Source: Roseobacter insulae
Lineage (GTDB): Bacteria > Pseudomonadota > Alphaproteobacteria > Rhodobacterales > Rhodobacteraceae
Length of the DNA stretch: 64,000 nt
Direction: 5' to 3'
NCBI RefSeq assembly: GCF_019375555.1
Contig: NZ_JAHXDN010000002.1
Span: 992,001 to 1,056,000 of the forward strand
Part shown: positions 1 through 64,000 of the stretch, one piece after another
Layout of the letters: every line of letters starts with the position of its first letter
Position numbering within the stretch: the stretch's first letter is position 1
Program-made: the position numbers and the translations under genes
Notes under the pieces: generated by a model
Databases searched by the model: none
What the model saw: only the letters and a program-made list of their open reading frames with translations
Told to the model about the DNA's origin: nothing

Positions 1-521
1 AGCACGAAGCGGGCCGGATGCCGGATCGAAAGCCCCTCGCGCTCTACCACGTTTTCCCCCGATTGCGCGACGTCAAGCAGCAGATCAACGATGTGGTCTT
101 CGAGCAGATTGACCTCGTCGATATAGAGATAACCGCGGTTGGCCCGGGCCAGCAGGCCGGGTTCGAAGGCTTTTTCGCCGCGTGTCAGCGCGCGTTCGAT
201 ATCGAGCGCGCCGACCACCCGGTCTTCGGTTGCGCCCAGAGGCAGGTCAATGACCGGCGTGGGGCGGGATACCACCTTTTTAGAGCCTAATTCAGCCCAT
301 TCAGGGCAGTCCGCGGACCTGGGGGAATTGACCGGGCAGCTTTCCACGGCACGGATGGGTGGCAGCAGTGCCGCCAGTGCGCGAACGGCAGTGGACTTGC
401 CGGTGCCACGATCCCCGAACACCAGAACCCCGCCGATCCCGGGGTCCACCGCCGTGAGGATCATCGCCTGTTTCATCGCGGATTGTCCGACGATGGCGGA
501 AAACGGGAAGGGGGTCTTCAT
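1..521 (-). CDS. bchI: Magnesium chelatase ATPase subunit I (BchI), 3' part cut by window edge
   Basis: AAA+ subunit of magnesium chelatase, which inserts Mg2+ into protoporphyrin IX, the first committed step to bacteriochlorophyll. About 173 N-terminal codons are present; the rest lies left of the window. The protein starts [13 protein letters not shown] and has a Walker A loop GDRGTGKST (residues 36-44) and a Walker B stretch with IDEVNLL. The ATG lies inside the stop of crtA (ATGA overlap, 518-521), so translation is coupled to crtA. The crtA-bchI(-bchD) order is that of Rhodobacter and Roseobacter photosynthesis clusters. Confidence 0.96.
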
Positions 522-1234
522 ACCTGCAGTTCCAGTGAGTCCAGGGGGCTTGTTCCATCCCAGGATCCCGCATCTCCCAGGATCCTGAAGCGGGCATAGA
601 GTTCTTCTGAGAACCAGTTGCCGTCCCGTACCGCGCGAATGGCCGCGGCGTGGGGTCCGTTGGTGCGGGCGAAATCCGCCATGGCTGCGGCGTCTGGCCA
701 GATGGAAAAGGTGATCTGGTGCAGCAGGGGCACTTCGCCGATCCCGATCTTGAAGGCGACATTGCGATCCGCCCCGATCATCCTGCTGATGTCGGGGACA
801 CGGTGCCAGAACTTCAGGGCGACGGAGGGTTTGATCGTGGCGCGGGTCAGGGCTGCGAGCGGTCCGCCGGGCGCGTTTTCGGTTGCATCGAAGGGCATTC
901 TTCCCGACCAGAGGCCGCGTGCGGAGGTCGTCTCAAGGAAGATCGTCCAGTCTTCGGCGGCGCGGGTACGGTAGCGCGTGAAAATGCCTGCCCTGGCGGT
1001 CTGCCGGCGGGCCGTCGCCTCGTCCGGCCAGCTGGCAAGGATCGCGTAGACAGCCGTGTTGGGCACCGGTGTGAACCCTTCGCCGGTGCCGGATCCGCAT
1101 AGTTTCCAGAAACCGATCCCCGGCACCTTCGGCAACGCCCGCCGGGCAAAGGCCATCATCGCGAAGGCCCATAGCCGTGCCGTCGGGCGGGCAAAGCGAA
1201 AAAAGCTCAAAGATACAATGGGTGTGTCGGTCAT
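518..1234 (-). CDS. crtA: Spheroidene monooxygenase CrtA
   Basis: CrtA adds the 2-oxo group to spheroidene, giving spheroidenone under oxic conditions. The 238-residue protein has the usual length and the typical opening VSLSFFRF, followed by [18 protein letters not shown]. It is divergent from crtI across a short intergenic region that carries CrtJ/PpsR-type operators, and it overlaps bchI by four bases. No clear Shine-Dalgarno precedes the ATG at 1234. Presence of crtA argues for growth with oxygen and a spheroidenone pigment, as in aerobic phototrophic roseobacters. Confidence 0.95.
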
Positions 1235-1256
1235 CGCGCGCGGTTTCGTTCCCAGG

Positions 1257-1274
1257 TGTCAACTTAGTCTGACA
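1257..1274. promoter_or_regulatory. CrtJ/PpsR operator candidate (crtA-proximal)
   Basis: TGT-N12-ACA with C and G next to the arms (TGTCAACTTAGTCTGACA), matching the redox/light repressor CrtJ/PpsR consensus TGTcN10gACA. It lies 23 bases upstream of the crtA ATG. A second copy starts 47 bases away; tandem sites are usual for cooperative binding. Function inferred from motif and position. Confidence 0.8.
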
Positions 1275-1303
1275 TGCAATCGCGCCGATGGGAAGAACGC
1301 AAT

Positions 1304-1321
1304 TGTCAAGTGAACTAGACA
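1304..1321. promoter_or_regulatory. CrtJ/PpsR operator candidate (crtI-proximal)
   Basis: Second TGT-N12-ACA in the crtA/crtI intergenic region (TGTCAAGTGAACTAGACA). It lies 20 bases upstream of the crtI ATG, where it would cover the crtI promoter. Confidence 0.75.
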
Positions 1322-1328
1322 CATCTAC

Positions 1329-1346
1329 TGTACGAAATTGATGACA
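1329..1346. promoter_or_regulatory. Third TGT-N12-ACA motif, overlapping the crtI start codon
   Basis: TGTACGAAATTGATGACA has the TGT/ACA arms and correct spacing, but the base after the left arm is A instead of C. It straddles the crtI ATG at 1341. It could be a third repressor site or a chance match. Confidence 0.45.
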
Positions 1347-2885
1347 CGTGTGAACCCCATCGAATCCGCGGAGGCCCGTGAAGGCCGCCGCAACCGGGCA
1401 ATCGTGATCGGCGCGGGCCTTGGCGGTTTGGCGGCGGCGATGCGGCTTGGCGCGAAGGGATATCGCGTTACGGTGATCGACAAGCTGGACGTTCCGGGGG
1501 GGCGCGGGTCGGCGATCTGGCAGGACGGGCACCGGTTCGATCTGGGGCCGACAATCGTGACGGTACCGCAGCTTTACCGCGAACTCTGGCGGGCATGCGC
1601 GCGTGATTTCGATGCGGATGTAACGCTCAAGGCGCTGGACCCGTTTTACGAAATCCGCTGGCCGGACGGCACCCGGTTCGTTGCCCAGCAGGATACCGAA
1701 AAACTGCGGGCGGAGGTCGCCCAGCTGGCACCCGGCGATCTGGCGGGGTTCGACAGGTTCCTGAAAGACAGCGCAAAGCGTTACTGGTTTGGCTTCGAAG
1801 ATCTCGGGCGGCGGTCGATGCACCAGCTGTGGGAGCTAATCAAGGTTTTGCCGACGTTTGCGCGGCTGCGCGCGGACCGGTCGGTTTACGCCCATGCGGC
1901 CCGTCGCGTGAAAGACGAAAAACTGCGCATGGCGCTGAGTTTTCATCCGCTCTTCATCGGTGGAGACCCGCTGCATGTCACCTCGATGTATATCCTCGTG
2001 GCCTACCTCGAAAAGGAATTCGGGGTGCATTACGCGGTGGGAGGTCTGGCCGCGATGGCGCGCGCCATGGGCAACGTGATCGAGGATCAGGGCGGCACGT
2101 TGCTGATGGACACGGAAGTTGACGAGATCGTGGTGCGGAACGACGCGGTTACAGGGGTGCGGCTGGCCTCCGGGCTTGAAATGGGCGCGGATATCGTGGT
2201 GTCCAATGCGGATTCCGGGCACACCTACAACAGCCTCCTGCGCGCTCATCGACGGCGCCGATGGACCCCGAAGCGGCTGGCACGGACGCGGTATTCGATG
2301 AGCCTTTTCGTGTGGTATTTCGGTACCCGGGACACCGTGGGCTACTGGCAGGACGTTGGCCACCACACCATTCTGAACGGCCCGAGGTACACCGGTCTGC
2401 TCAAGGACATCTTCGTCAAGGGCAAGCTTTGCGACGACATGAGCCTTTACGTGCACCGGCCGTCGGTGACTGACCCCACCGTCGCGCCGGAGGGGGACGA
2501 CACGTTCTATGTTCTCAGCCCGGTGCCGCATCTGGGGCATGAAAACGGGGTGGACTGGGCGGCAGAAGAGCCGCGCTACAAGGCAAAGATGCTCAGGGTT
2601 CTCGAAGAGCAGCTCTTGCCCGGTGTGGGCGAGCGGATCAGCACCGAGGTCATCTTCACGCCGGAAACATTCCGCGACCGCTACCTCAGCCCGCATGGCG
2701 CGGGATTCTCCATCGAGCCGCGTATTCTGCAAAGCGCCTGGTTCCGCCCGCACAACGTCTCGGAAGAGGTCAAGGGCCTCTATCTCGTGGGTGCCGGGAC
2801 GCATCCCGGGGCAGGGGTGCCGGGCGTGATTTCAACTGCCGAAGTGCTGAGCAAGCTGGTGCCTGATGCGGAGGTCGTGACGTGA
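1341..2885 (+). CDS. crtI: Phytoene desaturase CrtI
   Basis: FAD-dependent desaturase converting phytoene to neurosporene in the spheroidene pathway. The 514-residue protein has the Rossmann motif GAGLGGLAAAMRLGAKG (from residue 24), the CrtI-typical KLDVPGGRGS and the C-terminal signature GAGTHPGAGVPGV. The ATG at 1341 is preferred over the adjacent TTG at 1338; no strong ribosome binding site is visible. Its stop overlaps the GTG start of crtB (GTGA), so the two are translationally coupled. Confidence 0.97.
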   Translation: MTRVNPIESAEAREGRRNRAIVIGAGLGGLAAAMRLGAKGYRVTVIDKLDVPGGRGSAIWQDGHRFDLGPTIVTVPQLYRELWRACARDFDADVTLKALDPFYEIRWPDGTRFVAQQDTEKLRAEVAQLAPGDLAGFDRFLKDSAKRYWFGFEDLGRRSMHQLWELIKVLPTFARLRADRSVYAHAARRVKDEKLRMALSFHPLFIGGDPLHVTSMYILVAYLEKEFGVHYAVGGLAAMARAMGNVIEDQGGTLLMDTEVDEIVVRNDAVTGVRLASGLEMGADIVVSNADSGHTYNSLLRAHRRRRWTPKRLARTRYSMSLFVWYFGTRDTVGYWQDVGHHTILNGPRYTGLLKDIFVKGKLCDDMSLYVHRPSVTDPTVAPEGDDTFYVLSPVPHLGHENGVDWAAEEPRYKAKMLRVLEEQLLPGVGERISTEVIFTPETFRDRYLSPHGAGFSIEPRILQSAWFRPHNVSEEVKGLYLVGAGTHPGAGVPGVISTAEVLSKLVPDAEVVT

Positions 2886-3919
2886 TCGCGCCCGGTGATC
2901 TCGAACATTGCCGGGAGGCCATTCGCCACGGGTCGCTGTCGTTTCACGCGGCATCAAAACTATTGCCTGCAAAGGTGCGTGACCCGGCGCTGGCGCTTTA
3001 CGCATTCTGCCGTCTGGCTGATGACGAGGTTGATCTGAAGGCGGAGAAGGTCGACGCCGTGCTGCGCCTGCGGGACCGGTTGGATGATGTCTATGCCGGG
3101 CGGCCACGGGATGCGGCACCTGATCGTGCCTTCGCGGCGATCGTCGAGGATTTCGAGATGCCGCGCGCCTTGCCGGATGCCCTGCTGGAAGGCCTGGCCT
3201 GGGATGCGGCGGGTCGGCGGTACAACACCTTGTCGGGGGTCAGGGATTATTCCGCGCGGGTGGCGTCGGCCGTTGGCGCGATGATGTGCGTGCTGATGGG
3301 CGTGCGCGACGCGGATGCGCTGGCGCGCGCCTGCGATCTTGGGGTGGCGATGCAGCTGACCAACATTGCGCGCGACGTGGGCGAGGACGCATTGGAGCGC
3401 CGCATCTACCTGCCGCTCGACTGGTTCGCGGAGGCGGGTATCTCGCCAGAGGGTTTTCTGCGAAACCCCGAACCCACGGATGCACTCCGAAGGATGGTCA
3501 AACGTCTGGTGATGGAAGCCAACCGGCTCTACATGCGGTCGGAGGCCGGGATCGGGGCATTGCCGCGCGGTTGCCGGCCGGGCATCTACGGCGCCCGTTT
3601 CATTTATGCTGGTATTGGCGGCCGGTTGGCGGCGATGGGGTTTGATTCCATCTCTGCAAGAGCCCGCACCGGCAAGGTGCAGAAAATCGGATGGCTTGGG
3701 CAATCCATGCTGTTGAGTGGGGTGAGCATGGTGATGCCGCATTCGCCGGTTCTCTTTGCCCGGCCGCTGGATGAGGTGCAGTTTCTCGTGGATGCGGCCG
3801 CGCGGGGTGATCGTGACGCGTCGCGCAGCGATGCGCTGATTTCCGTGCTGGCGACCCTTGAACAGCATCGCGTGGAGCAACGCGCGCGGTTGACCGGGCG
3901 GTCCGCAGGAGTAACATGA
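2882..3919 (+). CDS. crtB: Phytoene synthase CrtB
   Basis: Condenses two geranylgeranyl diphosphates to phytoene. The 345-residue protein shows both aspartate-rich Mg-binding motifs of squalene/phytoene synthases: DDEVD (residues 47-51) and RDVGED (about 164-169) in the context QLTNIARDVGED. It starts with GTG inside the crtI stop codon. Confidence 0.97.
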   Translation: MIAPGDLEHCREAIRHGSLSFHAASKLLPAKVRDPALALYAFCRLADDEVDLKAEKVDAVLRLRDRLDDVYAGRPRDAAPDRAFAAIVEDFEMPRALPDALLEGLAWDAAGRRYNTLSGVRDYSARVASAVGAMMCVLMGVRDADALARACDLGVAMQLTNIARDVGEDALERRIYLPLDWFAEAGISPEGFLRNPEPTDALRRMVKRLVMEANRLYMRSEAGIGALPRGCRPGIYGARFIYAGIGGRLAAMGFDSISARARTGKVQKIGWLGQSMLLSGVSMVMPHSPVLFARPLDEVQFLVDAAARGDRDASRSDALISVLATLEQHRVEQRARLTGRSAGVT

Positions 3920-3923
3920 CCTG

Positions 3924-4406
3924 ATGTTCTGGCTGTTGTTCTGCATCTTTTTCGCCGCCTGTCTCGGGGCCGGTATCACCGGGGGCTTGTTTGCGCCGGG
4001 GCCCTGGTACCGCGCGCTGAACAAGCCTTGGTTCACGCCGCCCAACTGGGTGTTTCCGGTCACGTGGATGGTGCTTTACGTCTGCATGGCCGTTGCGGGC
4101 GCCCGCGCCGCCATGATGGAAAACAATGGCATCGCCATGGCTTTCTGGGCATTGCAGATCGCGTTCAACGGATTGTGGACGCCGGTCTTCTTCGGGCTCA
4201 AGAACATACGGCTGGGTATGGTCGTGGTCTCCCTTCTGTGGGTGACCGTGTTATGCGGATTGCTGGCGCTCTGGCAGTTGGACGTGATCGCGGGGGTCCT
4301 GTTTGTGCCCTATCTGGTCTGGGTCAGCATTGCGGCGGCCCTGAATGCCGGTGTGTGGCGGCTGAACCCCGAGGTCGCGCGCAATCCGCCACCGGCACCG
4401 TCCTGA
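3924..4406 (+). CDS. tspO: TspO/MBR family tryptophan-rich sensory protein
   Basis: Five-helix membrane protein of the TspO (translocator protein) family. The family binds porphyrins, and in Rhodobacter sphaeroides it modulates photosynthesis gene expression in response to oxygen. The 160 residues include the conserved GPWYRALNKPWFTPPNWVFP loop and further Trp-rich helices. It starts 5 bases after the crtB stop and sits between crtB and convergent crtC, the order known from Rhodobacter. A sensory role here is inferred from family and position. Confidence 0.92.
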   Translation: MFWLLFCIFFAACLGAGITGGLFAPGPWYRALNKPWFTPPNWVFPVTWMVLYVCMAVAGARAAMMENNGIAMAFWALQIAFNGLWTPVFFGLKNIRLGMVVVSLLWVTVLCGLLALWQLDVIAGVLFVPYLVWVSIAAALNAGVWRLNPEVARNPPPAPS

Positions 4407-4410
4407 TATC

Positions 4411-5253
4411 CTAGTCGAACTGCCAGGTTTTGCGCCGTGGCACCCGCACAGCCAGAAGCGGCTTGAGCAGCGGGCTGCGAAAGCGCCGCAGATCCAGCGC
4501 TTCGTGAACTCCCGTGGTGCGCTCCCCGTTCAGTTGGGTCTCGACGGCGGATCGGGAGTAAAACGGGGCGTCCAGCATGTTCAGAACCTGCCGGGCGCGG
4601 CCGCCCTGATCCGCGCGGGTTTCCCGTCTGACCCCCCAGAGACTGCGCCGCAAATGCGTTTTCGGGGGCAGGGGGGTTGCCTCCGCCTGACCGGTGCGAT
4701 CAAAGCGAAACCCGGCGGCCAGTTCCGACCCGTCCAGCCGGGTGGCGTCGTAAAAACACGTGGCCCCCTGCCGTGTCGGGAAGCGCCCCCAGGTCCAGTA
4801 GGTGAAATCTTCCTCCAGCGCGCGGCTGCCGAAGTTCGCGTCGAAATACCCTTCGCCTTCCCATTGCCAGCCCGGACGGTCAATGTCGACCTCGATGCGG
4901 GAAACCGGAGCAAAGGGTCGCCAGATATGCGCCCCGTCCTCTGTCAACGGCATCTCGACGGATGTTATGGCCGATGGCGTCAGGCGAATTTGCCCGCGAA
5001 TGCGATTGACCAGCGGCGGGCCCGAGACTTCGTTGATGTCGATGATCAGCTGAGTGTTCTCCCACCGCATCATCGACGGGCCGACTTCAAAACGCGCGTT
5101 TGTCTGGCGGAGGGCCGAGACCCCCCGATCGGTCATGGTGAAACGCCCGCCGGGGCCATAAGTGGCAACATTGATGCAGACATGGTTCTGTGGGTGCCGT
5201 CGCCCCGACCAGCGGTACCACGGGGAAAACACCGACCCGATGAACCCGATCAC
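4411..5253 (-). CDS. crtC: Hydroxyneurosporene synthase (carotenoid 1,2-hydratase) CrtC
   Basis: Adds water across the C1-C2 double bond of neurosporene. The start is placed at the GTG at 5253 (MIGFIGSVFSPWYRWSGR), giving 280 residues, close to the length I recall for Rhodobacter CrtC. The same frame continues open upstream across the crtD stop (5280) and reads family-like sequence (GYAWWYVDGLSDCGTRAV), but it offers no ATG there. The nearest upstream GTG lies deep inside crtD. The true N-terminus may therefore be longer. It follows crtD in one leftward unit and converges with tspO. Confidence 0.9.
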   Translation of the reverse strand: MIGFIGSVFSPWYRWSGRRHPQNHVCINVATYGPGGRFTMTDRGVSALRQTNARFEVGPSMMRWENTQLIIDINEVSGPPLVNRIRGQIRLTPSAITSVEMPLTEDGAHIWRPFAPVSRIEVDIDRPGWQWEGEGYFDANFGSRALEEDFTYWTWGRFPTRQGATCFYDATRLDGSELAAGFRFDRTGQAEATPLPPKTHLRRSLWGVRRETRADQGGRARQVLNMLDAPFYSRSAVETQLNGERTTGVHEALDLRRFRSPLLKPLLAVRVPRRKTWQFD

Positions 5254-5279
5254 GGAGACAGCACGGGTGCCACAATCGC

Positions 5280-6830
5280 TCAGGCCGTCGACATACCACC
5301 ACGCATAGCCGTTTGGCCCGACGGGGATGTCGAAGTTTGGGCGCTCAAGATCGCCTCTGCCGCGTGCCGGGCGGAGAGGGTTGCCATCGGCACGCCCGCT
5401 CCCGGGTGGGTTCCGCCCCCCGCCAGCCACAGGCCGCTGATTTTCGTGCGCGCTCTGGGGCGCTGCAGCGCCGCTGTCATCCCGTGCGGGCTTTGCCCGT
5501 AAAGCGCACCCAGCGTCTCGGGGAACATCGCGGCGAAGCGTTGCGGTGTCGTTATCGTCGCGGCGGAAGGCATCGGTGACATGGTCACGTTGAAATCCGC
5601 CAGTCGCTGCATGATCTGTTGGTGCCATATGTCGAGGTCCACAGGAGGGTTCAGGGTTTCGGTTGCCGGGGCGTTGGCGATGATTTCAAAACGTTCAAGC
5701 GGGGGAACAGGCAGGCCCTGTCCACGGTCTTGTGCACAAATGTATAGCGTTGGGTCGCGCGGAACGCAGCCTTTTTCGAGGTCGTCGAATTCCGATTGTG
5801 GGGTGTCGGCAAAGAAGATGTTGTGATGCGCAAGCTGCGGACCGTCGGGTGTAGCGGCAAAGCTGTGCACGCGGGCAGAGAAGGAACGCGCCGACGTCAG
5901 GGTTTGCGGCGCCACGATGCGCAGGGTGTCACCCATGCTACCTGTTGCCAGCGCGCGCGGGTCGCCCGTGTAGACGATCACATCGGCCGCGATCTGGTGT
6001 CCGCCATCGACGTCGACGCCGACAGCCGCCCCGTCTCGCAGGATGATGCGGTCCACGTGCTGCGCGCGGTGCAGGACGACACCGCGGTCGATGGCGAGCG
6101 CCGTTAGGGCGTCTGTCAGCCTGTGCATGCCCCCTTTGACGGCCCAGACACCGGCGGCTTCGGCCTGCCAGATCAGCGACAGGATTGCCGGGCTCAGATG
6201 TGGCGCGCCCCCGACGTAAGTGGCGTAGCGACCAAAGAGTTGCGCCAGACGCGGGTCGCTGAACTGACGTGCAAGCATCTGGCCCAGCGTCCACAGCGGT
6301 GCCATGGCGCGGATCAGCTGAGGGCGGCAAAGGACATAGGGGACAAGCTGCGCCAGCGTCGGTTCAGGCGCCTGAATCACTGGCGCATCGAAGGCGCTGA
6401 AGAGGTCGGCGGTGCGCTGGTTGAACTGCCGAAAGGCCTCCGCTGATCCGGGCCCGGCAAATTCCGATATGGCGGTGGCGCTTGCTTCGGGGTCGGCATG
6501 CAGGTCGAGTTGGCTGCCGTCAGGCCAGAAGTGCCGTGCCAGGATCTGCTGCGGGATCAGGGTGACGTGGTCTTCGAGCTGCTCTCCAACAGAGGCAAAG
6601 AGCTCGTCAAAAACCTGTCGTAAGGTCAGAACCGTGGGGCCGGCGTCCACTGGCCCGGCGTCGCTTGGTACGGTTCTGATCTTGCCGCCGGTATGTGCAT
6701 GGCGCTCCAGAAGGGTTACCGCCATACCGCCCGCGGTCAGCCGTATCGCTGTGGCGAGACCAGCGATGCCGGCACCAATCACCAGCGCTGTCGGTTTTCG
6801 AGGGATATGCGACGGGGTTTGAACAGCCAT
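5280..6830 (-). CDS. crtD: 1-hydroxycarotenoid 3,4-desaturase (methoxyneurosporene dehydrogenase) CrtD
   Basis: FAD-dependent 3,4-desaturase of the spheroidene branch, a paralogue of CrtI. It has an N-terminal dinucleotide fold (VIGAGIAGLATAIRLTAGG), a C-terminal AGGGTHPGAGVPMA signature, and about 516 residues from the ATG at 6830. An alternative GTG at 6848 adds six residues but lies only 10 bases from a CrtJ/PpsR-like site, so the ATG fits the promoter better. Neither start has a clear ribosome binding site. It is divergent from crtE. Confidence 0.93.
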   Translation of the reverse strand: MAVQTPSHIPRKPTALVIGAGIAGLATAIRLTAGGMAVTLLERHAHTGGKIRTVPSDAGPVDAGPTVLTLRQVFDELFASVGEQLEDHVTLIPQQILARHFWPDGSQLDLHADPEASATAISEFAGPGSAEAFRQFNQRTADLFSAFDAPVIQAPEPTLAQLVPYVLCRPQLIRAMAPLWTLGQMLARQFSDPRLAQLFGRYATYVGGAPHLSPAILSLIWQAEAAGVWAVKGGMHRLTDALTALAIDRGVVLHRAQHVDRIILRDGAAVGVDVDGGHQIAADVIVYTGDPRALATGSMGDTLRIVAPQTLTSARSFSARVHSFAATPDGPQLAHHNIFFADTPQSEFDDLEKGCVPRDPTLYICAQDRGQGLPVPPLERFEIIANAPATETLNPPVDLDIWHQQIMQRLADFNVTMSPMPSAATITTPQRFAAMFPETLGALYGQSPHGMTAALQRPRARTKISGLWLAGGGTHPGAGVPMATLSARHAAEAILSAQTSTSPSGQTAMRGGMSTA

Positions 6831-6858
6831 AGGGGATTGTTGACTCACAGGGTCAATG

Positions 6859-6876
6859 TGTCCAGTATGATTTACA
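6859..6876. promoter_or_regulatory. CrtJ/PpsR operator candidate (crtD side)
   Basis: TGTCCAGTATGATTTACA: TGT-N12-ACA in the crtD/crtE divergent promoter region. The right arm deviates by one flanking base from TGTcN10gACA. A better site starts 24 bases further on. Confidence 0.7.
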
Positions 6877-6882
6877 CTTTAG

Positions 6883-6900
6883 TGTCGGATAATAATGACA
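6883..6900. promoter_or_regulatory. CrtJ/PpsR operator candidate (crtE side)
   Basis: TGTCGGATAATAATGACA matches TGTcN10gACA exactly. It lies 23 bases before the crtE ATG at 6924 and pairs with the site at 6859-6876, so one repressor complex could control crtD and the crtEF-bch-puf superoperon. Confidence 0.82.
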
Positions 6901-6923
6901 CTCTGCCGATGAAAGGACCCCAT

Positions 6924-7808
6924 ATGGGCATGACTTCCAGAATCGAAGCAGCAATTTCGTCGGCAGTGGCAGTTGGGCAGGGGCAGGGGGCTGTACCACC
7001 CCGGCTGGCCTCTGCGCTGGACTATGCAACCGCCCCTGGCGGTGCGCGAATCCGGCCAACGATATTGACGTCGGTGGCGCTGGCATGCGGCGATGACCGT
7101 CCGGCGCTGACGGATGCAGGCGCCGCCGCGCTGGAGATGATTCACTGCGCCAGCCTCGTGCATGACGACCTGCCGTGTTTCGACGACGCGGACGTGCGGC
7201 GCGGGAAGCCATCGGTGCATCGGGCCTATTCCGAACCCCTTGCGGTGCTGACCGGCGACAGCCTGATCGTGCTTGCCTTTGAGACCTTGGCGCGACAGTC
7301 GTCACAGGCCCCGGACCGTGTCGCGCAGATGATCCTGACACTTGCGCAACGCACGGGTATGCCGGGCGGCATCTGCGCGGGGCAGGGATGGGAAAGCGAG
7401 GCGGAAATCGACCTCTCCGCTTACCATCAGGCCAAGACGGGCGCTTTGTTTATCGCGGCCACGCAGATGGGAGCCGTTGCCGCGGGGCAGGAATCCGAAC
7501 CATGGTTTGAATTGGGCGCGCGGATCGGTGAAGCATTTCAGGTTGCGGATGATTTGCGCGATGCGCTTTACGATGCCGAGACGCTCGGCAAGCCGGTGGG
7601 CCAGGACGACCTGCATGGCCGGCCGAATGCGGTCTCCCTGCTCGGGGTGCAGGGCGCGATTTCACGGCTCAAGGATATTCTGGGCGGCGCGATTGCGTCG
7701 ATCCCCTCTTGTCCCGGCGAAGCGCAGCTGGCTGCAATGGTGCGCACCTATGCGGAGCGGCTGACGCCAGTGGCGCCGACCGTGAGCGCAACACGCAGCA
7801 ATGTCTGA
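6924..7808 (+). CDS. crtE: Geranylgeranyl diphosphate synthase CrtE
   Basis: Prenyltransferase making GGPP for carotenoids and the bacteriochlorophyll tail. The 294 residues show both aspartate-rich motifs: DDLPCFDDAD (first) and DDLRDALYD in QVADDLRD (second). The ATG at 6924 is chosen because AAGGA at 6913-6917 lies six bases upstream; a longer open frame to 6693 would run through crtD and the operators. It heads the rightward superoperon and overlaps crtF by eight bases. Confidence 0.95.
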   Translation: MGMTSRIEAAISSAVAVGQGQGAVPPRLASALDYATAPGGARIRPTILTSVALACGDDRPALTDAGAAALEMIHCASLVHDDLPCFDDADVRRGKPSVHRAYSEPLAVLTGDSLIVLAFETLARQSSQAPDRVAQMILTLAQRTGMPGGICAGQGWESEAEIDLSAYHQAKTGALFIAATQMGAVAAGQESEPWFELGARIGEAFQVADDLRDALYDAETLGKPVGQDDLHGRPNAVSLLGVQGAISRLKDILGGAIASIPSCPGEAQLAAMVRTYAERLTPVAPTVSATRSNV

Positions 7809-8925
7809 CGCCAGTGGCGACCTGCCGCGCTGGCGCGGCGGATGGCTGAACCGGCTGGTGGCCCGCCCGGGGTTTCAAAGCTGGGCCAGCAGGTTTCCGT
7901 TGACGAGAGGGCAGGCGCATCGTGATGGCGCGGCGCTTTTCGACATCGTTCAGGGATTTGTGCAAAGCCAGGTGCTGATGGCCCTGGTGGAGCTGGACAT
8001 TCTGCGCAGGTTGCGCGGCGGGCCGCAGTCGGTCGAGGGTCTGGGCCGCGCCACGAACATCCCACCCGACCGCATGCGGGTTCTGCTTCAGGCGGCCGCG
8101 GCATTGCAGCTGCTGAAGCGTGACAGAACCGGACGGTATGTGCTGGCGCGCCGCGGGGCTGCGCTGATGGGGGTGCCCGGTCTTGAAGCGATGATCCGCC
8201 ATCACCGGGCGTTTTACGCGGATCTTGCAGACCCGGTTGAATTGCTGAGGGGACCGGAGCGCACCGAGCTGTCGGAGTTCTGGCCCTATGTGTTCGGCGC
8301 GCGCGGCGATATCGACCCGGCCGTTGCGGAGACCTATTCGGACCTGATGGCGCAAAGCCAGAAGCTGGTGGCGGAAGATACCCTGCGGGCCGTGTCGTTC
8401 AGGCAGACGCGGCACCTGCTGGATATCGGCGGCGGGACCGGCGCCTTCCTGGAGGCGGTCGGCCGCGCCGCGCCGTCGTTGCAGATGACGCTATTCGATC
8501 TGCCGCAGGTCGTGTTGCCTGCACAGACGCGTTTTGCGGCCGCCGGGATGGCGGCGCGTGTCACGATTCGCCCCGGTTCCTTTCGCGATGACCCGTTGCC
8601 GGAAGGAGCTGATGCGATCTCCTTGATCCGGGTCCTCTACGATCATGCGGATGATACAGTCGCGGCCCTGTTGCGGGCCGTCTTCGACGCCTTGCCAGCT
8701 GGCGGACGGCTGGTTGTTTCGGAGCCGATGGGCGGCGGGGCCTCTCCGGATGTCGCGGGGGATGTCTATTTCGCCTTTTACACGATGGCCATGCAAACCG
8801 GTCGCGCCCGTTCCGCGGCGGAGATTTCCGCACTCTGCCGGGCGGCCGGGTTCACGAACATCAAATGCCCGCGTCCGGCCCGCAGTTTTGTGACGCGCGT
8901 CCTGACCGCGCAGAAGCCCGGCTGA
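7801..8925 (+). CDS. crtF: Demethylspheroidene (hydroxyneurosporene) O-methyltransferase CrtF
   Basis: SAM-dependent O-methyltransferase that methylates the 1-hydroxy group made by CrtC. The 374-residue protein has an N-terminal winged-helix dimerisation region and the SAM-binding motif LLDIGGGTGAFLE near residue 205, as in plant-type O-methyltransferases. It overlaps the end of crtE, so the pair is co-translated. Confidence 0.95.
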   Translation: MSDASGDLPRWRGGWLNRLVARPGFQSWASRFPLTRGQAHRDGAALFDIVQGFVQSQVLMALVELDILRRLRGGPQSVEGLGRATNIPPDRMRVLLQAAAALQLLKRDRTGRYVLARRGAALMGVPGLEAMIRHHRAFYADLADPVELLRGPERTELSEFWPYVFGARGDIDPAVAETYSDLMAQSQKLVAEDTLRAVSFRQTRHLLDIGGGTGAFLEAVGRAAPSLQMTLFDLPQVVLPAQTRFAAAGMAARVTIRPGSFRDDPLPEGADAISLIRVLYDHADDTVAALLRAVFDALPAGGRLVVSEPMGGGASPDVAGDVYFAFYTMAMQTGRARSAAEISALCRAAGFTNIKCPRPARSFVTRVLTAQKPG

Positions 8926-8940
8926 CCGGCGCAGCCAAAG

Positions 8941-8958
8941 TGTCCATTTGAGTTGACA
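8941..8958. promoter_or_regulatory. CrtJ/PpsR operator candidate, bchC promoter, distal copy
   Basis: TGTCCATTTGAGTTGACA matches TGTcN10gACA. It is in the 129-base gap between crtF and bchC, where Rhodobacter bchC has tandem CrtJ sites. Confidence 0.85.
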
Positions 8959-8966
8959 CAATTGAA

Positions 8967-8984
8967 TGTCAGTTTAAACTGACA
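8967..8984. promoter_or_regulatory. CrtJ/PpsR operator candidate, bchC promoter, perfect palindrome
   Basis: TGTCAGTTTAAACTGACA is a complete 18-base palindrome and the best repressor match in the window. It starts 26 bases after the previous site, about 70 bases before the bchC start. An internal bchC promoter in the superoperon is inferred. Confidence 0.88.
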
Positions 8985-9054
8985 GAATGACGACAGTCTG
9001 CGCGATGAGTCTTCGACGGAGATCAAAGCGGTCAGCGCAGGTAAGGAGAGACAC

Positions 9055-9996
9055 TTGGAAACCACCGCCGTTCTTCTGAAAGGTCCCCGGGATCTGGACG
9101 TGGGAAACCTGACGCTCACAGCGCCGGGCGCGGACGATCTGGTGGTTGATATCCTCCATTCCGGCATTTCCACGGGAACCGAAAAACTGTTCTGGTCGGG
9201 GGAGATGCCACCCTTTCCCGGCATGGGCTATCCGCTTGTTCCGGGCTACGAAGCGGTCGGCGAAGTGATCGAGGCACCGCTGTCCACCGGGTACCGGCCC
9301 GGCGATCACGTCTTTGTACCGGGTGCCAATTGTTATGATGGCGCCTTCGGTCTTTTCGGGGGGGCGTCTTCCCGGGTGGTGACCGCTGCCGACAGGGTTA
9401 CGCGAATCGACGCAAGCCATGGTGCGCGCGGCGTCTTGCTGGCGCTGGCCGCAACCGCGCGCCACACGATGGCGGGGCTGAACAAATCGGTTCCCGACCT
9501 GATCGTCGGCCACGGTGTTCTGGGTCGCCTGCTGGCGCGGCTGACCATCGCCGCCGGAGCGCCGGCCCCCACCGTGTGGGAAATAGACCCGTCACGACGC
9601 AGCGGTGCGCAGGGATACGATGTGATTGCGCCGGAGGATGACCTCCGCCGGGATTACATGTCCGCCTATGATGCGTCGGGCAGCGTGGCGGTGATCAGCG
9701 ATCTGATGACCTGCATCGGCAAGGGTGGAGAGATCGTTCTTGCGGGGTTCTACAAGGAGCCCATCAGCTTCGCCTTCCCCCCGGCCTTCATGAAAGAGGC
9801 CCGTTTTCGGGTCGCTGCCGAATGGACGCATGATGATCTCGCCGCGACCCGCGCATTGGTCGAAAGCGGAACACTGAGCCTCGACGGTCTGATTACCCAT
9901 GAAGCGGATGCCAGAACGGCGCCTGCCGCATACGAGCGGGCATTCACGGATCCGGCGTGCCTGAAAATGATCCTGAACTGGAGGGACGCCGCATGA
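9055..9996 (+). CDS. bchC: 3-hydroxyethyl bacteriochlorophyllide a dehydrogenase BchC
   Basis: Oxidises the C3 hydroxyethyl group late in bacteriochlorophyll a synthesis. The 313-residue protein is a medium-chain-dehydrogenase-like family member with the opening [18 protein letters not shown] and [20 protein letters not shown]. It starts with TTG at 9055, supported by AAGGAG at 9043-9048 with a six-base spacer. Its stop overlaps the bchX ATG (ATGA). Confidence 0.95.
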
Positions 9997-11027
9997 AAGA
10001 TGGTGTTGACGAAAAGCGCCCGGGCTCGGGCGATGTGCCGAACCTGAAGGACTTCGACAAACGCCTGCGCGACGAAGCCGCGGCGGAACCATCGCTGGAA
10101 GTGCCGCAGGGCGCCCCCACGTCCAAGACCCAGATCATCGCGATTTACGGCAAGGGTGGGATCGGCAAATCCTTCACCCTGGCAAACCTCAGTCACATGA
10201 TGGCAGAGCAGGGCAAGCGGGTATTGCTGATCGGCTGCGATCCCAAGTCGGATACCACGTCGCTGCTCTTTGGGGGCAAGGCCTGTCCAACGATTATCGA
10301 CACTTCGACCCGCAAGAAGCTTGCGGGCGAAGAGGTCAAGATCGGTGATGTGTGTTTCAAGCGCGGTGGTGTGTTCGCGATGGAACTGGGCGGGCCGGAA
10401 GTCGGCCGCGGCTGCGGCGGACGCGGGATTATCCACGGGTTTGAGCTGCTGGAAAAGCTCGGTTTCCATGATTGGGATTTCGATTATGTGCTGCTGGATT
10501 TCCTGGGCGACGTGGTCTGTGGCGGGTTTGGCCTGCCGATTGCCCGCGACATGGCGCAGAAGGTGATCCTGGTCGCCTCAAACGATCTGCAATCGCTGTA
10601 TGTGGCAAACAACGTCTGCTCCGCGGTGGAGTATTTCCGCAAGCTGGGTGGCAACGTCGGGGTCGCTGGCCTCGTGATCAATAAGGATGATGGTACCGGC
10701 GAGGCCGCAGCCTTTGCCAAGGCCGTCGATATTCCGATCCTCGCGGCAATCCCGCAGGATGACGACCTGCGCAAGAAATCCGCCAACTACCAGATTGTCG
10801 GCACGGCTCAGTCGCAATGGGGCGCGCTCTTTGCGGAACTGGGAGAGAACGTGGCCGATGCGCCGCCGATGCGGCCATCGCCCCTGGATCAGGATGGGCT
10901 GCTGGGGCTTTTCGATGCCTCGGAAACCGGTGGCGACGTCGTCTTGGAACCGGCGACCGATCAGGACATGCGCGGCAAGAATGCAGCGCCCAAACCATCA
11001 CTGGAGGTTGTCTATGACGACGCGTAG
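9993..11027 (+). CDS. bchX: Chlorophyllide a reductase iron protein BchX
   Basis: NifH-like ATPase that passes electrons to BchYZ in reduction of chlorophyllide ring B. The 344 residues carry the P-loop GKGGIGKS (about 53-60) and the two cysteines that bridge the 4Fe-4S cluster (GRGCGGRG and VVCGGFG). The ATG at 9993 overlaps the bchC stop and follows a GAGGGA ribosome site; the frame is open further upstream but lies within bchC. It overlaps the next small gene by 14 bases. Confidence 0.97.
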
Positions 11028-11187
11028 CCATTTCGCGGACTCACAGCGTGCCATTGAACGTGGTCAATACAAGGGCAAGCAGTCAAAGCAAAAGTTCGAA
11101 GAAAGCCGTGCCGCGATAGACAAGTCTCGCGATCTTGTCAGCGACCTGTCTGAACCATCTACCGACCCAGAGGATCAACCTGAGTGA
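11014..11187 (+). CDS. Small uncharacterised gene between bchX and bchY (57 residues)
   Basis: I do not recognise this gene. GGAGG at 11003-11007 lies six bases before its ATG, a stronger ribosome site than most neighbours have. It starts inside the end of bchX and its stop overlaps the bchY GTG (GTGA), so it links translation of the two reductase genes. The 57-residue product is hydrophilic and highly charged (QRAIERGQYKGKQSKQKFEE), has no cysteine or membrane segment, and ends in an acidic, Pro-containing tail. It could be a small accessory or assembly factor for chlorophyllide reductase, or only a coupling peptide. Confidence 0.7.
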   Translation: MTTRSHFADSQRAIERGQYKGKQSKQKFEESRAAIDKSRDLVSDLSEPSTDPEDQPE

Positions 11188-12764
11188 AACAGGAAGTCAC
11201 ATATGACGATGCCGCCGATGTGGAAGTGATCAAGGGTCACCCGCATGGCGATATCTCGCGTGTGGCAGGAGAGGCGCCGGCGTTTGCGCAGGATGGCGCG
11301 GGGTGTCATTCCGGCGACAAGATGGCCGAGGCAGCGCGTAGTGCCGGCCAGTCCGATCTTCTGGACAAGTTCAGGGCGGATTACCCGATGGGACCGCATG
11401 ACAAGCCGCAGTCGATGTGCCCGGCCTTCGGATCGCTGCGCGTCGGTTTGCGGATGAAACGGGTGGCGACGATGCTCTCCGGTTCGGCCTGCTGCGTCTA
11501 TGGGCTGACCTTCGTGAGCCATTTCTACGGGGCCCGCCGGTCTGTTGGCTACGTACCTTTCAATTCAGAAACGCTGGTGACGGGCAAGCTGTTTGAAGAC
11601 ATCCGCGATGCCGTGCATGAACTGGCGGACCCGGATCGCTATGACGCCATCGTGGTAACGAACCTGTGTGTGCCGACCGCGTCGGGGGTGCCGCTGCGGT
11701 TGCTGCCTGACGAGATCAACGGCGTCCGTATCGTCGGCATCGATGTGCCGGGGTTCGGCGTGCCGACCCATGCAGAGGCCAAGGATGTTTTGGCCGGCGC
11801 GATGCTGGAATACGCCCGCAAGGAGATCGAGGCCGGACCCGTGGCGCGGCCGCAGGGTGGCAAGCATGATCGCCCGACGGTTGCCATGCTGGGCGAGATG
11901 TTCCCGGCGGATCCGATGATGATTGGTCAGATGCTGGCCCCGATGGGGTTGGCGGCGGGACCGGTTGTGCCCTGCCGTGAATGGCGAGAACTCTACGCCG
12001 CGCTTGACTGCGGCGTCGTAGCGGCAATCCATCCGTTCTACACCGAGGCCGTGCGCCAGTTCCAGGCGGCGGGCCGGACGGTTGTCGGATCGGCCCCGGT
12101 CGGCCACGATGGCACGGCGGCCTGGTTGGCGGGTATCGGTGCGGCCTATGGCGTTTCGCCTGAGAAAATTGCGGCGGCGCAAAACGCAGTTCTGCCGGCG
12201 ATCAAGGGGGCGCTTGCGGCCAAGCCCATTGAAGGCACGATCACACTGTCGGGCTATGAAGGGTCGGAACTGCTGGTCGCACGGCTGCTGATCGAAAGCG
12301 GCGCGACAGTTCCTTACGTGGGCACGGCCTGTGCCAAGTCGCCATGGTCCGCAACAGACGCGGAGTGGCTGGCTTCGAAAGGCACTAAGGTGCAATTCAG
12401 AGCCTCGCTCGAAGACGATTGCGCCGCGATGGAAGCGGTTCAGCCCGATCTGGCCATCGGGACGACGCCGGTTGTCCAGAAAGCGAAGCAACTGGGCATT
12501 CCGGGCCTCTATTTCACAAACCTGATTTCCGCGCGTCCCCTGATGGGCGTGGCGGGGGCCGGGTCGTTGGCGGAGGTGATCAATGCCGCGATAGGCAACC
12601 GGGAGCGGATGACCCGCATGAAAGCCTTCTTCGAAGAAGTGGGTGAAGGCGATACCGCGGGTGTTTGGGAAGGCAGTCCGAATCTGCGCCCGGACTTCCG
12701 GGCGCAACATCAAAAGAAACTCGACAAGATGGCAAGGGCGGCAAAGGCCGCGCAGATGCTATGA
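11184..12764 (+). CDS. bchY: Chlorophyllide a reductase subunit BchY
   Basis: NifD-like catalytic subunit of chlorophyllide a oxidoreductase, paired with BchZ. The 526-residue protein has the cysteines expected for the NB-type cluster near the N-terminus (SMCPAFGSLR, GSACCVYG, NLCVPTASG). The GTG start overlaps the stop of the small upstream gene and has AGAGGAT about eight bases upstream. Confidence 0.96.
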   Translation: MKQEVTYDDAADVEVIKGHPHGDISRVAGEAPAFAQDGAGCHSGDKMAEAARSAGQSDLLDKFRADYPMGPHDKPQSMCPAFGSLRVGLRMKRVATMLSGSACCVYGLTFVSHFYGARRSVGYVPFNSETLVTGKLFEDIRDAVHELADPDRYDAIVVTNLCVPTASGVPLRLLPDEINGVRIVGIDVPGFGVPTHAEAKDVLAGAMLEYARKEIEAGPVARPQGGKHDRPTVAMLGEMFPADPMMIGQMLAPMGLAAGPVVPCREWRELYAALDCGVVAAIHPFYTEAVRQFQAAGRTVVGSAPVGHDGTAAWLAGIGAAYGVSPEKIAAAQNAVLPAIKGALAAKPIEGTITLSGYEGSELLVARLLIESGATVPYVGTACAKSPWSATDAEWLASKGTKVQFRASLEDDCAAMEAVQPDLAIGTTPVVQKAKQLGIPGLYFTNLISARPLMGVAGAGSLAEVINAAIGNRERMTRMKAFFEEVGEGDTAGVWEGSPNLRPDFRAQHQKKLDKMARAAKAAQML

Positions 12765-12834
12765 ACGGGGCGCAAAGGATACATTTGGCGCCGAATGTGC
12801 GGTGGGTCACTTTGACAGCGACGCGTCTGTGCAT

Positions 12835-12894
12835 CCCGGGGCTGGGTGCGATGGGGGCGCTGCCCCCGCGCTGCGCGCTCCCCCGGGATATTTC
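12835..12894. repeat. GC-rich palindromic, REP-like intergenic element between bchY and bchZ
   Basis: The 160-base bchY-bchZ gap contains runs of G and C that fold on themselves, including a perfect hairpin GGGGGC-GCT-GCCCCC at 12853-12867, then CTCCCCCGGGATATTTCTGA. From memory, similar strings (GC-palindrome plus CCCCGGGATATTT) recur between genes in Rhodobacteraceae; I could not check copy number here. Confidence 0.5.
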
Positions 12895-12897
12895 TGA

Positions 12898-14623
<1,726 letters not shown>

Positions 14624-14642
<19 letters not shown>

Positions 14643-14704
14643 GCCGCCAGGACCCTCTAAGCCTGAAGGTTCACACCGTTGGTGTGATGATCTCTTCGGC
14701 ATGA
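14624..14704 (+). repeat. Near-identical 19-base direct repeat at and after the pufQ stop
   Basis: GATGATCTTTTCGGCATGA (14624-14642) is the end of pufQ with its stop codon. The same sequence with one change (GATGATCTCTTCGGCATGA) recurs at 14686-14704, 62 bases on. A perfect hairpin TCACACC-GTT-GGTGTGA (14671-14687) immediately precedes the second copy. Confidence 0.75.
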
Positions 14705-14863
14705 ACGACCTCGCGCTGCAGTGGGCTGGCAAGACCAGCGGCGCGACCCGACTGCTCGACCGTCGTGCGCCTGTCGAGTTCCAAGACTGTCCGCCTCTCT
14801 ACAAGGTGTGCAGACCCCGCCGCGGGGTGCGCGGCGTCAGCATAACGTTCCGGAGGAATATTT
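14643..14863 (+). other. pufQ-pufB intercistronic region with stem-loops
   Basis: These 221 bases hold no gene I can support. They contain the hairpin at 14671-14687 (7-bp stem, GTT loop), a copy of the pufQ tail, and a second hairpin ACCCCG-CCG-CGGGGT at 14814-14828 just before the pufB ribosome site CGGAGG. In Rhodobacter the equivalent region is an RNA-processing segment that shapes the pufBA message; the same role is inferred here. Confidence 0.6.
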
Positions 14864-15013
14864 ATGGCTGATAATACCGACCTGTCCTTTACAGGTCTCA
14901 CAGACGAACAGGCGCAGGAATTGCATTCTGTCTACATGAGCGGCCTCTGGCTGTTCTCGGCAGTGGCTGTGGTCGCACATCTGGCGACCTTCATCTGGCG
15001 TCCGTGGTTCTAG
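14864..15013 (+). CDS. pufB: Light-harvesting 1 beta polypeptide PufB
   Basis: Beta subunit of the core antenna. The 49 residues are [20 protein letters not shown] onward, with one membrane helix containing His39 (VVAHL), the axial ligand of B875 bacteriochlorophyll, a second conserved His21, and the ending WRPWF. CGGAGG lies eight bases upstream of the ATG. Confidence 0.97.
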
Positions 15014-15025
15014 GGAGAGATTGAG

Positions 15026-15184
15026 ATGGCAAAGTTCTACAAGATCTGGCTGATCTTCGACCCCCGTCGCGTTTTCGTGGCGCAGGGCGTTTTCCTCTTC
15101 CTGCTGGCTGCGATGATCCACCTTGTGGTTCTGAGCAGCGGGCTGAACTGGTTCGAAGCGGCGGCAGCCGCTGGCGGTCAGTAA
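15026..15184 (+). CDS. pufA: Light-harvesting 1 alpha polypeptide PufA
   Basis: Alpha subunit of the core antenna, 52 residues. It starts [20 protein letters not shown], with the membrane helix carrying His32 (AAMIHL), the bacteriochlorophyll ligand, and NWF after it. It lies 12 bases after pufB, with GGGAGAG as ribosome site. Confidence 0.97.
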
Positions 15185-15191
15185 CTCGGAC

Positions 15192-15209
15192 GCGTGCGGC
15201 AAGGCACGC
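15192..15209 (+). promoter_or_regulatory. Stem-loop after pufA
   Basis: GCGTGC-GGCAAG-GCACGC starts eight bases after the pufA stop. In Rhodobacter a hairpin here protects pufBA mRNA from 3' decay, giving excess antenna over reaction-centre message. The 152-base pufA-pufL gap also has a weaker GCGTG/CACGC pair at 15309-15325. Role inferred by analogy. Confidence 0.6.
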
Positions 15210-15336
15210 CCCGGGCGGACCGACGAAAATGCTGCGGGCGGAATTGTGTGCGCCACTGCCCGTAGCGAACCCGAGATGAACAATCTGACGGCCTCCGCCT
15301 GACCTTAGGCGTGCCGCACACACGCGGAGAATGAAG

Positions 15337-16185
15337 ATGGCGTTGCTCAGCTTCGAGAGAAAATATCGTGTCCGTGGAGGGACGCTGATCGGGGGCGATC
15401 TGTTCGACTTCTGGGTGGGGCCTTTCTACGTGGGCTTCTTCGGAGTGACGACGACGTTTTTCGCCCTGCTAGGGACCATTCTGATATTCTGGGGCGCGAG
15501 CCAGCAGGGCACGTTCAATCCCTGGCTGATCAATATCGCGCCGCCCGATCTGAGCTACGGGCTGGGGCTGGCACCGCTGATGGAAGGCGGGCTCTGGCAG
15601 ATCATCACGATCTGTGCCACGGGCGCGTTCATCAGCTGGGCGCTGCGCGAGGTGGAGATCTGCCGCAAGCTGGGCATGGGCTATCACGTGCCCGTGGGCT
15701 TCGCCTTCGCGATCCTCGCCTATATGACGCTGGTGATCTTTCGCCCGCTTCTGATGGGTGCCTGGGGGCACGGCTTTCCCTACGGGATCTTCAGCCACCT
15801 CGACTGGGTCAGCAACACCGGCTACGCCTACCTGCATTTCCACTACAACCCGGCGCATATGCTTGCGGTGACGCTCTTCTTCACCACCACACTGGCGCTG
15901 GCGCTGCATGGCGGGCTGATCCTGTCGGCGGCCAATCCGGAAAAGGGGGAAGAGGCCAAGACACCGGATCACGAGGATACGTTCTTTCGCGATTTCATCG
16001 GCTATTCCATCGGCACGCTGGGCATTCACCGTCTCGGCTATCTGCTGGCGATCAACGCGGTGTTCTTCTCGGCGGTCTGCATCATCATCTCCGGCCCGGT
16101 CTGGACGGCCGGTTGGCCCGAGTGGTGGAACTGGTGGCTCGATCTGCCGATCTGGGGTGAACCCATCGCCGTGGGAGGGATGTGA
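15337..16185 (+). CDS. pufL: Reaction centre L subunit PufL
   Basis: Membrane subunit of the photosynthetic reaction centre, binding the special pair, accessory pigments and quinone with PufM. The 282 residues begin [20 protein letters not shown], nearly invariant in purple bacteria, and span five membrane helices. ATG 15337 is preferred over 15331 because GGAGA at 15326-15330 lies six bases before it. Confidence 0.98.
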
Positions 16186-16187
16186 TC

Positions 16188-17180
16188 ATGTTACCTGAGT
16201 ATCAGAATATTTTCACGCAAGTGCAGGTTCAGGGCACGCCTGAATGGGGCATGGACGACGCCGGCAACAACATGATGGACGAACGGGTTGGCAAACCCTT
16301 CTTCAACACGCTTGCCGGTCTCTTCGGCAACGGCCAGATCGGTCCCTACTACTGGGGTTGGACCAGCATGGTTGCTTTTGGCACCGGGCTTGCGTGGTTC
16401 TTCATCGTGGGCTTCAACATGCTGGCGCAGGTCGGCTGGTCGATCCCGCAGTTCATCCGGCAGCTCTTCTGGCTGGCGCTGGAGCCGCCCTCGCCTGAAT
16501 ACGGCCTGACCATGCCTCCGCTGAACGATGGCGGCTGGTACATCATCGCCAGCTTCTTCCTGCTGATATCGGTCATGACCTGGCTGCTCAGGGCCTACCT
16601 TCTGGCCGAGCAGCATAAGATGGGCAAACATATCTTCTGGGGCTTTGCCGCTGCCGTCTGGCTGTTCCTCGTGCTGGGCCTCTTCCGTCCGATCCTGATG
16701 GGATCGTGGTCAGAGGCGGTGCCTTACGGCATTTTCCCGCATCTTGACTGGACCACGGCATTCTCGATCCGCTACGGCAACCTCTACTACAACCCGTTCC
16801 ACTGTCTCTCGATCGTGTTCCTCTATGGCTCTGTGCTGCTGTTCTGCATGCACGGCGGTACGATCCTTGCGGTCACCCGATACGGCGGCGACCGCGAGCT
16901 GGAGCAGATCTATGACCGCGGGACCGCCACCGAACGCGCCGCGCTTTTCTGGCGCTGGACCATGGGCTTCAACGCCACGATGGAGGGCATTCACCGCTGG
17001 GCCTGGTGGTTCGCGGTGCTGACCCCGATCACCGGCGGCATCGGCATTCTGCTGACCGGCACGGTGGTCGACAACTGGTTCATCTGGGCGCAGGAACACA
17101 ACTTCGCGCCGATGTATGACGGCTCTTACGGATACGCTGACTACGGCTCCTACGAGGCCTTTATCGGGAAGGAGAACTGA
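16188..17180 (+). CDS. pufM: Reaction centre M subunit PufM
   Basis: Partner of PufL, 330 residues with five helices, starting [16 protein letters not shown]. The ATG at 16188 is two bases after the pufL stop; GGAGGG at 16174-16179 fits it better than the GTG at 16182 that overlaps the pufL stop. The PufM C-terminus runs on beyond the last helix, as in species whose reaction centre binds a PufC cytochrome. Confidence 0.98.
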
Positions 17181-17182
17181 TC

Positions 17183-18298
17183 ATGCTGCCTAAGTGGTTT
17201 GACAAATGGAACGCGGATAACCCGACGAATATCTTCGGGCCGGCGATCCTGATCGGTGTTCTTGGCGGGGCAGTCTTTGCGGCTGTCATGATCATCGCCT
17301 GGGGTAACCCGGCGCAGACCGCCTCCCTGCAAACGGGCCCGCGCGGCACTGGCATGTCGGTGCCGGAGTTCAACGTGGTGCGCAGGGCTGCCGACCCCAC
17401 GATCGAGGATTATTACACCGAGGAACCCTATATTCCGGAGGGTGGCGAAGATCTGGCGAAGGACATCTATGAAAACGTGCAGGTGCTGGGCGATCTGACG
17501 GAAGACAACTTCAACCGCGTGATGAATGCCATGACGCAATGGGTGTCTCCCGAAGCAGGCTGCGCTTACTGCCATGGGGACGGTGATCTGGAAACTTATG
17601 GCGAAGACACGCTTTACACCAAGGTGGTCTCGCGGCGGATGATCCAGATGACCCAGAACATCAACGAAAGCTGGGACGGCCATGTGAACGCGAATGCGCA
17701 GGTCGGAGTGAACTGCTACACCTGTCACCGGGGTCAGAACGTGCCATCGGAGGTCTGGTTCAGGATCACGCCGGTAAATGCATCGGCCGAAGGCTGGACG
17801 GCCAACCAGAACCGGGCGACCTCGCTCAGCCAGTCGACCTCCCTGCCGTCCGATGCGTTGGAGAAATACCTGCTGGAGGGTGAAACCATTGCGGTGCATT
17901 CACTGGAAAGCCGCGAAGCCGGGATGCCGGGTGTCGACGGATACGCATCCATTCAGGATACCGAACGCACCTATTCGCTGATGAATTACTTCTCCAACAG
18001 CCTCGGGGTGAACTGCGTGTTCTGTCACAACTCGCGTGCCTTCTATGAGGGTGCCGAAGTGACACCGCAGTGGAGCACGGCAAGCCTCGGCATCCTGATG
18101 GTTCAGGAACTGAATACCGACTATCTGGTTCCGCTTCGGGACACCTATCCCGAAGACCGCCTTGGCCCGATCTATGCCGATGCGCCCAAAGCGGCCTGCA
18201 AGACCTGCCACAAAGGGTATCAGCAGCCAATGCAGGGGATGAATGTAATTGCAGACTGGCCCGAGCTCGCGACGACTGAGGCGCCTGTCTATGAATGA
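17183..18298 (+). CDS. pufC: Reaction centre tetraheme cytochrome c subunit PufC
   Basis: Periplasmic cytochrome that re-reduces the special pair. The 371 residues have an N-terminal membrane anchor (about 18-40) without a lipobox cysteine, then exactly four heme sites: CAYCH, CYTCH, CVFCH and CKTCH. AAGGAG at 17169-17174 precedes the ATG. It takes the place pufX holds in Rhodobacter, which is typical of Roseobacter-group phototrophs. Confidence 0.97.
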   Translation: MLPKWFDKWNADNPTNIFGPAILIGVLGGAVFAAVMIIAWGNPAQTASLQTGPRGTGMSVPEFNVVRRAADPTIEDYYTEEPYIPEGGEDLAKDIYENVQVLGDLTEDNFNRVMNAMTQWVSPEAGCAYCHGDGDLETYGEDTLYTKVVSRRMIQMTQNINESWDGHVNANAQVGVNCYTCHRGQNVPSEVWFRITPVNASAEGWTANQNRATSLSQSTSLPSDALEKYLLEGETIAVHSLESREAGMPGVDGYASIQDTERTYSLMNYFSNSLGVNCVFCHNSRAFYEGAEVTPQWSTASLGILMVQELNTDYLVPLRDTYPEDRLGPIYADAPKAACKTCHKGYQQPMQGMNVIADWPELATTEAPVYE

Positions 18299-18459
18299 AG
18301 CGGTGGGCGGCCGTGTCGTCGCCCGCCGCTCAGCCGTGCACGGACCCTTGGCTTCCTGGGTCCGGGCAACGGGGTCTTAAGCACCCCGGTTCCCTTCCTG
18401 TTGGCTACAGGAACCTGGCGTCGCAACCGGTTCAACCCGGATGCGACGCCTATCTTTTA
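18299..18459 (+). terminator. Array of stem-loops ending the puf operon
   Basis: Directly after the pufC stop there are successive inverted repeats. They are an 11-bp stem with one G-U pair (18299-18309/18320-18330), CGGACCC/GGGTCCG (18341-18364), CGGGGT/ACCCCG (18370-18388), GGTTCC/GGAACC (18388-18415), and a long stem GGCGTCGCA-A-CCGG / CCGG-A-TGCGACGCC (18417-18450) followed by TATCTTTTA. The last looks like an intrinsic terminator; the others may block 3' exonucleases. Some read-through to dxs is possible. Confidence 0.65.
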
Positions 18460-18520
18460 CCGGGGGTGGATTGCAGGTTTTGGCAAGGACCTGCCGCCCT
18501 CCAGAACGGAGATGTGCGCT

Positions 18521-20467
18521 ATGACCAAACCAGAAACACCGACCTTGGACCGCGTCGCGGGCCCGTCCGATCTGCGTCAGATGACGGATCGGGAACTGCG
18601 CGACGTTGCGCATGAATTGCGCGCGGAAGTGATCGATGCGGTCAGCCAGACCGGGGGGCATCTGGGGTCTTCCCTGGGCGTGGTCGAGTTGAGCGTGGCG
18701 ATCCATGCGGCGTTTGACACACCGCGCGACAAGCTGATCTGGGACGTGGGGCACCAGTGCTACCCGCACAAGATCCTGACGGGTCGTCGCGATCGCATGC
18801 ACACGTTACGGCAGGGCGGGGGCCTGAGCGGGTTCACCAAGCGAGCCGAATCCGAGTACGACCCTTTCGGGGCGGCCCATTCCAGCACGTCGATCTCGGC
18901 GGCGCTTGGCTTCACCATCGGGCGCGACATGGGGGAACCCACCGGTGATGCGATCGCGGTGATCGGGGACGGCTCCATCAGCGCGGGCATGGCCTATGAG
19001 GCGCTGAACAACGCCGGTGCCGAAGGGCGCAGGATGTTTGTCATTCTCAACGACAACGAGATGTCGATTGCGCCGCCCGTGGGCGCCATGTCTTCCTATC
19101 TGTCCAGCCTGTCGGATCTGTCACGCAAGGGACCCTTTGGCGGCTTGGTCGCCGTTGCCGAAGGCATGGAGCAACTTGCACCAAAGCCGGTACGCGAGGG
19201 TGCCCGCCGTGCGCGCGAAATGATCACCGGGCTGGAAAGCCGGGGCACGTTTTTCGAAGAGCTGGGGTTTGACTACATCGGTCCCATCGATGGTCATGAC
19301 ATCGGTCAGTTGCTGAGTGTGCTGCGCAGTGCGCGGGCGCGGTCAACCGGGCCGGTGGTGATCCACTGCTGCACGGTAAAGGGCAAAGGCTATGCCCCGG
19401 CGGAGGGGTCCGCCGACAAATACCATGGTGTCAGCAAGTTTGACGTCGGCACCGGGGTGCAATCCAAGGCAAAGGCAAATGCACCCTCCTACACCGGCGT
19501 TTTCGGGGATGCGCTGACCGAGGCGGCGGCGCGGGACCCCAGGATCGTGGCGGTCACCGCGGCGATGCCGGGCGGCACCGGCGTGGACCGCATGGCCAAA
19601 CGCTTCCCGGCGCGTGTCTTCGATGTGGGCATTGCGGAGCAACATGGCGTGACATTCGCCGCCGGGATGGCCGCCAGCGGGCTGAAGCCGTTCTGCGCCA
19701 TTTATTCGACCTTCCTGCAACGTGGCTACGACCAGGTCGTCCACGATGTGGCCCTGCAAGGTCTCCCGGTGCGTTTTGCCATCGACCGGGCCGGGCTGGT
19801 CGGCGCGGACGGGGCGACCCATGCGGGCGCTTTCGACATCGGGTATCTCGGCGCCTTGCCGGGCATGGTGGTGATGGCGGCTGCGGATGAGGCGGAACTT
19901 GTCCATATGGTTGAAACGGCGGCCGCGCATGACATCGGACCCATCGCGTTCCGCTACCCACGTGGCAACGGCACCGGTGCCGCACTGCCCGAACGCGGCA
20001 CGGTGCTGGAGATCGGCAGGGGCCGGATGATCCGCGAGGGGACGGGGGATGTGGCGCTCCTGTCGCTCGGCACGCATCTGGGCGAATGCGAAGCGGCAGC
20101 GACTCTGCTGGACGCCGAAGGGATCAGCACCACCATTGCGGACGCCCGCTTCGCCAAGCCGCTTGACATGGATCTGATCACGAAACTGGCAGAGGCGCAC
20201 GGCGCGCTGGTGACGGTCGAGCAGGGCGCGCGGGGCGGTTTCGGCGCGATGGTTCTGCAGGAGATGGCGGCACATGGCCTGCTTGATCACGGATGTCGTG
20301 TTCGCACTTTGTGCCTGCCCGACCGGTTTATTGATCAGGCCGCACCGGCACAGATGTACCGCGATGCCGGTGTTGATGCGGAGGGGATTGTCTCGACCGT
20401 GTTGACGGCCCTGCAACAGGATCGCAAGATTATCGACCTGCGCGCGATGCGCGGACAGGGTGACTGA
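18521..20467 (+). CDS. dxs: 1-deoxy-D-xylulose-5-phosphate synthase Dxs
   Basis: Thiamine-diphosphate enzyme starting the MEP isoprenoid pathway, feeding CrtE and the bacteriochlorophyll tail. The 648 residues have the transketolase-type fold with [17 protein letters not shown], the ThDP motif [18 protein letters not shown], and [12 protein letters not shown] in the second domain. The ATG at 18521 follows GGAG nine bases upstream; the frame is open further up but runs into the hairpin array. A dxs gene next to puf is also known from Rhodobacter capsulatus. Confidence 0.96.
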
Positions 20468-20486
20468 GCCGACCGGGCGCCCGTCG

Positions 20487-21479
20487 TCAGCCGTTGAGCG
20501 TTTGCCAGCTTGGCATCAGATCGCCCGGCTCCCGCGTTGCCTCAAAGACGGCGCGCCCGATGGCCCGGGTCAGGCACAGGGCGGCGGCGTGGCCCACGAG
20601 GCCCGCATCGGCGACTGGCTGCGCGCCGGTTGACAGCGCAAAGACAAGATCGCCATCGCCGGGAGAATGGGCCGGAACACAAGCGCGCGCGATGCCATCA
20701 TGGGCAGCAACGGACATCCGGTGGCACTGCGCTTTGGTCAGCCGGGCATCGGTCGCGACGATGGCAAGAGTGGTGTTGGTGCTGGCGGCGACGAGTTCGC
20801 GCTTGCGGCTTGTCAGATCGCGCCCCTGCCCGGTTGCGGGGTCCGGTCCCAGCCCGCCAAATTCATTGCCAATTTCATAAGGTGCCGCGTAAAAGAAGCG
20901 ATCCCCCGGTGTGGTGACAGAACCAAGCGGGTTGGCGGCCACCAAGGCGCCCACCATGGTGCCATCTTCCAGTTGCAAAGAGGCTGACCCCAAACCGCCC
21001 TTGAGCATGGCGGTCAAGGCACCCGTGCCCGCGCCAACCGATCCAAGGGCGAAGTCGGCGGAAGCCGTCGCCAGCGCTGCCCGGCCCAGTGCCGGGTAGG
21101 GATTGTCAGTCCAGTCTTTCCGGCCACCGTTCAAGAGGTCGAAGAGGATCGCGCCCGGAACAATCGGCACGATTGCGGAGCCGACCCGAAAGCCACGCCC
21201 CTGCTTGCGCAACCCGTCTACCACGCCAGAGCATGCATCGAGCCCGTAGGCGGACCCGCCGGACAGCACCAGCGCGTCGACTTCGGAGACTGACTTATCA
21301 GGCGCCAGCAAATCTGTCTCCCGTGTGCCCGGGGCCCCGCCCATGACGTGCACCGACGCCACAAAAGGGGTGTCCGCCGTCACCACCGTACATCCGGATT
21401 TCAACATCGCATCCTGCGCGTTGCCAACTTTGAGACCATCAATATCGGTGATCAGGTTGCGCGGGCCGGGTGTCATCAT
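20487..21479 (-). CDS. P1-family (DmpA/BapA-like) N-terminal-nucleophile aminopeptidase
   Basis: Family of self-cleaving peptidases that remove N-terminal residues from D-amino-acid or beta-amino-acid peptides. The 330 residues show the family's LSGGSAYGLDACSGV and the cleavage region ASTNTTLAIVATDA, where a Thr after Asn would become the nucleophile instead of the Ser found in DmpA. It is the last gene of a leftward operon with a peptide-type ABC importer, which suggests hydrolysis of an imported short peptide. Two adjacent ATGs (21479, 21476) are possible starts. Confidence 0.85.
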   Translation of the reverse strand: MMTPGPRNLITDIDGLKVGNAQDAMLKSGCTVVTADTPFVASVHVMGGAPGTRETDLLAPDKSVSEVDALVLSGGSAYGLDACSGVVDGLRKQGRGFRVGSAIVPIVPGAILFDLLNGGRKDWTDNPYPALGRAALATASADFALGSVGAGTGALTAMLKGGLGSASLQLEDGTMVGALVAANPLGSVTTPGDRFFYAAPYEIGNEFGGLGPDPATGQGRDLTSRKRELVAASTNTTLAIVATDARLTKAQCHRMSVAAHDGIARACVPAHSPGDGDLVFALSTGAQPVADAGLVGHAAALCLTRAIGRAVFEATREPGDLMPSWQTLNG

Positions 21480-21547
21480 CGGATGTCCGGATCAGGTCGG
21501 AAAAGCCGATAGAAGGGGTGTGCCTTGCCGGTCGGGATCAACACCGT

Positions 21548-21898
21548 TCAGATCCGTGGCTTGGGGGCGGCGGTGGCCGGATCGCCGGTATTGGGCACAC
21601 CCTTGGGTTCAATCAGCAGCACCTTGCATTCTGCGGAGGCACGCGGCCTGTGGGTTACCCCCTTGGGAACGACAAACAGCTCGCCTGCTTTCACCCAGTG
21701 CGAGGCATCTTCGAGGTCCATCATCATCTCGCCGTCAAGCACCAGAAAGAAATCATCGGTGTCGTCATGCAGATGATAAGGGAATTCACCCTGAAACCGT
21801 ACCACCATGACGTCGTTGTCGTTATAATCCGCGACAACATGAGGGTCCCAATGCGTCGTGAACTGAGCCAGCTTCTCAGCAAGGTTTACCGGGATCAT
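21548..21898 (-). CDS. Small cupin-domain protein
   Basis: 116 residues forming one cupin barrel: motif 1 resembles FPYHLHDDTDDFFLVLDGEM and motif 2 is ELFVVPKGVTHRP, with His and Glu/Asp placed for a metal. The true start is the ATG at 21898, which overlaps the stop of the upstream SDR gene (ATGA). Substrate unknown; it may be a small sugar- or acid-binding isomerase/oxygenase or a sensor. Confidence 0.85.
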   Translation of the reverse strand: MIPVNLAEKLAQFTTHWDPHVVADYNDNDVMVVRFQGEFPYHLHDDTDDFFLVLDGEMMMDLEDASHWVKAGELFVVPKGVTHRPRASAECKVLLIEPKGVPNTGDPATAAPKPRI

Positions 21899-22641
21899 AT
21901 GCAGCGGCCTCCATCGACTTCCACAGCTGTGCCGGTGATCATAGAAGCCTCGTCCGAGCACAGAAAGCAAGCGGCATTGCCGATGTCCTGAGGCGTCGAA
22001 AAGCGCCCCAGCGGTATCGTGGCGAGGAATTTCTTGCGCATTTCCGGCGTGTCTTCACCCATGAACGATTTCAGCAGTGGCGTTTCGCCCGCCACCGGGT
22101 TCAGCGCGTTGACGCGGATGCCGTGCGGGGCCAGCTCGACCGCCATCGCCTTTGTCGCGGTGATCATCCAGCCCTTGGAGGCATTGTACCAGTTCAGCCG
22201 GGGCCGGGGGCAAACACCGGCGGTCGATGCGATGTTCAATATTGCGCCGGCGGCTTCGTCTTTCATGTGCGGCACGAGGGCACGGGCCGTCAGGTAAACC
22301 GACTTCATGTTCACGGCCATGACCCTGTCGAAATCGGCTTCCGTGACGTCCTCAAGCGCGGTCGGCAAATGCGTGACACCGGCGTTGTTGACCAGGATAT
22401 CGACATGGCCCCATTTTTTCAGCGCAGCATCCGTCATTGCGGTCACGGATGCGCCATCCGCGACATCGACATGGTGTGAAAGGGCGTGATCGCCCAGTTG
22501 TTCGGCAAGGCTCTGCGCGCCGTCAGCGTTCAGATCGGCGACCATGACCCGGGCGCCTTCGGATGTGAATTTGCGGGCGATACCCGCGCCAAAGCCGGAA
22601 GCACTGCCTGTCACGATTGCCGTTTTACCTGTCAGTCTCAC
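21895..22641 (-). CDS. Short-chain dehydrogenase/reductase
   Basis: 248-residue classical SDR. It has the NAD(P)-binding motif TGSASGFGAGIA (residues 11-22), NNAG, a catalytic Ser in NIASTAG, and YNASK with the active-site Tyr and Lys. The adenosine-binding DLNADG acid suggests NAD(H) preference. It sits between a GNAT and a cupin gene in the transporter operon and overlaps the latter by four bases. Substrate not predictable. Confidence 0.9.
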   Translation of the reverse strand: MRLTGKTAIVTGSASGFGAGIARKFTSEGARVMVADLNADGAQSLAEQLGDHALSHHVDVADGASVTAMTDAALKKWGHVDILVNNAGVTHLPTALEDVTEADFDRVMAVNMKSVYLTARALVPHMKDEAAGAILNIASTAGVCPRPRLNWYNASKGWMITATKAMAVELAPHGIRVNALNPVAGETPLLKSFMGEDTPEMRKKFLATIPLGRFSTPQDIGNAACFLCSDEASMITGTAVEVDGGRCI

Positions 22642-22651
22642 AATGGCCTCC

Positions 22652-23149
22652 CTAAAGCTGGTATTTCAGAACCCACCGGTTATGCCCATCGCTTTGCGGC
22701 GTGGCGGGGGCATAACGATGGGGGACAAAGCCTTCCCGCGTCCAGAAGTGCATCGCGCGCGGGTTTGCTTCCAACACGGCCAGCTTGAGCATCGTCATCC
22801 GCGCCCTGCGGGCCTTCGTCTTGATCAAGTGTAGCACAGTTCGGCCGATGCCGCTGCCACGGTAGGCGGGATCGAGCAGCACCAGGCCGATCCACCAGTC
22901 GGTCGGCAGTTCGTAGCCTTCGGCGATGCAGACGATGCCCGTCATCGCCTGTTCCTGCATGACGCCGAAGGTCATAAGGTCCGCCGTGGTCAGTCCCGGC
23001 GGTACCGCGTCGAAAAAGTCGTTGATAAAGGCCGCGTCCGGGGCATGCCCGACTTCAAGGATCACGTAATCCGCCGCGCGTTGCGCAAGATCAAGGGCGT
23101 CTTCGGCATGATCGGCTTTGTTGATGGGGCGCAGGACGATCTCAGACAT
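22652..23149 (-). CDS. GNAT-family N-acetyltransferase
   Basis: 165 residues with the acetyl-CoA loop YRGSGIGRTVLHLIKTKARR and the C-terminal LEANPRAMHFWTREGFVP typical of the family. It lies 10 bases upstream of the SDR gene and 50 bases downstream of the ABC ATPase in the same direction, so it probably belongs to the same operon. Acceptor substrate unknown. Confidence 0.88.
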   Translation of the reverse strand: MSEIVLRPINKADHAEDALDLAQRAADYVILEVGHAPDAAFINDFFDAVPPGLTTADLMTFGVMQEQAMTGIVCIAEGYELPTDWWIGLVLLDPAYRGSGIGRTVLHLIKTKARRARMTMLKLAVLEANPRAMHFWTREGFVPHRYAPATPQSDGHNRWVLKYQL

Positions 23150-23199
23150 CGGCCAATTCTTTCGGCAGATGCCTGATCCTGTCAGCCGTGTACATTATC

Positions 23200-24813
23200 T
23201 CATGCATGGGTGACGTCCCTTTGCAGCGCCTCGATGTCGGGCAGTTTCGGGGCGGCCGCGATAAGCTGCCGGGTGTAGGGATGTTGCGGGTCCGAAAAAA
23301 CGGCTTCGGTGCGGCCCTCCTCAACGATCCTGCCTGACTGCATGACCATGACCCGATCGGTAACCGAGCGTACCACGCTCAGGTCGTGCGATACAAAAAG
23401 GTAGGTCAGGCCGTAGACGCGGCACAGCGCGGCGATCAGATCGAGAATTTGCGCCCGGACAGAGACATCGAGCGCGGAGACGGCCTCGTCGAACAGGATC
23501 AGTTCGGGCCGAATGATCAGCGCCCGCGCAATGGCAATGCGTTGTCGCTGCCCGCCGGAAAACTCGTGAATGTGCCGCGTGGCGTCGTCGGGTTGCAGGC
23601 CAACGGCAGTGAGAGCTTGCGCAATCGCATCCTGTCGTGCGGCCCCCTGCGGCGGGTCGGCCAACAGGTGAAACGGCTCGGTGATCAGGCGGGCGACGCG
23701 GTGGCGCGGGTTGAAGCTGCCAAAGGGATCCTGAAACACCACCTGTATGCGGCGGCGCACGTCCGGATTTGGGCGGCCCTGCATGGTGACCGGAGCGCCG
23801 TCCAGCAGGATTGTCCCCGCCTGCGGCGGGTCAAGGCCCAGGATCGTGCGGGTCAGGGTGGATTTTCCGCAGCCGCTTTCCCCCACAAGGCCGAGCCGCT
23901 CACCCCGCATCAGCGTGAAGCTCACGCCGTCAACGGCTTTGAAGGTCTCGGGTCGTTCAAAGAGTTTGCGGCGGGGCAGGCGGTAGCTGCGGTGCACGTC
24001 CGACACCGTCAACAGCGGTTGCGGGGCCGGGGGCACCGGCAAGGCAACTTCGTGCGAAGACGCCTCGAACAGCATCCGGGTATAGGGGTGGCGCATGTCA
24101 CGCAGCAAAGCCGCGGTGCGGCCGGTCTCTACGATTTCGCCGCCGCGCATCACGGCGATATGGCTGGCCATATCGGCGACAACTGCAAGGTCATGGGTGA
24201 TCATGATCAGCCCCATCCCGAAATCGGCGACGAGGTCCCTGAGCAGATCGAGGATCTGCGCCTGCGTCGTGACATCCAGCGCGGTCGTCGGTTCATCTGC
24301 GATCAGCAGTTTCGGCCGCAGCGCAATGGCCATGGCGATCACCACACGCTGGCGTTGTCCGCCGGAAAGCGCGTGCGGATGGCGGCTGAGCGGAAAGCGG
24401 TCGGGCGGAAGCCCGACGCGGGTCATTACTTCCCTGGCGCGGGTTTCTGCTTCGGCGGGCGATGCCCCGGTGTGAATGCGGATTGTCTCGGTCACCTGGC
24501 GACCGATGGTGTGCACAGGGTTGAGCGCGGTCATCGGTTCCTGAAAGATCATCCCGATGTCATTGCCGCGCAAATCGCACATGTCGGTTTCCGACAGCCT
24601 CGCGAGATCCGTACCGGCCAGATGTATCCGCCCGGTCGCCTGTGCCCCATGTGGCAACAGGCGCATGATCGCAAGCGCCGTCATGGATTTACCGGAGCCA
24701 CTTTCGCCGGTGATGGCGAGGATGTCACTTTGATCGAGTGACAGGGTCACGTCCCGGAGAATATCGGCGTCGCGGATTTTCAGCGACAGGTTTTCGACCT
24801 CTAGCAGTTTCAT
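23200..24813 (-). CDS. Peptide-type ABC transporter, two fused ATPase domains
   Basis: 537-residue double ATPase, like a DppD-DppF (GsiA/YejF) fusion. The N-terminal half has Walker A GESGSGKS and signature LSGGQRQRV; the C-terminal half has GESGCGKST and FSGGQRQRI; each half ends with a peptide-transporter HPYTR segment. The ATG at 24813 overlaps the stop of the permease gene (ATGA). The open frame extends to 25161 but only over the permease gene. It energises the permeases encoded just upstream. Confidence 0.95.
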   Translation of the reverse strand: MKLLEVENLSLKIRDADILRDVTLSLDQSDILAITGESGSGKSMTALAIMRLLPHGAQATGRIHLAGTDLARLSETDMCDLRGNDIGMIFQEPMTALNPVHTIGRQVTETIRIHTGASPAEAETRAREVMTRVGLPPDRFPLSRHPHALSGGQRQRVVIAMAIALRPKLLIADEPTTALDVTTQAQILDLLRDLVADFGMGLIMITHDLAVVADMASHIAVMRGGEIVETGRTAALLRDMRHPYTRMLFEASSHEVALPVPPAPQPLLTVSDVHRSYRLPRRKLFERPETFKAVDGVSFTLMRGERLGLVGESGCGKSTLTRTILGLDPPQAGTILLDGAPVTMQGRPNPDVRRRIQVVFQDPFGSFNPRHRVARLITEPFHLLADPPQGAARQDAIAQALTAVGLQPDDATRHIHEFSGGQRQRIAIARALIIRPELILFDEAVSALDVSVRAQILDLIAALCRVYGLTYLFVSHDLSVVRSVTDRVMVMQSGRIVEEGRTEAVFSDPQHPYTRQLIAAAPKLPDIEALQRDVTHA

Positions 24814-25625
24814 CCGCGGCGTCTCTGCAATCGCGGATCGAGCGCATCGCGCAGGCCGTCGCCCAGCAGGTTCAGTCCCAGCACGATCCCGATTATCGCC
24901 AGGCCCGGAAAGATCGCCAGATGAGGAGCAAATCCCACCATTGTCTGCGCGTCCGCCAGCATGCGCCCCAGCGAGGGTGTCGGCGGCTGCACACCGAGAC
25001 CTACGAAGGACAGCGCGGCCTCGACCTGAATGCCAAGCGCGAACTGGATGGTGCCCTGCACGATCAGCAGGTTCAGCACGTTGGGCAGGATGTGTTCGAC
25101 CGAGATATGCGCGCGTGTCTTCCCGGCAACCCGCGCCGCGAGGATGAATTCGCGTTCCCACAAGGGCAGGGCGCCGCCGCGGGTGACGCGGGCAAATACG
25201 GGGATGTTGAAAATACCGAATGCGATGATCGCGTTGGTCGCCGACGGCCCGAAGACTGCGGTGATCAGGATCGCCATGACCAGCAGGGGGAAGGCAAACA
25301 CGATATCGTTGCCGCGCATGATGAGTTCATCCAGCCAGCCGCCCCGGTGCATCGCGGCCACCAGCCCCAGTGGAATGCCAAAACACAAACCAATGCCAAG
25401 CGCGACGAGCGCCACGGCAATTGACGTGCGGGCGCCCACCATGATCATGCTGAAGATGTCGCGCCCCAGGTGATCGGTTCCCAGAAGGTGCGTGCCGCCC
25501 GGTGTCTGCAGTTTGCCGGGAATATCGAGGGTCGTGTGATCAAAGGGCGTCCAGACCAGCGACACAAGCGCAAGCAGGATGAACAGAGCGGACAGTCCGG
25601 CGCCGAGAATGAGGGTTTTGCTCAT
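24810..25625 (-). CDS. Peptide-type ABC transporter permease (DppC-like)
   Basis: 271-residue inner-membrane permease with five or six helices. It has the GTDHLGRDIFS loop and the cytoplasmic coupling loop (AARVAGKTRAHISVEHILPN) of the oligopeptide-permease DppC family. It overlaps both neighbours by four bases. Confidence 0.94.
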   Translation of the reverse strand: MSKTLILGAGLSALFILLALVSLVWTPFDHTTLDIPGKLQTPGGTHLLGTDHLGRDIFSMIMVGARTSIAVALVALGIGLCFGIPLGLVAAMHRGGWLDELIMRGNDIVFAFPLLVMAILITAVFGPSATNAIIAFGIFNIPVFARVTRGGALPLWEREFILAARVAGKTRAHISVEHILPNVLNLLIVQGTIQFALGIQVEAALSFVGLGVQPPTPSLGRMLADAQTMVGFAPHLAIFPGLAIIGIVLGLNLLGDGLRDALDPRLQRRRG

Positions 25626-26569
25626 GCGCGTGCTCGCAGGCGGGGGTCTACGACGGCATAGGCGAGATCGACAAGGAAATTGATCACGATCACCCCGAAA
25701 ACCACCAGCATCACCACCGATTCAACAACGATCAGGTCGCGCGCCGAAATGGACTGGAAGATCAGGCGCCCGAGCCCCGGCAGGTAGAACACCTGTTCGA
25801 TGATAATGGTGCCCGCAAAGAGGAAGGAGAACTGCAGCCCGATGATCGTTAGCACCGGGATCAGCGCATTGCGCAAACCGTGCCGCCAGAGTGTCTGGCG
25901 CTCGGACAAGCCTTTGGCGCGGGCGGTCCGCATGAAATCCTCTCCCAGAACATCGAGAAGGGCGGACCGCATCACCCGGGTGAGGATCGCCGCCTGCGGC
26001 AGCGCCAGTGCGATCGCGGGCAGGGTAAGGGATTTGAGCGCGGCGAAAACACCATCGTCCCAGCCCGGAAAGCCGCCTGCGGAAAACCAGCGCAGGTTGA
26101 TCGCGAAAGTCAGCACAAGCATCATCGCGAACCAGAAGTTCGGCACGGCCACGCCGAGCTGTGTTGCCCCCATGACACCCAGATCACCGGCGCGACCGCG
26201 CCGCGCCGCCGCATAAAGCCCTGCGGGAAATGCGATCACGACAGACAGGACCAGGGCATAAAGTGCAAGCGGAATGGACACGCCGATGCGGTCCGCCACC
26301 ATCCCGGCAACCGGCGTGCGATAGGTGTAGGAGGTGCCAAAGTCGCCTGTCAGCATACCACCGACCCACGCAACGTAGCGCTGAGCCTTGGAGACATCCA
26401 AGCCGAGTTCTGCACGCAGCGCGGCCAGCGTCTCGGGCTGGGCATTGATCCCGAGCATGAAGGAGGCGGGATCACCCGGTGCAATCTCGATCACGGCAAA
26501 GATGATCAGCGAAGCAACAGCAAGGCTGAGAACAAGCGAGACCAGACGTTTGAGCATGTAACGCAGCAT
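25622..26569 (-). CDS. Peptide-type ABC transporter permease (DppB-like)
   Basis: 315-residue permease, first gene of the leftward operon. The N-terminus MLRYMLKRLVSLVLSLAVAS, the GLDVSKAQRYVAW segment and the coupling loop (FMRTARAKGLSERQTLWRHGLRNALIPVLT) are typical of DppB. The solute-binding protein is not adjacent; a likely one is encoded at 28418-29893 on the same strand. Confidence 0.94.
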   Translation of the reverse strand: MLRYMLKRLVSLVLSLAVASLIIFAVIEIAPGDPASFMLGINAQPETLAALRAELGLDVSKAQRYVAWVGGMLTGDFGTSYTYRTPVAGMVADRIGVSIPLALYALVLSVVIAFPAGLYAAARRGRAGDLGVMGATQLGVAVPNFWFAMMLVLTFAINLRWFSAGGFPGWDDGVFAALKSLTLPAIALALPQAAILTRVMRSALLDVLGEDFMRTARAKGLSERQTLWRHGLRNALIPVLTIIGLQFSFLFAGTIIIEQVFYLPGLGRLIFQSISARDLIVVESVVMLVVFGVIVINFLVDLAYAVVDPRLRARA

Positions 26570-26646
26570 TGCTGCGAGGTTAGGCGGTGCCTTCTGCCGG
26601 GTCCAGAGGGGTTGTTGATTGTGGGCAATGGTTTACGTCAGAAGCC

Positions 26647-27777
26647 ATGGACAAACCGCGTTTCATCGGGGCCGAAATCTTTCGCCACTCAAGTTATGGG
26701 CGCTGGCATCCGCTGCGGGTGCCCCGTGTCAGCACGGTCATGGACCTGTCACGCGCCCTGGGCTGGCTGCCGTCCGACCAGTTCATCACCGCACCGCGCG
26801 CCAAGCCCAAGGCGCTGACGGTCTGGCATACGCCCGATTACATCGATGCGTTGCAGCGCGTCGAAGCCAGCCAGATCGCGACACCACAGGACACAACCCG
26901 TCACGACCTCGGGTCGGTCACCAATCCGGTTTATCCGGAGATCTTTCGTCGCCCCGCCACGGCGGCGGGGGGCTCGTTGCTGGCGGGAGAATTGTTGCGC
27001 GACGGCGGTGTCATCTACAATCCCCCGGGGGGCACACATCACGGCATGCCGGACCGGGCAAACGGGTTCTGCTACCTCAACGACCCGGTGCTGGCGATGC
27101 TGAGCCTGCGTCGCAACGGTGTTCGTCGGATCGTCTACATTGATATCGACGCACATCATTGTGACGGTGTGGCAGTCGCTTTTCACGGTGATCCTGATTG
27201 CCTGATGATTTCCACGCATGAGGAACGGCTGTGGCCGCGAACCGGCCCGCTGGAGGACACGGCCGGAGGATCGGCGATCAACCTGCCCGTGCCGCGCGGT
27301 CTGAACGATAGCGAAATGGCCTATATCCGCGACCGGCTGGTCGTGCCGCAGGCTGCGGCGTTCGAGCCGGAGGCGATTGTCTTCCTGTGCGGTGCCGATG
27401 GTGTCGAAGAAGATCCGCTTGCGCATCTGAACCTGTCCAATAACGCGCATTGGGCTGTTCTGCGTGCCTTGATGGGGCTTGCGCCACGGTTATTGGTGCT
27501 GGGCGGCGGCGGGTACAACCCCTGGTCCGTCGGACGTCTGTGGACAGGTGTCTGGGCGACGCTCAACCGGCAAGAAATTCCGCAAAGATTGCCGGCCGCG
27601 GCGGAGGCTGTTCTGCGCGGGCTGACATTTGAAGGCAATAGGCGTGGTAAGAACCCGCCGGAGCATTGGTTCACCACCCTGCGCGACCCACCGCGCGATG
27701 GACCTGTGCGCGATGAGATCAGGAACCGGGTGCGATTCCTTCTGCGTCAGAGGCGTGGCGGGGGCGCAATTAGGTGA
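26647..27777 (+). CDS. Histone-deacetylase-family (AcuC/acetylpolyamine amidohydrolase-like) hydrolase
   Basis: 376-residue arginase/deacetylase-fold Zn enzyme. The catalytic His pair is H131-H132 (GGTHHGM); Zn ligands are D168, H170 (DIDAHH) and D251 (CGADGVEEDP); GGGGYNP supplies the active-site Tyr. All key residues are present, so it should be active, deacylating a small acetylated amine or protein lysine. The ATG at 26647 gives MDKPRFIGAE. It is divergent from the ABC operon and inserted between it and its probable binding protein, so a role with the imported compound is possible. Confidence 0.9.
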   Translation: MDKPRFIGAEIFRHSSYGRWHPLRVPRVSTVMDLSRALGWLPSDQFITAPRAKPKALTVWHTPDYIDALQRVEASQIATPQDTTRHDLGSVTNPVYPEIFRRPATAAGGSLLAGELLRDGGVIYNPPGGTHHGMPDRANGFCYLNDPVLAMLSLRRNGVRRIVYIDIDAHHCDGVAVAFHGDPDCLMISTHEERLWPRTGPLEDTAGGSAINLPVPRGLNDSEMAYIRDRLVVPQAAAFEPEAIVFLCGADGVEEDPLAHLNLSNNAHWAVLRALMGLAPRLLVLGGGGYNPWSVGRLWTGVWATLNRQEIPQRLPAAAEAVLRGLTFEGNRRGKNPPEHWFTTLRDPPRDGPVRDEIRNRVRFLLRQRRGGGAIR

Positions 27778-27906
27778 GGGGAAAACCGGCTGAGGTGACG
27801 TGGGTACGGCGTCATGATCCCGTGTCAATTTTCCCCTCGTGGGAGGCACACTACCTGCTCGATAGGTCAGGTGTTCCGCCTGTTTCGAACCGGCGCGATC
27901 AGCGGA

Positions 27907-28116
27907 TCACACCGGCATATTGTCGAACATGTCTTCGAAGGCTTCTTCTTTCAGCGCATTGTTGAGGCGTCGCAGGCGTGGCGGAACGCTCTTGCCATGG
28001 GCGCTCAGTGTTGCGATGACCCGGTCGATTTGAGGCTGGAGTTCCAGACGTTCCTTCTGCGAGGCTGTTTCGATCTGTTTTTCCAGTAGAGAGGCGCGCT
28101 GTTCGAGGTTGGTCAA
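27907..28116 (-). CDS. Small uncharacterised coiled-coil protein (69 residues)
   Basis: No family recognised. The TTG start at 28116 has AGGAGA five bases upstream. The product is helical and charged (LEQRASLLEKQIETASQKER), probably a short coiled coil, with a C-terminal ALKEEAFEDMFDNMPV. It has no membrane segment or cysteine. It is alone on its strand, separated from the binding-protein gene by an AT-rich gap. Confidence 0.7.
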   Translation of the reverse strand: MTNLEQRASLLEKQIETASQKERLELQPQIDRVIATLSAHGKSVPPRLRRLNNALKEEAFEDMFDNMPV

Positions 28117-28417
28117 GGCAGTCTCCTTTCGAGCAGAATAACGAGTGACAGAAGTTATTAGCAGCTTTGCCTATTTCAGTGGTCGACCCAAGAAGTATAC
28201 ACGTTCAGGTAGAAAGTTTGCAAGACACTGCACAGAAATTAAGCAGATCTTTCGCGATAATTCGTCTCAGGTCGAGTTTTGTCTCACTCTGAAAATCGGG
28301 AACAAACTGTGCGATCAATATAATCGCACATTGCCGGACCGGAATTGTCTAAATCCGGTCAGCCATTGCTCGGGCTGATACAAATGCGGACGCCTCCGAC
28401 AGGCATCTCATTCGCAG
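28117..28417. other. AT-rich intergenic region
   Basis: This 301-base gap is lower in GC than its surroundings. It should hold the promoter of the 69-residue gene and the 3' end of the binding-protein transcript. I see two strong inverted repeats (listed separately) and no convincing gene; a 77-codon frame at 28145-28378 lacks a ribosome site and crosses the hairpins. Confidence 0.6.
28308..28360 (-). terminator. Two consecutive hairpins downstream of the binding-protein gene
   Basis: TGTGCGAT-CAATATA-ATCGCACA (28308-28330) is a perfect 8-bp inverted repeat. GACCGGAATT-GTCT-AAATCCGGTC (28337-28360) is a 10-bp stem with one mismatch. Read on the minus strand they follow the stop of the solute-binding protein gene, and the second is followed by GTTTGTT, so tandem termination is plausible; an operator or small RNA is an alternative. 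Confidence 0.5.
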
Positions 28418-29893
28418 CTATTCGGCCCAGCTGACCGCCGTAAGGTCCGTCGCCTGCGTCGGTGCGTTTGTCCAGATGCCTTGCAGATTCGCCCTCGCCA
28501 CGGAGAGATATGCAAGCTGGAACAGGTAGCCGTTCACGTAGTCGTCGGCGATCATCTGCTGCGCGTCGCCCATCATCCGGCCCCGTATGTCCGGGTCGGT
28601 TGTGCTGTTCAGCTTGGTGATGAGCGCTTGGAAATCCGGGTTGTCATATTGGAAGTAATAGTCCGGATTGGCGTAAATGCCGATGTCCATCGGCTCGGTA
28701 TGGCTGATGATGGTCAGACCGAAATCCTTGCCGCGAAACACCGATTCGAGCCATTGCGCCCATTCGACGTTGTTTATTTTCGCGGTGATGCCGACCTCTG
28801 CCAGCTGTGCCGCGACAATCTCGCCGCCGCGACGGGCATAGGAGGGCGGGGGCAGGTAAAGGGTCGTTTCAAACCCGTCTGCAAGCCCCGCTTCCGCCAG
28901 CAGCGCCCTGGCCTTATCGGGGTTGTACTCCGATTGGCCGGTCAGGTCCCTGTAGGCCGGGTTGTGCGGCGCGAAATGCGTCCCGATGGGGGTGCCGTAG
29001 CCAAACATCGCACCGTCGATAATGGCCTGACGATCGATGGCATGGGCCACGGCCTGCCGGACAAGCGGATTGTCAAAGGGCGGCAGCTTGTTGTTGGTGG
29101 ACAGGATCGTCTCCCCTTCGGTTGATCCGACCAGCACCTGAAAACGCGGATCAGCCTCAAACTGCGGCAGATTTTCGGGCGCGGGGAAGGAGGCAAAATA
29201 GTCTACATCCTCGGCCATCAGCGCCGCAAAGGCCGCGGTCGGGTCCGAGATGAACTTGAAAGTCGCCGCCTCCAGTTTCGCCGGTGTGCCCCAGTAGTCG
29301 GCGTTGCGGACCAGTTCGATCTTGTCGCTTTGCACCCATTCAACGAACTTGAAGGCTCCGGTACCGATGGGCTTCTGCTTGATCGTTTCGATGCTTTCGG
29401 GCGCAACGATCACCGCGTCACCCCATGCAAGGTTAAACAGCATATTGCCGTTCTGTTCGCTCAGGGTGATCCTGACTGTCAGGGGGTCCACAACTTCGAC
29501 GTTCGAAATGGCTGTATAGAGCGCTTTTTGGGCGTTCGCGCTGTCTTCGGCAATAATTCGGTCCAGCGAGAACTTAACGTCCTCGGCATCCATCGTGGTG
29601 CCATCATGGAACATGACCCCCTCCTGCAGAGAGAAGGTATAGGTCAGCCCGTCATCTGATATTTCCCAGCTTTTGGCCAGCCCGGGCACAACTGATCCAT
29701 CAGCCATGAACCGGGTGAGCCCCTCGAAGACGTTTGCGTAGAGGACGGAGTCGATTGCGCCGGCTGCCGCCGATGTCGGGTCGAGGTGCGGAGGTTCGAG
29801 CTGGAGTGCGACTGTGATGTCGGTCTGCGCGGATGCCGTGACACCAAGCGTTGTCAGGATAGCTGCCAGAAAGGTATTTTTGAACGTCGACAT
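28418..29893 (-). CDS. Peptide-type ABC transporter solute-binding protein (family 5)
   Basis: Periplasmic binding protein of 491 residues with a signal peptide (MSTFKNTFLAAILTTLGVTASAQ region, cleavage probably after ASA). It has family-5 motifs such as EPPHLDPTSAAAGAIDSVLY, LQEGVMFHDGTTMDAEDVKFSLDR and AVAHAIDR. The ATG at 29893 follows GGAGG. It probably delivers substrate to the permease/ATPase set at 23200-26569. Confidence 0.93.
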   Translation of the reverse strand: MSTFKNTFLAAILTTLGVTASAQTDITVALQLEPPHLDPTSAAAGAIDSVLYANVFEGLTRFMADGSVVPGLAKSWEISDDGLTYTFSLQEGVMFHDGTTMDAEDVKFSLDRIIAEDSANAQKALYTAISNVEVVDPLTVRITLSEQNGNMLFNLAWGDAVIVAPESIETIKQKPIGTGAFKFVEWVQSDKIELVRNADYWGTPAKLEAATFKFISDPTAAFAALMAEDVDYFASFPAPENLPQFEADPRFQVLVGSTEGETILSTNNKLPPFDNPLVRQAVAHAIDRQAIIDGAMFGYGTPIGTHFAPHNPAYRDLTGQSEYNPDKARALLAEAGLADGFETTLYLPPPSYARRGGEIVAAQLAEVGITAKINNVEWAQWLESVFRGKDFGLTIISHTEPMDIGIYANPDYYFQYDNPDFQALITKLNSTTDPDIRGRMMGDAQQMIADDYVNGYLFQLAYLSVARANLQGIWTNAPTQATDLTAVSWAE

Positions 29894-30056
29894 GTAAATC
29901 CTCCGTCTGCGGACGCGGCACCGGCGCGGTGCCATCTGTCGGGGAAGTGTCACAACAAACCTCGGGGCAATCAAGGGCGGGGATCAAGGTTTGGCATGGA
30001 TTTTCACCGGTTTGGTTGGTATCTGGCTGGCAAACCAGACCAAAGGACCGTGGAAC

Positions 30057-30896
30057 ATGAGCGCCACCGCGAGGAAAAAAGCCCCGATGCCCACCGACAT
30101 CAAGGCGCGCAAAGGCGGGGCGCCACTGGTCAGTCTGACAGCCTACACCACACCGATGGCACAGATGATGGATGCGCATTGTGACTTCGTGCTTGTGGGG
30201 GACAGCGTGGGAATGGTGTTGCACGGTCTGCCCTCGACCCTCGAAGTGACGATGGACATGATGATCCTGCACGGGCAGGCGGTGGCGCGCGGCCTGCAAC
30301 AGGCCATGATGGTCATCGACATGCCGTTTGGCAGTTACGAGCAGGGGCCAGCACAGGCCTTTGAGAACGCCGCGCGCCTGATGCGCGAGACCAGCGCCGG
30401 TGCCGTCAAGCTTGAAGGTGGTCAGCACATGGCGCCGACAATCGACTTTCTTGTCAGGCGCGGGATTCCGGTGATGGCGCACGTGGGGCTGACGCCGCAA
30501 TCGATCAACACGCTGGGGGGGTACACGGTTCAGGGCCGCGGCGCGCAGGCGGATATTCTGATGCAGGATGCGACCGCCGTGACCGCGGCGGGAGCCTTTG
30601 CCATAGTGCTTGAAAAAGTGCCGCAGGGCCTGGCCGACAGGATCACGGCACAGATCGATATCCCGACCATTGGCATCGGGGCATCGGCCGGATGTGACGG
30701 GCAGATTCTGGTGGTCGATGACATGCTTGGCCTGTTCACCGCATTCAAAGCCAAATTTGTGAAACGCTATGCCGATCTTGGCGCGGCAGGTACCGAGGCT
30801 GTTGCGGCCTATGCCGAGGACGTGCGCGCCCGGCGGTTTCCGGGGCCAGAGCATGTTTTCGCGGATGAGGCACCCGCGCGCAAAGCGACCAAATGA
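30057..30896 (+). CDS. panB: 3-methyl-2-oxobutanoate hydroxymethyltransferase PanB
   Basis: First step of pantothenate synthesis: ketoisovalerate plus methylene-THF to ketopantoate. The 279 residues include [30 protein letters not shown] with the Mg-binding Asp, VKLEGG, and [17 protein letters not shown] 30057 with AAAGGA ten bases upstream is preferred over an open frame beginning at 29991. It overlaps panC (ATGA). Confidence 0.96.
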
Positions 30897-31747
30897 CCGC
30901 GCCCTTTGTGCGCACACTCGCGGAACTGCGCAGGGCAACACGCGACTGGCACCGCTCGGATGACACCATTGGGGTCGTCCCGACCATGGGCGCGCTGCAC
31001 GACGGGCACCTAAGCCTTGTGGCCGCCGCCAAGGCCGCGTGTGATCGTGTGATCGTCACAATCTTTGTGAACCCCCGGCAGTTCAACCAGGTTTCGGATC
31101 TCGACAATTACCCGCGCACCGAAACCGAAGACGCGCGCAAGCTGGCGCGGTTCGAGGTCGATGCGATCTATGTGCCTGACGTGTCGCAAATCTATCCCGA
31201 TGGGTTTGCCACGAACGTGTCGGTAGGGGCGATGACCGACGTGCTCTGCGGTGCGCACCGGCCGGGGCATTTTGACGGTGTCGCGACCGTGGTCACCAAG
31301 CTTTTCACGCAGACATCGGCAGACAAGGCATTCTTCGGCGAGAAGGATTTCCAGCAACTGATGGTCGTGCGCCGGGTGGCGCGTGATCTGGATCTTCCTG
31401 TCGATGTTGTCGGATGCCCGACAATCCGCGAGGAGGACGGGCTGGCGATGTCGTCGCGCAACCTGCTGCTTTCGGACCGCGCGCGGATCAAGGCGCAGCG
31501 CCTGCACGAGATCATGCAGCAGGTCGCCGACAGCCTGCGGCAAGGCGCGGAGTTTTCAGCTTTGCAGGCGGAGGCAATGGCGTCGCTGGACGCGGCGGGC
31601 TTCACCGATATCGACTATTTCGAACTGCGCTCCTGTGCAACGCTGTCCCTGCTGGAGCGTCCGACGGAACCGGCCCGGCTCTTTGCCGCGGCGTGGCTGG
31701 CCGGGGTGCGCCTGATCGACAATATCGATATCCCGGTCTCGGGTTAG
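30893..31747 (+). CDS. panC: Pantothenate synthetase PanC
   Basis: Condenses pantoate and beta-alanine with ATP. The 284 residues carry the nucleotidyltransferase HxGH-like motif in [19 protein letters not shown], and GEKDFQQL. It is coupled to panB by an ATGA overlap. Its stop overlaps the stop of the convergent M20 gene by four bases. Confidence 0.96.
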
Positions 31748-33024
31748 CCCTGCTCGGTCAACAGTGTCACAAGAGTGCGGCCCATCACCTGCGCGCTGTC
31801 CATCATGTCGTCGATGCCCACGTATTCATCCGGTTTATGCGCCAGTTCCAGAATGCCGGGCCCATAGGCGATGCAATTCTTCAGCCTGCCGATCCGGTCG
31901 ATGTGCTTTTGGTCGTAAGTACCGGGCGAGGCGACATATTCCGGCGTTTTGCCCATCACATCCTCGATCGCGCGGGCGACCGTCTGCACAATCGGTGCAT
32001 CGCGGTCGGTCATGGACGGCAGAACGCTGTTCAGCTCGGTCAGCTCGTAGTCGAAATCGGCGCGTGACGCTTTCAGCTCTTCCAACAGCGCCGTGACTTC
32101 GTCTCGTACCTGCTCCAGCGGCTCTTCGACAAGAAATCGGCGATCAATCACAATGCGGCAGCTGTCGGGCACACAATGTGCCGGCAGGCCGGTGAAGTCT
32201 TCGGCCTGTTCCGGCTGACCGCCGTGGATGGAGTTGATGTTCATCGTGGATTGACGCGCGCCTTCGGGCACCACGGGCATATCCGTGTGCCGCGCTGCCA
32301 TCGCCGGGAAGAGTTTGTCTTCGAACGCGCCGATAACAGCGCCCATGTGACGCACCGCGCAATCGCCGAGAAAAGGCATGGAGCCATGGGCGATTTCACC
32401 CTTGGTTTCAATCTCCGCCCACCATCCGCCCCGGTGACCCAAACAGATGCGATCCTTGTTCAGCGGTTCGGGAATGATGACATGCTGGACCCGCTCGGGA
32501 TTGAAATATCCCTGCTCGGCCAGATAGGCGACACCGCCATAGCCACCTGATTCCTCGTCCGCGGTTCCCGAGATTTCAATGGCGCCGGTAAAATCGCCAT
32601 GGGATTCGATAAAGGCCTCGACCGCGATGATAGAGGCGGCAAGCCCGCCCTTCATGTCGCAGGCCCCACGCCCGTAGATCTTCCCGTCCTGCTCGACGGC
32701 CCCGAACGGGTCCACTGTCCAGCCGCGGCCAACTTCGACGACGTCCGTGTGGCTGTTGAAGTGCACGCAGTCACCGGGCGCCCGGCCTTCTCTCCGGGCG
32801 ACGATGTTCCAGCGTGGGTACTTATCGCTGTCGCCCGGGGTGCCGAAAGCCCGGATCAGCCGGGTTTCAAAACCATGCGCCGACAGCCGCTTGTCCAGAT
32901 ACTCGCAGATGTCGCGGTAGTTTTCACCCGGCGGGTTGAGCGTCGGGATGCGGATCAGGTCGCAGGTAAGGGCGACAAGGTCATCGCGCTTGGCATCAAT
33001 GGCGGTTCGAAGCAAGGTCGTCAT
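31744..33024 (-). CDS. M20-family deacylase (ArgE/DapE-like)
   Basis: 426-residue metallohydrolase of the acetylornithine deacetylase / succinyl-diaminopimelate desuccinylase group. Metal ligands and catalytic residues are visible: SHTDVV, GRGACDMKGG and TADEESGG, with a lid domain between. It follows the class-V aminotransferase-like gene by 66 bases on the same strand. The exact substrate (an N-acyl amino acid) is not determined by sequence alone. Confidence 0.88.
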   Translation of the reverse strand: MTTLLRTAIDAKRDDLVALTCDLIRIPTLNPPGENYRDICEYLDKRLSAHGFETRLIRAFGTPGDSDKYPRWNIVARREGRAPGDCVHFNSHTDVVEVGRGWTVDPFGAVEQDGKIYGRGACDMKGGLAASIIAVEAFIESHGDFTGAIEISGTADEESGGYGGVAYLAEQGYFNPERVQHVIIPEPLNKDRICLGHRGGWWAEIETKGEIAHGSMPFLGDCAVRHMGAVIGAFEDKLFPAMAARHTDMPVVPEGARQSTMNINSIHGGQPEQAEDFTGLPAHCVPDSCRIVIDRRFLVEEPLEQVRDEVTALLEELKASRADFDYELTELNSVLPSMTDRDAPIVQTVARAIEDVMGKTPEYVASPGTYDQKHIDRIGRLKNCIAYGPGILELAHKPDEYVGIDDMMDSAQVMGRTLVTLLTEQG

Positions 33025-33090
33025 GGCACCAGTGTTGAAGCAGATGCGCAGAATGGCAATGCCGCCCCACGCATTCAGCGCAATTATATG

Positions 33091-34344
33091 TCAGGCAGCA
33101 ATTTCCTTCATGGCCGCGAGGAACACGCCGACCTCCTCAAGGCTGTTATAGTGGCATAAGGAAACGCGCACGGCCGATCCTAGGCCCAGTGGTGTCAGAA
33201 TGTTCCCGGAGTAGTGATCTGCCTTGCGAATATGTGTGCGAATGCACTGTGCGTTCAGCCTTGACACGATGTCAGCGGCGGCGATGTGCTCCAGCGCGAA
33301 ACAAACCAAACCCTCGCGCGCCGGATTGTCGGCGCCACCCAGAATGGTCACACCCGGCAGCTCCGCTAGACCGGGCAGGTTGCCTGTGCCGTACAACATC
33401 GCCTGGGCAAGTTCCTGTTCATGGGCGTGGATTGCGGCGCCAGCGGCTTCGATACGGGCGCGGGGGTCCGGGCTGTCGCTGTGGTGCGTGCCAAGCCAGT
33501 CAAGGTAATTCACCACATCGGAAAAGGTCGCATAAGCGCCGGTGTCGCGTGTGCCCATTTCCCAATTGGCGCGGGGTCCGTCTGTCAATTGCTCCAACGG
33601 CAGGTCCGTCATGCGTTCAGAGACCCAGGCCACACCATAGCCATGACGCGAAAACACCTTGTAGGGTGACACGACGTAGCCATCGATATCATAGGCACCA
33701 ATGTCGATGTGCCCATGACTTGCGTGCTGGATTCCGTCGACGAAAATGTAGGCGTCGGGCGCTACCAGTCTGATGGCGGCGGAAATTGCGGCCACATCGT
33801 TCGCGATGCCGGAAACGGGGGAGGTATGCAGGATCGTGGCAACGCGCACATCCGGTGACATCCGGGCCGCATAGGCCTCCGCGCTGACAGAACCTGCCGC
33901 ATTATCATGCGGGACGCAGATATACTCCTTGCCCGCCATCGCGGCCCAGTGTGTGGCGGCAGAGCGCGAGGCGGGATGCTCCACCGTGGAACCGATGACC
34001 GCGCCGACCGGATCGGACCCCATAACCGCCGTCCGGATCAATCTGAACGTCAGTTCCGTGCCGCTTTCCCCTACAAAGAACTGGCCGCCGTCGGGGTTGA
34101 AGAAGGTGGCCATATCCTTTTTCGCGCGGTTTATCAGGTCAACCAGTGCATTGGCGGCGGGGTTGTCGCGCCCCTGATTATCCGGGATTGCGGCAAACAT
34201 CGCCGAGGTTTCGACCACGGATTTCAGGGTCAGGGCACCACCAGCGTTTTCGAAAAAGATACGCGGCCCCTGAAACGGGCAGCTTTCCACATGAGCAAAC
34301 CGGGCGCGGATATCTGACATCTGGTCAGACGAAAAGGCTGGCAT
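33091..34344 (-). CDS. Class-V aminotransferase-fold (cysteine-desulfurase-like) PLP protein
   Basis: 417-residue fold-type-I PLP enzyme. The Schiff-base lysine is probably K229 (SPYKVFSRHG), with D203 and H207 in VDGIQHASHG binding the cofactor. It belongs to the cysteine-desulfurase-like group of unsettled function, not to the NifS/IscS housekeeping enzymes. The ATG at 34344 is preferred over a TTG at 34389, which lies within the stress promoter region of the divergent gene. Confidence 0.85.
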   Translation of the reverse strand: MPAFSSDQMSDIRARFAHVESCPFQGPRIFFENAGGALTLKSVVETSAMFAAIPDNQGRDNPAANALVDLINRAKKDMATFFNPDGGQFFVGESGTELTFRLIRTAVMGSDPVGAVIGSTVEHPASRSAATHWAAMAGKEYICVPHDNAAGSVSAEAYAARMSPDVRVATILHTSPVSGIANDVAAISAAIRLVAPDAYIFVDGIQHASHGHIDIGAYDIDGYVVSPYKVFSRHGYGVAWVSERMTDLPLEQLTDGPRANWEMGTRDTGAYATFSDVVNYLDWLGTHHSDSPDPRARIEAAGAAIHAHEQELAQAMLYGTGNLPGLAELPGVTILGGADNPAREGLVCFALEHIAAADIVSRLNAQCIRTHIRKADHYSGNILTPLGLGSAVRVSLCHYNSLEEVGVFLAAMKEIAA

Positions 34345-34370
34345 ATGTGTTCCATTCGTAAAATGATCTC

Positions 34371-34396
34371 GGAACCCATTCAGGCGCAACCGGGTT
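34371..34396 (+). promoter_or_regulatory. Candidate sigma-EcfG promoter (FNT-family gene)
   Basis: GGAAC (34371-34375), 17 bases, GGTT (34393-34396). This fits GGAAC-N16/17-cGTT, the general stress response promoter of Alphaproteobacteria, with one change in the -10 box. It ends 45 bases before the start codon at 34442. Confidence 0.65.
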
Positions 34397-34441
34397 GAGT
34401 GTCAAGCTGCGTCGGCATTCGGGATGTTTTCTGGAGGAACT

Positions 34442-35278
34442 ATGAACAAGACCACTTCGATACAAGAAGAGCAAAAGGAAGAAGCCTCCGTTCAGGAAGC
34501 TACCGCTCTGGCACCGAAACTGATCTACGAGGTGATCCGGCGTGAAGGCGAGGAGGAGATGGCCCGCCCCAAACGATCGCTGATCTGGTCGGGCATCGCG
34601 GCGGGCGTGATGATCAGCCTCTCGGTATTGGGAGAGGCGATTTTCAGGACCTATCTGCCCCCGAGTAATAGCAGTTATCTCATTGAAAATCTTGGCTATT
34701 CTCTTGGATTTCTAGCCGTCATCATGGGCCGTATGCAGCTTTTTACCGAAAACACGATCACCACGGTTCTGCCGGTGATGGTGGAGCGTACGTGGTACGC
34801 TTTCGGCTGCATGATGCGCCTCTGGGCAATTGTCATGACCGCAAACGTGATAGGCGCCTTCGCCGTGGCGGCCCTTTTCGTGTTCACACCGGCGATTGCG
34901 CCCGAGGTGATGGTCGCCGTTGTTGACCTGTCCCACCACGCGACGGGCATGGGTGCTAATGCTTCCTTCTGGCGCGCCATCCCGGCAGGAGTGATCGTGG
35001 CCCTTATCGTCTGGATGCTGCCGCAGGCTGATAGTGCAAAGTTCCTTCTTATTCTGGTTTTCACTTGGTTGATCGCAGCCGGTGATTTTACTCACATCGT
35101 GGCAGGCTCTGTCGAAATGGCGGTCTTGGTATGGATGGGAGATATCACCGCCACCGGTGCGATTGGTGGCTTCTTCCTGCCCGTTCTCGCCGGCAATATC
35201 ATAGGCGGCACAGCGATCTTCACACTGATGGCATGGGGTCAGGTCCGCGACGAGCTGCCTGAAAAACAACGGGGGTAG
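34442..35278 (+). CDS. Formate/nitrite transporter (FNT) family membrane protein, YfdC-like
   Basis: 278-residue inner-membrane protein with about six helices after a charged 40-residue N-terminal tail (EEQKEEASVQEA). The helices show FNT patterns such as LGYSLGFLAVIMGRMQLFTENT and AGDFTHIVAGSVEM. The YfdC-like branch is common in stress regulons and its substrate is not established. GGAGG lies just before the ATG at 34442, and a sigma-EcfG-like promoter lies further up. Confidence 0.88.
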   Translation: MNKTTSIQEEQKEEASVQEATALAPKLIYEVIRREGEEEMARPKRSLIWSGIAAGVMISLSVLGEAIFRTYLPPSNSSYLIENLGYSLGFLAVIMGRMQLFTENTITTVLPVMVERTWYAFGCMMRLWAIVMTANVIGAFAVAALFVFTPAIAPEVMVAVVDLSHHATGMGANASFWRAIPAGVIVALIVWMLPQADSAKFLLILVFTWLIAAGDFTHIVAGSVEMAVLVWMGDITATGAIGGFFLPVLAGNIIGGTAIFTLMAWGQVRDELPEKQRG

Positions 35279-35279
35279 T

Positions 35280-35305
35280 GGAACAAATGGCGGGGCAACC
35301 GCGTT
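35280..35305 (+). promoter_or_regulatory. Candidate sigma-EcfG promoter (PLDc_N/YihY pair)
   Basis: GGAAC (35280-35284), 17 bases, CGTT (35302-35305): an exact match to the general stress consensus. It is placed 30 bases before the ATG at 35336. Confidence 0.82.
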
Positions 35306-35335
35306 CGCTCCCTGACACAGAAAAAGGAGTTCATC

Positions 35336-35527
35336 ATGTTTGAGTATGCGGGAATCGGGGGCTTGATCGTACTGGCCCTGAATATCTGGGCCATTGTTTC
35401 GATTGCAGGCGCCAGCGTGACCACGGGTAAGAAGGTCCTGTGGATTCTGCTCGTACTTGTGCTGCCCATCGTGGGCTTCGTGATCTGGTTGCTGATCGGG
35501 CCACGATCCTCGAAAGCGGCCGTATGA
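35336..35527 (+). CDS. Small membrane protein with PLDc_N domain (63 residues)
   Basis: Two short hydrophobic helices (about 8-28 and 34-54) ending LPIVGFVIWLLIGPRSSK, the pattern of the phospholipase-D-nuclease N-terminal (PLDc_N) domain occurring alone. AAGGAG lies upstream. Seventeen bases separate it from the YihY-family gene, so the two share the stress promoter. Function unknown; probably cell-envelope related. Confidence 0.85.
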   Translation: MFEYAGIGGLIVLALNIWAIVSIAGASVTTGKKVLWILLVLVLPIVGFVIWLLIGPRSSKAAV

Positions 35528-35544
35528 TATGGTAGGAAAGGTCT

Positions 35545-36432
35545 ATGAACTTTTCCGCTGTTAAATCGATCGGCATCGCAACATTTGCGCATATTTCGCG
35601 TAACAACCTCGGCCTGATTGCGGCCGGGGTTGCTTTTTATTCCATGCTCTCCGTTTTCCCGGCACTGGCCGCGCTGATCGCTGTTCTGAGCCTGATTGCC
35701 AACCCTTCGGTCGTGATTGTGCAGCTGGAGGAGGTGCGGGGCCTGATGCCGGACGCGGTTTACAACATTCTCAATACCCAGATCGTCGGTCTTGTCAGTA
35801 CCAGTTCGGATACTCTGGGCTGGGCAGGGGCGGTATCGCTGGGTGTGGCGTTATGGTCTGCCCGGGCCGGTGTCGGCTCGATGATGCACGGGCTTAACCT
35901 GGTGTATGACAAGAAGGGGAGGGCGACGCTCAAACACTATCTGCGCGCCCTGATCCTCACGGTCTGTCTGCTGGGCGTGGGCGTCGTGTCTCTGGTGACC
36001 GTGGTGGTTGCGCCCATCGCGTTGTCGTTTATCCCCTTGGGTGGCATTACCAGCATCATCATCGAGTTCCTGCGCTGGAGCGTTGCAATCGTGGTGATAT
36101 TCGCAGGTATTGGCTTGCTCTACCGGTTTGGACCCAATCGCAAGGGCATCAGGATCGGTTGGCTGACCCCGGGCGCCGTGATGGCCGGAACCTCGTGGGC
36201 CGTCCTCTCCATCGCCTTTTCGTATTACGTGGCGCATTTCGGGAATTATAACGAAGTCTACGGATCCATCGGCGCGGTCATCGCGATGTTGATCTGGCTG
36301 TGGATCAGCGCGTTTCTCGTTTTGCTGGGGGCAGCACTGAACGCGGAAATCGAAAAGCAGCGCGCCGCAGAGCCTGCGCGCCAGCCCGACCCGGTGATCA
36401 CCGATGTGCAGACTGCGGAGGTGGCGGAGTAA
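35545..36432 (+). CDS. YihY/BrkB family inner-membrane protein
   Basis: 295 residues with about six helices. It carries family marks AAGVAFYSMLSVFPALAALIAV, GSMMHGLNLVYD and YGSIGAVIAMLIWLWISAFLVLLGAALNAEIE, and a hydrophilic C-terminal tail. The family is not an RNase as once named; its role in the envelope is unclear. Co-transcription with the PLDc_N gene under a sigma-EcfG-type promoter is inferred. Confidence 0.9.
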   Translation: MNFSAVKSIGIATFAHISRNNLGLIAAGVAFYSMLSVFPALAALIAVLSLIANPSVVIVQLEEVRGLMPDAVYNILNTQIVGLVSTSSDTLGWAGAVSLGVALWSARAGVGSMMHGLNLVYDKKGRATLKHYLRALILTVCLLGVGVVSLVTVVVAPIALSFIPLGGITSIIIEFLRWSVAIVVIFAGIGLLYRFGPNRKGIRIGWLTPGAVMAGTSWAVLSIAFSYYVAHFGNYNEVYGSIGAVIAMLIWLWISAFLVLLGAALNAEIEKQRAAEPARQPDPVITDVQTAEVAE

Positions 36433-36465
36433 CTGCGGCAGACCGTCACGCCCCCGGTGACATAT

Positions 36466-36491
36466 GGAACATATGCGGGGCCTCTGCTGTT
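36466..36491 (+). promoter_or_regulatory. Candidate sigma-EcfG promoter (dps)
   Basis: GGAAC (36466-36470), 17 bases, TGTT (36488-36491), one mismatch in the -10 box. It lies 32 bases before the dps start. CATATG occurs on both sides of the -35 box. Confidence 0.65.
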
Positions 36492-36523
36492 TCTCCTACA
36501 GCTGAATAAATAGGAGAGATATC

Positions 36524-37021
36524 ATGACAAGCGCTTTAAATGTCGTCCCCGAAACAAGTGACATCAGTACCGGCGTCAAGGATGCCGAAGCGATGGCAAA
36601 GGGCTTGGAGAACGCGCTGGCGGATACCTACCGCCTGATCTTCAAGACACATGCCGCTCACTGGAATGTTGAGGGTCCCTTGTTCTTCTCGGTGCACAAC
36701 CTGACCGAAGAGCAATACGAGAACCTGTTCGAAGCGGCTGACGAGATTGCCGAGCGCATCCGCGCGCTGGGTCAACTGGCCCCGTCGACACTGTCGTCCA
36801 TCGTCGCCAATTCCGTGGTTCAGGATGAAGAAGCGCCCGCCTCCACGGGCGAGATGTGCGAAGACCTGGCGGCAGATCACGAGCGCGTTGCTCACCGACT
36901 GCACGCTCTGATCAAACTGTCAGGTGAACACGGCGACCCGGTGACCGAAGATCTGGCGACAGGGCGCGCCGCCTTCCACGAAAAAGCGGCATGGATGCTG
37001 CGATCAATTGCCAAATCCTGA
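36524..37021 (+). CDS. dps: Dps-family DNA-protection ferritin
   Basis: 165-residue miniferritin that binds DNA and oxidises iron with peroxide, protecting cells in stress and stationary phase. The ferroxidase signature is present: HWNVEGPLFFSVHNLTEEQYENLFEAADEIAERIR-type helix with conserved His, Asp and Glu. TAGGAGAG lies seven bases upstream. It neighbours phyR and has a stress-type promoter and a strong terminator. Confidence 0.93.
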   Translation: MTSALNVVPETSDISTGVKDAEAMAKGLENALADTYRLIFKTHAAHWNVEGPLFFSVHNLTEEQYENLFEAADEIAERIRALGQLAPSTLSSIVANSVVQDEEAPASTGEMCEDLAADHERVAHRLHALIKLSGEHGDPVTEDLATGRAAFHEKAAWMLRSIAKS

Positions 37022-37030
37022 TGGCAAGAC

Positions 37031-37057
37031 AAACCCCGCCGATCCGGCGGGGTTTTT
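37031..37057 (+). terminator. Intrinsic terminator after dps
   Basis: AAACCCCGCC-GATCC-GGCGGGGTTT followed by TT: a perfect 10-bp stem with U-tract, starting ten bases after the dps stop. It lies between convergent dps and phyR and could serve both. Confidence 0.9.
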
Positions 37058-37069
37058 CGTTCTGCAGCA

Positions 37070-37879
37070 TCACGCCTTCAGCGTTTCGGTGGAGGAGAAG
37101 AACATCGCCTGACTAACCGCGGAGACGACCTGATCCTCGGTATAGGGTTTTGAAATCAGGAAGGCGGGTTCGTGCTTGTCGCCTGTCAGAAGGCGCTCCG
37201 GGAAAGCGGTGATAAAGATTACCGGACGGTCGCCCAGCTTGCTCATCAGGTCATTCACAGCGTCAATGCCCGAAGAATTGTCGGCCAGTTGAATATCCGC
37301 AAGAATTAGATCGGGCGTGTCCGCCGCGCCCAGTTTCACCGCCTCGTCGCGCGTGCGCGCGACGCCGGTTACTCGGTGCCCCATCTCGGAGACGATGTTC
37401 TCAATGTCCATGGCGATGATCGCCTCGTCCTCGATAATCATGACGGAGCCGGAAACAGCGTCTGCCATTTCGCGCCGCGCAATTGTCACCAGCTCTTCCG
37501 CCTCGGCCTGATCGATGCCGATGATGCTGGCGATCTCTCCGAAGGTGAAACCCTCGATGCTGTGCAGCAAGAGCGCTTCCCGGCTATTGGCAGTCAACCG
37601 CGCGAGATGCTTTTGAGCGCGCGCCTTGAGCCCGCTTTCGCCATCGTCAATCGGGGCCCCCGCGCTGGACCAGATACCGTAGAGCACGCGGAAAACGCCC
37701 GTTTTCACGGACACGCCATCCAGGACGGAGCGGTCGGCGAGAATTGCTTCCAATGCGGCAGCGGCGAACCGGTCACCGCTGTCCTGACTGCCGGTCATGG
37801 CACGTGCAAAGCGGCGCAGAAACGGCAGAATGTCTCCGAGCTCTGCGCTGATGTCACGGTTTGCTGTAGCATCCGACAT
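37070..37879 (-). CDS. phyR: General stress response anti-anti-sigma regulator PhyR
   Basis: 269 residues: an N-terminal sigma-factor-like domain (about 1-135, with FGEIASIIGIDQAEAEELV resembling region 4) fused to a C-terminal receiver (VMIIEDEAIIAMDIENIV, phosphoacceptor Asp in ILADIQLAD). When phosphorylated, PhyR sequesters NepR and frees the sigma factor. The ATG at 37879 has AAGGAAG about eight bases upstream. It is divergent from nepR. Confidence 0.96.
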   Translation of the reverse strand: MSDATANRDISAELGDILPFLRRFARAMTGSQDSGDRFAAAALEAILADRSVLDGVSVKTGVFRVLYGIWSSAGAPIDDGESGLKARAQKHLARLTANSREALLLHSIEGFTFGEIASIIGIDQAEAEELVTIARREMADAVSGSVMIIEDEAIIAMDIENIVSEMGHRVTGVARTRDEAVKLGAADTPDLILADIQLADNSSGIDAVNDLMSKLGDRPVIFITAFPERLLTGDKHEPAFLISKPYTEDQVVSAVSQAMFFSSTETLKA

Positions 37880-37907
37880 GAGAAATCTTCCTTTTTTCAC
37901 TTTTCTT

Positions 37908-37939
37908 GGAACCAAACCCCCGGTTACGAGTTTGGTTCC
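37908..37939. promoter_or_regulatory. Palindromic divergent sigma-EcfG promoter between phyR and nepR
   Basis: GGAACCAAAC (37908-37917) and its exact inverse GTTTGGTTCC (37930-37939) form a 10-bp inverted repeat. Each arm supplies GGAAC for one direction and part of the -10 box of the other (GGAAC-N16-AGTT rightward, GGAAC-N16-GGTT leftward). One element can thus drive phyR and nepR-ecfG from the sigma factor it encodes. Confidence 0.75.
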
Positions 37940-37985
37940 GACGCAGGTGGGATATTTTTAACCTTCTCGGGGAATTAGCGGCAGT

Positions 37986-38144
37986 ATGGCTCAATCAAGT
38001 GCGAACAGGAAACGCGAAAGCGTGATTGATGAGAATTTAAAGCGCGTTTACGAGGAAGCGCTGGATGAAGGTGTCCCGGATCGGTTCAAGGAGCTGCTGA
38101 ACGCATTGAAACAGCAAGAGCAGTCTAAAGGATCGCAGAAATGA
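37986..38144 (+). CDS. nepR: Anti-sigma factor NepR
   Basis: 52-residue protein (ATG at 37986). It contains the NepR core IDENLKRVYEEALDEGVPDR and FKELLNAL, which binds either EcfG or PhyR, with basic and polar tails. Its stop overlaps the ecfG ATG (ATGA), the usual nepR-ecfG coupling that keeps the two products balanced. Confidence 0.94.
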   Translation: MAQSSANRKRESVIDENLKRVYEEALDEGVPDRFKELLNALKQQEQSKGSQK

Positions 38145-38698
38145 GCGATCCTGACCCTCGCGATGCCCTCGTAGAGCACCTTCCGGCGATGCGTGCCTTC
38201 GCCATCAGCCTGACGCGTAACGGTGCGACGGCGGATGACATGGTGCAGGACACCCTCGTCAAGGCCTGGACAAACATCGACAAATTCCAGGTCGGCACCA
38301 ACATGCGCGCATGGCTGTTCACGATCCTGCGCAACACCTATTATTCGTCCAGAAGAAAAGCGAAGCGGGAAGTGGCCGATGTTGACGGCACTCATACCGA
38401 GGCGCTCGCGGAAAAACCGGCGCATGATGGCCGACTGCAGATGACGGATTTCCGAGAAGCGTTCGCGCAGTTGAGCGATGAGCAACGCGAAGCGCTTTTG
38501 CTGGTCGGGGCCTCCGGATTTTCCTACGAGGAAGCTGCGGATATGTGTGGCGTGGCGGTTGGCACGATCAAAAGCCGCACCAACAGGGCCCGGCAACGTC
38601 TGTCTGAACTGATGCACCTAGAGGATGACGATTCGCTGGAAATGACGGATGATGCAACCATGTCGGTGCTGACAGCGTCCAAGGCCGCGTCCTTCTAA
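38141..38698 (+). CDS. ecfG: General stress response ECF sigma factor EcfG
   Basis: 185-residue ECF15-type sigma factor. Region 2 is visible in AFAISLTRNGATADDMVQDTLVKAW and NMRAWLFTILRN; region 4 in LSDEQREALLLVGASGFSYEEAADMCGVAVGTIKSRTNRARQRL. It recognises GGAAC-N16/17-cGTT promoters, several of which lie in this window. Confidence 0.95.
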   Translation: MSDPDPRDALVEHLPAMRAFAISLTRNGATADDMVQDTLVKAWTNIDKFQVGTNMRAWLFTILRNTYYSSRRKAKREVADVDGTHTEALAEKPAHDGRLQMTDFREAFAQLSDEQREALLLVGASGFSYEEAADMCGVAVGTIKSRTNRARQRLSELMHLEDDDSLEMTDDATMSVLTASKAASF

Positions 38699-38700
38699 AC

Positions 38701-40428
38701 ATGACTGGTGGTTTTCTGGACGGCGACATCTTTCGGGGTCTCGCCTTCCGCGTCCTGATTTTTTTGTCGCTCGCGTTGCTGCCGTTCGGCCTGATAGCGG
38801 TTGTTCAGACCCGCGAAATCGCGCGGCAGGCCGAAGTCACGACCGAACTGTCCCTGATCGGGTTGACCGAGCAAGCCTCGGGTGCAGAGCGTACCGTTAT
38901 CCAGGAGGGATTTGGCGCCGCCGAGGCGCTCAGTTCGATCGTGCGATTGTTCGGGGATGATACAGAAGCCTGCGTCAACTTTTTGCGCAGCTATAAAACC
39001 GCCTCCGACAGGTATTCACTGGTGGGTTTTTTGCCTGCAGATGGCGTGATGACCTGCTCCTCCGATGGTGGCCGATACGATTTCAGCGCCTATCCGGATT
39101 TTGACAACGCCATGGATGCCCCTGAACGCGCCGTTACGCTCAGCAGGACAGGTCCGGTCAGCCGCCAACCGGTGCTGGTGATGACGCACCCGTTTTTCGA
39201 TGGCGACATCTTTGCAGGTTTCATGACCCTGTCGGTGCCCCTGTCGGTGCTGCGCGATCAACGTGACCCGCCGGTGGAACTGACCCCCTCGGATCTGCTG
39301 ATCTTCACCTCCGCCGGCGAGGTGATCGTGTCCGACAGGGCGCGCTTGGTCACGCAGTCTGATCTGCCGCAAAACCGCAGTCTTAAAACACTGGCGACCG
39401 CGAAACCGGCTGTGTTCGAGGACGTGAACACGGAAGGAGAAGAGCGCGTCTATTCCGTGGTTCCGATTGTGCCGGGGGTCGCCTACGCGATGAGCATCTG
39501 GCAGCGGCAGGAAATACTGGCCAGCGTGCACCAGACCGGAACGCTCAGTGTTTTTCTGCCTGTGTTGATGTGGCTCGCCAGCCTTGTCGTGGCTTTCTGG
39601 GCCATTAACCGCCTGGCGATCCGCTACATCCGCAAGCTGGGGCGCCAGATGCGGATATTCGCCTACAACCGGTCCATACCACAGTCGACCATGGGGCAGG
39701 GGGTGCCGCGCGAGTTCGTTGAAATACAGCGGGTTTTCATGGGTATGGCGGAATCGATCATTCGCGATGAAGCGTCGCTCGAAGACTCCCTGCGCGAAAA
39801 GAACATCCTGCTCAAGGAAGTGCACCACCGGGTCAAGAACAACCTGCAACTGATTTCATCGATCATGAACATGCAGATCCGCCGCGCCCAGTCGGAGGAT
39901 GCAAGGTTCGTCCTTAAGCGCCTTCAGGAACGTATCCTCAGCCTCGCAACCGTTCACAAGAACCTCTATCAAAGTGATGGAGTGGAACGCGTGGACGCCG
40001 GCGCTCTCGTGGAAGAGATCGTCGGGCAGCTTTTGGTCGTGGGCTTGCCAGCTGGGTCCTCGGTGAAGATTGAACAGTCCTATGAAGCCGTGCAACTGGA
40101 TACGGATGATGCCGCTCCGCTCACGCTACTGGTGTCGGAAACCGTTACCAACGCGATGAAATACATTGGGGTTTCAAACCCTGAAGACCAGGCGCACTTG
40201 TCGATTTCGCTAAAGCAAAGCGATGCGGAAACGGCCGTGTTCACGATTTCCAACAGTATTGGCAAGACGTTGGACGAGGCAGAGGGCACCGGACTGGGCA
40301 GTCAGCTCATCAACGCCTTTGCGCGGCAATTGAACGCCACGGTGGAGGTCTGCGCGGATGATCATGTGCATACACTGAAAACGGTCTTCCCGGTGCCGCA
40401 CCGCGTGAAGTCCGTTCACGATTACTAA
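38701..40428 (+). CDS. Membrane sensor histidine kinase, HisKA_2/HWE type, of the general stress response
   Basis: 575 residues: an N-terminal helix (about 14-35), a periplasmic sensor region of about 240 residues, a second helix (about 280-302), then a HisKA_2 domain with HHRVKNNLQLISSIMNMQ (His375/376) and an ATPase domain (ETVTNAMKY, GTGLGSQLI). It starts two bases after ecfG, so it belongs to the operon. Kinases of this type phosphorylate PhyR; the signal sensed is unknown. Confidence 0.93.
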   Translation: MTGGFLDGDIFRGLAFRVLIFLSLALLPFGLIAVVQTREIARQAEVTTELSLIGLTEQASGAERTVIQEGFGAAEALSSIVRLFGDDTEACVNFLRSYKTASDRYSLVGFLPADGVMTCSSDGGRYDFSAYPDFDNAMDAPERAVTLSRTGPVSRQPVLVMTHPFFDGDIFAGFMTLSVPLSVLRDQRDPPVELTPSDLLIFTSAGEVIVSDRARLVTQSDLPQNRSLKTLATAKPAVFEDVNTEGEERVYSVVPIVPGVAYAMSIWQRQEILASVHQTGTLSVFLPVLMWLASLVVAFWAINRLAIRYIRKLGRQMRIFAYNRSIPQSTMGQGVPREFVEIQRVFMGMAESIIRDEASLEDSLREKNILLKEVHHRVKNNLQLISSIMNMQIRRAQSEDARFVLKRLQERILSLATVHKNLYQSDGVERVDAGALVEEIVGQLLVVGLPAGSSVKIEQSYEAVQLDTDDAAPLTLLVSETVTNAMKYIGVSNPEDQAHLSISLKQSDAETAVFTISNSIGKTLDEAEGTGLGSQLINAFARQLNATVEVCADDHVHTLKTVFPVPHRVKSVHDY

Positions 40429-40444
40429 AGCGCAAGGATTCTAT

Positions 40445-40470
40445 GGAACAATGCGCCCCGCGGTGGCGTT
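40445..40470 (+). promoter_or_regulatory. Candidate sigma-EcfG promoter (36-residue peptide gene)
   Basis: GGAAC (40445-40449), 17 bases, CGTT (40467-40470), then TCCCCC: an exact consensus match. It ends 32 bases before the ATG at 40503 and begins just after the kinase gene stop. Confidence 0.85.
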
Positions 40471-40502
40471 TCCCCCGTGAACACTGAAGAAAGGAACCCG
40501 GC

Positions 40503-40613
40503 ATGTCGACTGACCTGTTTGTTTTCGGGCTCTCCATTCTGACTGTGGTTGCGCTGATTGTTCTCATTCTGACGAAGGAGCGCAACGGCGAACGTGGCGA
40601 TGATGGTGACTGA
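40503..40613 (+). CDS. Very small single-helix membrane peptide (36 residues)
   Basis: MSTDLFVFGLSILTVVALIV begins a 36-residue product: one membrane helix (about 5-23) followed by a short charged tail (TKERNGERGDDGD). AAGGAA lies six bases before the ATG and an exact sigma-EcfG-type promoter lies upstream, so it should be expressed in stress. I know no family for it. Possible roles are a membrane-stress peptide or a modulator of the adjacent kinase. Confidence 0.72.
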   Translation: MSTDLFVFGLSILTVVALIVLILTKERNGERGDDGD

Positions 40614-40632
40614 CGAAAGCCCGTAATCGCCT

Positions 40633-40680
40633 GACCATCGTTGGTCATTTCGGTTGCCCGAATACCGCCTTGCCAGGCGG
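40633..40680 (+). terminator. Two hairpins after the small membrane peptide gene
   Basis: GACCA-TCGT-TGGTC (40633-40646, followed by ATTT) and CCGCCT-TGCC-AGGCGG (40665-40680). They lie between the peptide gene and the convergent regulator gene and probably end transcription, though neither has a long U-tract. Confidence 0.4.
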
Positions 40681-40736
40681 ATGGAAGCCAAGAGACACAT
40701 GACCCCGGTTGCGATAACGCGGCCGGGGTTATGGTG

Positions 40737-41303
40737 TCAGAAACTGGGCGGTGTGCAGGCGCTGATGATCTCGCATTCTTCGTCACCGATATTGCGAAAC
40801 CTGTGCGGCAGTCGGCTGTTGAACAGGTAGCCATCGCCCGGTCCCAACGTGCTGACTTCGTCATCGACCGTGATCTCGATCCGGCCCCGGATAACGACAC
40901 CGGCCTCTTCGGCTTCATGGATCAGCAGTTCGGGCCCTGTATCGGCCCCCGGAGCATAGCGTTCGTGCAAAACCTGCAGTGAATGATCCTGCGCATTCCC
41001 CAATTGCCGCAGCGACAAAAGCTGGGCAGGCATGCCCTCCAGTTCGGGCGGGGCGATCTCGGTGAATTCGCTGGCGGTATAGAAGTATTTACTCTGCGTT
41101 GGTTCCTCGATCGTGGCAAAAAATTCTGCCATGGAGATCTGGATCGCATCCAGCAGGCTTTTGAGCGACGCAACCGATGGGCTTGTCTTATTCTGTTCGA
41201 TCAGAGAAATAGTGCCATTGGTCAGGCCAGCGCGGGTGGCAAGTTCCCGCTGGGAAAGTCCGCGTTTTTTGCGAATTGCACGCAGTCTGTGTCCGATGTC
41301 CAA
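40737..41303 (-). CDS. XRE-family regulator with C-terminal cupin domain (PuuR-like)
   Basis: About 188 residues from a TTG at 41303 with GAGGAA eight bases upstream; a GTG at 41378 would add 25 residues. The N-terminal helix-turn-helix is LRAIRKKRGLSQRELATRAGLTNGTISLIEQNKTSPS; the cupin follows (GVVIRGRIEITVDD, GDGYLFNSRLPHRF). This architecture is that of PuuR, the putrescine-utilisation repressor, and it is divergent from a GabT-type gene, so control of polyamine/GABA breakdown is likely. Confidence 0.87.
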   Translation of the reverse strand: MDIGHRLRAIRKKRGLSQRELATRAGLTNGTISLIEQNKTSPSVASLKSLLDAIQISMAEFFATIEEPTQSKYFYTASEFTEIAPPELEGMPAQLLSLRQLGNAQDHSLQVLHERYAPGADTGPELLIHEAEEAGVVIRGRIEITVDDEVSTLGPGDGYLFNSRLPHRFRNIGDEECEIISACTPPSF

Positions 41304-41433
41304 GGGGTCGTTTCCTCGTCGTTCGTGTGACGTATTGGTTTTACTCGGGTTTTTAGACAGCACGCAGACAGAAGTCACAATCTTTTTCTGATGACCCGAG
41401 CGAGACGTTACTCTGGTAGGTGCAGAATCACGA

Positions 41434-41461
41434 TTGACAATTAAATTAAACGGCGTATCGA
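41434..41461 (+). promoter_or_regulatory. Housekeeping-type promoter candidate for gabT
   Basis: TTGACA (41434-41439), 16 bases, TATCGA (41456-41461), in an AT-rich part of the divergent region, 40 bases before the gabT ATG. Confidence 0.5.
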
Positions 41462-41501
41462 GATTTTAAACACCTTGTCCCTGAATCGAAGGATTCCCTC
41501 C

Positions 41502-42908
41502 ATGGCCACCCCTGCGACAGAAAAAGCATCCAAACCCGCGGCAAAAAAACCGCGCAAGCCGCGCGCGACGAAGCCGCGGAAGATCGCCGTCGTATCGACG
41601 ACACCAGAAGAGCAGTCTAACGCGGCCCTGCTGGCGCGCCGGGAAGCTGCCGTTGCCCGTGGCGTCGCCTCTGCCGCGCCTGTTTTTGCCGACCACGCCG
41701 AAAATGCCGAACTCTGGGACGTCGAAGGCAAACGCTACATCGATTTCGCGGGCGGTATCGCGGTCTTGAATACCGGCCATCGTCACCCGGCGGTCATTGC
41801 CGCCGCCAAGGCACAGGAGGACAAGTTTACACATACGTCTTTCCAGGTGGTCCCTTACGAGTCTTACGTGGCGCTGGCCGAAAAGCTGAACAGCCTTGCC
41901 CCGGGCGATCACGCCAAGAAATCCCTGCTTGTGACCACCGGTGCGGAAGCCGTGGAAAACGCTGTCAAGATTGCGCGCGCGGCCACGGGGCGGCCCGGGG
42001 TTATCGCCTTCACCGGGGGCTATCATGGCCGTACCTTGCTGACGCTGGGCATGACCGGCAAGATCAGCCCCTACAAGAAAGACGTCGGTCCCTTCCCGTC
42101 AGATATCTTCCGCGCACCATTTCCGAGCGTGCGTGACGGCATCTCCGTCGAAGACGCCTTGACCGGCCTGCAAAATCTTTTCCTGACCGATGCGCAACCC
42201 GACCGCATCGCCGCCATCATCATCGAGCCTGTGCTCGGCGAAGGTGGCTACACGCCGGTGCCCTTCGAGATGATGCGCGCGCTGCGCGAGATCTGCGATC
42301 AACATGGCATCCTGCTGATTTCCGATGAAATTCAGGCGGGGTTCGGCCGCACCGGCACGTGGTTCGCCATTGAACATTCCGGCGTTGTGCCAGACCTGAT
42401 CACCGTCGCAAAATCCATGGCCGGCGGCTATCCGATCGCGGGTGTGATTGGGCGTGCCGATGTCATGGACGCGATGGCACCGGGCGGTCTGGGCGGCACT
42501 TACGGGGGGAACCCGGTTGCTTGCGCGGCGGCGCTTGCGGCAATTGAAGCCATTGAAAGCGAAGGACTTCTTGCACGGTCGCTGGCGCTGGGTGCGCATT
42601 TCCGGACTCGCTTCGCCGAAATCGGGGCGCGCGTCGCCCCCTACAGAATGTGGGACATCCGCGGCCTTGGTGCGATGCTGGCAGTGGAATTCGTGACGGA
42701 TTTTGACACCGCAACCCCGGATGCCGCGCTGGTGAAATCCATTTGCGCGCATGCGCTGAAGCGCGGATTGATCCTCTTGGGCTGTGGCATGCATGGCAAC
42801 GCCTTGCGCATCATGGTGCCGCTGACGGCGTCTGATGAGATCATCAACGAAGGTCTTGCCATCTTCGAGGCGGCACTTGCCGATGCGCTGGCCGACCCAG
42901 CCACCTGA
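41502..42908 (+). CDS. gabT: 4-aminobutyrate (or related omega-amino acid) aminotransferase, GabT-like
   Basis: Class-III PLP aminotransferase, 468 residues from the ATG at 41502 (AAGGA eight bases upstream). Schiff-base lysine is K304 (ITVAKSMAGG); TTGAEAVENAVKIARA and DEIQAGFGRTG match GabT. Unusual is a Lys/Arg/Pro/Ala-rich N-terminal tail of about 30 residues (KPAAKKPRKPRATKPRK) before the normal start of the family. 5-aminovalerate is an alternative substrate. Regulation by the divergent PuuR-like gene is likely. Confidence 0.92.
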   Translation: MATPATEKASKPAAKKPRKPRATKPRKIAVVSTTPEEQSNAALLARREAAVARGVASAAPVFADHAENAELWDVEGKRYIDFAGGIAVLNTGHRHPAVIAAAKAQEDKFTHTSFQVVPYESYVALAEKLNSLAPGDHAKKSLLVTTGAEAVENAVKIARAATGRPGVIAFTGGYHGRTLLTLGMTGKISPYKKDVGPFPSDIFRAPFPSVRDGISVEDALTGLQNLFLTDAQPDRIAAIIIEPVLGEGGYTPVPFEMMRALREICDQHGILLISDEIQAGFGRTGTWFAIEHSGVVPDLITVAKSMAGGYPIAGVIGRADVMDAMAPGGLGGTYGGNPVACAAALAAIEAIESEGLLARSLALGAHFRTRFAEIGARVAPYRMWDIRGLGAMLAVEFVTDFDTATPDAALVKSICAHALKRGLILLGCGMHGNALRIMVPLTASDEIINEGLAIFEAALADALADPAT

Positions 42909-42933
42909 TCAGCAATGACGGACTGTGAGCGGG

Positions 42934-42957
42934 AAGGGCATCCACTGGGTGCCCTTT
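42934..42957 (+). terminator. Terminator hairpin between gabT and the convergent gene
   Basis: AAGGGCATCC-ACT-GGGTGCCCTT: a 10-bp stem with one G-U pair, then TCT. It sits between convergent genes and may serve both strands. Confidence 0.6.
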
Positions 42958-42962
42958 CTGCG

Positions 42963-44579
42963 TCAGGCGGGCGGGGCGAAGCTGGCTGAATTGGCGCGTG
43001 CCCAGCGTTTGCGGTAATCGGGCCCGACATCGCCCTTTTTGGTCAGCAAGAACCCCTCGGGCAGGTAAGGATAGGCGTCGCTGCCTTCGGCCATTTCCTT
43101 GTCTCCCAAACGCACCATAAGGTGCTGCGGCATGAAATCTCCCGGATGGGAGAGACCCGCCGCGCCGGTGATTTCGCCCAGTGCTTTCAGGGTGTTTTCG
43201 TGGAAACGCGCCACCCGTTTGCTTTTCGATCCCACATCGAGCGCACGGGACCGCACCGGGTCCTGGGTGGCCACGCCGACCGGGCAATGATTGGTGTGGC
43301 AGGCCTGCGCCTGAATGCAACCAACCGCGAACATGAACCCGCGGGCCGAATTGCACCAATCTGCACCCAAAGCCAGTGCCCGCGCGATGTCGAAAGAAGA
43401 GACGACCTTTCCCGCGGCGCCGATTTTCACCTGATCGCGAATGCCTGCGCCCCGCAGCGTATTGTGTACGAAGGTAAGACCCTCGACCATCGGCATACCG
43501 ATATGGTTTGAAAACTCCACCGGGGCAGCGCCCGTGCCACCTTCTGTTCCGTCCACGACGATGAAATCAGGTATGATGCCCGTTTCCAGCATCGCCTTGA
43601 CCATGCACATGAATTCGCGCCGGTGTCCGATGCAAAGTTTAAATCCGACCGGCTTGCCGCCCGACAGATCACGCAGCTGACCGATAAACTCCATCATTTC
43701 GATTGGCGTCGAGAAGGCCGAGTGGGCCGCCGGAGAGACGCAATCCTTTCCCATTGGAACACCGCGTGCTTCTGCGATCTCGGGGCTGATCTTGGAGGCG
43801 GGCAACATACCGCCATGCCCGGGCTTGGCGCCCTGAGAGAGCTTGAGCTCGATCATCTTTACCTGATCCAGCGACGCGGTTTCCTCGAATTTCCCGGGGT
43901 CGAAAGTCCCGTCCTCAGCCCGACATCCGAAATACCCCGACGCGACCTGATAAATCAGATCACCGCCGCCCGCCTTGTGGTATCGGCTGACAGACCCTTC
44001 GCCTGTATCATGTGCAAACCCGCCGATCCGGGCCCCGGTGTTCAATGCCTCAATGGCATTTCCCGACAGCGATCCGAAACTCATCGCAGAGATATTGTAA
44101 AGCGAGGCGCTGTAGGGCTTCTTGCAGGCGTCGCCGCCAATTTTTGTTCTGAAATCAGTGTCTTCAATATGTATTGGGATAACGGAATGCGTGACCCAGG
44201 CATATCCCGCGTCGTATACGCGTAACCGCGTGCCAAAGGGGCGTTTGTCTTCCTGCCCCTTCGCACGCTGGTACACGAGGCTGCGCGCGTCGCGCGAAAA
44301 CGGCTCTTCATCCTGATCGGACTCGATAAGATATTGGCGAATTTCGGGACGGATGCCTTCAAAGAGAAATCGCATATGTCCCAGGACCGGATAGTTGCGC
44401 AGAATGGAATGGCTGGGCTGGCGCACGTCATGCAGCCCAAGTAGCGACAGAAATGCAAAGAAGGCGAAGGGGAGCAGCATCCAGCTTGTCCACACAAGGG
44501 CGGCAATCAGACAGATGACACTGATTACAACGACAGCACCGAACGTCGTAAAGCGTTTCAGGGACCCGAAATCTGGCAT
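42963..44579 (-). CDS. FMN-binding glutamate synthase family protein with N-terminal membrane helices
   Basis: 538 residues. Two hydrophobic helices at about 13-50 precede a domain like the FMN/iron-sulfur part of glutamate synthase large subunit: ISAMSFGSLSGNAIEALN, GAKPGHGGMLPASKIS, DGTEGGTGAAP, and a cysteine cluster (CIQAQACHTNHCPVG). There is no glutaminase domain, so it is not a complete GOGAT. Members of this stand-alone group have uncertain function. Confidence 0.9.
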   Translation of the reverse strand: MPDFGSLKRFTTFGAVVVISVICLIAALVWTSWMLLPFAFFAFLSLLGLHDVRQPSHSILRNYPVLGHMRFLFEGIRPEIRQYLIESDQDEEPFSRDARSLVYQRAKGQEDKRPFGTRLRVYDAGYAWVTHSVIPIHIEDTDFRTKIGGDACKKPYSASLYNISAMSFGSLSGNAIEALNTGARIGGFAHDTGEGSVSRYHKAGGGDLIYQVASGYFGCRAEDGTFDPGKFEETASLDQVKMIELKLSQGAKPGHGGMLPASKISPEIAEARGVPMGKDCVSPAAHSAFSTPIEMMEFIGQLRDLSGGKPVGFKLCIGHRREFMCMVKAMLETGIIPDFIVVDGTEGGTGAAPVEFSNHIGMPMVEGLTFVHNTLRGAGIRDQVKIGAAGKVVSSFDIARALALGADWCNSARGFMFAVGCIQAQACHTNHCPVGVATQDPVRSRALDVGSKSKRVARFHENTLKALGEITGAAGLSHPGDFMPQHLMVRLGDKEMAEGSDAYPYLPEGFLLTKKGDVGPDYRKRWARANSASFAPPA

Positions 44580-44872
44580 AGCTTAATTCCTGTAGTTCTA
44601 CCGATTGAAATCCGTCATGAGCGCGCGCGGAAAGCATCACGATATTTTAAACATTCCCTGATGATCTTTTATTGTGATGGCCGGTGCAAGCGTCCTGACG
44701 GCGGACCATTGTATTGCGAGCACCCGTATAGTGCTTGATCAACTCAGAAAAGCTTCGTACGCTTTACGCATCGATGTCAAAACAAATAGAAATAGATAAA
44801 ATCAAGTCGCAAAACAGCTTGGCACAGGGCATCAAGATGTATGGGAGTCTGCCATTTTTCCGCGGCTGAGCG

Positions 44873-44998
44873 ATGGAACGGTTGATTGCCTTGCCGAAAA
44901 AAGAGGCGATCCGCGCCGGATCAACAAGGGGAGGTGAGATGAAAATGTTTAATATACTCTTCATGAGCTGCGGAATCTCACGCACCTCAGATGCGTAA
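44873..44998 (+). CDS. Possible small gene or leader peptide (41 or 19 residues)
   Basis: The frame opens at an ATG at 44873 without a ribosome site (41 residues). An internal ATG at 44939 directly follows GGGGAGGTGAG, a very strong site, and gives 19 residues (MKMFNILFMSCGISRTSDA). The stop falls inside a terminator hairpin. It could be a leader peptide, a tiny protein, or part of a small RNA. Confidence 0.35.
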   Translation: MERLIALPKKEAIRAGSTRGGEMKMFNILFMSCGISRTSDA

Positions 44999-45013
44999 TT
45001 CCGCCTGTTTTTT
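44970..45013 (+). terminator. Intrinsic terminator with U6 tract
   Basis: GCGGAAT (44970-44976) pairs with ATTCCGC (44998-45004), with an inner ACGCA/TGCGT pair, followed three bases later by six T. It ends some rightward transcript starting in the gap, about 145 bases before the nitrilase gene. Confidence 0.7.
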
Positions 45014-45157
45014 CGCCAGTTTCAACACGATCACGAAAGTTTTCGCCGCAGCCCGTTTTCTGCTGTTCCAACCTGCGCCCGATGGGCGTAAGGCGGTGCG
45101 GCGCGAAGCTGTTTCTGGACCAAACCGGCCCACTTCGTCGCGACGGAGTGATTTTTT

Positions 45158-46216
45158 ATGACCCCATTCGCAATTGCCGGCGTGCAAATGCATGTAAATG
45201 CGTTGCAATCCAACGTCGAAGGGATGATTCACCGACTTGACGTGCTGATGGCGCGCTTCCCGTGGACGCAGATGGTGCTGTTCTCTGAACTGGCACCCTA
45301 TGGCCCGCTTGACCGTTTTGCACAGGCACCGCAGAACGAAGCGCTGGATGTCTTTTGCAAGGCGGCGCGCAAGCATCGTGTCTGGCTTATCCCTGGGTCG
45401 ATGTTTCTGCGCGATCCCGACACCGGGATGGTTTTCAACACCTCCGTTGTGATCAATCCCGAAGGGGAGATCATCCGGCGTTACGCCAAGATGTTCCCGT
45501 TCCGGCCCTATGAAACAGGCATCGCGGCGGGCACCGAATTCTGTGTGTTCGATGTGCCGGACGTGGGTCGTTTTGGTTTGTCGATCTGCTACGACATCTG
45601 GTTCCCCGAAACCACGCGGCAACTCACGGCACAGGGTGTCGAAGTCCTGTTGCACCCGGTCCTGACCGGCACGACGGACCGCGACGCCGAGCTCGCGATT
45701 GCCCGCGCAACGGCGGCGCAGTTCCAATGCTACGTGTTTGACGTCAATGGTCTGGGGGCAGGCGGTGTCGGCAAGTCTTTGGTTGTGGATCCGTCCGCCC
45801 ACGTGCTGCACCAATCTGCCGGGCAGGAGGACATGTTCCCGATCGAGGTGGATCTGTCCACTGTGCGGCGCCAGCGCGAAACCGGCATGAAGGGCCTTGG
45901 CCAGGTGCTCAAGAGCTTCCGTGACCGTTCGGTCGATTTTTCAGTTTATGACCGGAACAGTGGAACCGACGACTACCTCAAAACGTTGGGTCCTCTGGAA
46001 ATACCTCAACAAGGGACACGCGCCGGACTTCACGTGGATGTGCCAGCAGAAAAAGTTCAGGGAGAGCCCGCTTTCAAGGGCATGGCGTTCGACACGCTGA
46101 CCGGTGGCACGTCCCTGCAACCGGCAATGAACACGCAGCTGGCACCGACAACCGAACCAACCCCTCAACCCCTCAAAGTCGAAACGCAGGGGAGCGAAAA
46201 ACAATCCAGCGGGTAA
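45158..46216 (+). CDS. Carbon-nitrogen hydrolase (nitrilase superfamily)
   Basis: 352-residue amidase-type enzyme with the complete triad E44 (FSELAPYG), K111 (RRYAKMFPF) and C144 (SICYDIWFP). The C-terminal 70 residues, Pro/Thr/Gln-rich, extend beyond the usual fold. N-carbamoylputrescine amidohydrolase belongs to this superfamily, which fits the decarboxylase encoded next, but the specificity cannot be read. First gene of the rightward cluster. Confidence 0.9.
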   Translation: MTPFAIAGVQMHVNALQSNVEGMIHRLDVLMARFPWTQMVLFSELAPYGPLDRFAQAPQNEALDVFCKAARKHRVWLIPGSMFLRDPDTGMVFNTSVVINPEGEIIRRYAKMFPFRPYETGIAAGTEFCVFDVPDVGRFGLSICYDIWFPETTRQLTAQGVEVLLHPVLTGTTDRDAELAIARATAAQFQCYVFDVNGLGAGGVGKSLVVDPSAHVLHQSAGQEDMFPIEVDLSTVRRQRETGMKGLGQVLKSFRDRSVDFSVYDRNSGTDDYLKTLGPLEIPQQGTRAGLHVDVPAEKVQGEPAFKGMAFDTLTGGTSLQPAMNTQLAPTTEPTPQPLKVETQGSEKQSSG

Positions 46217-46292
46217 GTCACTGGTTCTGATGGAGCGGTGATTTCCGTTCGCAGGCATTCATGTGGTTTTCTCGCGCAGCGGAGAACGACTA

Positions 46293-49043
46293 ATGCATGC
46301 GATGAACGATTACTCCTCGGCAATACAATTGCGCTCCGACCGGTGGAGTGCGCTGCGCGAAGCGACCAGCGCGCTGACGCGAGACCCAAAACCCAAGCAG
46401 GCGGCGGCGCTCCAGGCAAAAACAGAGGCTCTGTTTAAATCACTGGCGGTAATTGAGCCCTACTGGGCGTTTCCGGGCATGTCGGCTTTTGATCACATGC
46501 GGCGTCAGTTCGAACACAACTCCTTCGATGATCTTGCCTTTGCCGTGGGCCGTGTCACCCGTGCGCTGACAACCGGGGCCTACAGGCGGCGGCACATTCC
46601 GCTGGAACGCGACAGTGTCGATCAGGAAGAGCACGACGACGAAGCGATGTTGCCGCCGGAAGCACGGGCACTGGCCAAACCGTATTTCGAAGTCCTGATC
46701 GTTGATAATGTGAACGAGCATCAGGAACGGTGGCTGCGCAACAATGTGACCCGCATGCGCCGCCCGGAAGATCCGTTTGTTTACGAAGCTGTTGTCGTGC
46801 CCAGCCTCGAGGACGCGCTGGTGGCAGTGCTGTTCAATCACAATATTCAGGCGATTGTCGTGCGCCCCGGCCTCGTTCTGAAGTCCAAGATGGATCAGAG
46901 CATTGTTGCCAGGTATCTCAACCGGGCAGGCGGCCAGGAAGAGATCGACAACATGCTGCCGGAGAACTATGGGCCAGAACTTTGCCGGCTGGTGGCCAAG
47001 GTGCGCCCCGAGCTGGACGCCTACCTGGTTACCGAGCGGTCAGTGGAGGAAATAGCTGGGCTGGATCTGGGTATCTGCCGGCGCGTCTTCTACAATCAGG
47101 AAGATTTCATGGAACTGCATCTCAACATCCTGCGGGGTGTTCAGGCGCGCAACAAAACGCCGTTTTTCACGGCACTGGTGGAGTATTCCAAGCAGCCGAC
47201 GGGTGTCTTTCACGCGATGCCCATCAGTCGTGGTAAATCGATTACGCGGAGCCACTGGATTCAGGACATGGGCGCTTTTTACGGCCCTAATATCTTTCTC
47301 GCCGAAACCTCCGCCACATCCGGCGGGCTGGACAGCCTGCTGGAACCGCACGGCCCGATCAAGGAATCGCAGGAACTGGCGTCACGCGCGTTTGGATCGA
47401 AACAGACGTTTTTTGCCACCAATGGCACCTCGACCTGCAACAAGATCGTGGTGCAGGCACTTGTGCGTCCGGGGGACATCGTGCTGGTCGACCGCGATTG
47501 TCACAAGTCGCACCACTACGGCATGGTACTGGCGGGCGCGCAGGTCTGTTACCTCGACAGCTATCCGCTCAATCAGTATTCGATGTACGGCGCCGTACCT
47601 CTGCGTGAGATCAAGCATCAGTTGCTGAAGCTGAAAGCCGAGGGCAAGCTTGACCGGGTGCGCATGCTGCTTTTGACGAACTGCACCTTCGATGGGCTGG
47701 TCTATAACGTCGAACGGGTTATGGAGGAATGTCTGGCGATCAAGCCGGACCTCATATTCCTGTGGGACGAAGCATGGTTCGCTTTCGCCCGTTTCAACCC
47801 GACCTATCGCCAGCGCACGGCCATGTCCGCCGCCAACAATATGCGCCAAAAGCTCCGCACGGACACGCACCAGCGCATGTATGAGGCGCAGAAAACCATG
47901 CTGGAGGAATGTGACGACGAAAAGCTTCTGGATACGAGGTTGATACCGCCCCCCAACGCGCGGGTAAGGGCCTACGCGACCCAGTCCACGCATAAGACGC
48001 TGACATCCTTGCGACAGGGGTCGATGATTCATGTCAACGATCAGGATTTCAAAGGCGAGGTCGAGCAGGCCTTTCACGAAGCCTATATGACGCACACCTC
48101 CACCTCACCGAATTACCAGATCATCGCCAGCCTGGATGTCGGGCGCCGTCAGGTTGAGCTGGAAGGGTTCGAATTCGTGCAGCGCCAGATCGAGGCGGCC
48201 ATGTCGATGCGTCGCGCGATCATGACGCATCCCCTGTTGTCCAAGTATTTCAAGGTGCTGACGGCGGGTGATATGATCCCGGATCATCACCGCCAGTCGG
48301 GTGTGACCAGCTATTATGACGCGGAACAGGGCTGGACCGATATGTGGGACTGCTGGGAGCAGGATGATTTCGTGCTGGATGCGACCCGGGTGACGCTCGC
48401 GGTGGGCGGTACGGGCTGGGACGGCGACACTTTCAAGACCGACATCCTGATGGATAAATACGGGATCCAGATCAACAAGACATCACGCAACACCGTTCTG
48501 TTCATGACCAACATCGGCACGACGCGATCCTCTGTCGCCTACCTGATCGAGGTGCTGGTCGAAATCGCCAAATCGCTCGATGAACGGCTTGATGATGCCA
48601 GCCGGATGGAACGTCTGTCTTTTGACCGTCGGGTCAAAGGGTTGATGGAGGAATTGCCGCCGCTGCCTGATTTCAGCCGGTTCCACGATGCCTTCCGCCA
48701 GTGCGAAGTGACCGGAGAGGGCGACATCCGTTCTGCCTTCTTCCTCGCCTACAATGAAGAAAAATGCGACTACCTTGATATCAACGGCTCCCTCGGCGAC
48801 GCGCTGAAGGCAGGCGAAGAGGTGGTGTCTGCCAGCTTTATCATTCCCTATCCGCCCGGGTTTCCGATCCTCGTCCCCGGGCAGGTGGTCAGCGAGGAAA
48901 TCCTTGCTTTCATGCTGGCCTTGGATGTCAGCGAAATTCACGGCTACCGGCCCGATCTGGGGCTGAGGGTCTTCACGCAAGAAGCGCTGCAAGCGCTCGT
49001 CGATGCCAAACCCGGCACAAAGCTCGCCCCCGCGGCTGAATAA
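46293..49043 (+). CDS. Large Orn/Lys/Arg-type PLP decarboxylase
   Basis: 916 residues from the ATG at 46293 (GGAGAA about seven bases upstream), larger than the roughly 710-760 residues of enterobacterial inducible decarboxylases. After a long N-terminal part comes a wing-like region (FEVLIVDNVNEHQERWLRNN), then the fold-type-I core: TNGTSTCNKIVVQALVRPGD, DRDCHKSHHYG, FLWDEAWFAF and Schiff-base lysine K568 in STHKTLTSLRQGS. The C-terminal domain is family-typical (SFIIPYPPGFPILVPGQ). It should make a di- or polyamine from a basic amino acid; which one is unknown. Confidence 0.88.
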   Translation: MHAMNDYSSAIQLRSDRWSALREATSALTRDPKPKQAAALQAKTEALFKSLAVIEPYWAFPGMSAFDHMRRQFEHNSFDDLAFAVGRVTRALTTGAYRRRHIPLERDSVDQEEHDDEAMLPPEARALAKPYFEVLIVDNVNEHQERWLRNNVTRMRRPEDPFVYEAVVVPSLEDALVAVLFNHNIQAIVVRPGLVLKSKMDQSIVARYLNRAGGQEEIDNMLPENYGPELCRLVAKVRPELDAYLVTERSVEEIAGLDLGICRRVFYNQEDFMELHLNILRGVQARNKTPFFTALVEYSKQPTGVFHAMPISRGKSITRSHWIQDMGAFYGPNIFLAETSATSGGLDSLLEPHGPIKESQELASRAFGSKQTFFATNGTSTCNKIVVQALVRPGDIVLVDRDCHKSHHYGMVLAGAQVCYLDSYPLNQYSMYGAVPLREIKHQLLKLKAEGKLDRVRMLLLTNCTFDGLVYNVERVMEECLAIKPDLIFLWDEAWFAFARFNPTYRQRTAMSAANNMRQKLRTDTHQRMYEAQKTMLEECDDEKLLDTRLIPPPNARVRAYATQSTHKTLTSLRQGSMIHVNDQDFKGEVEQAFHEAYMTHTSTSPNYQIIASLDVGRRQVELEGFEFVQRQIEAAMSMRRAIMTHPLLSKYFKVLTAGDMIPDHHRQSGVTSYYDAEQGWTDMWDCWEQDDFVLDATRVTLAVGGTGWDGDTFKTDILMDKYGIQINKTSRNTVLFMTNIGTTRSSVAYLIEVLVEIAKSLDERLDDASRMERLSFDRRVKGLMEELPPLPDFSRFHDAFRQCEVTGEGDIRSAFFLAYNEEKCDYLDINGSLGDALKAGEEVVSASFIIPYPPGFPILVPGQVVSEEILAFMLALDVSEIHGYRPDLGLRVFTQEALQALVDAKPGTKLAPAAE

Positions 49044-49066
49044 ACCCAACAGAGAGGACATAATAC

Positions 49067-50527
49067 ATGCCCGCAACGGTTCTGAAGAACATCTCGGAAA
49101 TCCGCCGGTATTTTCACCGAAACGAGGACCCGGTCTATTTCATCTCGGCCACGAATTTCAACCTGCTGGGGTTGGACGAATGGGTGAAGAACTTCAAATA
49201 CATCTGCTACATCGACTGTTATGGCGGCAAGCACCCGAACGTGTTCTGCCCCTCCGAGCAACCGCATGCAGAGTTTCAATCCATCGAGGACATCAACAAC
49301 TACCTGTTGCAGCACAAAGAGGTCATCGACTTCATCAAGCGGCGCGGCGGCAAGCCAAAGTTTGTCTTTCTGATGTTTGACGAGGAAACGGAACGGCTGT
49401 CCAAGGAGCTGGGCGCGGATGTCTGGTTCCCCAAGGCCAAGCTGCGCACCTCGATGGACAACAAGATTGAAACCGTGCGGATCGGCAACAAGGCGGGCGT
49501 GCCATCGGTGCCGAACGTGCTGGCCGAGGTGACGTCTTACGAAGATCTGAAGAAGACATGCGAGAAGGCCGGGATCGGGCATGACCTCGTTTTGCAATCG
49601 GCCTTTGGGGATTCCGGTCATACCACGTTCTTCATTAAGTCCGAGGCCGATTTCCGCCGCCACGAGCACGAGATCATCGGCGAAGGCGAGATCAAGATCA
49701 TGAAGCGCATCGATTGCCGGGGCTCGGCGATCGAAGCCTGTGCGACGAAAGAGGGCACCATCGTGGGCCCGCTGATGACGGAACTGGTCGGGTTCAAGGA
49801 ACTGACACCCTATCGCGGCGGCTGGTGTGGCAATGAAATCCTGTCAACCGCCTTCCCGCCGAAGGTGCGGCAACAGGCGCGCGATCTGACCTTCAAGTTC
49901 GGCGAGCAACTGCGCAAGGAAGGCTACCGTGGGTATTTCGAGCTCGACTTCCTGATCGACAAGAAAACCGGCGATCTGTGGTTGGGCGAGTTGAACCCGC
50001 GCATCACCGGCGCGTCGTCGATGACCAACCACGCGGCCTTTGCCCATGCGGATGCGCCGCTCTTCCTGTTCCACCTGCTGGAGTTTTCGAAGAAGAAGTT
50101 CAATCTGGATGTAGACGAGTTGAACGCCCGCTGGGCCGACAGCGCCAATATCGACAGCTGGTCGCAGATGGTGATCAAGCACACCGAAGACAGTGTCGAT
50201 ATCTGTACGGATAGCCCGGAAACCGGCATCTACCGGATGCTGGAGGACGGCCGCGTTGTTTATGACCGCTTCGATTATCACCGCCGGGCGGTCGAATCCG
50301 AGAACGAGGCGTTTTTCCTGCGCATCCTGCAGCCGGGCGATTATCGCTATGAAGGTGCGGATATCGGCATCCTGGTGACGCGGGGCCGTTCGATGACCAA
50401 GAGTTTCCAGTTGAATGAGCGCGCGAAAAAGTGGATTCACGGCATCAAGCAATCCGTGGCCGCCAAACCGCTGCCAACGGCCACGGCTGGTCCGGAACTG
50501 GCGGATCCGGCGTTCAAAATCCTCTGA
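49067..50527 (+). CDS. ATP-grasp ligase-like protein
   Basis: 486 residues. The central ATP-grasp fold has a glycine-rich flexible loop (QSAFGDSGHTTF, about 178-189) and Mg/ATP ligands E292/D294 and E308, N310 (GELNPRITG). It resembles the biotin-carboxylase/carbamoyl-phosphate-synthetase branch but has no biotin-carboxyl-carrier or other fused domain. Such stand-alone enzymes activate a carboxylate as acyl phosphate and join it to an amine or thiol. It is 23 bases after the decarboxylase gene, so the amine produced there may be the acceptor (inference). Confidence 0.85.
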   Translation: MPATVLKNISEIRRYFHRNEDPVYFISATNFNLLGLDEWVKNFKYICYIDCYGGKHPNVFCPSEQPHAEFQSIEDINNYLLQHKEVIDFIKRRGGKPKFVFLMFDEETERLSKELGADVWFPKAKLRTSMDNKIETVRIGNKAGVPSVPNVLAEVTSYEDLKKTCEKAGIGHDLVLQSAFGDSGHTTFFIKSEADFRRHEHEIIGEGEIKIMKRIDCRGSAIEACATKEGTIVGPLMTELVGFKELTPYRGGWCGNEILSTAFPPKVRQQARDLTFKFGEQLRKEGYRGYFELDFLIDKKTGDLWLGELNPRITGASSMTNHAAFAHADAPLFLFHLLEFSKKKFNLDVDELNARWADSANIDSWSQMVIKHTEDSVDICTDSPETGIYRMLEDGRVVYDRFDYHRRAVESENEAFFLRILQPGDYRYEGADIGILVTRGRSMTKSFQLNERAKKWIHGIKQSVAAKPLPTATAGPELADPAFKIL

Positions 50528-50548
50528 CCCGAAAGGATCGCGCATCCA

Positions 50549-51520
50549 ATGTTATGGCGCGCCGTAAGTGAAGAAACGCCCGGACCGAAATGGTCCGGGC
50601 TTTTCGCCGAATACTGGCCGGACTACAAACGCTGGTGGTTGAAGGAGGGCGACAGCGCCCGCCCGACCTATGCGGAATCCTACCGGGCGCTGAAAGAACA
50701 TATGCCCGAAATCCTGCCGCTCTACGAGGAATTATGCGCCTTGGCGGGCGGTGGCGATCACGCCGCGCGGTTCTTGTCGTTCTATTGCCCGCCGCCGTAT
50801 CTGGCCGGCTGTTCGCAGGCGATATGGACCGGCAAGGAACCGGTCATGGTGCGCAATTATGACTATAACCCGAACGCATTTGACAGTCTCGTGCTGAATA
50901 CAAAATGGCAGGGGCGGCAGGTTATGGGCACATCCGACGGGCTCTGGGGCATGGTTGACGGGGTGAACGATGCTGGTCTTGCAATTTCCCTGACCTTCGG
51001 CGGGCGCAGAATTGTTGGCGACGGCTTCGGTGTGCCGCTGATCCTGCGCTATGTTCTGCAGACCTGTGACACGGCGGAAGAAGCCGGCGAGGTGCTGGCC
51101 CGTGTGCCGACCCACATGAGTTACAATGTGACCGTGCTGGACAAGAAGCGCCATTATCTGACGGCGATGATGGCCCCTGATCGGCCCGCGCTGATCACCC
51201 ATGCCGCGGTGGCGACGAACCATCAGGAAAACGTGGAATGGGTCAGTCACGCGCGCTTCACCGCGACGGTCGAACGCGAGCGGTTTCTGTTGCACCGGCT
51301 CAGACTGCACCGTGACCCGGAAGAGAAATTCATAAGCGCTTTCCTGAAGCCACCTCTTTATTCAACCGCTTTTACCGCCGGGTTTGGCACGCTCTACACG
51401 GCTGTTTACCGGCCCAGACGTCGCCAGATGGAGCTGCGCTGGCCCGGTACGGTCTGGCCCTTGTCGATGAAAGCCTTCGAAGAAGGCCGACGTCAGATTC
51501 TGCTGCCGGGTGCTGCCTGA
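50549..51520 (+). CDS. C45-family (penicillin acyltransferase-like) N-terminal-nucleophile enzyme
   Basis: 323 residues with the autoprocessing site G87-C88 (LAGCSQAIW), after which Cys88 would be the N-terminal nucleophile, and conserved VMVRNYDYNP and GLWGMVDGVNDAGLAISL blocks of acyl-CoA:6-aminopenicillanate acyltransferase relatives. The family hydrolyses or exchanges amide bonds. It is 21 bases after the ATP-grasp gene. No signal peptide, so it acts in the cytoplasm. Confidence 0.88.
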   Translation: MLWRAVSEETPGPKWSGLFAEYWPDYKRWWLKEGDSARPTYAESYRALKEHMPEILPLYEELCALAGGGDHAARFLSFYCPPPYLAGCSQAIWTGKEPVMVRNYDYNPNAFDSLVLNTKWQGRQVMGTSDGLWGMVDGVNDAGLAISLTFGGRRIVGDGFGVPLILRYVLQTCDTAEEAGEVLARVPTHMSYNVTVLDKKRHYLTAMMAPDRPALITHAAVATNHQENVEWVSHARFTATVERERFLLHRLRLHRDPEEKFISAFLKPPLYSTAFTAGFGTLYTAVYRPRRRQMELRWPGTVWPLSMKAFEEGRRQILLPGAA

Positions 51521-51645
51521 GGTTCGCGCGAATGACTATTTTTCTCAACAAAATCAATTTCATTCTCGTTTAAATAGCAGAAGGGGCTTGCCAAATTGTG
51601 CAGCGTCCCAAAGATTGTCGTCAGAAAAAAATAGGGGAGACTACC

Positions 51646-53226
51646 ATGAAAAAGACAACAACTTTGCTGTCGGCTGCGGTGCTGCTGTCAACGACATGCC
51701 TTGCCAGCGCTGAAACGCTGCGGTGGGCCCGTGCGGGCGACAGCCTGACACTGGACCCGCATGCGCAGAACGAAGGGCCGACAACGACGCTGAACCATCA
51801 GATCATGGAACCGCTGGTGCATCGCGATCATGCCGGCACCATCGTGCCCGCACTGGCAACCGAATGGGCGCCATCCGAAGCGGACCCGAATGTCTGGACC
51901 TTCATCCTGCGCGAAGGGGTGACATTCCACGACGGCTCCGCCTTTGACAGCTCGGACGTGAAATTCAGCCTCGAACGCGCGATGACGGAAGACTCCGATT
52001 TCAAGGAACTGCTGGCCTCCGTGTCGGAAATCCGCGCGCCCGATGCCTACACGATCGAAATCGTGACCAATGGTCCAAATCCGATCATGCCCAACAACCT
52101 GACCAACATGTTCATCATGGACAAGGAATGGGCCGAGGCGAACAACGCCGTGAAGGTGCAGGACTACGAGGGTGGCGAAGACACTTTCGCTGCTAAAAAC
52201 GCAAACGGCACGGGCCCTTACAAGCTGATCAGCCGCGAACCTGACGTGAAAACCGTACTGGCGGCCAATGAAAACTACTGGGGTATCGGTGAATTCCCCC
52301 TCGAAGTGACCGAGATCATCTACACGCCTATCCAGAACGCCGCGACCCGTGTGGCGGCCTTGCTCTCGGGCGAAGTTGACTTCATCCAGGACGTGCCGGT
52401 GCAGGACCTTGATCGCGTGGCGGGCACCGATGGCCTTGATGTACGCACGGCCCCGCAAAACCGGGTGATCTTCTTCGGCATGAACGTGGGCGATGAAGAC
52501 CTCGCCAATGACAGCGTTGAAGGCGCCAACCCGCTGGCGGATGTTCGGGTACGCGAAGCGATGAACCTTGCCATCAACCGCGACGCCATCAAGCAGGTGG
52601 TGATGCGGGGCCAGTCGGCACCTGCCGGGATGATCGCGCCGCCCTTCGTGAACGGCTGGGACCAGACGATGGATGCGTCCTCTACCACGGATCTCGACAA
52701 GGCCAAGACACTAATGGCTGACGCAGGGTACGGCGATGGCTTCTCGATCCAGCTTGATTGCCCGAACGATCGCTACATCAACGATGAGGCGATCTGTCAG
52801 GCGGCTGTCGGCATGCTGGCGCAGATCGGGGTCAACGTGAACCTTGATGCCAAGCCCAAGGCGCAACACTTCCCGCTGCTCAGCAACCTGGAGACGGATT
52901 TCTACATGCTGGGCTGGGGCGTGCCGACCTACGATTCCGAATATATCTTCAACTTCCTCGTACACGGTCGTGACGACAAATACGGGTCGTGGAATGCGAC
53001 GCGCTTCACCAATGATGATCTGAACGACAAGATTCAGAGCCTCGCGTCGAACACCGATCTGGAAGCGCGCGATGCCGATATAGCCGCGATCTGGCAGGTG
53101 GTGCAGGATGAGAAGATCTATATCCCCATTCACCACCAGGTGCTGAACTGGGGCATGAAATCCGGGGTCGACACGGTTGTCGAAGCAGAAGATTCGCCCA
53201 AAATCAAGTACTTCAAGCTGAACTGA
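51646..53226 (+). CDS. Peptide-type ABC solute-binding protein, first of a tandem pair
   Basis: 526 residues with a signal peptide (MKKTTTLLSAAVLLSTTCLASA). Family-5 features are LTLDPHAQNEGPTTTLNHQ, LREGVTFHDGSAFDSSDVKFSLERA and CPNDRYINDEAICQ. The ATG at 51646 follows AGGGGAGA. The 125-base gap before it is AT-rich and could carry a promoter. It is a clear paralogue of the next gene. Confidence 0.94.
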   Translation: MKKTTTLLSAAVLLSTTCLASAETLRWARAGDSLTLDPHAQNEGPTTTLNHQIMEPLVHRDHAGTIVPALATEWAPSEADPNVWTFILREGVTFHDGSAFDSSDVKFSLERAMTEDSDFKELLASVSEIRAPDAYTIEIVTNGPNPIMPNNLTNMFIMDKEWAEANNAVKVQDYEGGEDTFAAKNANGTGPYKLISREPDVKTVLAANENYWGIGEFPLEVTEIIYTPIQNAATRVAALLSGEVDFIQDVPVQDLDRVAGTDGLDVRTAPQNRVIFFGMNVGDEDLANDSVEGANPLADVRVREAMNLAINRDAIKQVVMRGQSAPAGMIAPPFVNGWDQTMDASSTTDLDKAKTLMADAGYGDGFSIQLDCPNDRYINDEAICQAAVGMLAQIGVNVNLDAKPKAQHFPLLSNLETDFYMLGWGVPTYDSEYIFNFLVHGRDDKYGSWNATRFTNDDLNDKIQSLASNTDLEARDADIAAIWQVVQDEKIYIPIHHQVLNWGMKSGVDTVVEAEDSPKIKYFKLN

Positions 53227-53253
53227 GCCTGAGACGCTTGTGACATAAAACGG

Positions 53254-53276
53254 CGTGGCCCGATCACCGGGCCGCG
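53254..53276 (+). promoter_or_regulatory. Stem-loop between the two binding-protein genes
   Basis: CGTGGCCCG-ATCAC-CGGGCCGCG: a 9-bp stem with one wobble pair, 28 bases after the first binding-protein stop, without U-tract. Such structures often stabilise an abundant binding-protein message relative to downstream permease genes. Confidence 0.55.
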
Positions 53277-53319
53277 TCGCCACCGCTTTCCCGCATCTCC
53301 TGCTGAAAGGGTTCCTCTT

Positions 53320-54885
53320 ATGCTTCGTCCCATTTCACTCGCCGCCGCCCTGATGGTTTCCGCCTCCGCTCTTGTGGCCGAGGAGTTTCGATGGGCGGAG
53401 ACGACCGACCCGCAAACGATGGACCCGCATGCGGTGAATTCCGCCGCCGTCCTGGGGTTTCTCAATAACGTTTACGAAGGGCTGGTGCGCCGCGGCAAGG
53501 ACATGACTATCGAGCCGGCGTTGGCCACCGCGTGGGAACCCATCGGGGCCGGGGAAGGCTGGCGCTTCACCCTCCGGCAGGGCGTAACCTTCCACGATGG
53601 CAGTACGTTTGACGCGCAGGATGTGCTCTTTTCGTATCAGCGCGCCTCTGATGAAGCCTCCGATACCCGCAGCTGGTTCGCACCGGTCTCCGACGTCAAA
53701 GTGGTCGATGACTACACGGTCGACATCATGACCACGGCGCCGAACCCGATTTTCCCCGACAGCATTGCCAACTGGATGATGATGGATTCAGGCTGGGCCG
53801 AAGCGAATAACGCGGCGCGCCCGGACAAGGACAACGGCAACTTCGCCACTTTGAATGCCAATGGCACCGGTGCTTTCCAATTGACGACGCGAGAGCCGGG
53901 ATTGCGCACGGTGCTGGAGCCCTTCGGTGGCTGGTGGGATGAGGCAGAGCACAACATCACCCGGGCCGAGCTGACCCCGATCCAGAACCCGGCCACGGCG
54001 GTCGCCGCACTGCTGTCGGGCGATGTCGATTTCATCAACCCTGTGCCCATTCAGGACACCGCCCGGCTGGCCGCGAATGATCAGGTGAAGGTCATTCAGG
54101 GCATCGAAGCGCGGGTGATCATGCTGGGCTTTCCACATGAGGCCGAGGCACTGAAATACTCCGCCGAAACCACTGACAGGAATCCCTTTGCCGATGTGCG
54201 GGTCCGGCAGGCGGTTGCCCATGCGATCAATGTGCCCGCCATTTTGCAGACCATCATGCGCGGCAACGCGGAAGAGGTCAGCCAATTGGTCAGCCCGGCA
54301 ATGCGCGGGTTCAGCGCGTCGCTCGCCGCGCGGCCTGCCTTTGACCCCGACAAGGCGCGCGCCCTGCTGGCGGAGGCCGGTTACCCCGAGGGGTTTTCCT
54401 TTGGCCTGAAATGCCCCAATGACCGCTACCTGAACGACGAATCCGTCTGCCAGGCGATCACCGGCATGCTGGCTCAGGTCGGGGTCAGGGCAACGCTGGA
54501 CGCCATGCCGGTGCAGAATTACTGGCCCGAGCTGCGCGCGGACAACTATGATATGTATCTGCTTGGCTGGTCGCCAGGCACATTCGATGCGGAACACCCG
54601 ATCCGTTTTCTGGCCAGCACACCCAACGAGGAAAGGAAGCTTGGGTCGTGGAATTTCGGCGGGTTTTCCAACGCCCGCGTGGATGAGTTGCTGCCAATGG
54701 TCCAATCCGAGATCGACGATGCCAAGCGACAGGCCATGCTTGATGAAAGTGCGAAAATCCTGCAGGACGAAATGGCATATGTACCGCTTTATGTGCAACC
54801 ATTGGTCTGGGGGGCGCAGGCAAATATCGACCTGACCCAGCGCCCGGATAACTTCTTTCTGCTGCGGTGGGTGACGATCAATTGA
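53320..54885 (+). CDS. Peptide-type ABC solute-binding protein, second of a tandem pair
   Basis: 521 residues with a signal peptide (MLRPISLAAALMVSASALVA). It shares long segments with the preceding protein (TMDPHAVNSAAV, LRQGVTFHDGSTFDAQDVLF, KCPNDRYLNDESVCQ), so the pair arose by duplication. Both presumably feed the one permease set that follows. Confidence 0.94.
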   Translation: MLRPISLAAALMVSASALVAEEFRWAETTDPQTMDPHAVNSAAVLGFLNNVYEGLVRRGKDMTIEPALATAWEPIGAGEGWRFTLRQGVTFHDGSTFDAQDVLFSYQRASDEASDTRSWFAPVSDVKVVDDYTVDIMTTAPNPIFPDSIANWMMMDSGWAEANNAARPDKDNGNFATLNANGTGAFQLTTREPGLRTVLEPFGGWWDEAEHNITRAELTPIQNPATAVAALLSGDVDFINPVPIQDTARLAANDQVKVIQGIEARVIMLGFPHEAEALKYSAETTDRNPFADVRVRQAVAHAINVPAILQTIMRGNAEEVSQLVSPAMRGFSASLAARPAFDPDKARALLAEAGYPEGFSFGLKCPNDRYLNDESVCQAITGMLAQVGVRATLDAMPVQNYWPELRADNYDMYLLGWSPGTFDAEHPIRFLASTPNEERKLGSWNFGGFSNARVDELLPMVQSEIDDAKRQAMLDESAKILQDEMAYVPLYVQPLVWGAQANIDLTQRPDNFFLLRWVTIN

Positions 54886-54981
54886 TCCCGTGCCGCACAG
54901 GAACACAGCTTTCCGGCGGCGAGGTTACTTGACCCGCTGTCGATCCCTTGCAACATGGCCTGATCCACAGGAAGGAATACA

Positions 54982-55962
54982 ATGCTCGCCTACGTGATCC
55001 AGCGCGTTTTTCAATCGGCGATTGTCTTGCTGGTTGTGGGTCTTGTCGCCTTCTCCATGTTCCGGTTCGTGGGGGACCCGGTCGACAACATGCTCGGTCA
55101 GGAGCGCACCCAAGCGGATATCGAAAGGCTGCGCACCCAGCTAGGACTCGATCAGCCGTTTCCGGTGCAGTACTTCAAGTTTCTGACAGGCGCAGCGCAG
55201 GGCAACTTTGGCGTCAGCTACCGGCAGGGGCGCCCTGTCTCCGACATCCTCGTGGAACGAGCGCCTGCAACGCTGGAATTGGCCGCCGTTTCGGGGTTCT
55301 TGGCGATCAGCATCGGCATTGCCCTTGGCGTCTTTACCGCGATCAGGCGCAACGGCTTTGCCGCGCATGCGATTATGTCTGTCTCTCTTATCGGTGTGTC
55401 CCTGCCGACCTTCCTGATCGGGATCCTGTTGATCTATTTGTTTTCGGTGGAGCTGGGGTGGCTGCCCAGTTTCGGACGTGGCGACACGGTGAAGATAGGC
55501 GGGTGGTCTACTGGCTTTCTGACGGAATCGGGTCTCAAGGCGCTGATCCTGCCATCCATCACCCTTGGCCTGTACCAGATGACGTTGATCATGCGGCTGG
55601 TGAGATCGGAAATGCTGGAAGTTCTCCGGCAAGACTATATCCGATTTGCACGCGCCCGGGGTCTGCGCGAACGCGCGGTGAACTTCCGGCATGCGCTGAA
55701 AAACACGCTGGTCCCGGTCATCACGGTCACCGGGTTGCAGTTGGGCTCCATCATCGCGTTTGCCATCATCACCGAAACCGTTTTTCAATGGCCCGGCGTT
55801 GGATTGCTTTTCATCAACGCCATCCAATTCGTCGATATCCCGGTTATGGCCGCCTACCTGATGCTGATTTCGGTGATGTTTGTTGGCATCAACCTGATCG
55901 TTGATCTGCTTTACTTTGCAATCGATCCGCGTCTGCGCGTCGATAGAACGGCGGCACACTAA
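54982..55962 (+). CDS. Peptide-type ABC transporter permease (DppB-like)
   Basis: 326-residue inner-membrane protein starting MLAYVIQRVFQSAIVLLVVG, with the coupling loop (YIRFARARGLRERAVNFRHALKNTLVPVIT). AGGAAGGA lies upstream of the ATG. Its stop overlaps the next start (TAATG). Confidence 0.94.
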   Translation: MLAYVIQRVFQSAIVLLVVGLVAFSMFRFVGDPVDNMLGQERTQADIERLRTQLGLDQPFPVQYFKFLTGAAQGNFGVSYRQGRPVSDILVERAPATLELAAVSGFLAISIGIALGVFTAIRRNGFAAHAIMSVSLIGVSLPTFLIGILLIYLFSVELGWLPSFGRGDTVKIGGWSTGFLTESGLKALILPSITLGLYQMTLIMRLVRSEMLEVLRQDYIRFARARGLRERAVNFRHALKNTLVPVITVTGLQLGSIIAFAIITETVFQWPGVGLLFINAIQFVDIPVMAAYLMLISVMFVGINLIVDLLYFAIDPRLRVDRTAAH

Positions 55963-56912
55963 TGGCTGAAACCTCTTTGAATACTCCCACCTCGGAACGG
56001 TCACGCCTGCGCGTGTCACTTGACAGTGATTTCGCCTATCAGTTCCGCAAATCGCCCGTTGCCATCGTCTCCGCGGTCACTGTGCTGATCATGGTCCTTT
56101 GCGCCGTATTTGCCCCTCTGATCGCGCCCTATAATCCGTTTGATCCAGCATCTCTGAACCTGATGAACGGGTTTTCCAAGCCAATGGAGCCGAACGCCTT
56201 TACCGGTGATACCTTCTGGCTGGGCACAGACGATCAAGGGCGCGACGTCTTTTCCACCATTCTTTACGGCATGCGCATTTCTCTGTTTGTCGGCGCAGCG
56301 GCAGTGCTTTTTGCGATGGTTCTTGGCATTTCGCTGGGGTTGATCGCCGGGTATGTGGGCGGTTGGGTCGAGACGATCATCATGCGTGTCGCCGATGTTC
56401 AACTGACCTTTCCGGCGATCCTCGTCGCGATGCTGATCTTCGGCGTTGCCAAGGGGATAACCCCTGTCGAATACCGAGACCAGATGGCGATCTGGGTGCT
56501 GATCATTGCCATTGGCCTCAGTGACTGGGTTCAGTTCGCGCGTGTCGTCCGCGGCGCGACGCTGGTAGAAAAGAACAAGGAATACGTGCAGGCCGCCCGC
56601 CTTATCGGGCGCGGGCCGGGGGCAATCATGATCAAGCATATCCTGCCAAACGTGCTGTCGCCGGTCCTGGTGATTGCAACGATCTCTCTGGCTCTCGCCA
56701 TCATCGCGGAGGCCACGCTCAGCTTTCTCGGCGTTGGAGCGCCACCCACGCAGCCATCGCTTGGTACCCTGATCCGCATCGGGCAAGGGTTCCTCTTCTC
56801 GGGCGAGTGGTGGATTTTACTGTTTCCAGCGGTGACCCTTTTGGCGCTGGCGCTCTCTGTCAATCTGCTGGGTGACTGGCTGCGCGATGCGCTAAATCCA
56901 AGGCTGCGGTAA
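55962..56912 (+). CDS. Peptide-type ABC transporter permease (DppC-like)
   Basis: 316 residues. It has the cytoplasmic N-terminus typical of DppC, GTDDQGRDVFSTILYGMRISL, and the coupling loop (EYVQAARLIGRGPGAIMIKHILPN). It shares one base with each neighbouring gene (TAATG at both ends). Confidence 0.94.
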   Translation: MAETSLNTPTSERSRLRVSLDSDFAYQFRKSPVAIVSAVTVLIMVLCAVFAPLIAPYNPFDPASLNLMNGFSKPMEPNAFTGDTFWLGTDDQGRDVFSTILYGMRISLFVGAAAVLFAMVLGISLGLIAGYVGGWVETIIMRVADVQLTFPAILVAMLIFGVAKGITPVEYRDQMAIWVLIIAIGLSDWVQFARVVRGATLVEKNKEYVQAARLIGRGPGAIMIKHILPNVLSPVLVIATISLALAIIAEATLSFLGVGAPPTQPSLGTLIRIGQGFLFSGEWWILLFPAVTLLALALSVNLLGDWLRDALNPRLR

Positions 56913-57892
56913 TGAACGAACCAATTCTGTCGATCCGCGATCTGACGGTCGAGATCCCCACCCGTCACGGTATTCTGTCGCCTGTCAAAGGTGTCAGCTA
57001 TGATATCGGGCGCGGTGAAATACTGGGGGTTGTTGGCGAATCCGGGGCGGGCAAATCGATGGCGGGCAATGCGGTGATCGGATTGCTCAGCCCTCCGGCC
57101 CATATCGCGGAGGGCGAAATCTGGGTGGGCGGAACACGGGTCGATCATCTTGCGGGCGAACAGATGCGCCGCCTGCGGGGCAAGGAAATCGGCATGGTGT
57201 TTCAGGACCCGCTCACGTCGCTGAACCCACTGCTGCGGATCGGTGATCAGTTGACTGAAACAATGCTGGCACATCTCGATATTTCACGCAGCGAGGCCGA
57301 GGCCCGCGCCGTTGCCGCGCTGGAGGAAGTTGGCATCCCCGGTGCTGCGGAACGTGTCGGCAGCTACCCGCATGAGTTTTCCGGCGGCATGCGGCAACGT
57401 GTTGTCATTGCCCTTGCCCTATGTGCCGAGCCCTCTCTGATCATCGCGGATGAACCGACCACGGCGCTGGATGTATCCGTACAGGCCCAGATCATTTCCC
57501 TGCTCAAGAAGCTCTGCCGCGAGCGGGGCACGGCGGTCATGCTGATCACTCACGACATGGGCGTGATTGCCGAAGCCGCGGACCGCGTTGCGGTGATGTA
57601 TGCAGGCCAGCTGGCGGAACTGGGCTCGGTGCGCGAGGTGCTGACACGGCCGCGCCATCCCTACACGGACGGGTTGATGGGTTCGACCCCTTTGGCATCC
57701 CGCGGCAAGGACCGTCTGCATCAGATCCCCGGTGCCATGCCCCGGCTCGACGCTCTGCCGCCCGGATGTGCATTTCATCCCCGGTGCCCCCACGCGCAGG
57801 ACCGATGTGCGGAAAATCCGGGTCCGCGCATTGAAGACGGGGCAGGCGGTGTTGCCTGCTGGTTCCCCATGACACGGGAGGCCGTGGCCTGA
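56912..57892 (+). CDS. Peptide-type ABC transporter ATPase (DppD-like)
   Basis: 326 residues: Walker A GESGAGKS, signature FSGGMRQRV, Walker B LIIADEPTTALD, and the C-terminal oligopeptide-transporter domain with a cysteine motif (GCAFHPRCPHAQDRC) seen in DppD/OppD. One-base overlap with the next gene (TGATG). Confidence 0.95.
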   Translation: MNEPILSIRDLTVEIPTRHGILSPVKGVSYDIGRGEILGVVGESGAGKSMAGNAVIGLLSPPAHIAEGEIWVGGTRVDHLAGEQMRRLRGKEIGMVFQDPLTSLNPLLRIGDQLTETMLAHLDISRSEAEARAVAALEEVGIPGAAERVGSYPHEFSGGMRQRVVIALALCAEPSLIIADEPTTALDVSVQAQIISLLKKLCRERGTAVMLITHDMGVIAEAADRVAVMYAGQLAELGSVREVLTRPRHPYTDGLMGSTPLASRGKDRLHQIPGAMPRLDALPPGCAFHPRCPHAQDRCAENPGPRIEDGAGGVACWFPMTREAVA

Positions 57893-58854
57893 TGACGCTT
57901 GTGGCTGTGCGAAATCTGACCCGCATCTTTGATGTGTCGAAACCCTGGCTGAACCGCGTGGTCGAGCGCCGCAAGAAAGCCTTTCTCACGGCGGTTTCCG
58001 ACGTCAGTTTCGATGTCGCGGAACGGAGCGTTTACGCCTTGGTGGGCGAGAGCGGTTCGGGTAAATCGACAATTGGTAAGATGCTGGTGGGGTTGCTGCC
58101 CCCCTCGGAAGGGGCTGTGAAGATCCGCGGTACGGACCTCGCCCGCGAGACCGACGCCGCAAAGGTCGATGCCGTTCGGCGCGATATTCAGATGATCTTT
58201 CAGGACCCCTTCGCCTCGCTCAATCCCCGCTGGCGCGTGCGGGACATCATTGTCGAACCGGTCGCCTCGCGCGGCGGTGAAACAGAGGGCATGGCCGAGC
58301 GTCTGCTCGAACAGGTCGGCCTGTCGGCGCGGGATGCGGGCAAGTTCCCGCATGAGTTTTCCGGCGGTCAGCGGCAACGGATTTGTATCGCCCGGGCGCT
58401 GGCCTCGGAACCCAAGCTGATTGTTTGTGACGAGCCCACCTCTGCACTGGATGTCTCCGTCCAGGCGCAGGTGCTCAATCTGATGAGCGATCTGAAGGAT
58501 GAATTCGGACTGACCTACCTCTTTATCAGCCATGATCTGACCGTCGTGCAGCATATGGCAGACCGGATCGGCGTGCTGTACCTGGGGCGCCTCGTGGAGG
58601 AGGCCGGCCCCGACGCATTGTTCGATGATCCCAAGCATCCCTATACACAGATGCTGCTGTCCGCCGCACCGCAACTGGACAACTTCGGCCGCGACGTGCC
58701 GCCGCCCACGGGTGAAATCCCGGATCCGATCAATCCGCCAACCGGGTGTGCGTTTCATCCACGCTGTTCGATCGCACAGCCGGTATGCAGCCGGGAACGG
58801 CCCGAAATGCGTGATCTGCGCGGCGCGCGCGTGGCTTGTCATCTGGCAGAATGA
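57892..58854 (+). CDS. Peptide-type ABC transporter ATPase (DppF-like)
   Basis: 320 residues: Walker A GESGSGKST, signature FSGGQRQRI, Walker B LIVCDEPTSALD, and the same C-terminal cysteine-containing domain (GCAFHPRCSIAQPVC). Partner of the preceding ATPase. Its stop overlaps the ATG of the CoA-transferase gene (ATGA), joining transporter and enzymes in one operon. Confidence 0.95.
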   Translation: MTLVAVRNLTRIFDVSKPWLNRVVERRKKAFLTAVSDVSFDVAERSVYALVGESGSGKSTIGKMLVGLLPPSEGAVKIRGTDLARETDAAKVDAVRRDIQMIFQDPFASLNPRWRVRDIIVEPVASRGGETEGMAERLLEQVGLSARDAGKFPHEFSGGQRQRICIARALASEPKLIVCDEPTSALDVSVQAQVLNLMSDLKDEFGLTYLFISHDLTVVQHMADRIGVLYLGRLVEEAGPDALFDDPKHPYTQMLLSAAPQLDNFGRDVPPPTGEIPDPINPPTGCAFHPRCSIAQPVCSRERPEMRDLRGARVACHLAE

Positions 58855-59969
58855 CCGGGCCTCTGGCGTCTCTCAAAGTCGTTGAGTTCGCCGGTCTCGG
58901 CCCGGCGCCGCTTGCAGGCCAGATGCTGGCCGATCTGGGCGCAGAGGTAATCTCGGTTGATCGCGCCTCGGGACCTGCGGATCCAACCGATATCAACCGG
59001 CGCGGCAAGCGCAGCATCGCACTCAACCTCAAGTCACAGGGCGGGCTGGCCATCGCAAAAGCCCTGATTGACCGGGTCGACGTTTTGATCGAAGGCTTCC
59101 GGCCGGGTGTGATGGAGCGGTTCGGGCTCGGCCCTGATGATTGTCCTGACAGGCTTGTCTACGCGCGCATGACCGGCTGGGGGCAAACAGGACCCTGGTC
59201 GCAAACGGCGGGCCACGACATCAACTACCTGGCGATGACCGGCGCATTGCAGGCGATGGGATCGCCAGATCGCCCGCCGCCCGTGCCGCTCAACCTGATT
59301 GCGGATTATGGCGGTGGCACGATGTTCCTGCTGTTGGGTCTGTTATCGGCTCTCATTGAGCGGGGTGTGTCGGGCAAGGGTCAGGTCGTGGACACTGCCA
59401 TGGTGGATGGCGTGCCCGCCATGATGGGGATGATACACGGGATGCAGGCGCAGGGGAAATGGCGAACGGAGCGAGAGGCGAACTGGCTGGATGGCGGCGC
59501 GCCGTTCTACCGCTGTTACGAATGTGCGGACGGCAAATTCATCTCCGTCGGGGCGCTCGAACCTCGGTTTTTTGCCGAGCTGGTCGCAAAGGCAGATTTG
59601 CCTTTCGCGGATCTGAGCGCACAGAACGACATATCGCTCTGGCCGGAAACGCGAGCTGAATGGGCCACCGTCTTCATGTCCAAAACGCGCGATGAATGGG
59701 CCGCGCTGTTTGACGGATCGGACGCCGGTGTCGCACCGGTCCTGGATTTCAGCGAGGCACCACAGCATCGTCAAAACAAGGACAGGGGGGTGTTCTTTGA
59801 CAACGAAAATGTCACACAGGCCAACCCGGCGCCGCGCTTCAGCCGCAGCCATGTGCCGCAACCCAAGCCCCCGACAGTGATCGGCGGCGACGGCGATGCC
59901 CTTCTGCAAAACCTTGGGTACAGCGCCGCGCAGATTGCCGAGCTGCGCCGGAAAGGAGAGGTCACATGA
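58851..59969 (+). CDS. CaiB/BaiF family CoA-transferase or alpha-methylacyl-CoA racemase-like protein
   Basis: 372 residues of the class-III CoA-transferase fold: LKVVEFAGLGPAPLAGQMLADLGAEVISVD and INRRGKRSIALNLKS at the N-terminus, YARMTGWGQTGPWSQTAGHDINYLAMTGAL in the middle with the catalytic Asp/His region as in AMACR. The GHDINYL pattern favours the racemase branch over CoA transfer. It overlaps both neighbours by four bases. Confidence 0.88.
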   Translation: MTGPLASLKVVEFAGLGPAPLAGQMLADLGAEVISVDRASGPADPTDINRRGKRSIALNLKSQGGLAIAKALIDRVDVLIEGFRPGVMERFGLGPDDCPDRLVYARMTGWGQTGPWSQTAGHDINYLAMTGALQAMGSPDRPPPVPLNLIADYGGGTMFLLLGLLSALIERGVSGKGQVVDTAMVDGVPAMMGMIHGMQAQGKWRTEREANWLDGGAPFYRCYECADGKFISVGALEPRFFAELVAKADLPFADLSAQNDISLWPETRAEWATVFMSKTRDEWAALFDGSDAGVAPVLDFSEAPQHRQNKDRGVFFDNENVTQANPAPRFSRSHVPQPKPPTVIGGDGDALLQNLGYSAAQIAELRRKGEVT

Positions 59970-61219
59970 CTGTGCTGATCGCCGGGGCTGGCATCGCGGG
60001 GCTGACCTTGGGTCTCACATTGCACCAGATCGGTGTGCCCTTTCGGATTTATGAATCGGTCCGCAGCCTGAAACCGCTTGGCGTAGGGATCAACCTGCAG
60101 CCCAATGCCGTGCGGGAGCTGTTTGACCTGGGATTGGAGCAAAACCTGCGCGAGATCGGCGTCTCCACTCAAAGCCTGGGGTTCTACACCAAAACCGGTA
60201 AGGAAATCTGGACGGAACCCAGGGGAACCGCCGCCGACTACGCATGGCCGCAGGTCTCAATTCATCGTGGGCAGTTGCAGATGCTGTTGTTTGATACTCT
60301 GATCGCGCGCGCAGGGGCGCAGAGTGTCGTTCCAGCGCACCGCGCCACAGGCTTTGCAACGCATGATGACACTGCGGAACTGGCTCTGGAAACTCCCGAC
60401 GGCCCGACTGTGGCCACAGGCGCGTTGGTCATTGCCGCCGATGGCATCCATTCCGCCTTGAGGGCTCGGATGTATCCTGACGAAGGTGCCCCTATCTGGG
60501 GTGGTGCGATCCTGTGGCGCGGTACCACGCAAGCCGCGCCGTTTCTGGGTGGTGCAGACATGGTGCTGGCCGGGCATGACAGGCAGCGGATGGTTGTCTA
60601 TCCCATCACGCCCGTCGATTCCACAACCGGACAGACCACGCTGAACTGGATCGCCGAGCGTCGTGTTGACCCTGCCCAGGGATGGCGGCGCGAAGACTGG
60701 AACCGCGCGGCGGATCTGGCGGATTTCCTGCCCGCCTTCGAAAGCTGGCGGTTTGACTGGCTGGATGTGCCGGCGCTGATCCGCGGCGCCGAGGCGGTTT
60801 TTGAATACCCCATGGTCGACCGCGACCCAATCCCGCAATGGACGTTCGGTCGCGCGACGCTCATCGGGGACGCAGCGCATCCAACCTACCCCGTCGGGTC
60901 AAACGGCGCCAGCCAGGCGATCGTGGATGCCCGAACTCTGGGCGCAAGCCTGCTGGAGCATGGCCCGTCGCCTGACGCCTTGCAGCATTACGAAAACATC
61001 CTGCGGCCGCCAACGACGCAGGTCACCCTCACCAACCGGGGAAGCGGGCCGGACGCGATTTTGCAGATGGTGGAGGATCGCAGCGGCGGTACGTTCGAGA
61101 CCATCGAAGAGGTCATTCCGCGCGCCGAACTGGCGGCGCATTCAGCAAGGTACAAATCCATTGCCGGGTTCGATATTGATGCTCTGAATGCACAGCCGCC
61201 ACTGATCGGTCCCGTCTAG
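59966..61219 (+). CDS. FAD-dependent monooxygenase (PhzS/salicylate hydroxylase-like)
   Basis: 417 residues of the group-A flavoprotein hydroxylases. It has GAGIAGLTLGLTLHQIG (residues 7-23), the DG motif VIAADGIHSALRARMYP, and GDAAHPTYPVGSNGASQAI for the flavin ribityl. It presumably hydroxylates a small organic, perhaps aromatic, compound using NAD(P)H and oxygen. Translationally coupled to the CoA-transferase-like gene. Confidence 0.9.
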   Translation: MTVLIAGAGIAGLTLGLTLHQIGVPFRIYESVRSLKPLGVGINLQPNAVRELFDLGLEQNLREIGVSTQSLGFYTKTGKEIWTEPRGTAADYAWPQVSIHRGQLQMLLFDTLIARAGAQSVVPAHRATGFATHDDTAELALETPDGPTVATGALVIAADGIHSALRARMYPDEGAPIWGGAILWRGTTQAAPFLGGADMVLAGHDRQRMVVYPITPVDSTTGQTTLNWIAERRVDPAQGWRREDWNRAADLADFLPAFESWRFDWLDVPALIRGAEAVFEYPMVDRDPIPQWTFGRATLIGDAAHPTYPVGSNGASQAIVDARTLGASLLEHGPSPDALQHYENILRPPTTQVTLTNRGSGPDAILQMVEDRSGGTFETIEEVIPRAELAAHSARYKSIAGFDIDALNAQPPLIGPV

Positions 61220-61265
61220 CCGGACTGGCAAACGCTTGTTACCATTCGGATCAGGAAGGGATCAT

Positions 61266-61988
61266 ATGTCGAAAATCGCTGTTGTGACCGGTGCCGCGGG
61301 GGGCATGGGGCGCGCCATCGTCGCGCAGTTGCTGAAAGACGGGTTTCACGTGATGGGTCTTGATGTGGATACCGCAGGTTTGTCAGACATGGCGACCCCC
61401 GGTTTCGACGGGATATCCGTTGACCTGACAGACCCGACCGCAATTGCAACGGCCTTCGATGACATCAGGGAAGGCCACGGCGGCGTGGACGCCCTTGTAA
61501 ACAACGCCGGCACCTGCCTGATGTCAGAGTTTCCGGATATTCCGGCAGATGAATTCGAGCGTCAGATGGCGCTGAATTTCTCAAGCGCGTTCCATTGCTG
61601 CCAACAGGCCGTGAAAGCAATGATGGGGCGGGACGGCGTGCGAAAGATCGTGAACATCTCCTCGAACGGGGCTTACAATTTCGATGTCTTCGATCCGCCG
61701 CACTATCGGGCGTCAAAGGCCGCGATGGACACCTTGACCAAGGATCTTGCGCGCCGCTTCGCAAGCGACAGGATCGCGGTGAACTCTCTTGCGCCGGCAA
61801 TGACCGAAACGCCGCTTTTCAAGGTCGTGACCAAAGAAGTTCTTGCCCGGGCGATTGCGCAAATGCCGCACGGGCGCGCAATGCAACCATCAGAAGTTGC
61901 GGCTTGGGTCGGATTTCTGATCTCACCGGCAGGTGACATCTGCAGCGGCAATGTGATCATCCTCAACCAGGGAAGGGACGTGCGCTAA
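61266..61988 (+). CDS. Short-chain dehydrogenase/reductase
   Basis: 240 residues from the ATG at 61266 (AGGAAGGG upstream). It has TGAAGGMGRAIV, NNAG, NISSNGAYN and YRASKAAMD (catalytic Tyr, Lys). An Asp after the second strand (GLDVDTAG) suggests NAD(H). Last gene of the rightward operon; its end overlaps the convergent hydrolase gene by four bases. Confidence 0.9.
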   Translation: MSKIAVVTGAAGGMGRAIVAQLLKDGFHVMGLDVDTAGLSDMATPGFDGISVDLTDPTAIATAFDDIREGHGGVDALVNNAGTCLMSEFPDIPADEFERQMALNFSSAFHCCQQAVKAMMGRDGVRKIVNISSNGAYNFDVFDPPHYRASKAAMDTLTKDLARRFASDRIAVNSLAPAMTETPLFKVVTKEVLARAIAQMPHGRAMQPSEVAAWVGFLISPAGDICSGNVIILNQGRDVR

Positions 61989-62737
61989 TCATACCATTCG
62001 GGCGCCTTGCGCAGCGTTGGCCATTGCGCGGGGCAGTGGCCAAAGATCACTTTGGCCTGCCGGTCCGCCGCCATCTGCATCAACCGCGCGCCATGTGCTA
62101 TTGCCAGCTCTTCATCCCATGATCCGGCAAATGCTTCCTCTATTTCATCGGCGCGGCTGATGGCATCCGACGTCAGCAAGACCGGCCCGGTAACCGGCAG
62201 CTCCAGCATGAACGCCAACTGGCCGGGCGCGTGGCCGGGCACGAAAAGCACGTCGAAACCGGGACCCAGTGTCACGTCTCCGGTCACTTCGATATAGTCG
62301 CGGTCCGGCCATTCCATTGCCTGCTTACCGGCCCAGTAGAGTGGCCGGGGCAGGGCGCGTTCCGCCGCCGCAATCACAATGGGCACACCGGGAAACCCAT
62401 CCATGAACCCCACGTGATCGATATGTGTGTGGCTCTGGATCATCAAATCGACGTTCGCCGGGGATATCCCCAGAAGCGCCAATTGTGCCGGGGCCAGATT
62501 GCGATACGTGATCGACAGAACGCGGCCAAAGCTGCCCAGATCATCCTCGGCTGTCGCCGCGTTGGCATCCTCGGCGTATTTCTCTGGAAACCCTGTGTCG
62601 ATCAACACTGTCTCTCCCGCGTCGGTCTGGATGAGGAACCCACAGATGCCAATGATCCGGTTGTTCGCATGCACCTGAAACAAGCCGTAGTCGAGAATGG
62701 CCATGCGCAGCGGGCGACCTTTTAGAAGGGGTTGCAT
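61985..62737 (-). CDS. Metallo-beta-lactamase-fold hydrolase (lactonase-like)
   Basis: 250 residues with the dinuclear-zinc motif HTHIDH (H103, H105, D107, H108), LIDTGF before it, FVPGHAPGQLAF and FGHCPAQW supplying further ligands. The pattern is that of N-acyl-homoserine lactonase-like enzymes, but a quorum-quenching role cannot be claimed from sequence alone. It is divergent from the aminotransferase gene, whose start is 42 bases away. Confidence 0.87.
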   Translation of the reverse strand: MQPLLKGRPLRMAILDYGLFQVHANNRIIGICGFLIQTDAGETVLIDTGFPEKYAEDANAATAEDDLGSFGRVLSITYRNLAPAQLALLGISPANVDLMIQSHTHIDHVGFMDGFPGVPIVIAAAERALPRPLYWAGKQAMEWPDRDYIEVTGDVTLGPGFDVLFVPGHAPGQLAFMLELPVTGPVLLTSDAISRADEIEEAFAGSWDEELAIAHGARLMQMAADRQAKVIFGHCPAQWPTLRKAPEWYD

Positions 62738-62779
62738 AACCTGCCGGTGACCTCTCTTGTTGCGGGTGAACTAGACGGG

Positions 62780-63922
62780 ATGCCACCTGTGAAAGTCAAG
62801 ATACACACCTTGTTCCAATACCTTCTGGAAACAACGGATTCAGAGCCCGAAGCAATCGTCGGGTTTTCCCTGTCGGCGTCGCCAACCCTGGGTGACTTTC
62901 TGGAGGAGCTTGACCCCTCGCTTCCGCTGGACTGGAACAATCGCGATTTTCAGGGCCTGCCGGACCTGCGGGACCACGTGCTGTTGCAGGCAGGTCTGCA
63001 GGGTGTCTGCAAACGGCAGGACGTCCTGATCACGGCGGGCGCTGCTGAAGCGAATTACCTCGCGATCATGCAGCTGCTGCAGCCCGGCGACGAGATCGTG
63101 ATCGAAACGCCGGGATGGCCTCAGGCAGAGGTGCTTGCCCGCGCGATAGGGGCAACGGTTGTCAAGGTTGCGCGTTGTGAAAGGGATGGCTGGCAGTTAC
63201 CCCTCGACGCGCTCCGGGACGCGGTGACCCCGAAGACGCGCATTATCTTTCTGAGCAACCCGAACAACCCGACCGGGCAGGTTCTGGGGCGGGCGGAATT
63301 GCAGGATGTTGTGCAAATTGCTGATCGCATCGGCGCATGGCTGATTGTCGATGAAGTCTATGCCGGGTTGGAATGGCATGGCCCCAGAGCCCCATCGGTT
63401 GCCGGGCTGTACGCGCGGGGGATCACAACCGGCTCCGTCTCCAAGGCGCTGGGATTACAGGGGTTGCGGACCGGCTGGCTGATCTGCCCCGACCCTGATC
63501 TGGTCATGGACGCAGTGGTGCTGCGAGAGAATTCGTCTGAAATCATGAACATCATGGGCGAAGTCATTGCCGAAATCGCCCTGCGACCGGATCGTTTGGG
63601 CCCGGCGATAAACACGGCTCGTATGGCAGGGGCCAGCAATCTTGCGCGGATGACCGACTGGCTTGAGGATCAGCCGCATTTGACCTGGGTTCCGCCGCAA
63701 GCGGGCCTGATCGGCCTTGGCCGTCTGCCCGACAGGATAAACAGCGACGATTTTGCCCGCCGGTTGTTACAACCTCCCTATTCGACATTTCTGTTGCCGG
63801 GCAGTGCCTATGATCAGCCCAACCACATCCGGCTTGGGGTCGGTGGTGGCGCCGACGTGAACCTGGAGAAGGGTCTTTCACGCGTGGCGCAAGCGCTCAC
63901 CGACTGGCAACATGAAATCTAG
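62780..63922 (+). CDS. Class I/II PLP-dependent aminotransferase
   Basis: 380 residues from the ATG at 62780 (no strong ribosome site; a TTG at 62732 would overlap the hydrolase start). It shows FLSNPNNPTGQVL, VDEVYAGLEWHG and the Schiff-base lysine K222 in GSVSKALGLQGLRTGW. The amino donor is not predictable. Confidence 0.9.
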   Translation: MPPVKVKIHTLFQYLLETTDSEPEAIVGFSLSASPTLGDFLEELDPSLPLDWNNRDFQGLPDLRDHVLLQAGLQGVCKRQDVLITAGAAEANYLAIMQLLQPGDEIVIETPGWPQAEVLARAIGATVVKVARCERDGWQLPLDALRDAVTPKTRIIFLSNPNNPTGQVLGRAELQDVVQIADRIGAWLIVDEVYAGLEWHGPRAPSVAGLYARGITTGSVSKALGLQGLRTGWLICPDPDLVMDAVVLRENSSEIMNIMGEVIAEIALRPDRLGPAINTARMAGASNLARMTDWLEDQPHLTWVPPQAGLIGLGRLPDRINSDDFARRLLQPPYSTFLLPGSAYDQPNHIRLGVGGGADVNLEKGLSRVAQALTDWQHEI

Positions 63923-64000
63923 CGCAATCCATTGATCGCAATGTATTGCGCAAGGTCGAGAATGATTTGCCCGCGCGCGGCAGCAATTGCCTGCGGGCCA
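63919..64000 (-). CDS. C-terminal end of an unidentified gene, cut by window edge
   Basis: The last 82 bases read on the minus strand as GPQAIAAARGQIILDLAQYI followed by AINGLR and a TAG stop that overlaps the aminotransferase stop. The sequence looks coding (helical), but too little is present to name a family. Confidence 0.55.
   Translation of the reverse strand, partial: GPQAIAAARGQIILDLAQYIAINGLR

What the first reader, a model, noticed from the sequence alone, without database searches (positions are those of the whole stretch)
45158..51520. Nitrilase - large decarboxylase - ATP-grasp ligase - C45 acyltransferase cassette: candidate undescribed amide pathway
Four enzymes lie head to tail. 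A PLP decarboxylase (916 residues, K568 intact) can make an amine, an ATP-grasp enzyme (E308, N310) can couple a carboxylate to it, a C45 N-terminal-nucleophile enzyme (C88) can transfer or hydrolyse the acyl group, and a C-N hydrolase (E44, K111, C144) can release ammonia or deacylate. Gaps between the last three are 21-23 bases. I know no named pathway with this combination. It could build a small amide from a basic amino acid, or scavenge one with the transporter that follows.
Basis: partly seen in the sequence, partly recalled or inferred. Interest (0 to 1): 0.8.

Follow-up and report, generated by a model that had tools for sequence, protein, structure and literature searches.

The report
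Conserved four-enzyme amide pathway, substrate unknown
Four enzymes that look able to make, decarboxylate and cut small amides are kept side by side in many marine, soil and probably salt-loving bacteria, often inside gene clusters for using ectoine, arginine or glutamate, yet I found no paper describing what they do together.

Summary
The four genes are real, intact and where stated. They form a conserved module: 77 of 80 related loci keep nitrilase-decarboxylase-ATP-grasp-C45 in that order; the other 3 run off contig ends. In 249 sampled genomes the four families occur in nearly the same genomes. In an unnamed, Halomonas-like family, 27 of 28 carriers have the module between doeX and doeC of the ectoine-degradation operon. 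On three plasmids a D-arginine-to-guanidinobutyrate route replaces the decarboxylase locally. Half of the alphaproteobacterial loci (48 of 93) carry a TAXI-TRAP importer resembling a proven glutamate binder.

'Basic amino acid' is doubtful: the Glu proposed to contact lysine in lysine decarboxylase is Asn in 109 of 109 rows, with an Arg gained nearby. The window's ABC transporter is in only 7 of 93 loci, though other dipeptide-type ABC genes adjoin some rhizobial copies.

Best mechanism, inferred: the ligase caps an amine, the decarboxylase acts on the capped or acidic amino acid, and C45 removes the cap, giving GABA-type products. The substrate is unproven.

The parts
45158..46216 (+). NIT: carbon-nitrogen hydrolase (nitrilase superfamily), 352 aa, E44/K111/C144; amidase of unknown substrate
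   Evidence: PF00795 98.7 bits; triad invariant in 99 of 99 rows; present in 78 of 80 loci, missing in 2 that are cut by the contig end
46293..49043 (+). DEC: PLP decarboxylase of the Rv2531c class, 916 aa from ATG 46293 (ORF opens at GTG 46263); PLP Lys568 (578 in the long form)
   Evidence: PF01276 256.5 bits; Rv2531c 9n0n 828 bits, best arginine decarboxylase 206 bits; N738/Q874 109 of 109 rows with a residue, R742 104 of 105 cassette rows
49067..50527 (+). GRASP: ATP-grasp ligase, 486 aa, NCBI family PRK06524 (named 'biotin carboxylase'); the most conserved member, 89-96% identity across 80 loci
   Evidence: NF005096 760 bits > 684; CPSase_L_D2 weak in 20 of 20; E308/N310/R312 111 of 111 rows; identities
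50549..51520 (+). C45: N-terminal-nucleophile hydrolase/acyltransferase, 323 aa, probable self-cleavage at G87-C88
   Evidence: PF03417, NF040521; C88 106 of 106 rows; model pLDDT 81.4, best fold match isopenicillin N acyltransferase 2x1c E 2.8e-12
41475..42908 (+). associated, not core: 4-aminobutyrate transaminase (GabT)
   Evidence: TIGR00700 547.6 > 506.7; a class III aminotransferase lies upstream in 31 of 93 loci
40737..41378 (-). associated, not core: PuuR-like HTH-cupin regulator
   Evidence: NF007408 137.6 bits, below its cut-off 211; in 19 of 93 loci
51598..58854 (+). window-lineage transporter: dipeptide-type ABC genes (two SBPs, two permeases, two ATPases by similarity and reading)
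   Evidence: PF00496 for the first SBP (the others were not scanned); SBP cluster in 7 of 93 loci; distant ABC relatives beside rhizobial copies

Best explanation
A conserved protect-decarboxylate-deprotect amide module. SHOWN: the four genes travel together, with intact catalytic residues, next to genes whose families handle glutamate/GABA, arginine or ectoine. INFERRED: GRASP uses ATP to join a carboxylate, most likely the gamma-carboxyl of glutamate, to the side-chain amine of a diamino acid (ornithine, or the diaminobutyrate released from ectoine). DEC then removes the alpha-carboxyl of this blocked, no longer cationic amino acid, giving an N-acyl amine. The free amine is oxidised to an acid by the class III aminotransferase and aldehyde dehydrogenase that lie next to the module in many genomes. 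C45 cuts the amide, releasing an omega-amino acid (GABA or beta-alanine) for GABA transaminase, and the carrier for reuse. In the plasmid variant racemase, D-amino-acid dehydrogenase, keto-acid decarboxylase and aldehyde dehydrogenase replace DEC plus aminotransferase: on paper both routes turn an alpha-amino acid into the acid one carbon shorter. NIT hydrolyses an amide at a step I cannot place. This would be a non-homologous counterpart of the E. coli Puu pathway (recalled).
For: Ligase and C45 stay together where DEC or NIT is missing nearby (L097, L098, L113, L114, L116, L119, L120, L150, L151), as expected of a make-and-break pair. DEC lacks both acids of basic-amino-acid decarboxylases and has an Arg in the substrate loop; E526 is a proposed lysine contact from docking (PMC5607190 passages). 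Plasmid variant, scanned in L113: AruI 737 > 500 bits, D-amino acid dehydrogenase 473.5 > 383, agmatinase family 212 > 174, ornithine-racemase-like 393 (below its cut-off 480). Ectoine operon: 27 of 28 carriers, doeA 654 > 613 and doeB 491 > 403 bits in L094; the pathway passes through diaminobutyrate (recalled). A class III aminotransferase directly downstream of C45 in 26 of 93 loci; the one scanned, L008, is PRK07483, 764.8 > 485. Glutamate-type TAXI importer in 48 of 93 loci, binding residues Y45, S75, Q93, E125 kept in 48 of 48. C45 fold matches an enzyme that removes an aminoadipyl amide group (reaction recalled).
Against: No substrate was tested. The ligase acyl donor and acceptor are guesses; its structure model failed (pLDDT 40.8). 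The TAXI importer and the AspT-type neighbours of stand-alone DEC genes fit plain glutamate or aspartate as DEC substrate equally well. R742 is absent in Rv2531c (Ile), so it does not define the family. The ligase-C45 link has exceptions: L144 has a diverged ligase without C45, L117 and L118 a broken C45, and genome G167 has C45 without the ligase. In the same sample 4 of 12 DEC genomes and 2 of 8 NIT genomes lack the ligase. No oxidase or aldehyde dehydrogenase is in the core; 39 of 93 loci show neither transporter type, contig-cut loci included. Ectoine operons already hold doeC/doeD to process diaminobutyrate, and 83 of 111 genomes of that family lack the ligase. In the arginine variant the guanidino group could itself be the block, leaving the ligase unexplained; whether those organisms have DEC elsewhere was not tested. 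NIT has no assigned step. The 2-ketoarginine, glutamate and similar labels are family names, not tests.
Confidence: 0.3

Rival explanations
1. Glutamate-to-GABA route with a GABA amide: DEC is a glutamate (or aspartate) decarboxylase making GABA (or beta-alanine); in the plasmid variant GABA comes from arginine instead. The ligase joins GABA to an amine and C45 hydrolyses or transfers it; NIT trims an amide.
For: TAXI importer with conserved glutamate-binding residues; charge change in the DEC loop; stand-alone DEC beside AspT-type antiporters; class III aminotransferase, GabT included, near 51 of 93 loci; both supply routes would end at GABA.
Against: A ligase and a hydrolase acting on the same GABA amide would be a futile cycle unless the amide is exported or stored; I noticed no exporter among the recurring neighbours; does not explain the ectoine operon well.
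Confidence: 0.27
2. One reading: DEC makes an amine from a basic amino acid and the ligase couples a carboxylate to that amine, or the cassette scavenges an imported amide.
For: Fold family of Orn/Lys/Arg decarboxylases; agmatinase-family gene upstream in L139 and L141; arginine genes in the plasmid variant; dipeptide-type ABC genes beside the window copy, L116, L118-L120 and L151.
Against: E526 equivalent is Asn and the PGE Glu is Gln in 109 of 109 rows with a residue; nearest solved relative is not a known basic-amino-acid decarboxylase.
Confidence: 0.13
3. A biosynthetic module for a small amide osmolyte or signal, made under salt stress and recycled by C45.
For: Place in the ectoine operon, universal stress protein-like gene (label recalled) near 21 of 93 loci, many hosts with marine names (names only).
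Against: The neighbours that recur look catabolic (GabT, doeA-D, AruI route) or are importers.
Confidence: 0.2
4. Unrelated neighbours without joint function.
For: C45 and nitrilase relatives also occur outside the cassette (L162-L165).
Against: Conserved together with three different internal orders and in several genomic contexts.
Confidence: 0.02

Closest known systems
Puu (gamma-glutamyl-putrescine) pathway of E. coli (recalled)
   Same: Logic proposed here: ATP-dependent glutamylation of an amine, oxidation, amide hydrolysis, GABA transaminase; a PuuR-like regulator and GabT lie near a share of the loci (19 and, as class III aminotransferase upstream, 31 of 93)
   Different: Ligase is ATP-grasp, not glutamine-synthetase-like; hydrolase is C45, not a class I amidotransferase type; a large PLP decarboxylase replaces the oxidase in the core; substrate unproven
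Rv2531c, M. tuberculosis probable amino acid decarboxylase (PDB 9n0n/9n0o; entry 9N0O tied to Rv2531c)
   Same: DEC aligns over residues 22-916 at 828 bits with the same NKTS and PGQ motifs
   Different: Its activity is unknown (PMC12910592 passages); Ile in place of R742; its gene neighbours were not examined
Extended basic-amino-acid decarboxylases (LdcI, AdiA type)
   Same: PLP STHK motif, overall family
   Different: E526 and the PGE Glu are lost; best score about 4 times lower than for Rv2531c
Isopenicillin N acyltransferase / C45 (NCBIfam NF040521)
   Same: Fold (2x1c, E 2.8e-12), Gly-Cys processing site, catalytic Cys
   Different: 14-16% identity to these structures; no acyl-CoA or penicillin context seen
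Biotin carboxylase / carbamoyl-phosphate synthase ATP-grasp domains
   Same: Weak but consistent similarity
   Different: No biotin carrier or carboxyltransferase noticed beside it; ELNPR loop instead of the EHPVTE loop of biotin carboxylase (motif recalled)
Butirosin BtrJ/BtrK (ATP-grasp glutamylation, then PLP decarboxylation to GABA; recalled)
   Same: Ligase plus PLP decarboxylase turning a gamma-glutamyl unit into a GABA unit
   Different: No acyl carrier protein among the four genes (one lies on the opposite strand near the L113/L114 copies); no sequence comparison was made

Membership tests
Orn/Lys/Arg decarboxylase (basic substrate) | PLP-binding STHK lysine | tested here: met
   108 of 108 rows with a residue, 2 gaps
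Orn/Lys/Arg decarboxylase (basic substrate) | Acidic residue proposed to bind the distal amine (LdcI E526) | tested here: not met
   Asn738 in 109 of 109 rows with a residue
Orn/Lys/Arg decarboxylase (basic substrate) | Activity on Arg, Lys or Orn | not testable with these tools
   needs an enzyme assay
Rv2531c class of decarboxylases | Full-length similarity | tested here: met
   residues 22-916 aligned, 828 bits
Biotin carboxylase | Biotin carrier or carboxyltransferase genes beside it | tested here: not met
   none noticed by eye in the ORFs of the window and of the loci printed; similarity only weak
Biotin carboxylase | Carboxylation of biotin | not testable with these tools
   needs an enzyme assay
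C45 autoproteolytic acyltransferase/hydrolase | Curated model above cut-off | tested here: met
   NF040521 186.7 > 85 bits
C45 autoproteolytic acyltransferase/hydrolase | Gly-Cys processing site and catalytic Cys | tested here: met
   C88 106 of 106; G87 100 of 106, Ala 4, Ser 2
Nitrilase superfamily | Glu-Lys-Cys triad | tested here: met
   99 of 99 rows
N-carbamoylputrescine amidase (AguB) | TIGR03381 cut-off 410 bits | tested here: not met
   55.7 bits
Puu pathway | PuuA-type ligase and PuuB oxidase in the module | tested here: not met
   none among the four genes
Ectoine catabolic operon (for the 27 embedded loci) | doeA and doeB above curated cut-offs | tested here: met
   TIGR02993 653.8 > 613, TIGR02994 491.3 > 402.7 in L094 only; the others called by tblastn to L094
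Glutamate TAXI SBP (VcGluP type) | Tyr45 and Gln93, the critical binding residues | tested here: met
   48 of 48 SBPs (numbering mapped by me); binding itself not tested

The most novel reading that the evidence does not exclude
A new catabolic strategy: an ATP-grasp ligase and an acyltransferase-fold hydrolase place and remove a temporary gamma-glutamyl (or similar) cap, so that a decarboxylase class which has lost the cation-binding acids can process capped diamino acids from ornithine, arginine or ectoine. It would also give a first substrate class for the orphan Rv2531c decarboxylase family.
Probability: 0.3. Interest if true: 0.82.

Novelty: new variant of a known kind. Interest (0 to 1): 0.62.

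Why it matters
Solving it would add an uncharted step to bacterial nitrogen metabolism. It would also put a substrate on a decarboxylase class whose solved member has no known activity, and correct the probably misleading database name 'biotin carboxylase' for the ligase. Genomes with and without the module exist in the same ectoine-degrading family (28 and 83 of 111), so the question is directly testable.

Tried and rejected
Structure of the ligase: model from 43 close homologues failed (pLDDT 40.8), so no fold search was run on it. Profile search of the PDB with 20 diverse ligases found only biotin-carboxylase, biotin-dependent carboxylase and CPS-type ATP-grasp chains at 17.5-35.2 bits, no substrate hint. 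Viral contigs: no relative. C45 and NIT relatives outside the cassette gave no clear neighbourhood clue. AguB (N-carbamoylputrescine amidase) for NIT: far below cut-off. Literal biotin carboxylase: set aside for lack of partner genes. Coincidence: rejected. DEC as plain arginine decarboxylase: considered because of the agmatinase and AruI neighbours, ranked low because of the pocket residues. Paper searches for the cassette or its ligase returned nothing on it; one search listed two papers that look unrelated by title. Papers: PMC12910592, PMC5607190, PMC8503589, PMC11574862 and PMC12344293 were seen as passages only; the Rv2531c structure paper is not held. After doeX in 10 of the 14 doeB-bearing genomes without the ligase I found no doeC in the short stretch held.

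Full report
Observation. The window lies in a 4.88 Mb genome. The ATP-grasp protein has no Pfam match at E <= 0.001 but passes the cut-off of NCBI family NF005096 (760 against 684 bits).

Conservation. By their titles nearly all carry Rhodobacterales names (taxonomy recalled; L045 is titled only Alphaproteobacteria). All four genes lie on one strand in the window's order in 77 of 80; in two of these (L063, L075) C45 is cut by the contig end. The other 3 (L016, L021, L022) lack the first or last gene because the contig ends there. Identity of the best segment to the window: ligase 89-96% (median 93, 80 loci), decarboxylase 78-95% (83, 80), C45 74-92% (82, 79), nitrilase 68-91% (82, 78). These 80 are the closest relatives, so the figures describe one clade.

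Co-occurrence. In samples of 249 genomes of the phylum (by the handles listed the same draw each time) the ligase was found in 8 (E <= 1e-20), the decarboxylase in 12 (E <= 1e-60), C45 in 9 and the nitrilase in 8 (both E <= 1e-40). All 8 ligase genomes have the decarboxylase and C45, and 6 of 8 the nitrilase. Against this, 4 decarboxylase, 1 C45 and 2 nitrilase genomes lack the ligase. Hypergeometric p values are 1.5e-12, 2.8e-14 and 2.5e-9, uncorrected for ancestry. A class sample gave 11 of 385 (two of them only partial matches) and a larger phylum sample 11 of 398 ligase genomes at E <= 1e-40.

Layouts outside the 80. Among 31 further loci inspected (L094-L100, L113-L120, L138-L153), 15 have all four genes. 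Three are cut by contig ends (L138, L142, L145). Seven have DEC-ligase-C45 without NIT in the stretch held (L097, L098, and the rhizobial plasmids L116-L120, where L117 has a C45 fragment followed by transposase genes and L118 a frame-split C45). Four have NIT-ligase-C45 without DEC in the stretch held (L113, L114, L150, L151); whether DEC lies elsewhere in those organisms was not tested. L144 has a diverged ligase (44%) alone beside a PRK07483-type aminotransferase (502.6 against 485 bits). L146 has a truncated ligase with C45. Internal order varies: NIT-DEC-ligase-C45; NIT-ligase-C45-DEC (L094, L095, L148); and divergent NIT-C45 against DEC-ligase (L096). Dipeptide-type ABC genes distantly related to the window's follow C45 in L116 and L118-L120 and precede NIT in L151.

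Ectoine operon. A search of 111 genomes of the family of G086 found the ligase in 28. In 27 of these 28 the module lies on one strand in the order doeB-doeX-[NIT-ligase-C45-DEC]-doeC-doeD, with doeA in 26. doeA and doeB of L094 pass the curated models; the rest were called by similarity to L094. By tblastn ends, which can be shortened by split matches, the doeX-NIT gap is 148-385 bp in 26 of 27 (7.4 kb in L178) and the DEC-doeC gap 191-355 bp in 25 of 27 (1.6 and 2.9 kb in L185 and L181). The one exception, L203, has only a diverged ligase and C45. Of 83 genomes without the ligase I examined 20: 14 have doeB, and in 4 of these doeX is followed directly by doeC, so an empty junction exists. The family is unnamed; 'Halomonas-like' is my guess from gene content. 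A search of 49 genomes of another family (that of G007) found the ligase only in G007 itself.

Plasmid variant. Shinella, Roseateles XES5 and Sinorhizobium RAC02 plasmids carry, without DEC nearby: NIT, an Lrp regulator, amino acid permease, agmatinase-family gene, 5-guanidino-2-oxopentanoate decarboxylase, aldehyde dehydrogenase, ligase, C45, D-amino acid dehydrogenase, a racemase fused to an arginase-like domain, and RidA. Models were run on L113 only; the other two follow by similarity. On paper racemase, dehydrogenase, keto-acid decarboxylase and aldehyde dehydrogenase give the same net change (alpha-amino acid to the acid one carbon shorter) as DEC, aminotransferase and aldehyde dehydrogenase. 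This equivalence is my inference.

Neighbours in alphaproteobacterial loci. I counted neighbours within 6.5 kb over 93 loci: the 80 plus 14 others of the same class, less L145, which the script skipped. The rhizobial plasmids, L144 and the non-alphaproteobacterial loci were left out. Class III aminotransferase in 51, TRAP permease 49, TAXI binding protein 48, universal-stress-protein-like 21, PuuR-like regulator 19, FMN glutamate-synthase-like 17, the window's SBP 7. A class III aminotransferase starts within 170 bp of the end of C45, or overlaps it by start choice, in 26 loci, 24 of them with TAXI; the one scanned (L008) is PRK07483. The TAXI protein of L153 scores 397 bits to 8s4j, an entry named in the paper on the V. 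cholerae glutamate-binding protein VcGluP (PMC11574862 passages). By my mapping its binding residues Y45, S75, Q93, E125 and H123 are conserved in 48 of 48, Y200 in 47 of 48, while M201 and D157 are replaced. VcGluP also binds glutamine and pyroglutamate more weakly. Thirty-nine of the 93 loci show neither transporter.

Decarboxylase. The best solved relative is Rv2531c (828 bits over residues 22-916; best arginine decarboxylase 206, best lysine decarboxylase 181), whose activity is unknown (PMC12910592 passages). In the alignment residue 526 of inducible lysine decarboxylase (my count on the printed numbering of 9e0o), the lysine contact proposed from docking (PMC5607190 passages), falls on Asn738, and the Glu of the C-terminal PGE motif on Gln874. 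Both are invariant in 109 of 109 rows with a residue there, window included. A Pro in that loop becomes R742 in 104 of 105 cassette rows and 4 of 4 stand-alone rows, but is Ile in Rv2531c. A free cationic side chain is therefore unlikely; an acidic, neutral or capped one is likely. Four stand-alone DEC genes (L134-L137) sit just upstream of a 566-aa transporter; the one scanned (L134) matches the AspT family at 372 bits, below the equivalog cut-off of 547, with its duplication domain above cut-off.

Ligase and C45. The ligase resembles CPS/biotin-carboxylase ATP-grasp domains weakly and its model failed. The C45 model is good (81.4) and matches isopenicillin N acyltransferase first, then N-acylethanolamine acid amidase and acid ceramidase. 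C45 relatives known to me cut omega-linked aminoacyl amides (aminoadipyl in penicillin biosynthesis, beta-alanyl in insect Tan; recalled), which is why a gamma-glutamyl or GABA amide is a sensible guess.

Reading. The strongest pattern is that ligase and C45 mostly stay together while the decarboxylation step, the nitrilase and the transporter can change. I commit to temporary capping of an amine (best explanation, 0.3), with direct glutamate-to-GABA amide chemistry close behind (0.27). The evidence does not separate them, and NIT is unplaced in both. What is secure is the conserved module, its place in the ectoine operon of one family, and the poor fit of the decarboxylase to basic amino acids at sequence level.

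Literature. Ten paper searches were made. Those aimed at the cassette or its ligase found nothing on it. The library holds only openly licensed papers, so this is weak evidence of absence.

Noticed in passing
L113:12782-14569 (also L114, L150): Ornithine-racemase-like domain (393 bits, cut-off 480) fused to a diverged arginase-like stretch (44.7 bits, cut-off 227.6) in an arginine operon (L113 only).
   Followed up: no
L113:14984-19446 and L114:15030-19446 (-): Next to the arginine variant, on the opposite strand, lie nadE, an adenylate-forming enzyme, an acyl carrier protein and asnB: possibly a separate amide-forming cluster (annotations).
   Followed up: no
L117 and L118: C45 appears broken on two rhizobial plasmids: a short fragment followed by transposase genes in L117, two frames in L118. 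Described only.
   Followed up: no
L134-L137: Stand-alone Rv2531c-class decarboxylase directly upstream of an AspT-like antiporter in four genomes; L134-L136 share SulP-like and PPK2-like genes nearby (these two labels recalled).
   Followed up: partly
window 42963-44579 (-): Glutamate-synthase-domain protein (PF01645) divergent from the cassette, kept in 17 of 93 loci.
   Followed up: no
window 58836-61219: CaiB-type CoA-transferase and FAD monooxygenase-like gene downstream of the ABC genes; a CaiB relative lies near 9 of 93 loci, often right after C45.
   Followed up: no
G000:C13 (L162): Second C45 gene in the window's own genome (45% identical) beside a PHB-depolymerase-like gene (label by eye), outside any cassette.
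   Followed up: partly
L144: Diverged ligase (44%) without DEC, C45 or NIT in the stretch held but beside a PRK07483 aminotransferase.
   Followed up: partly
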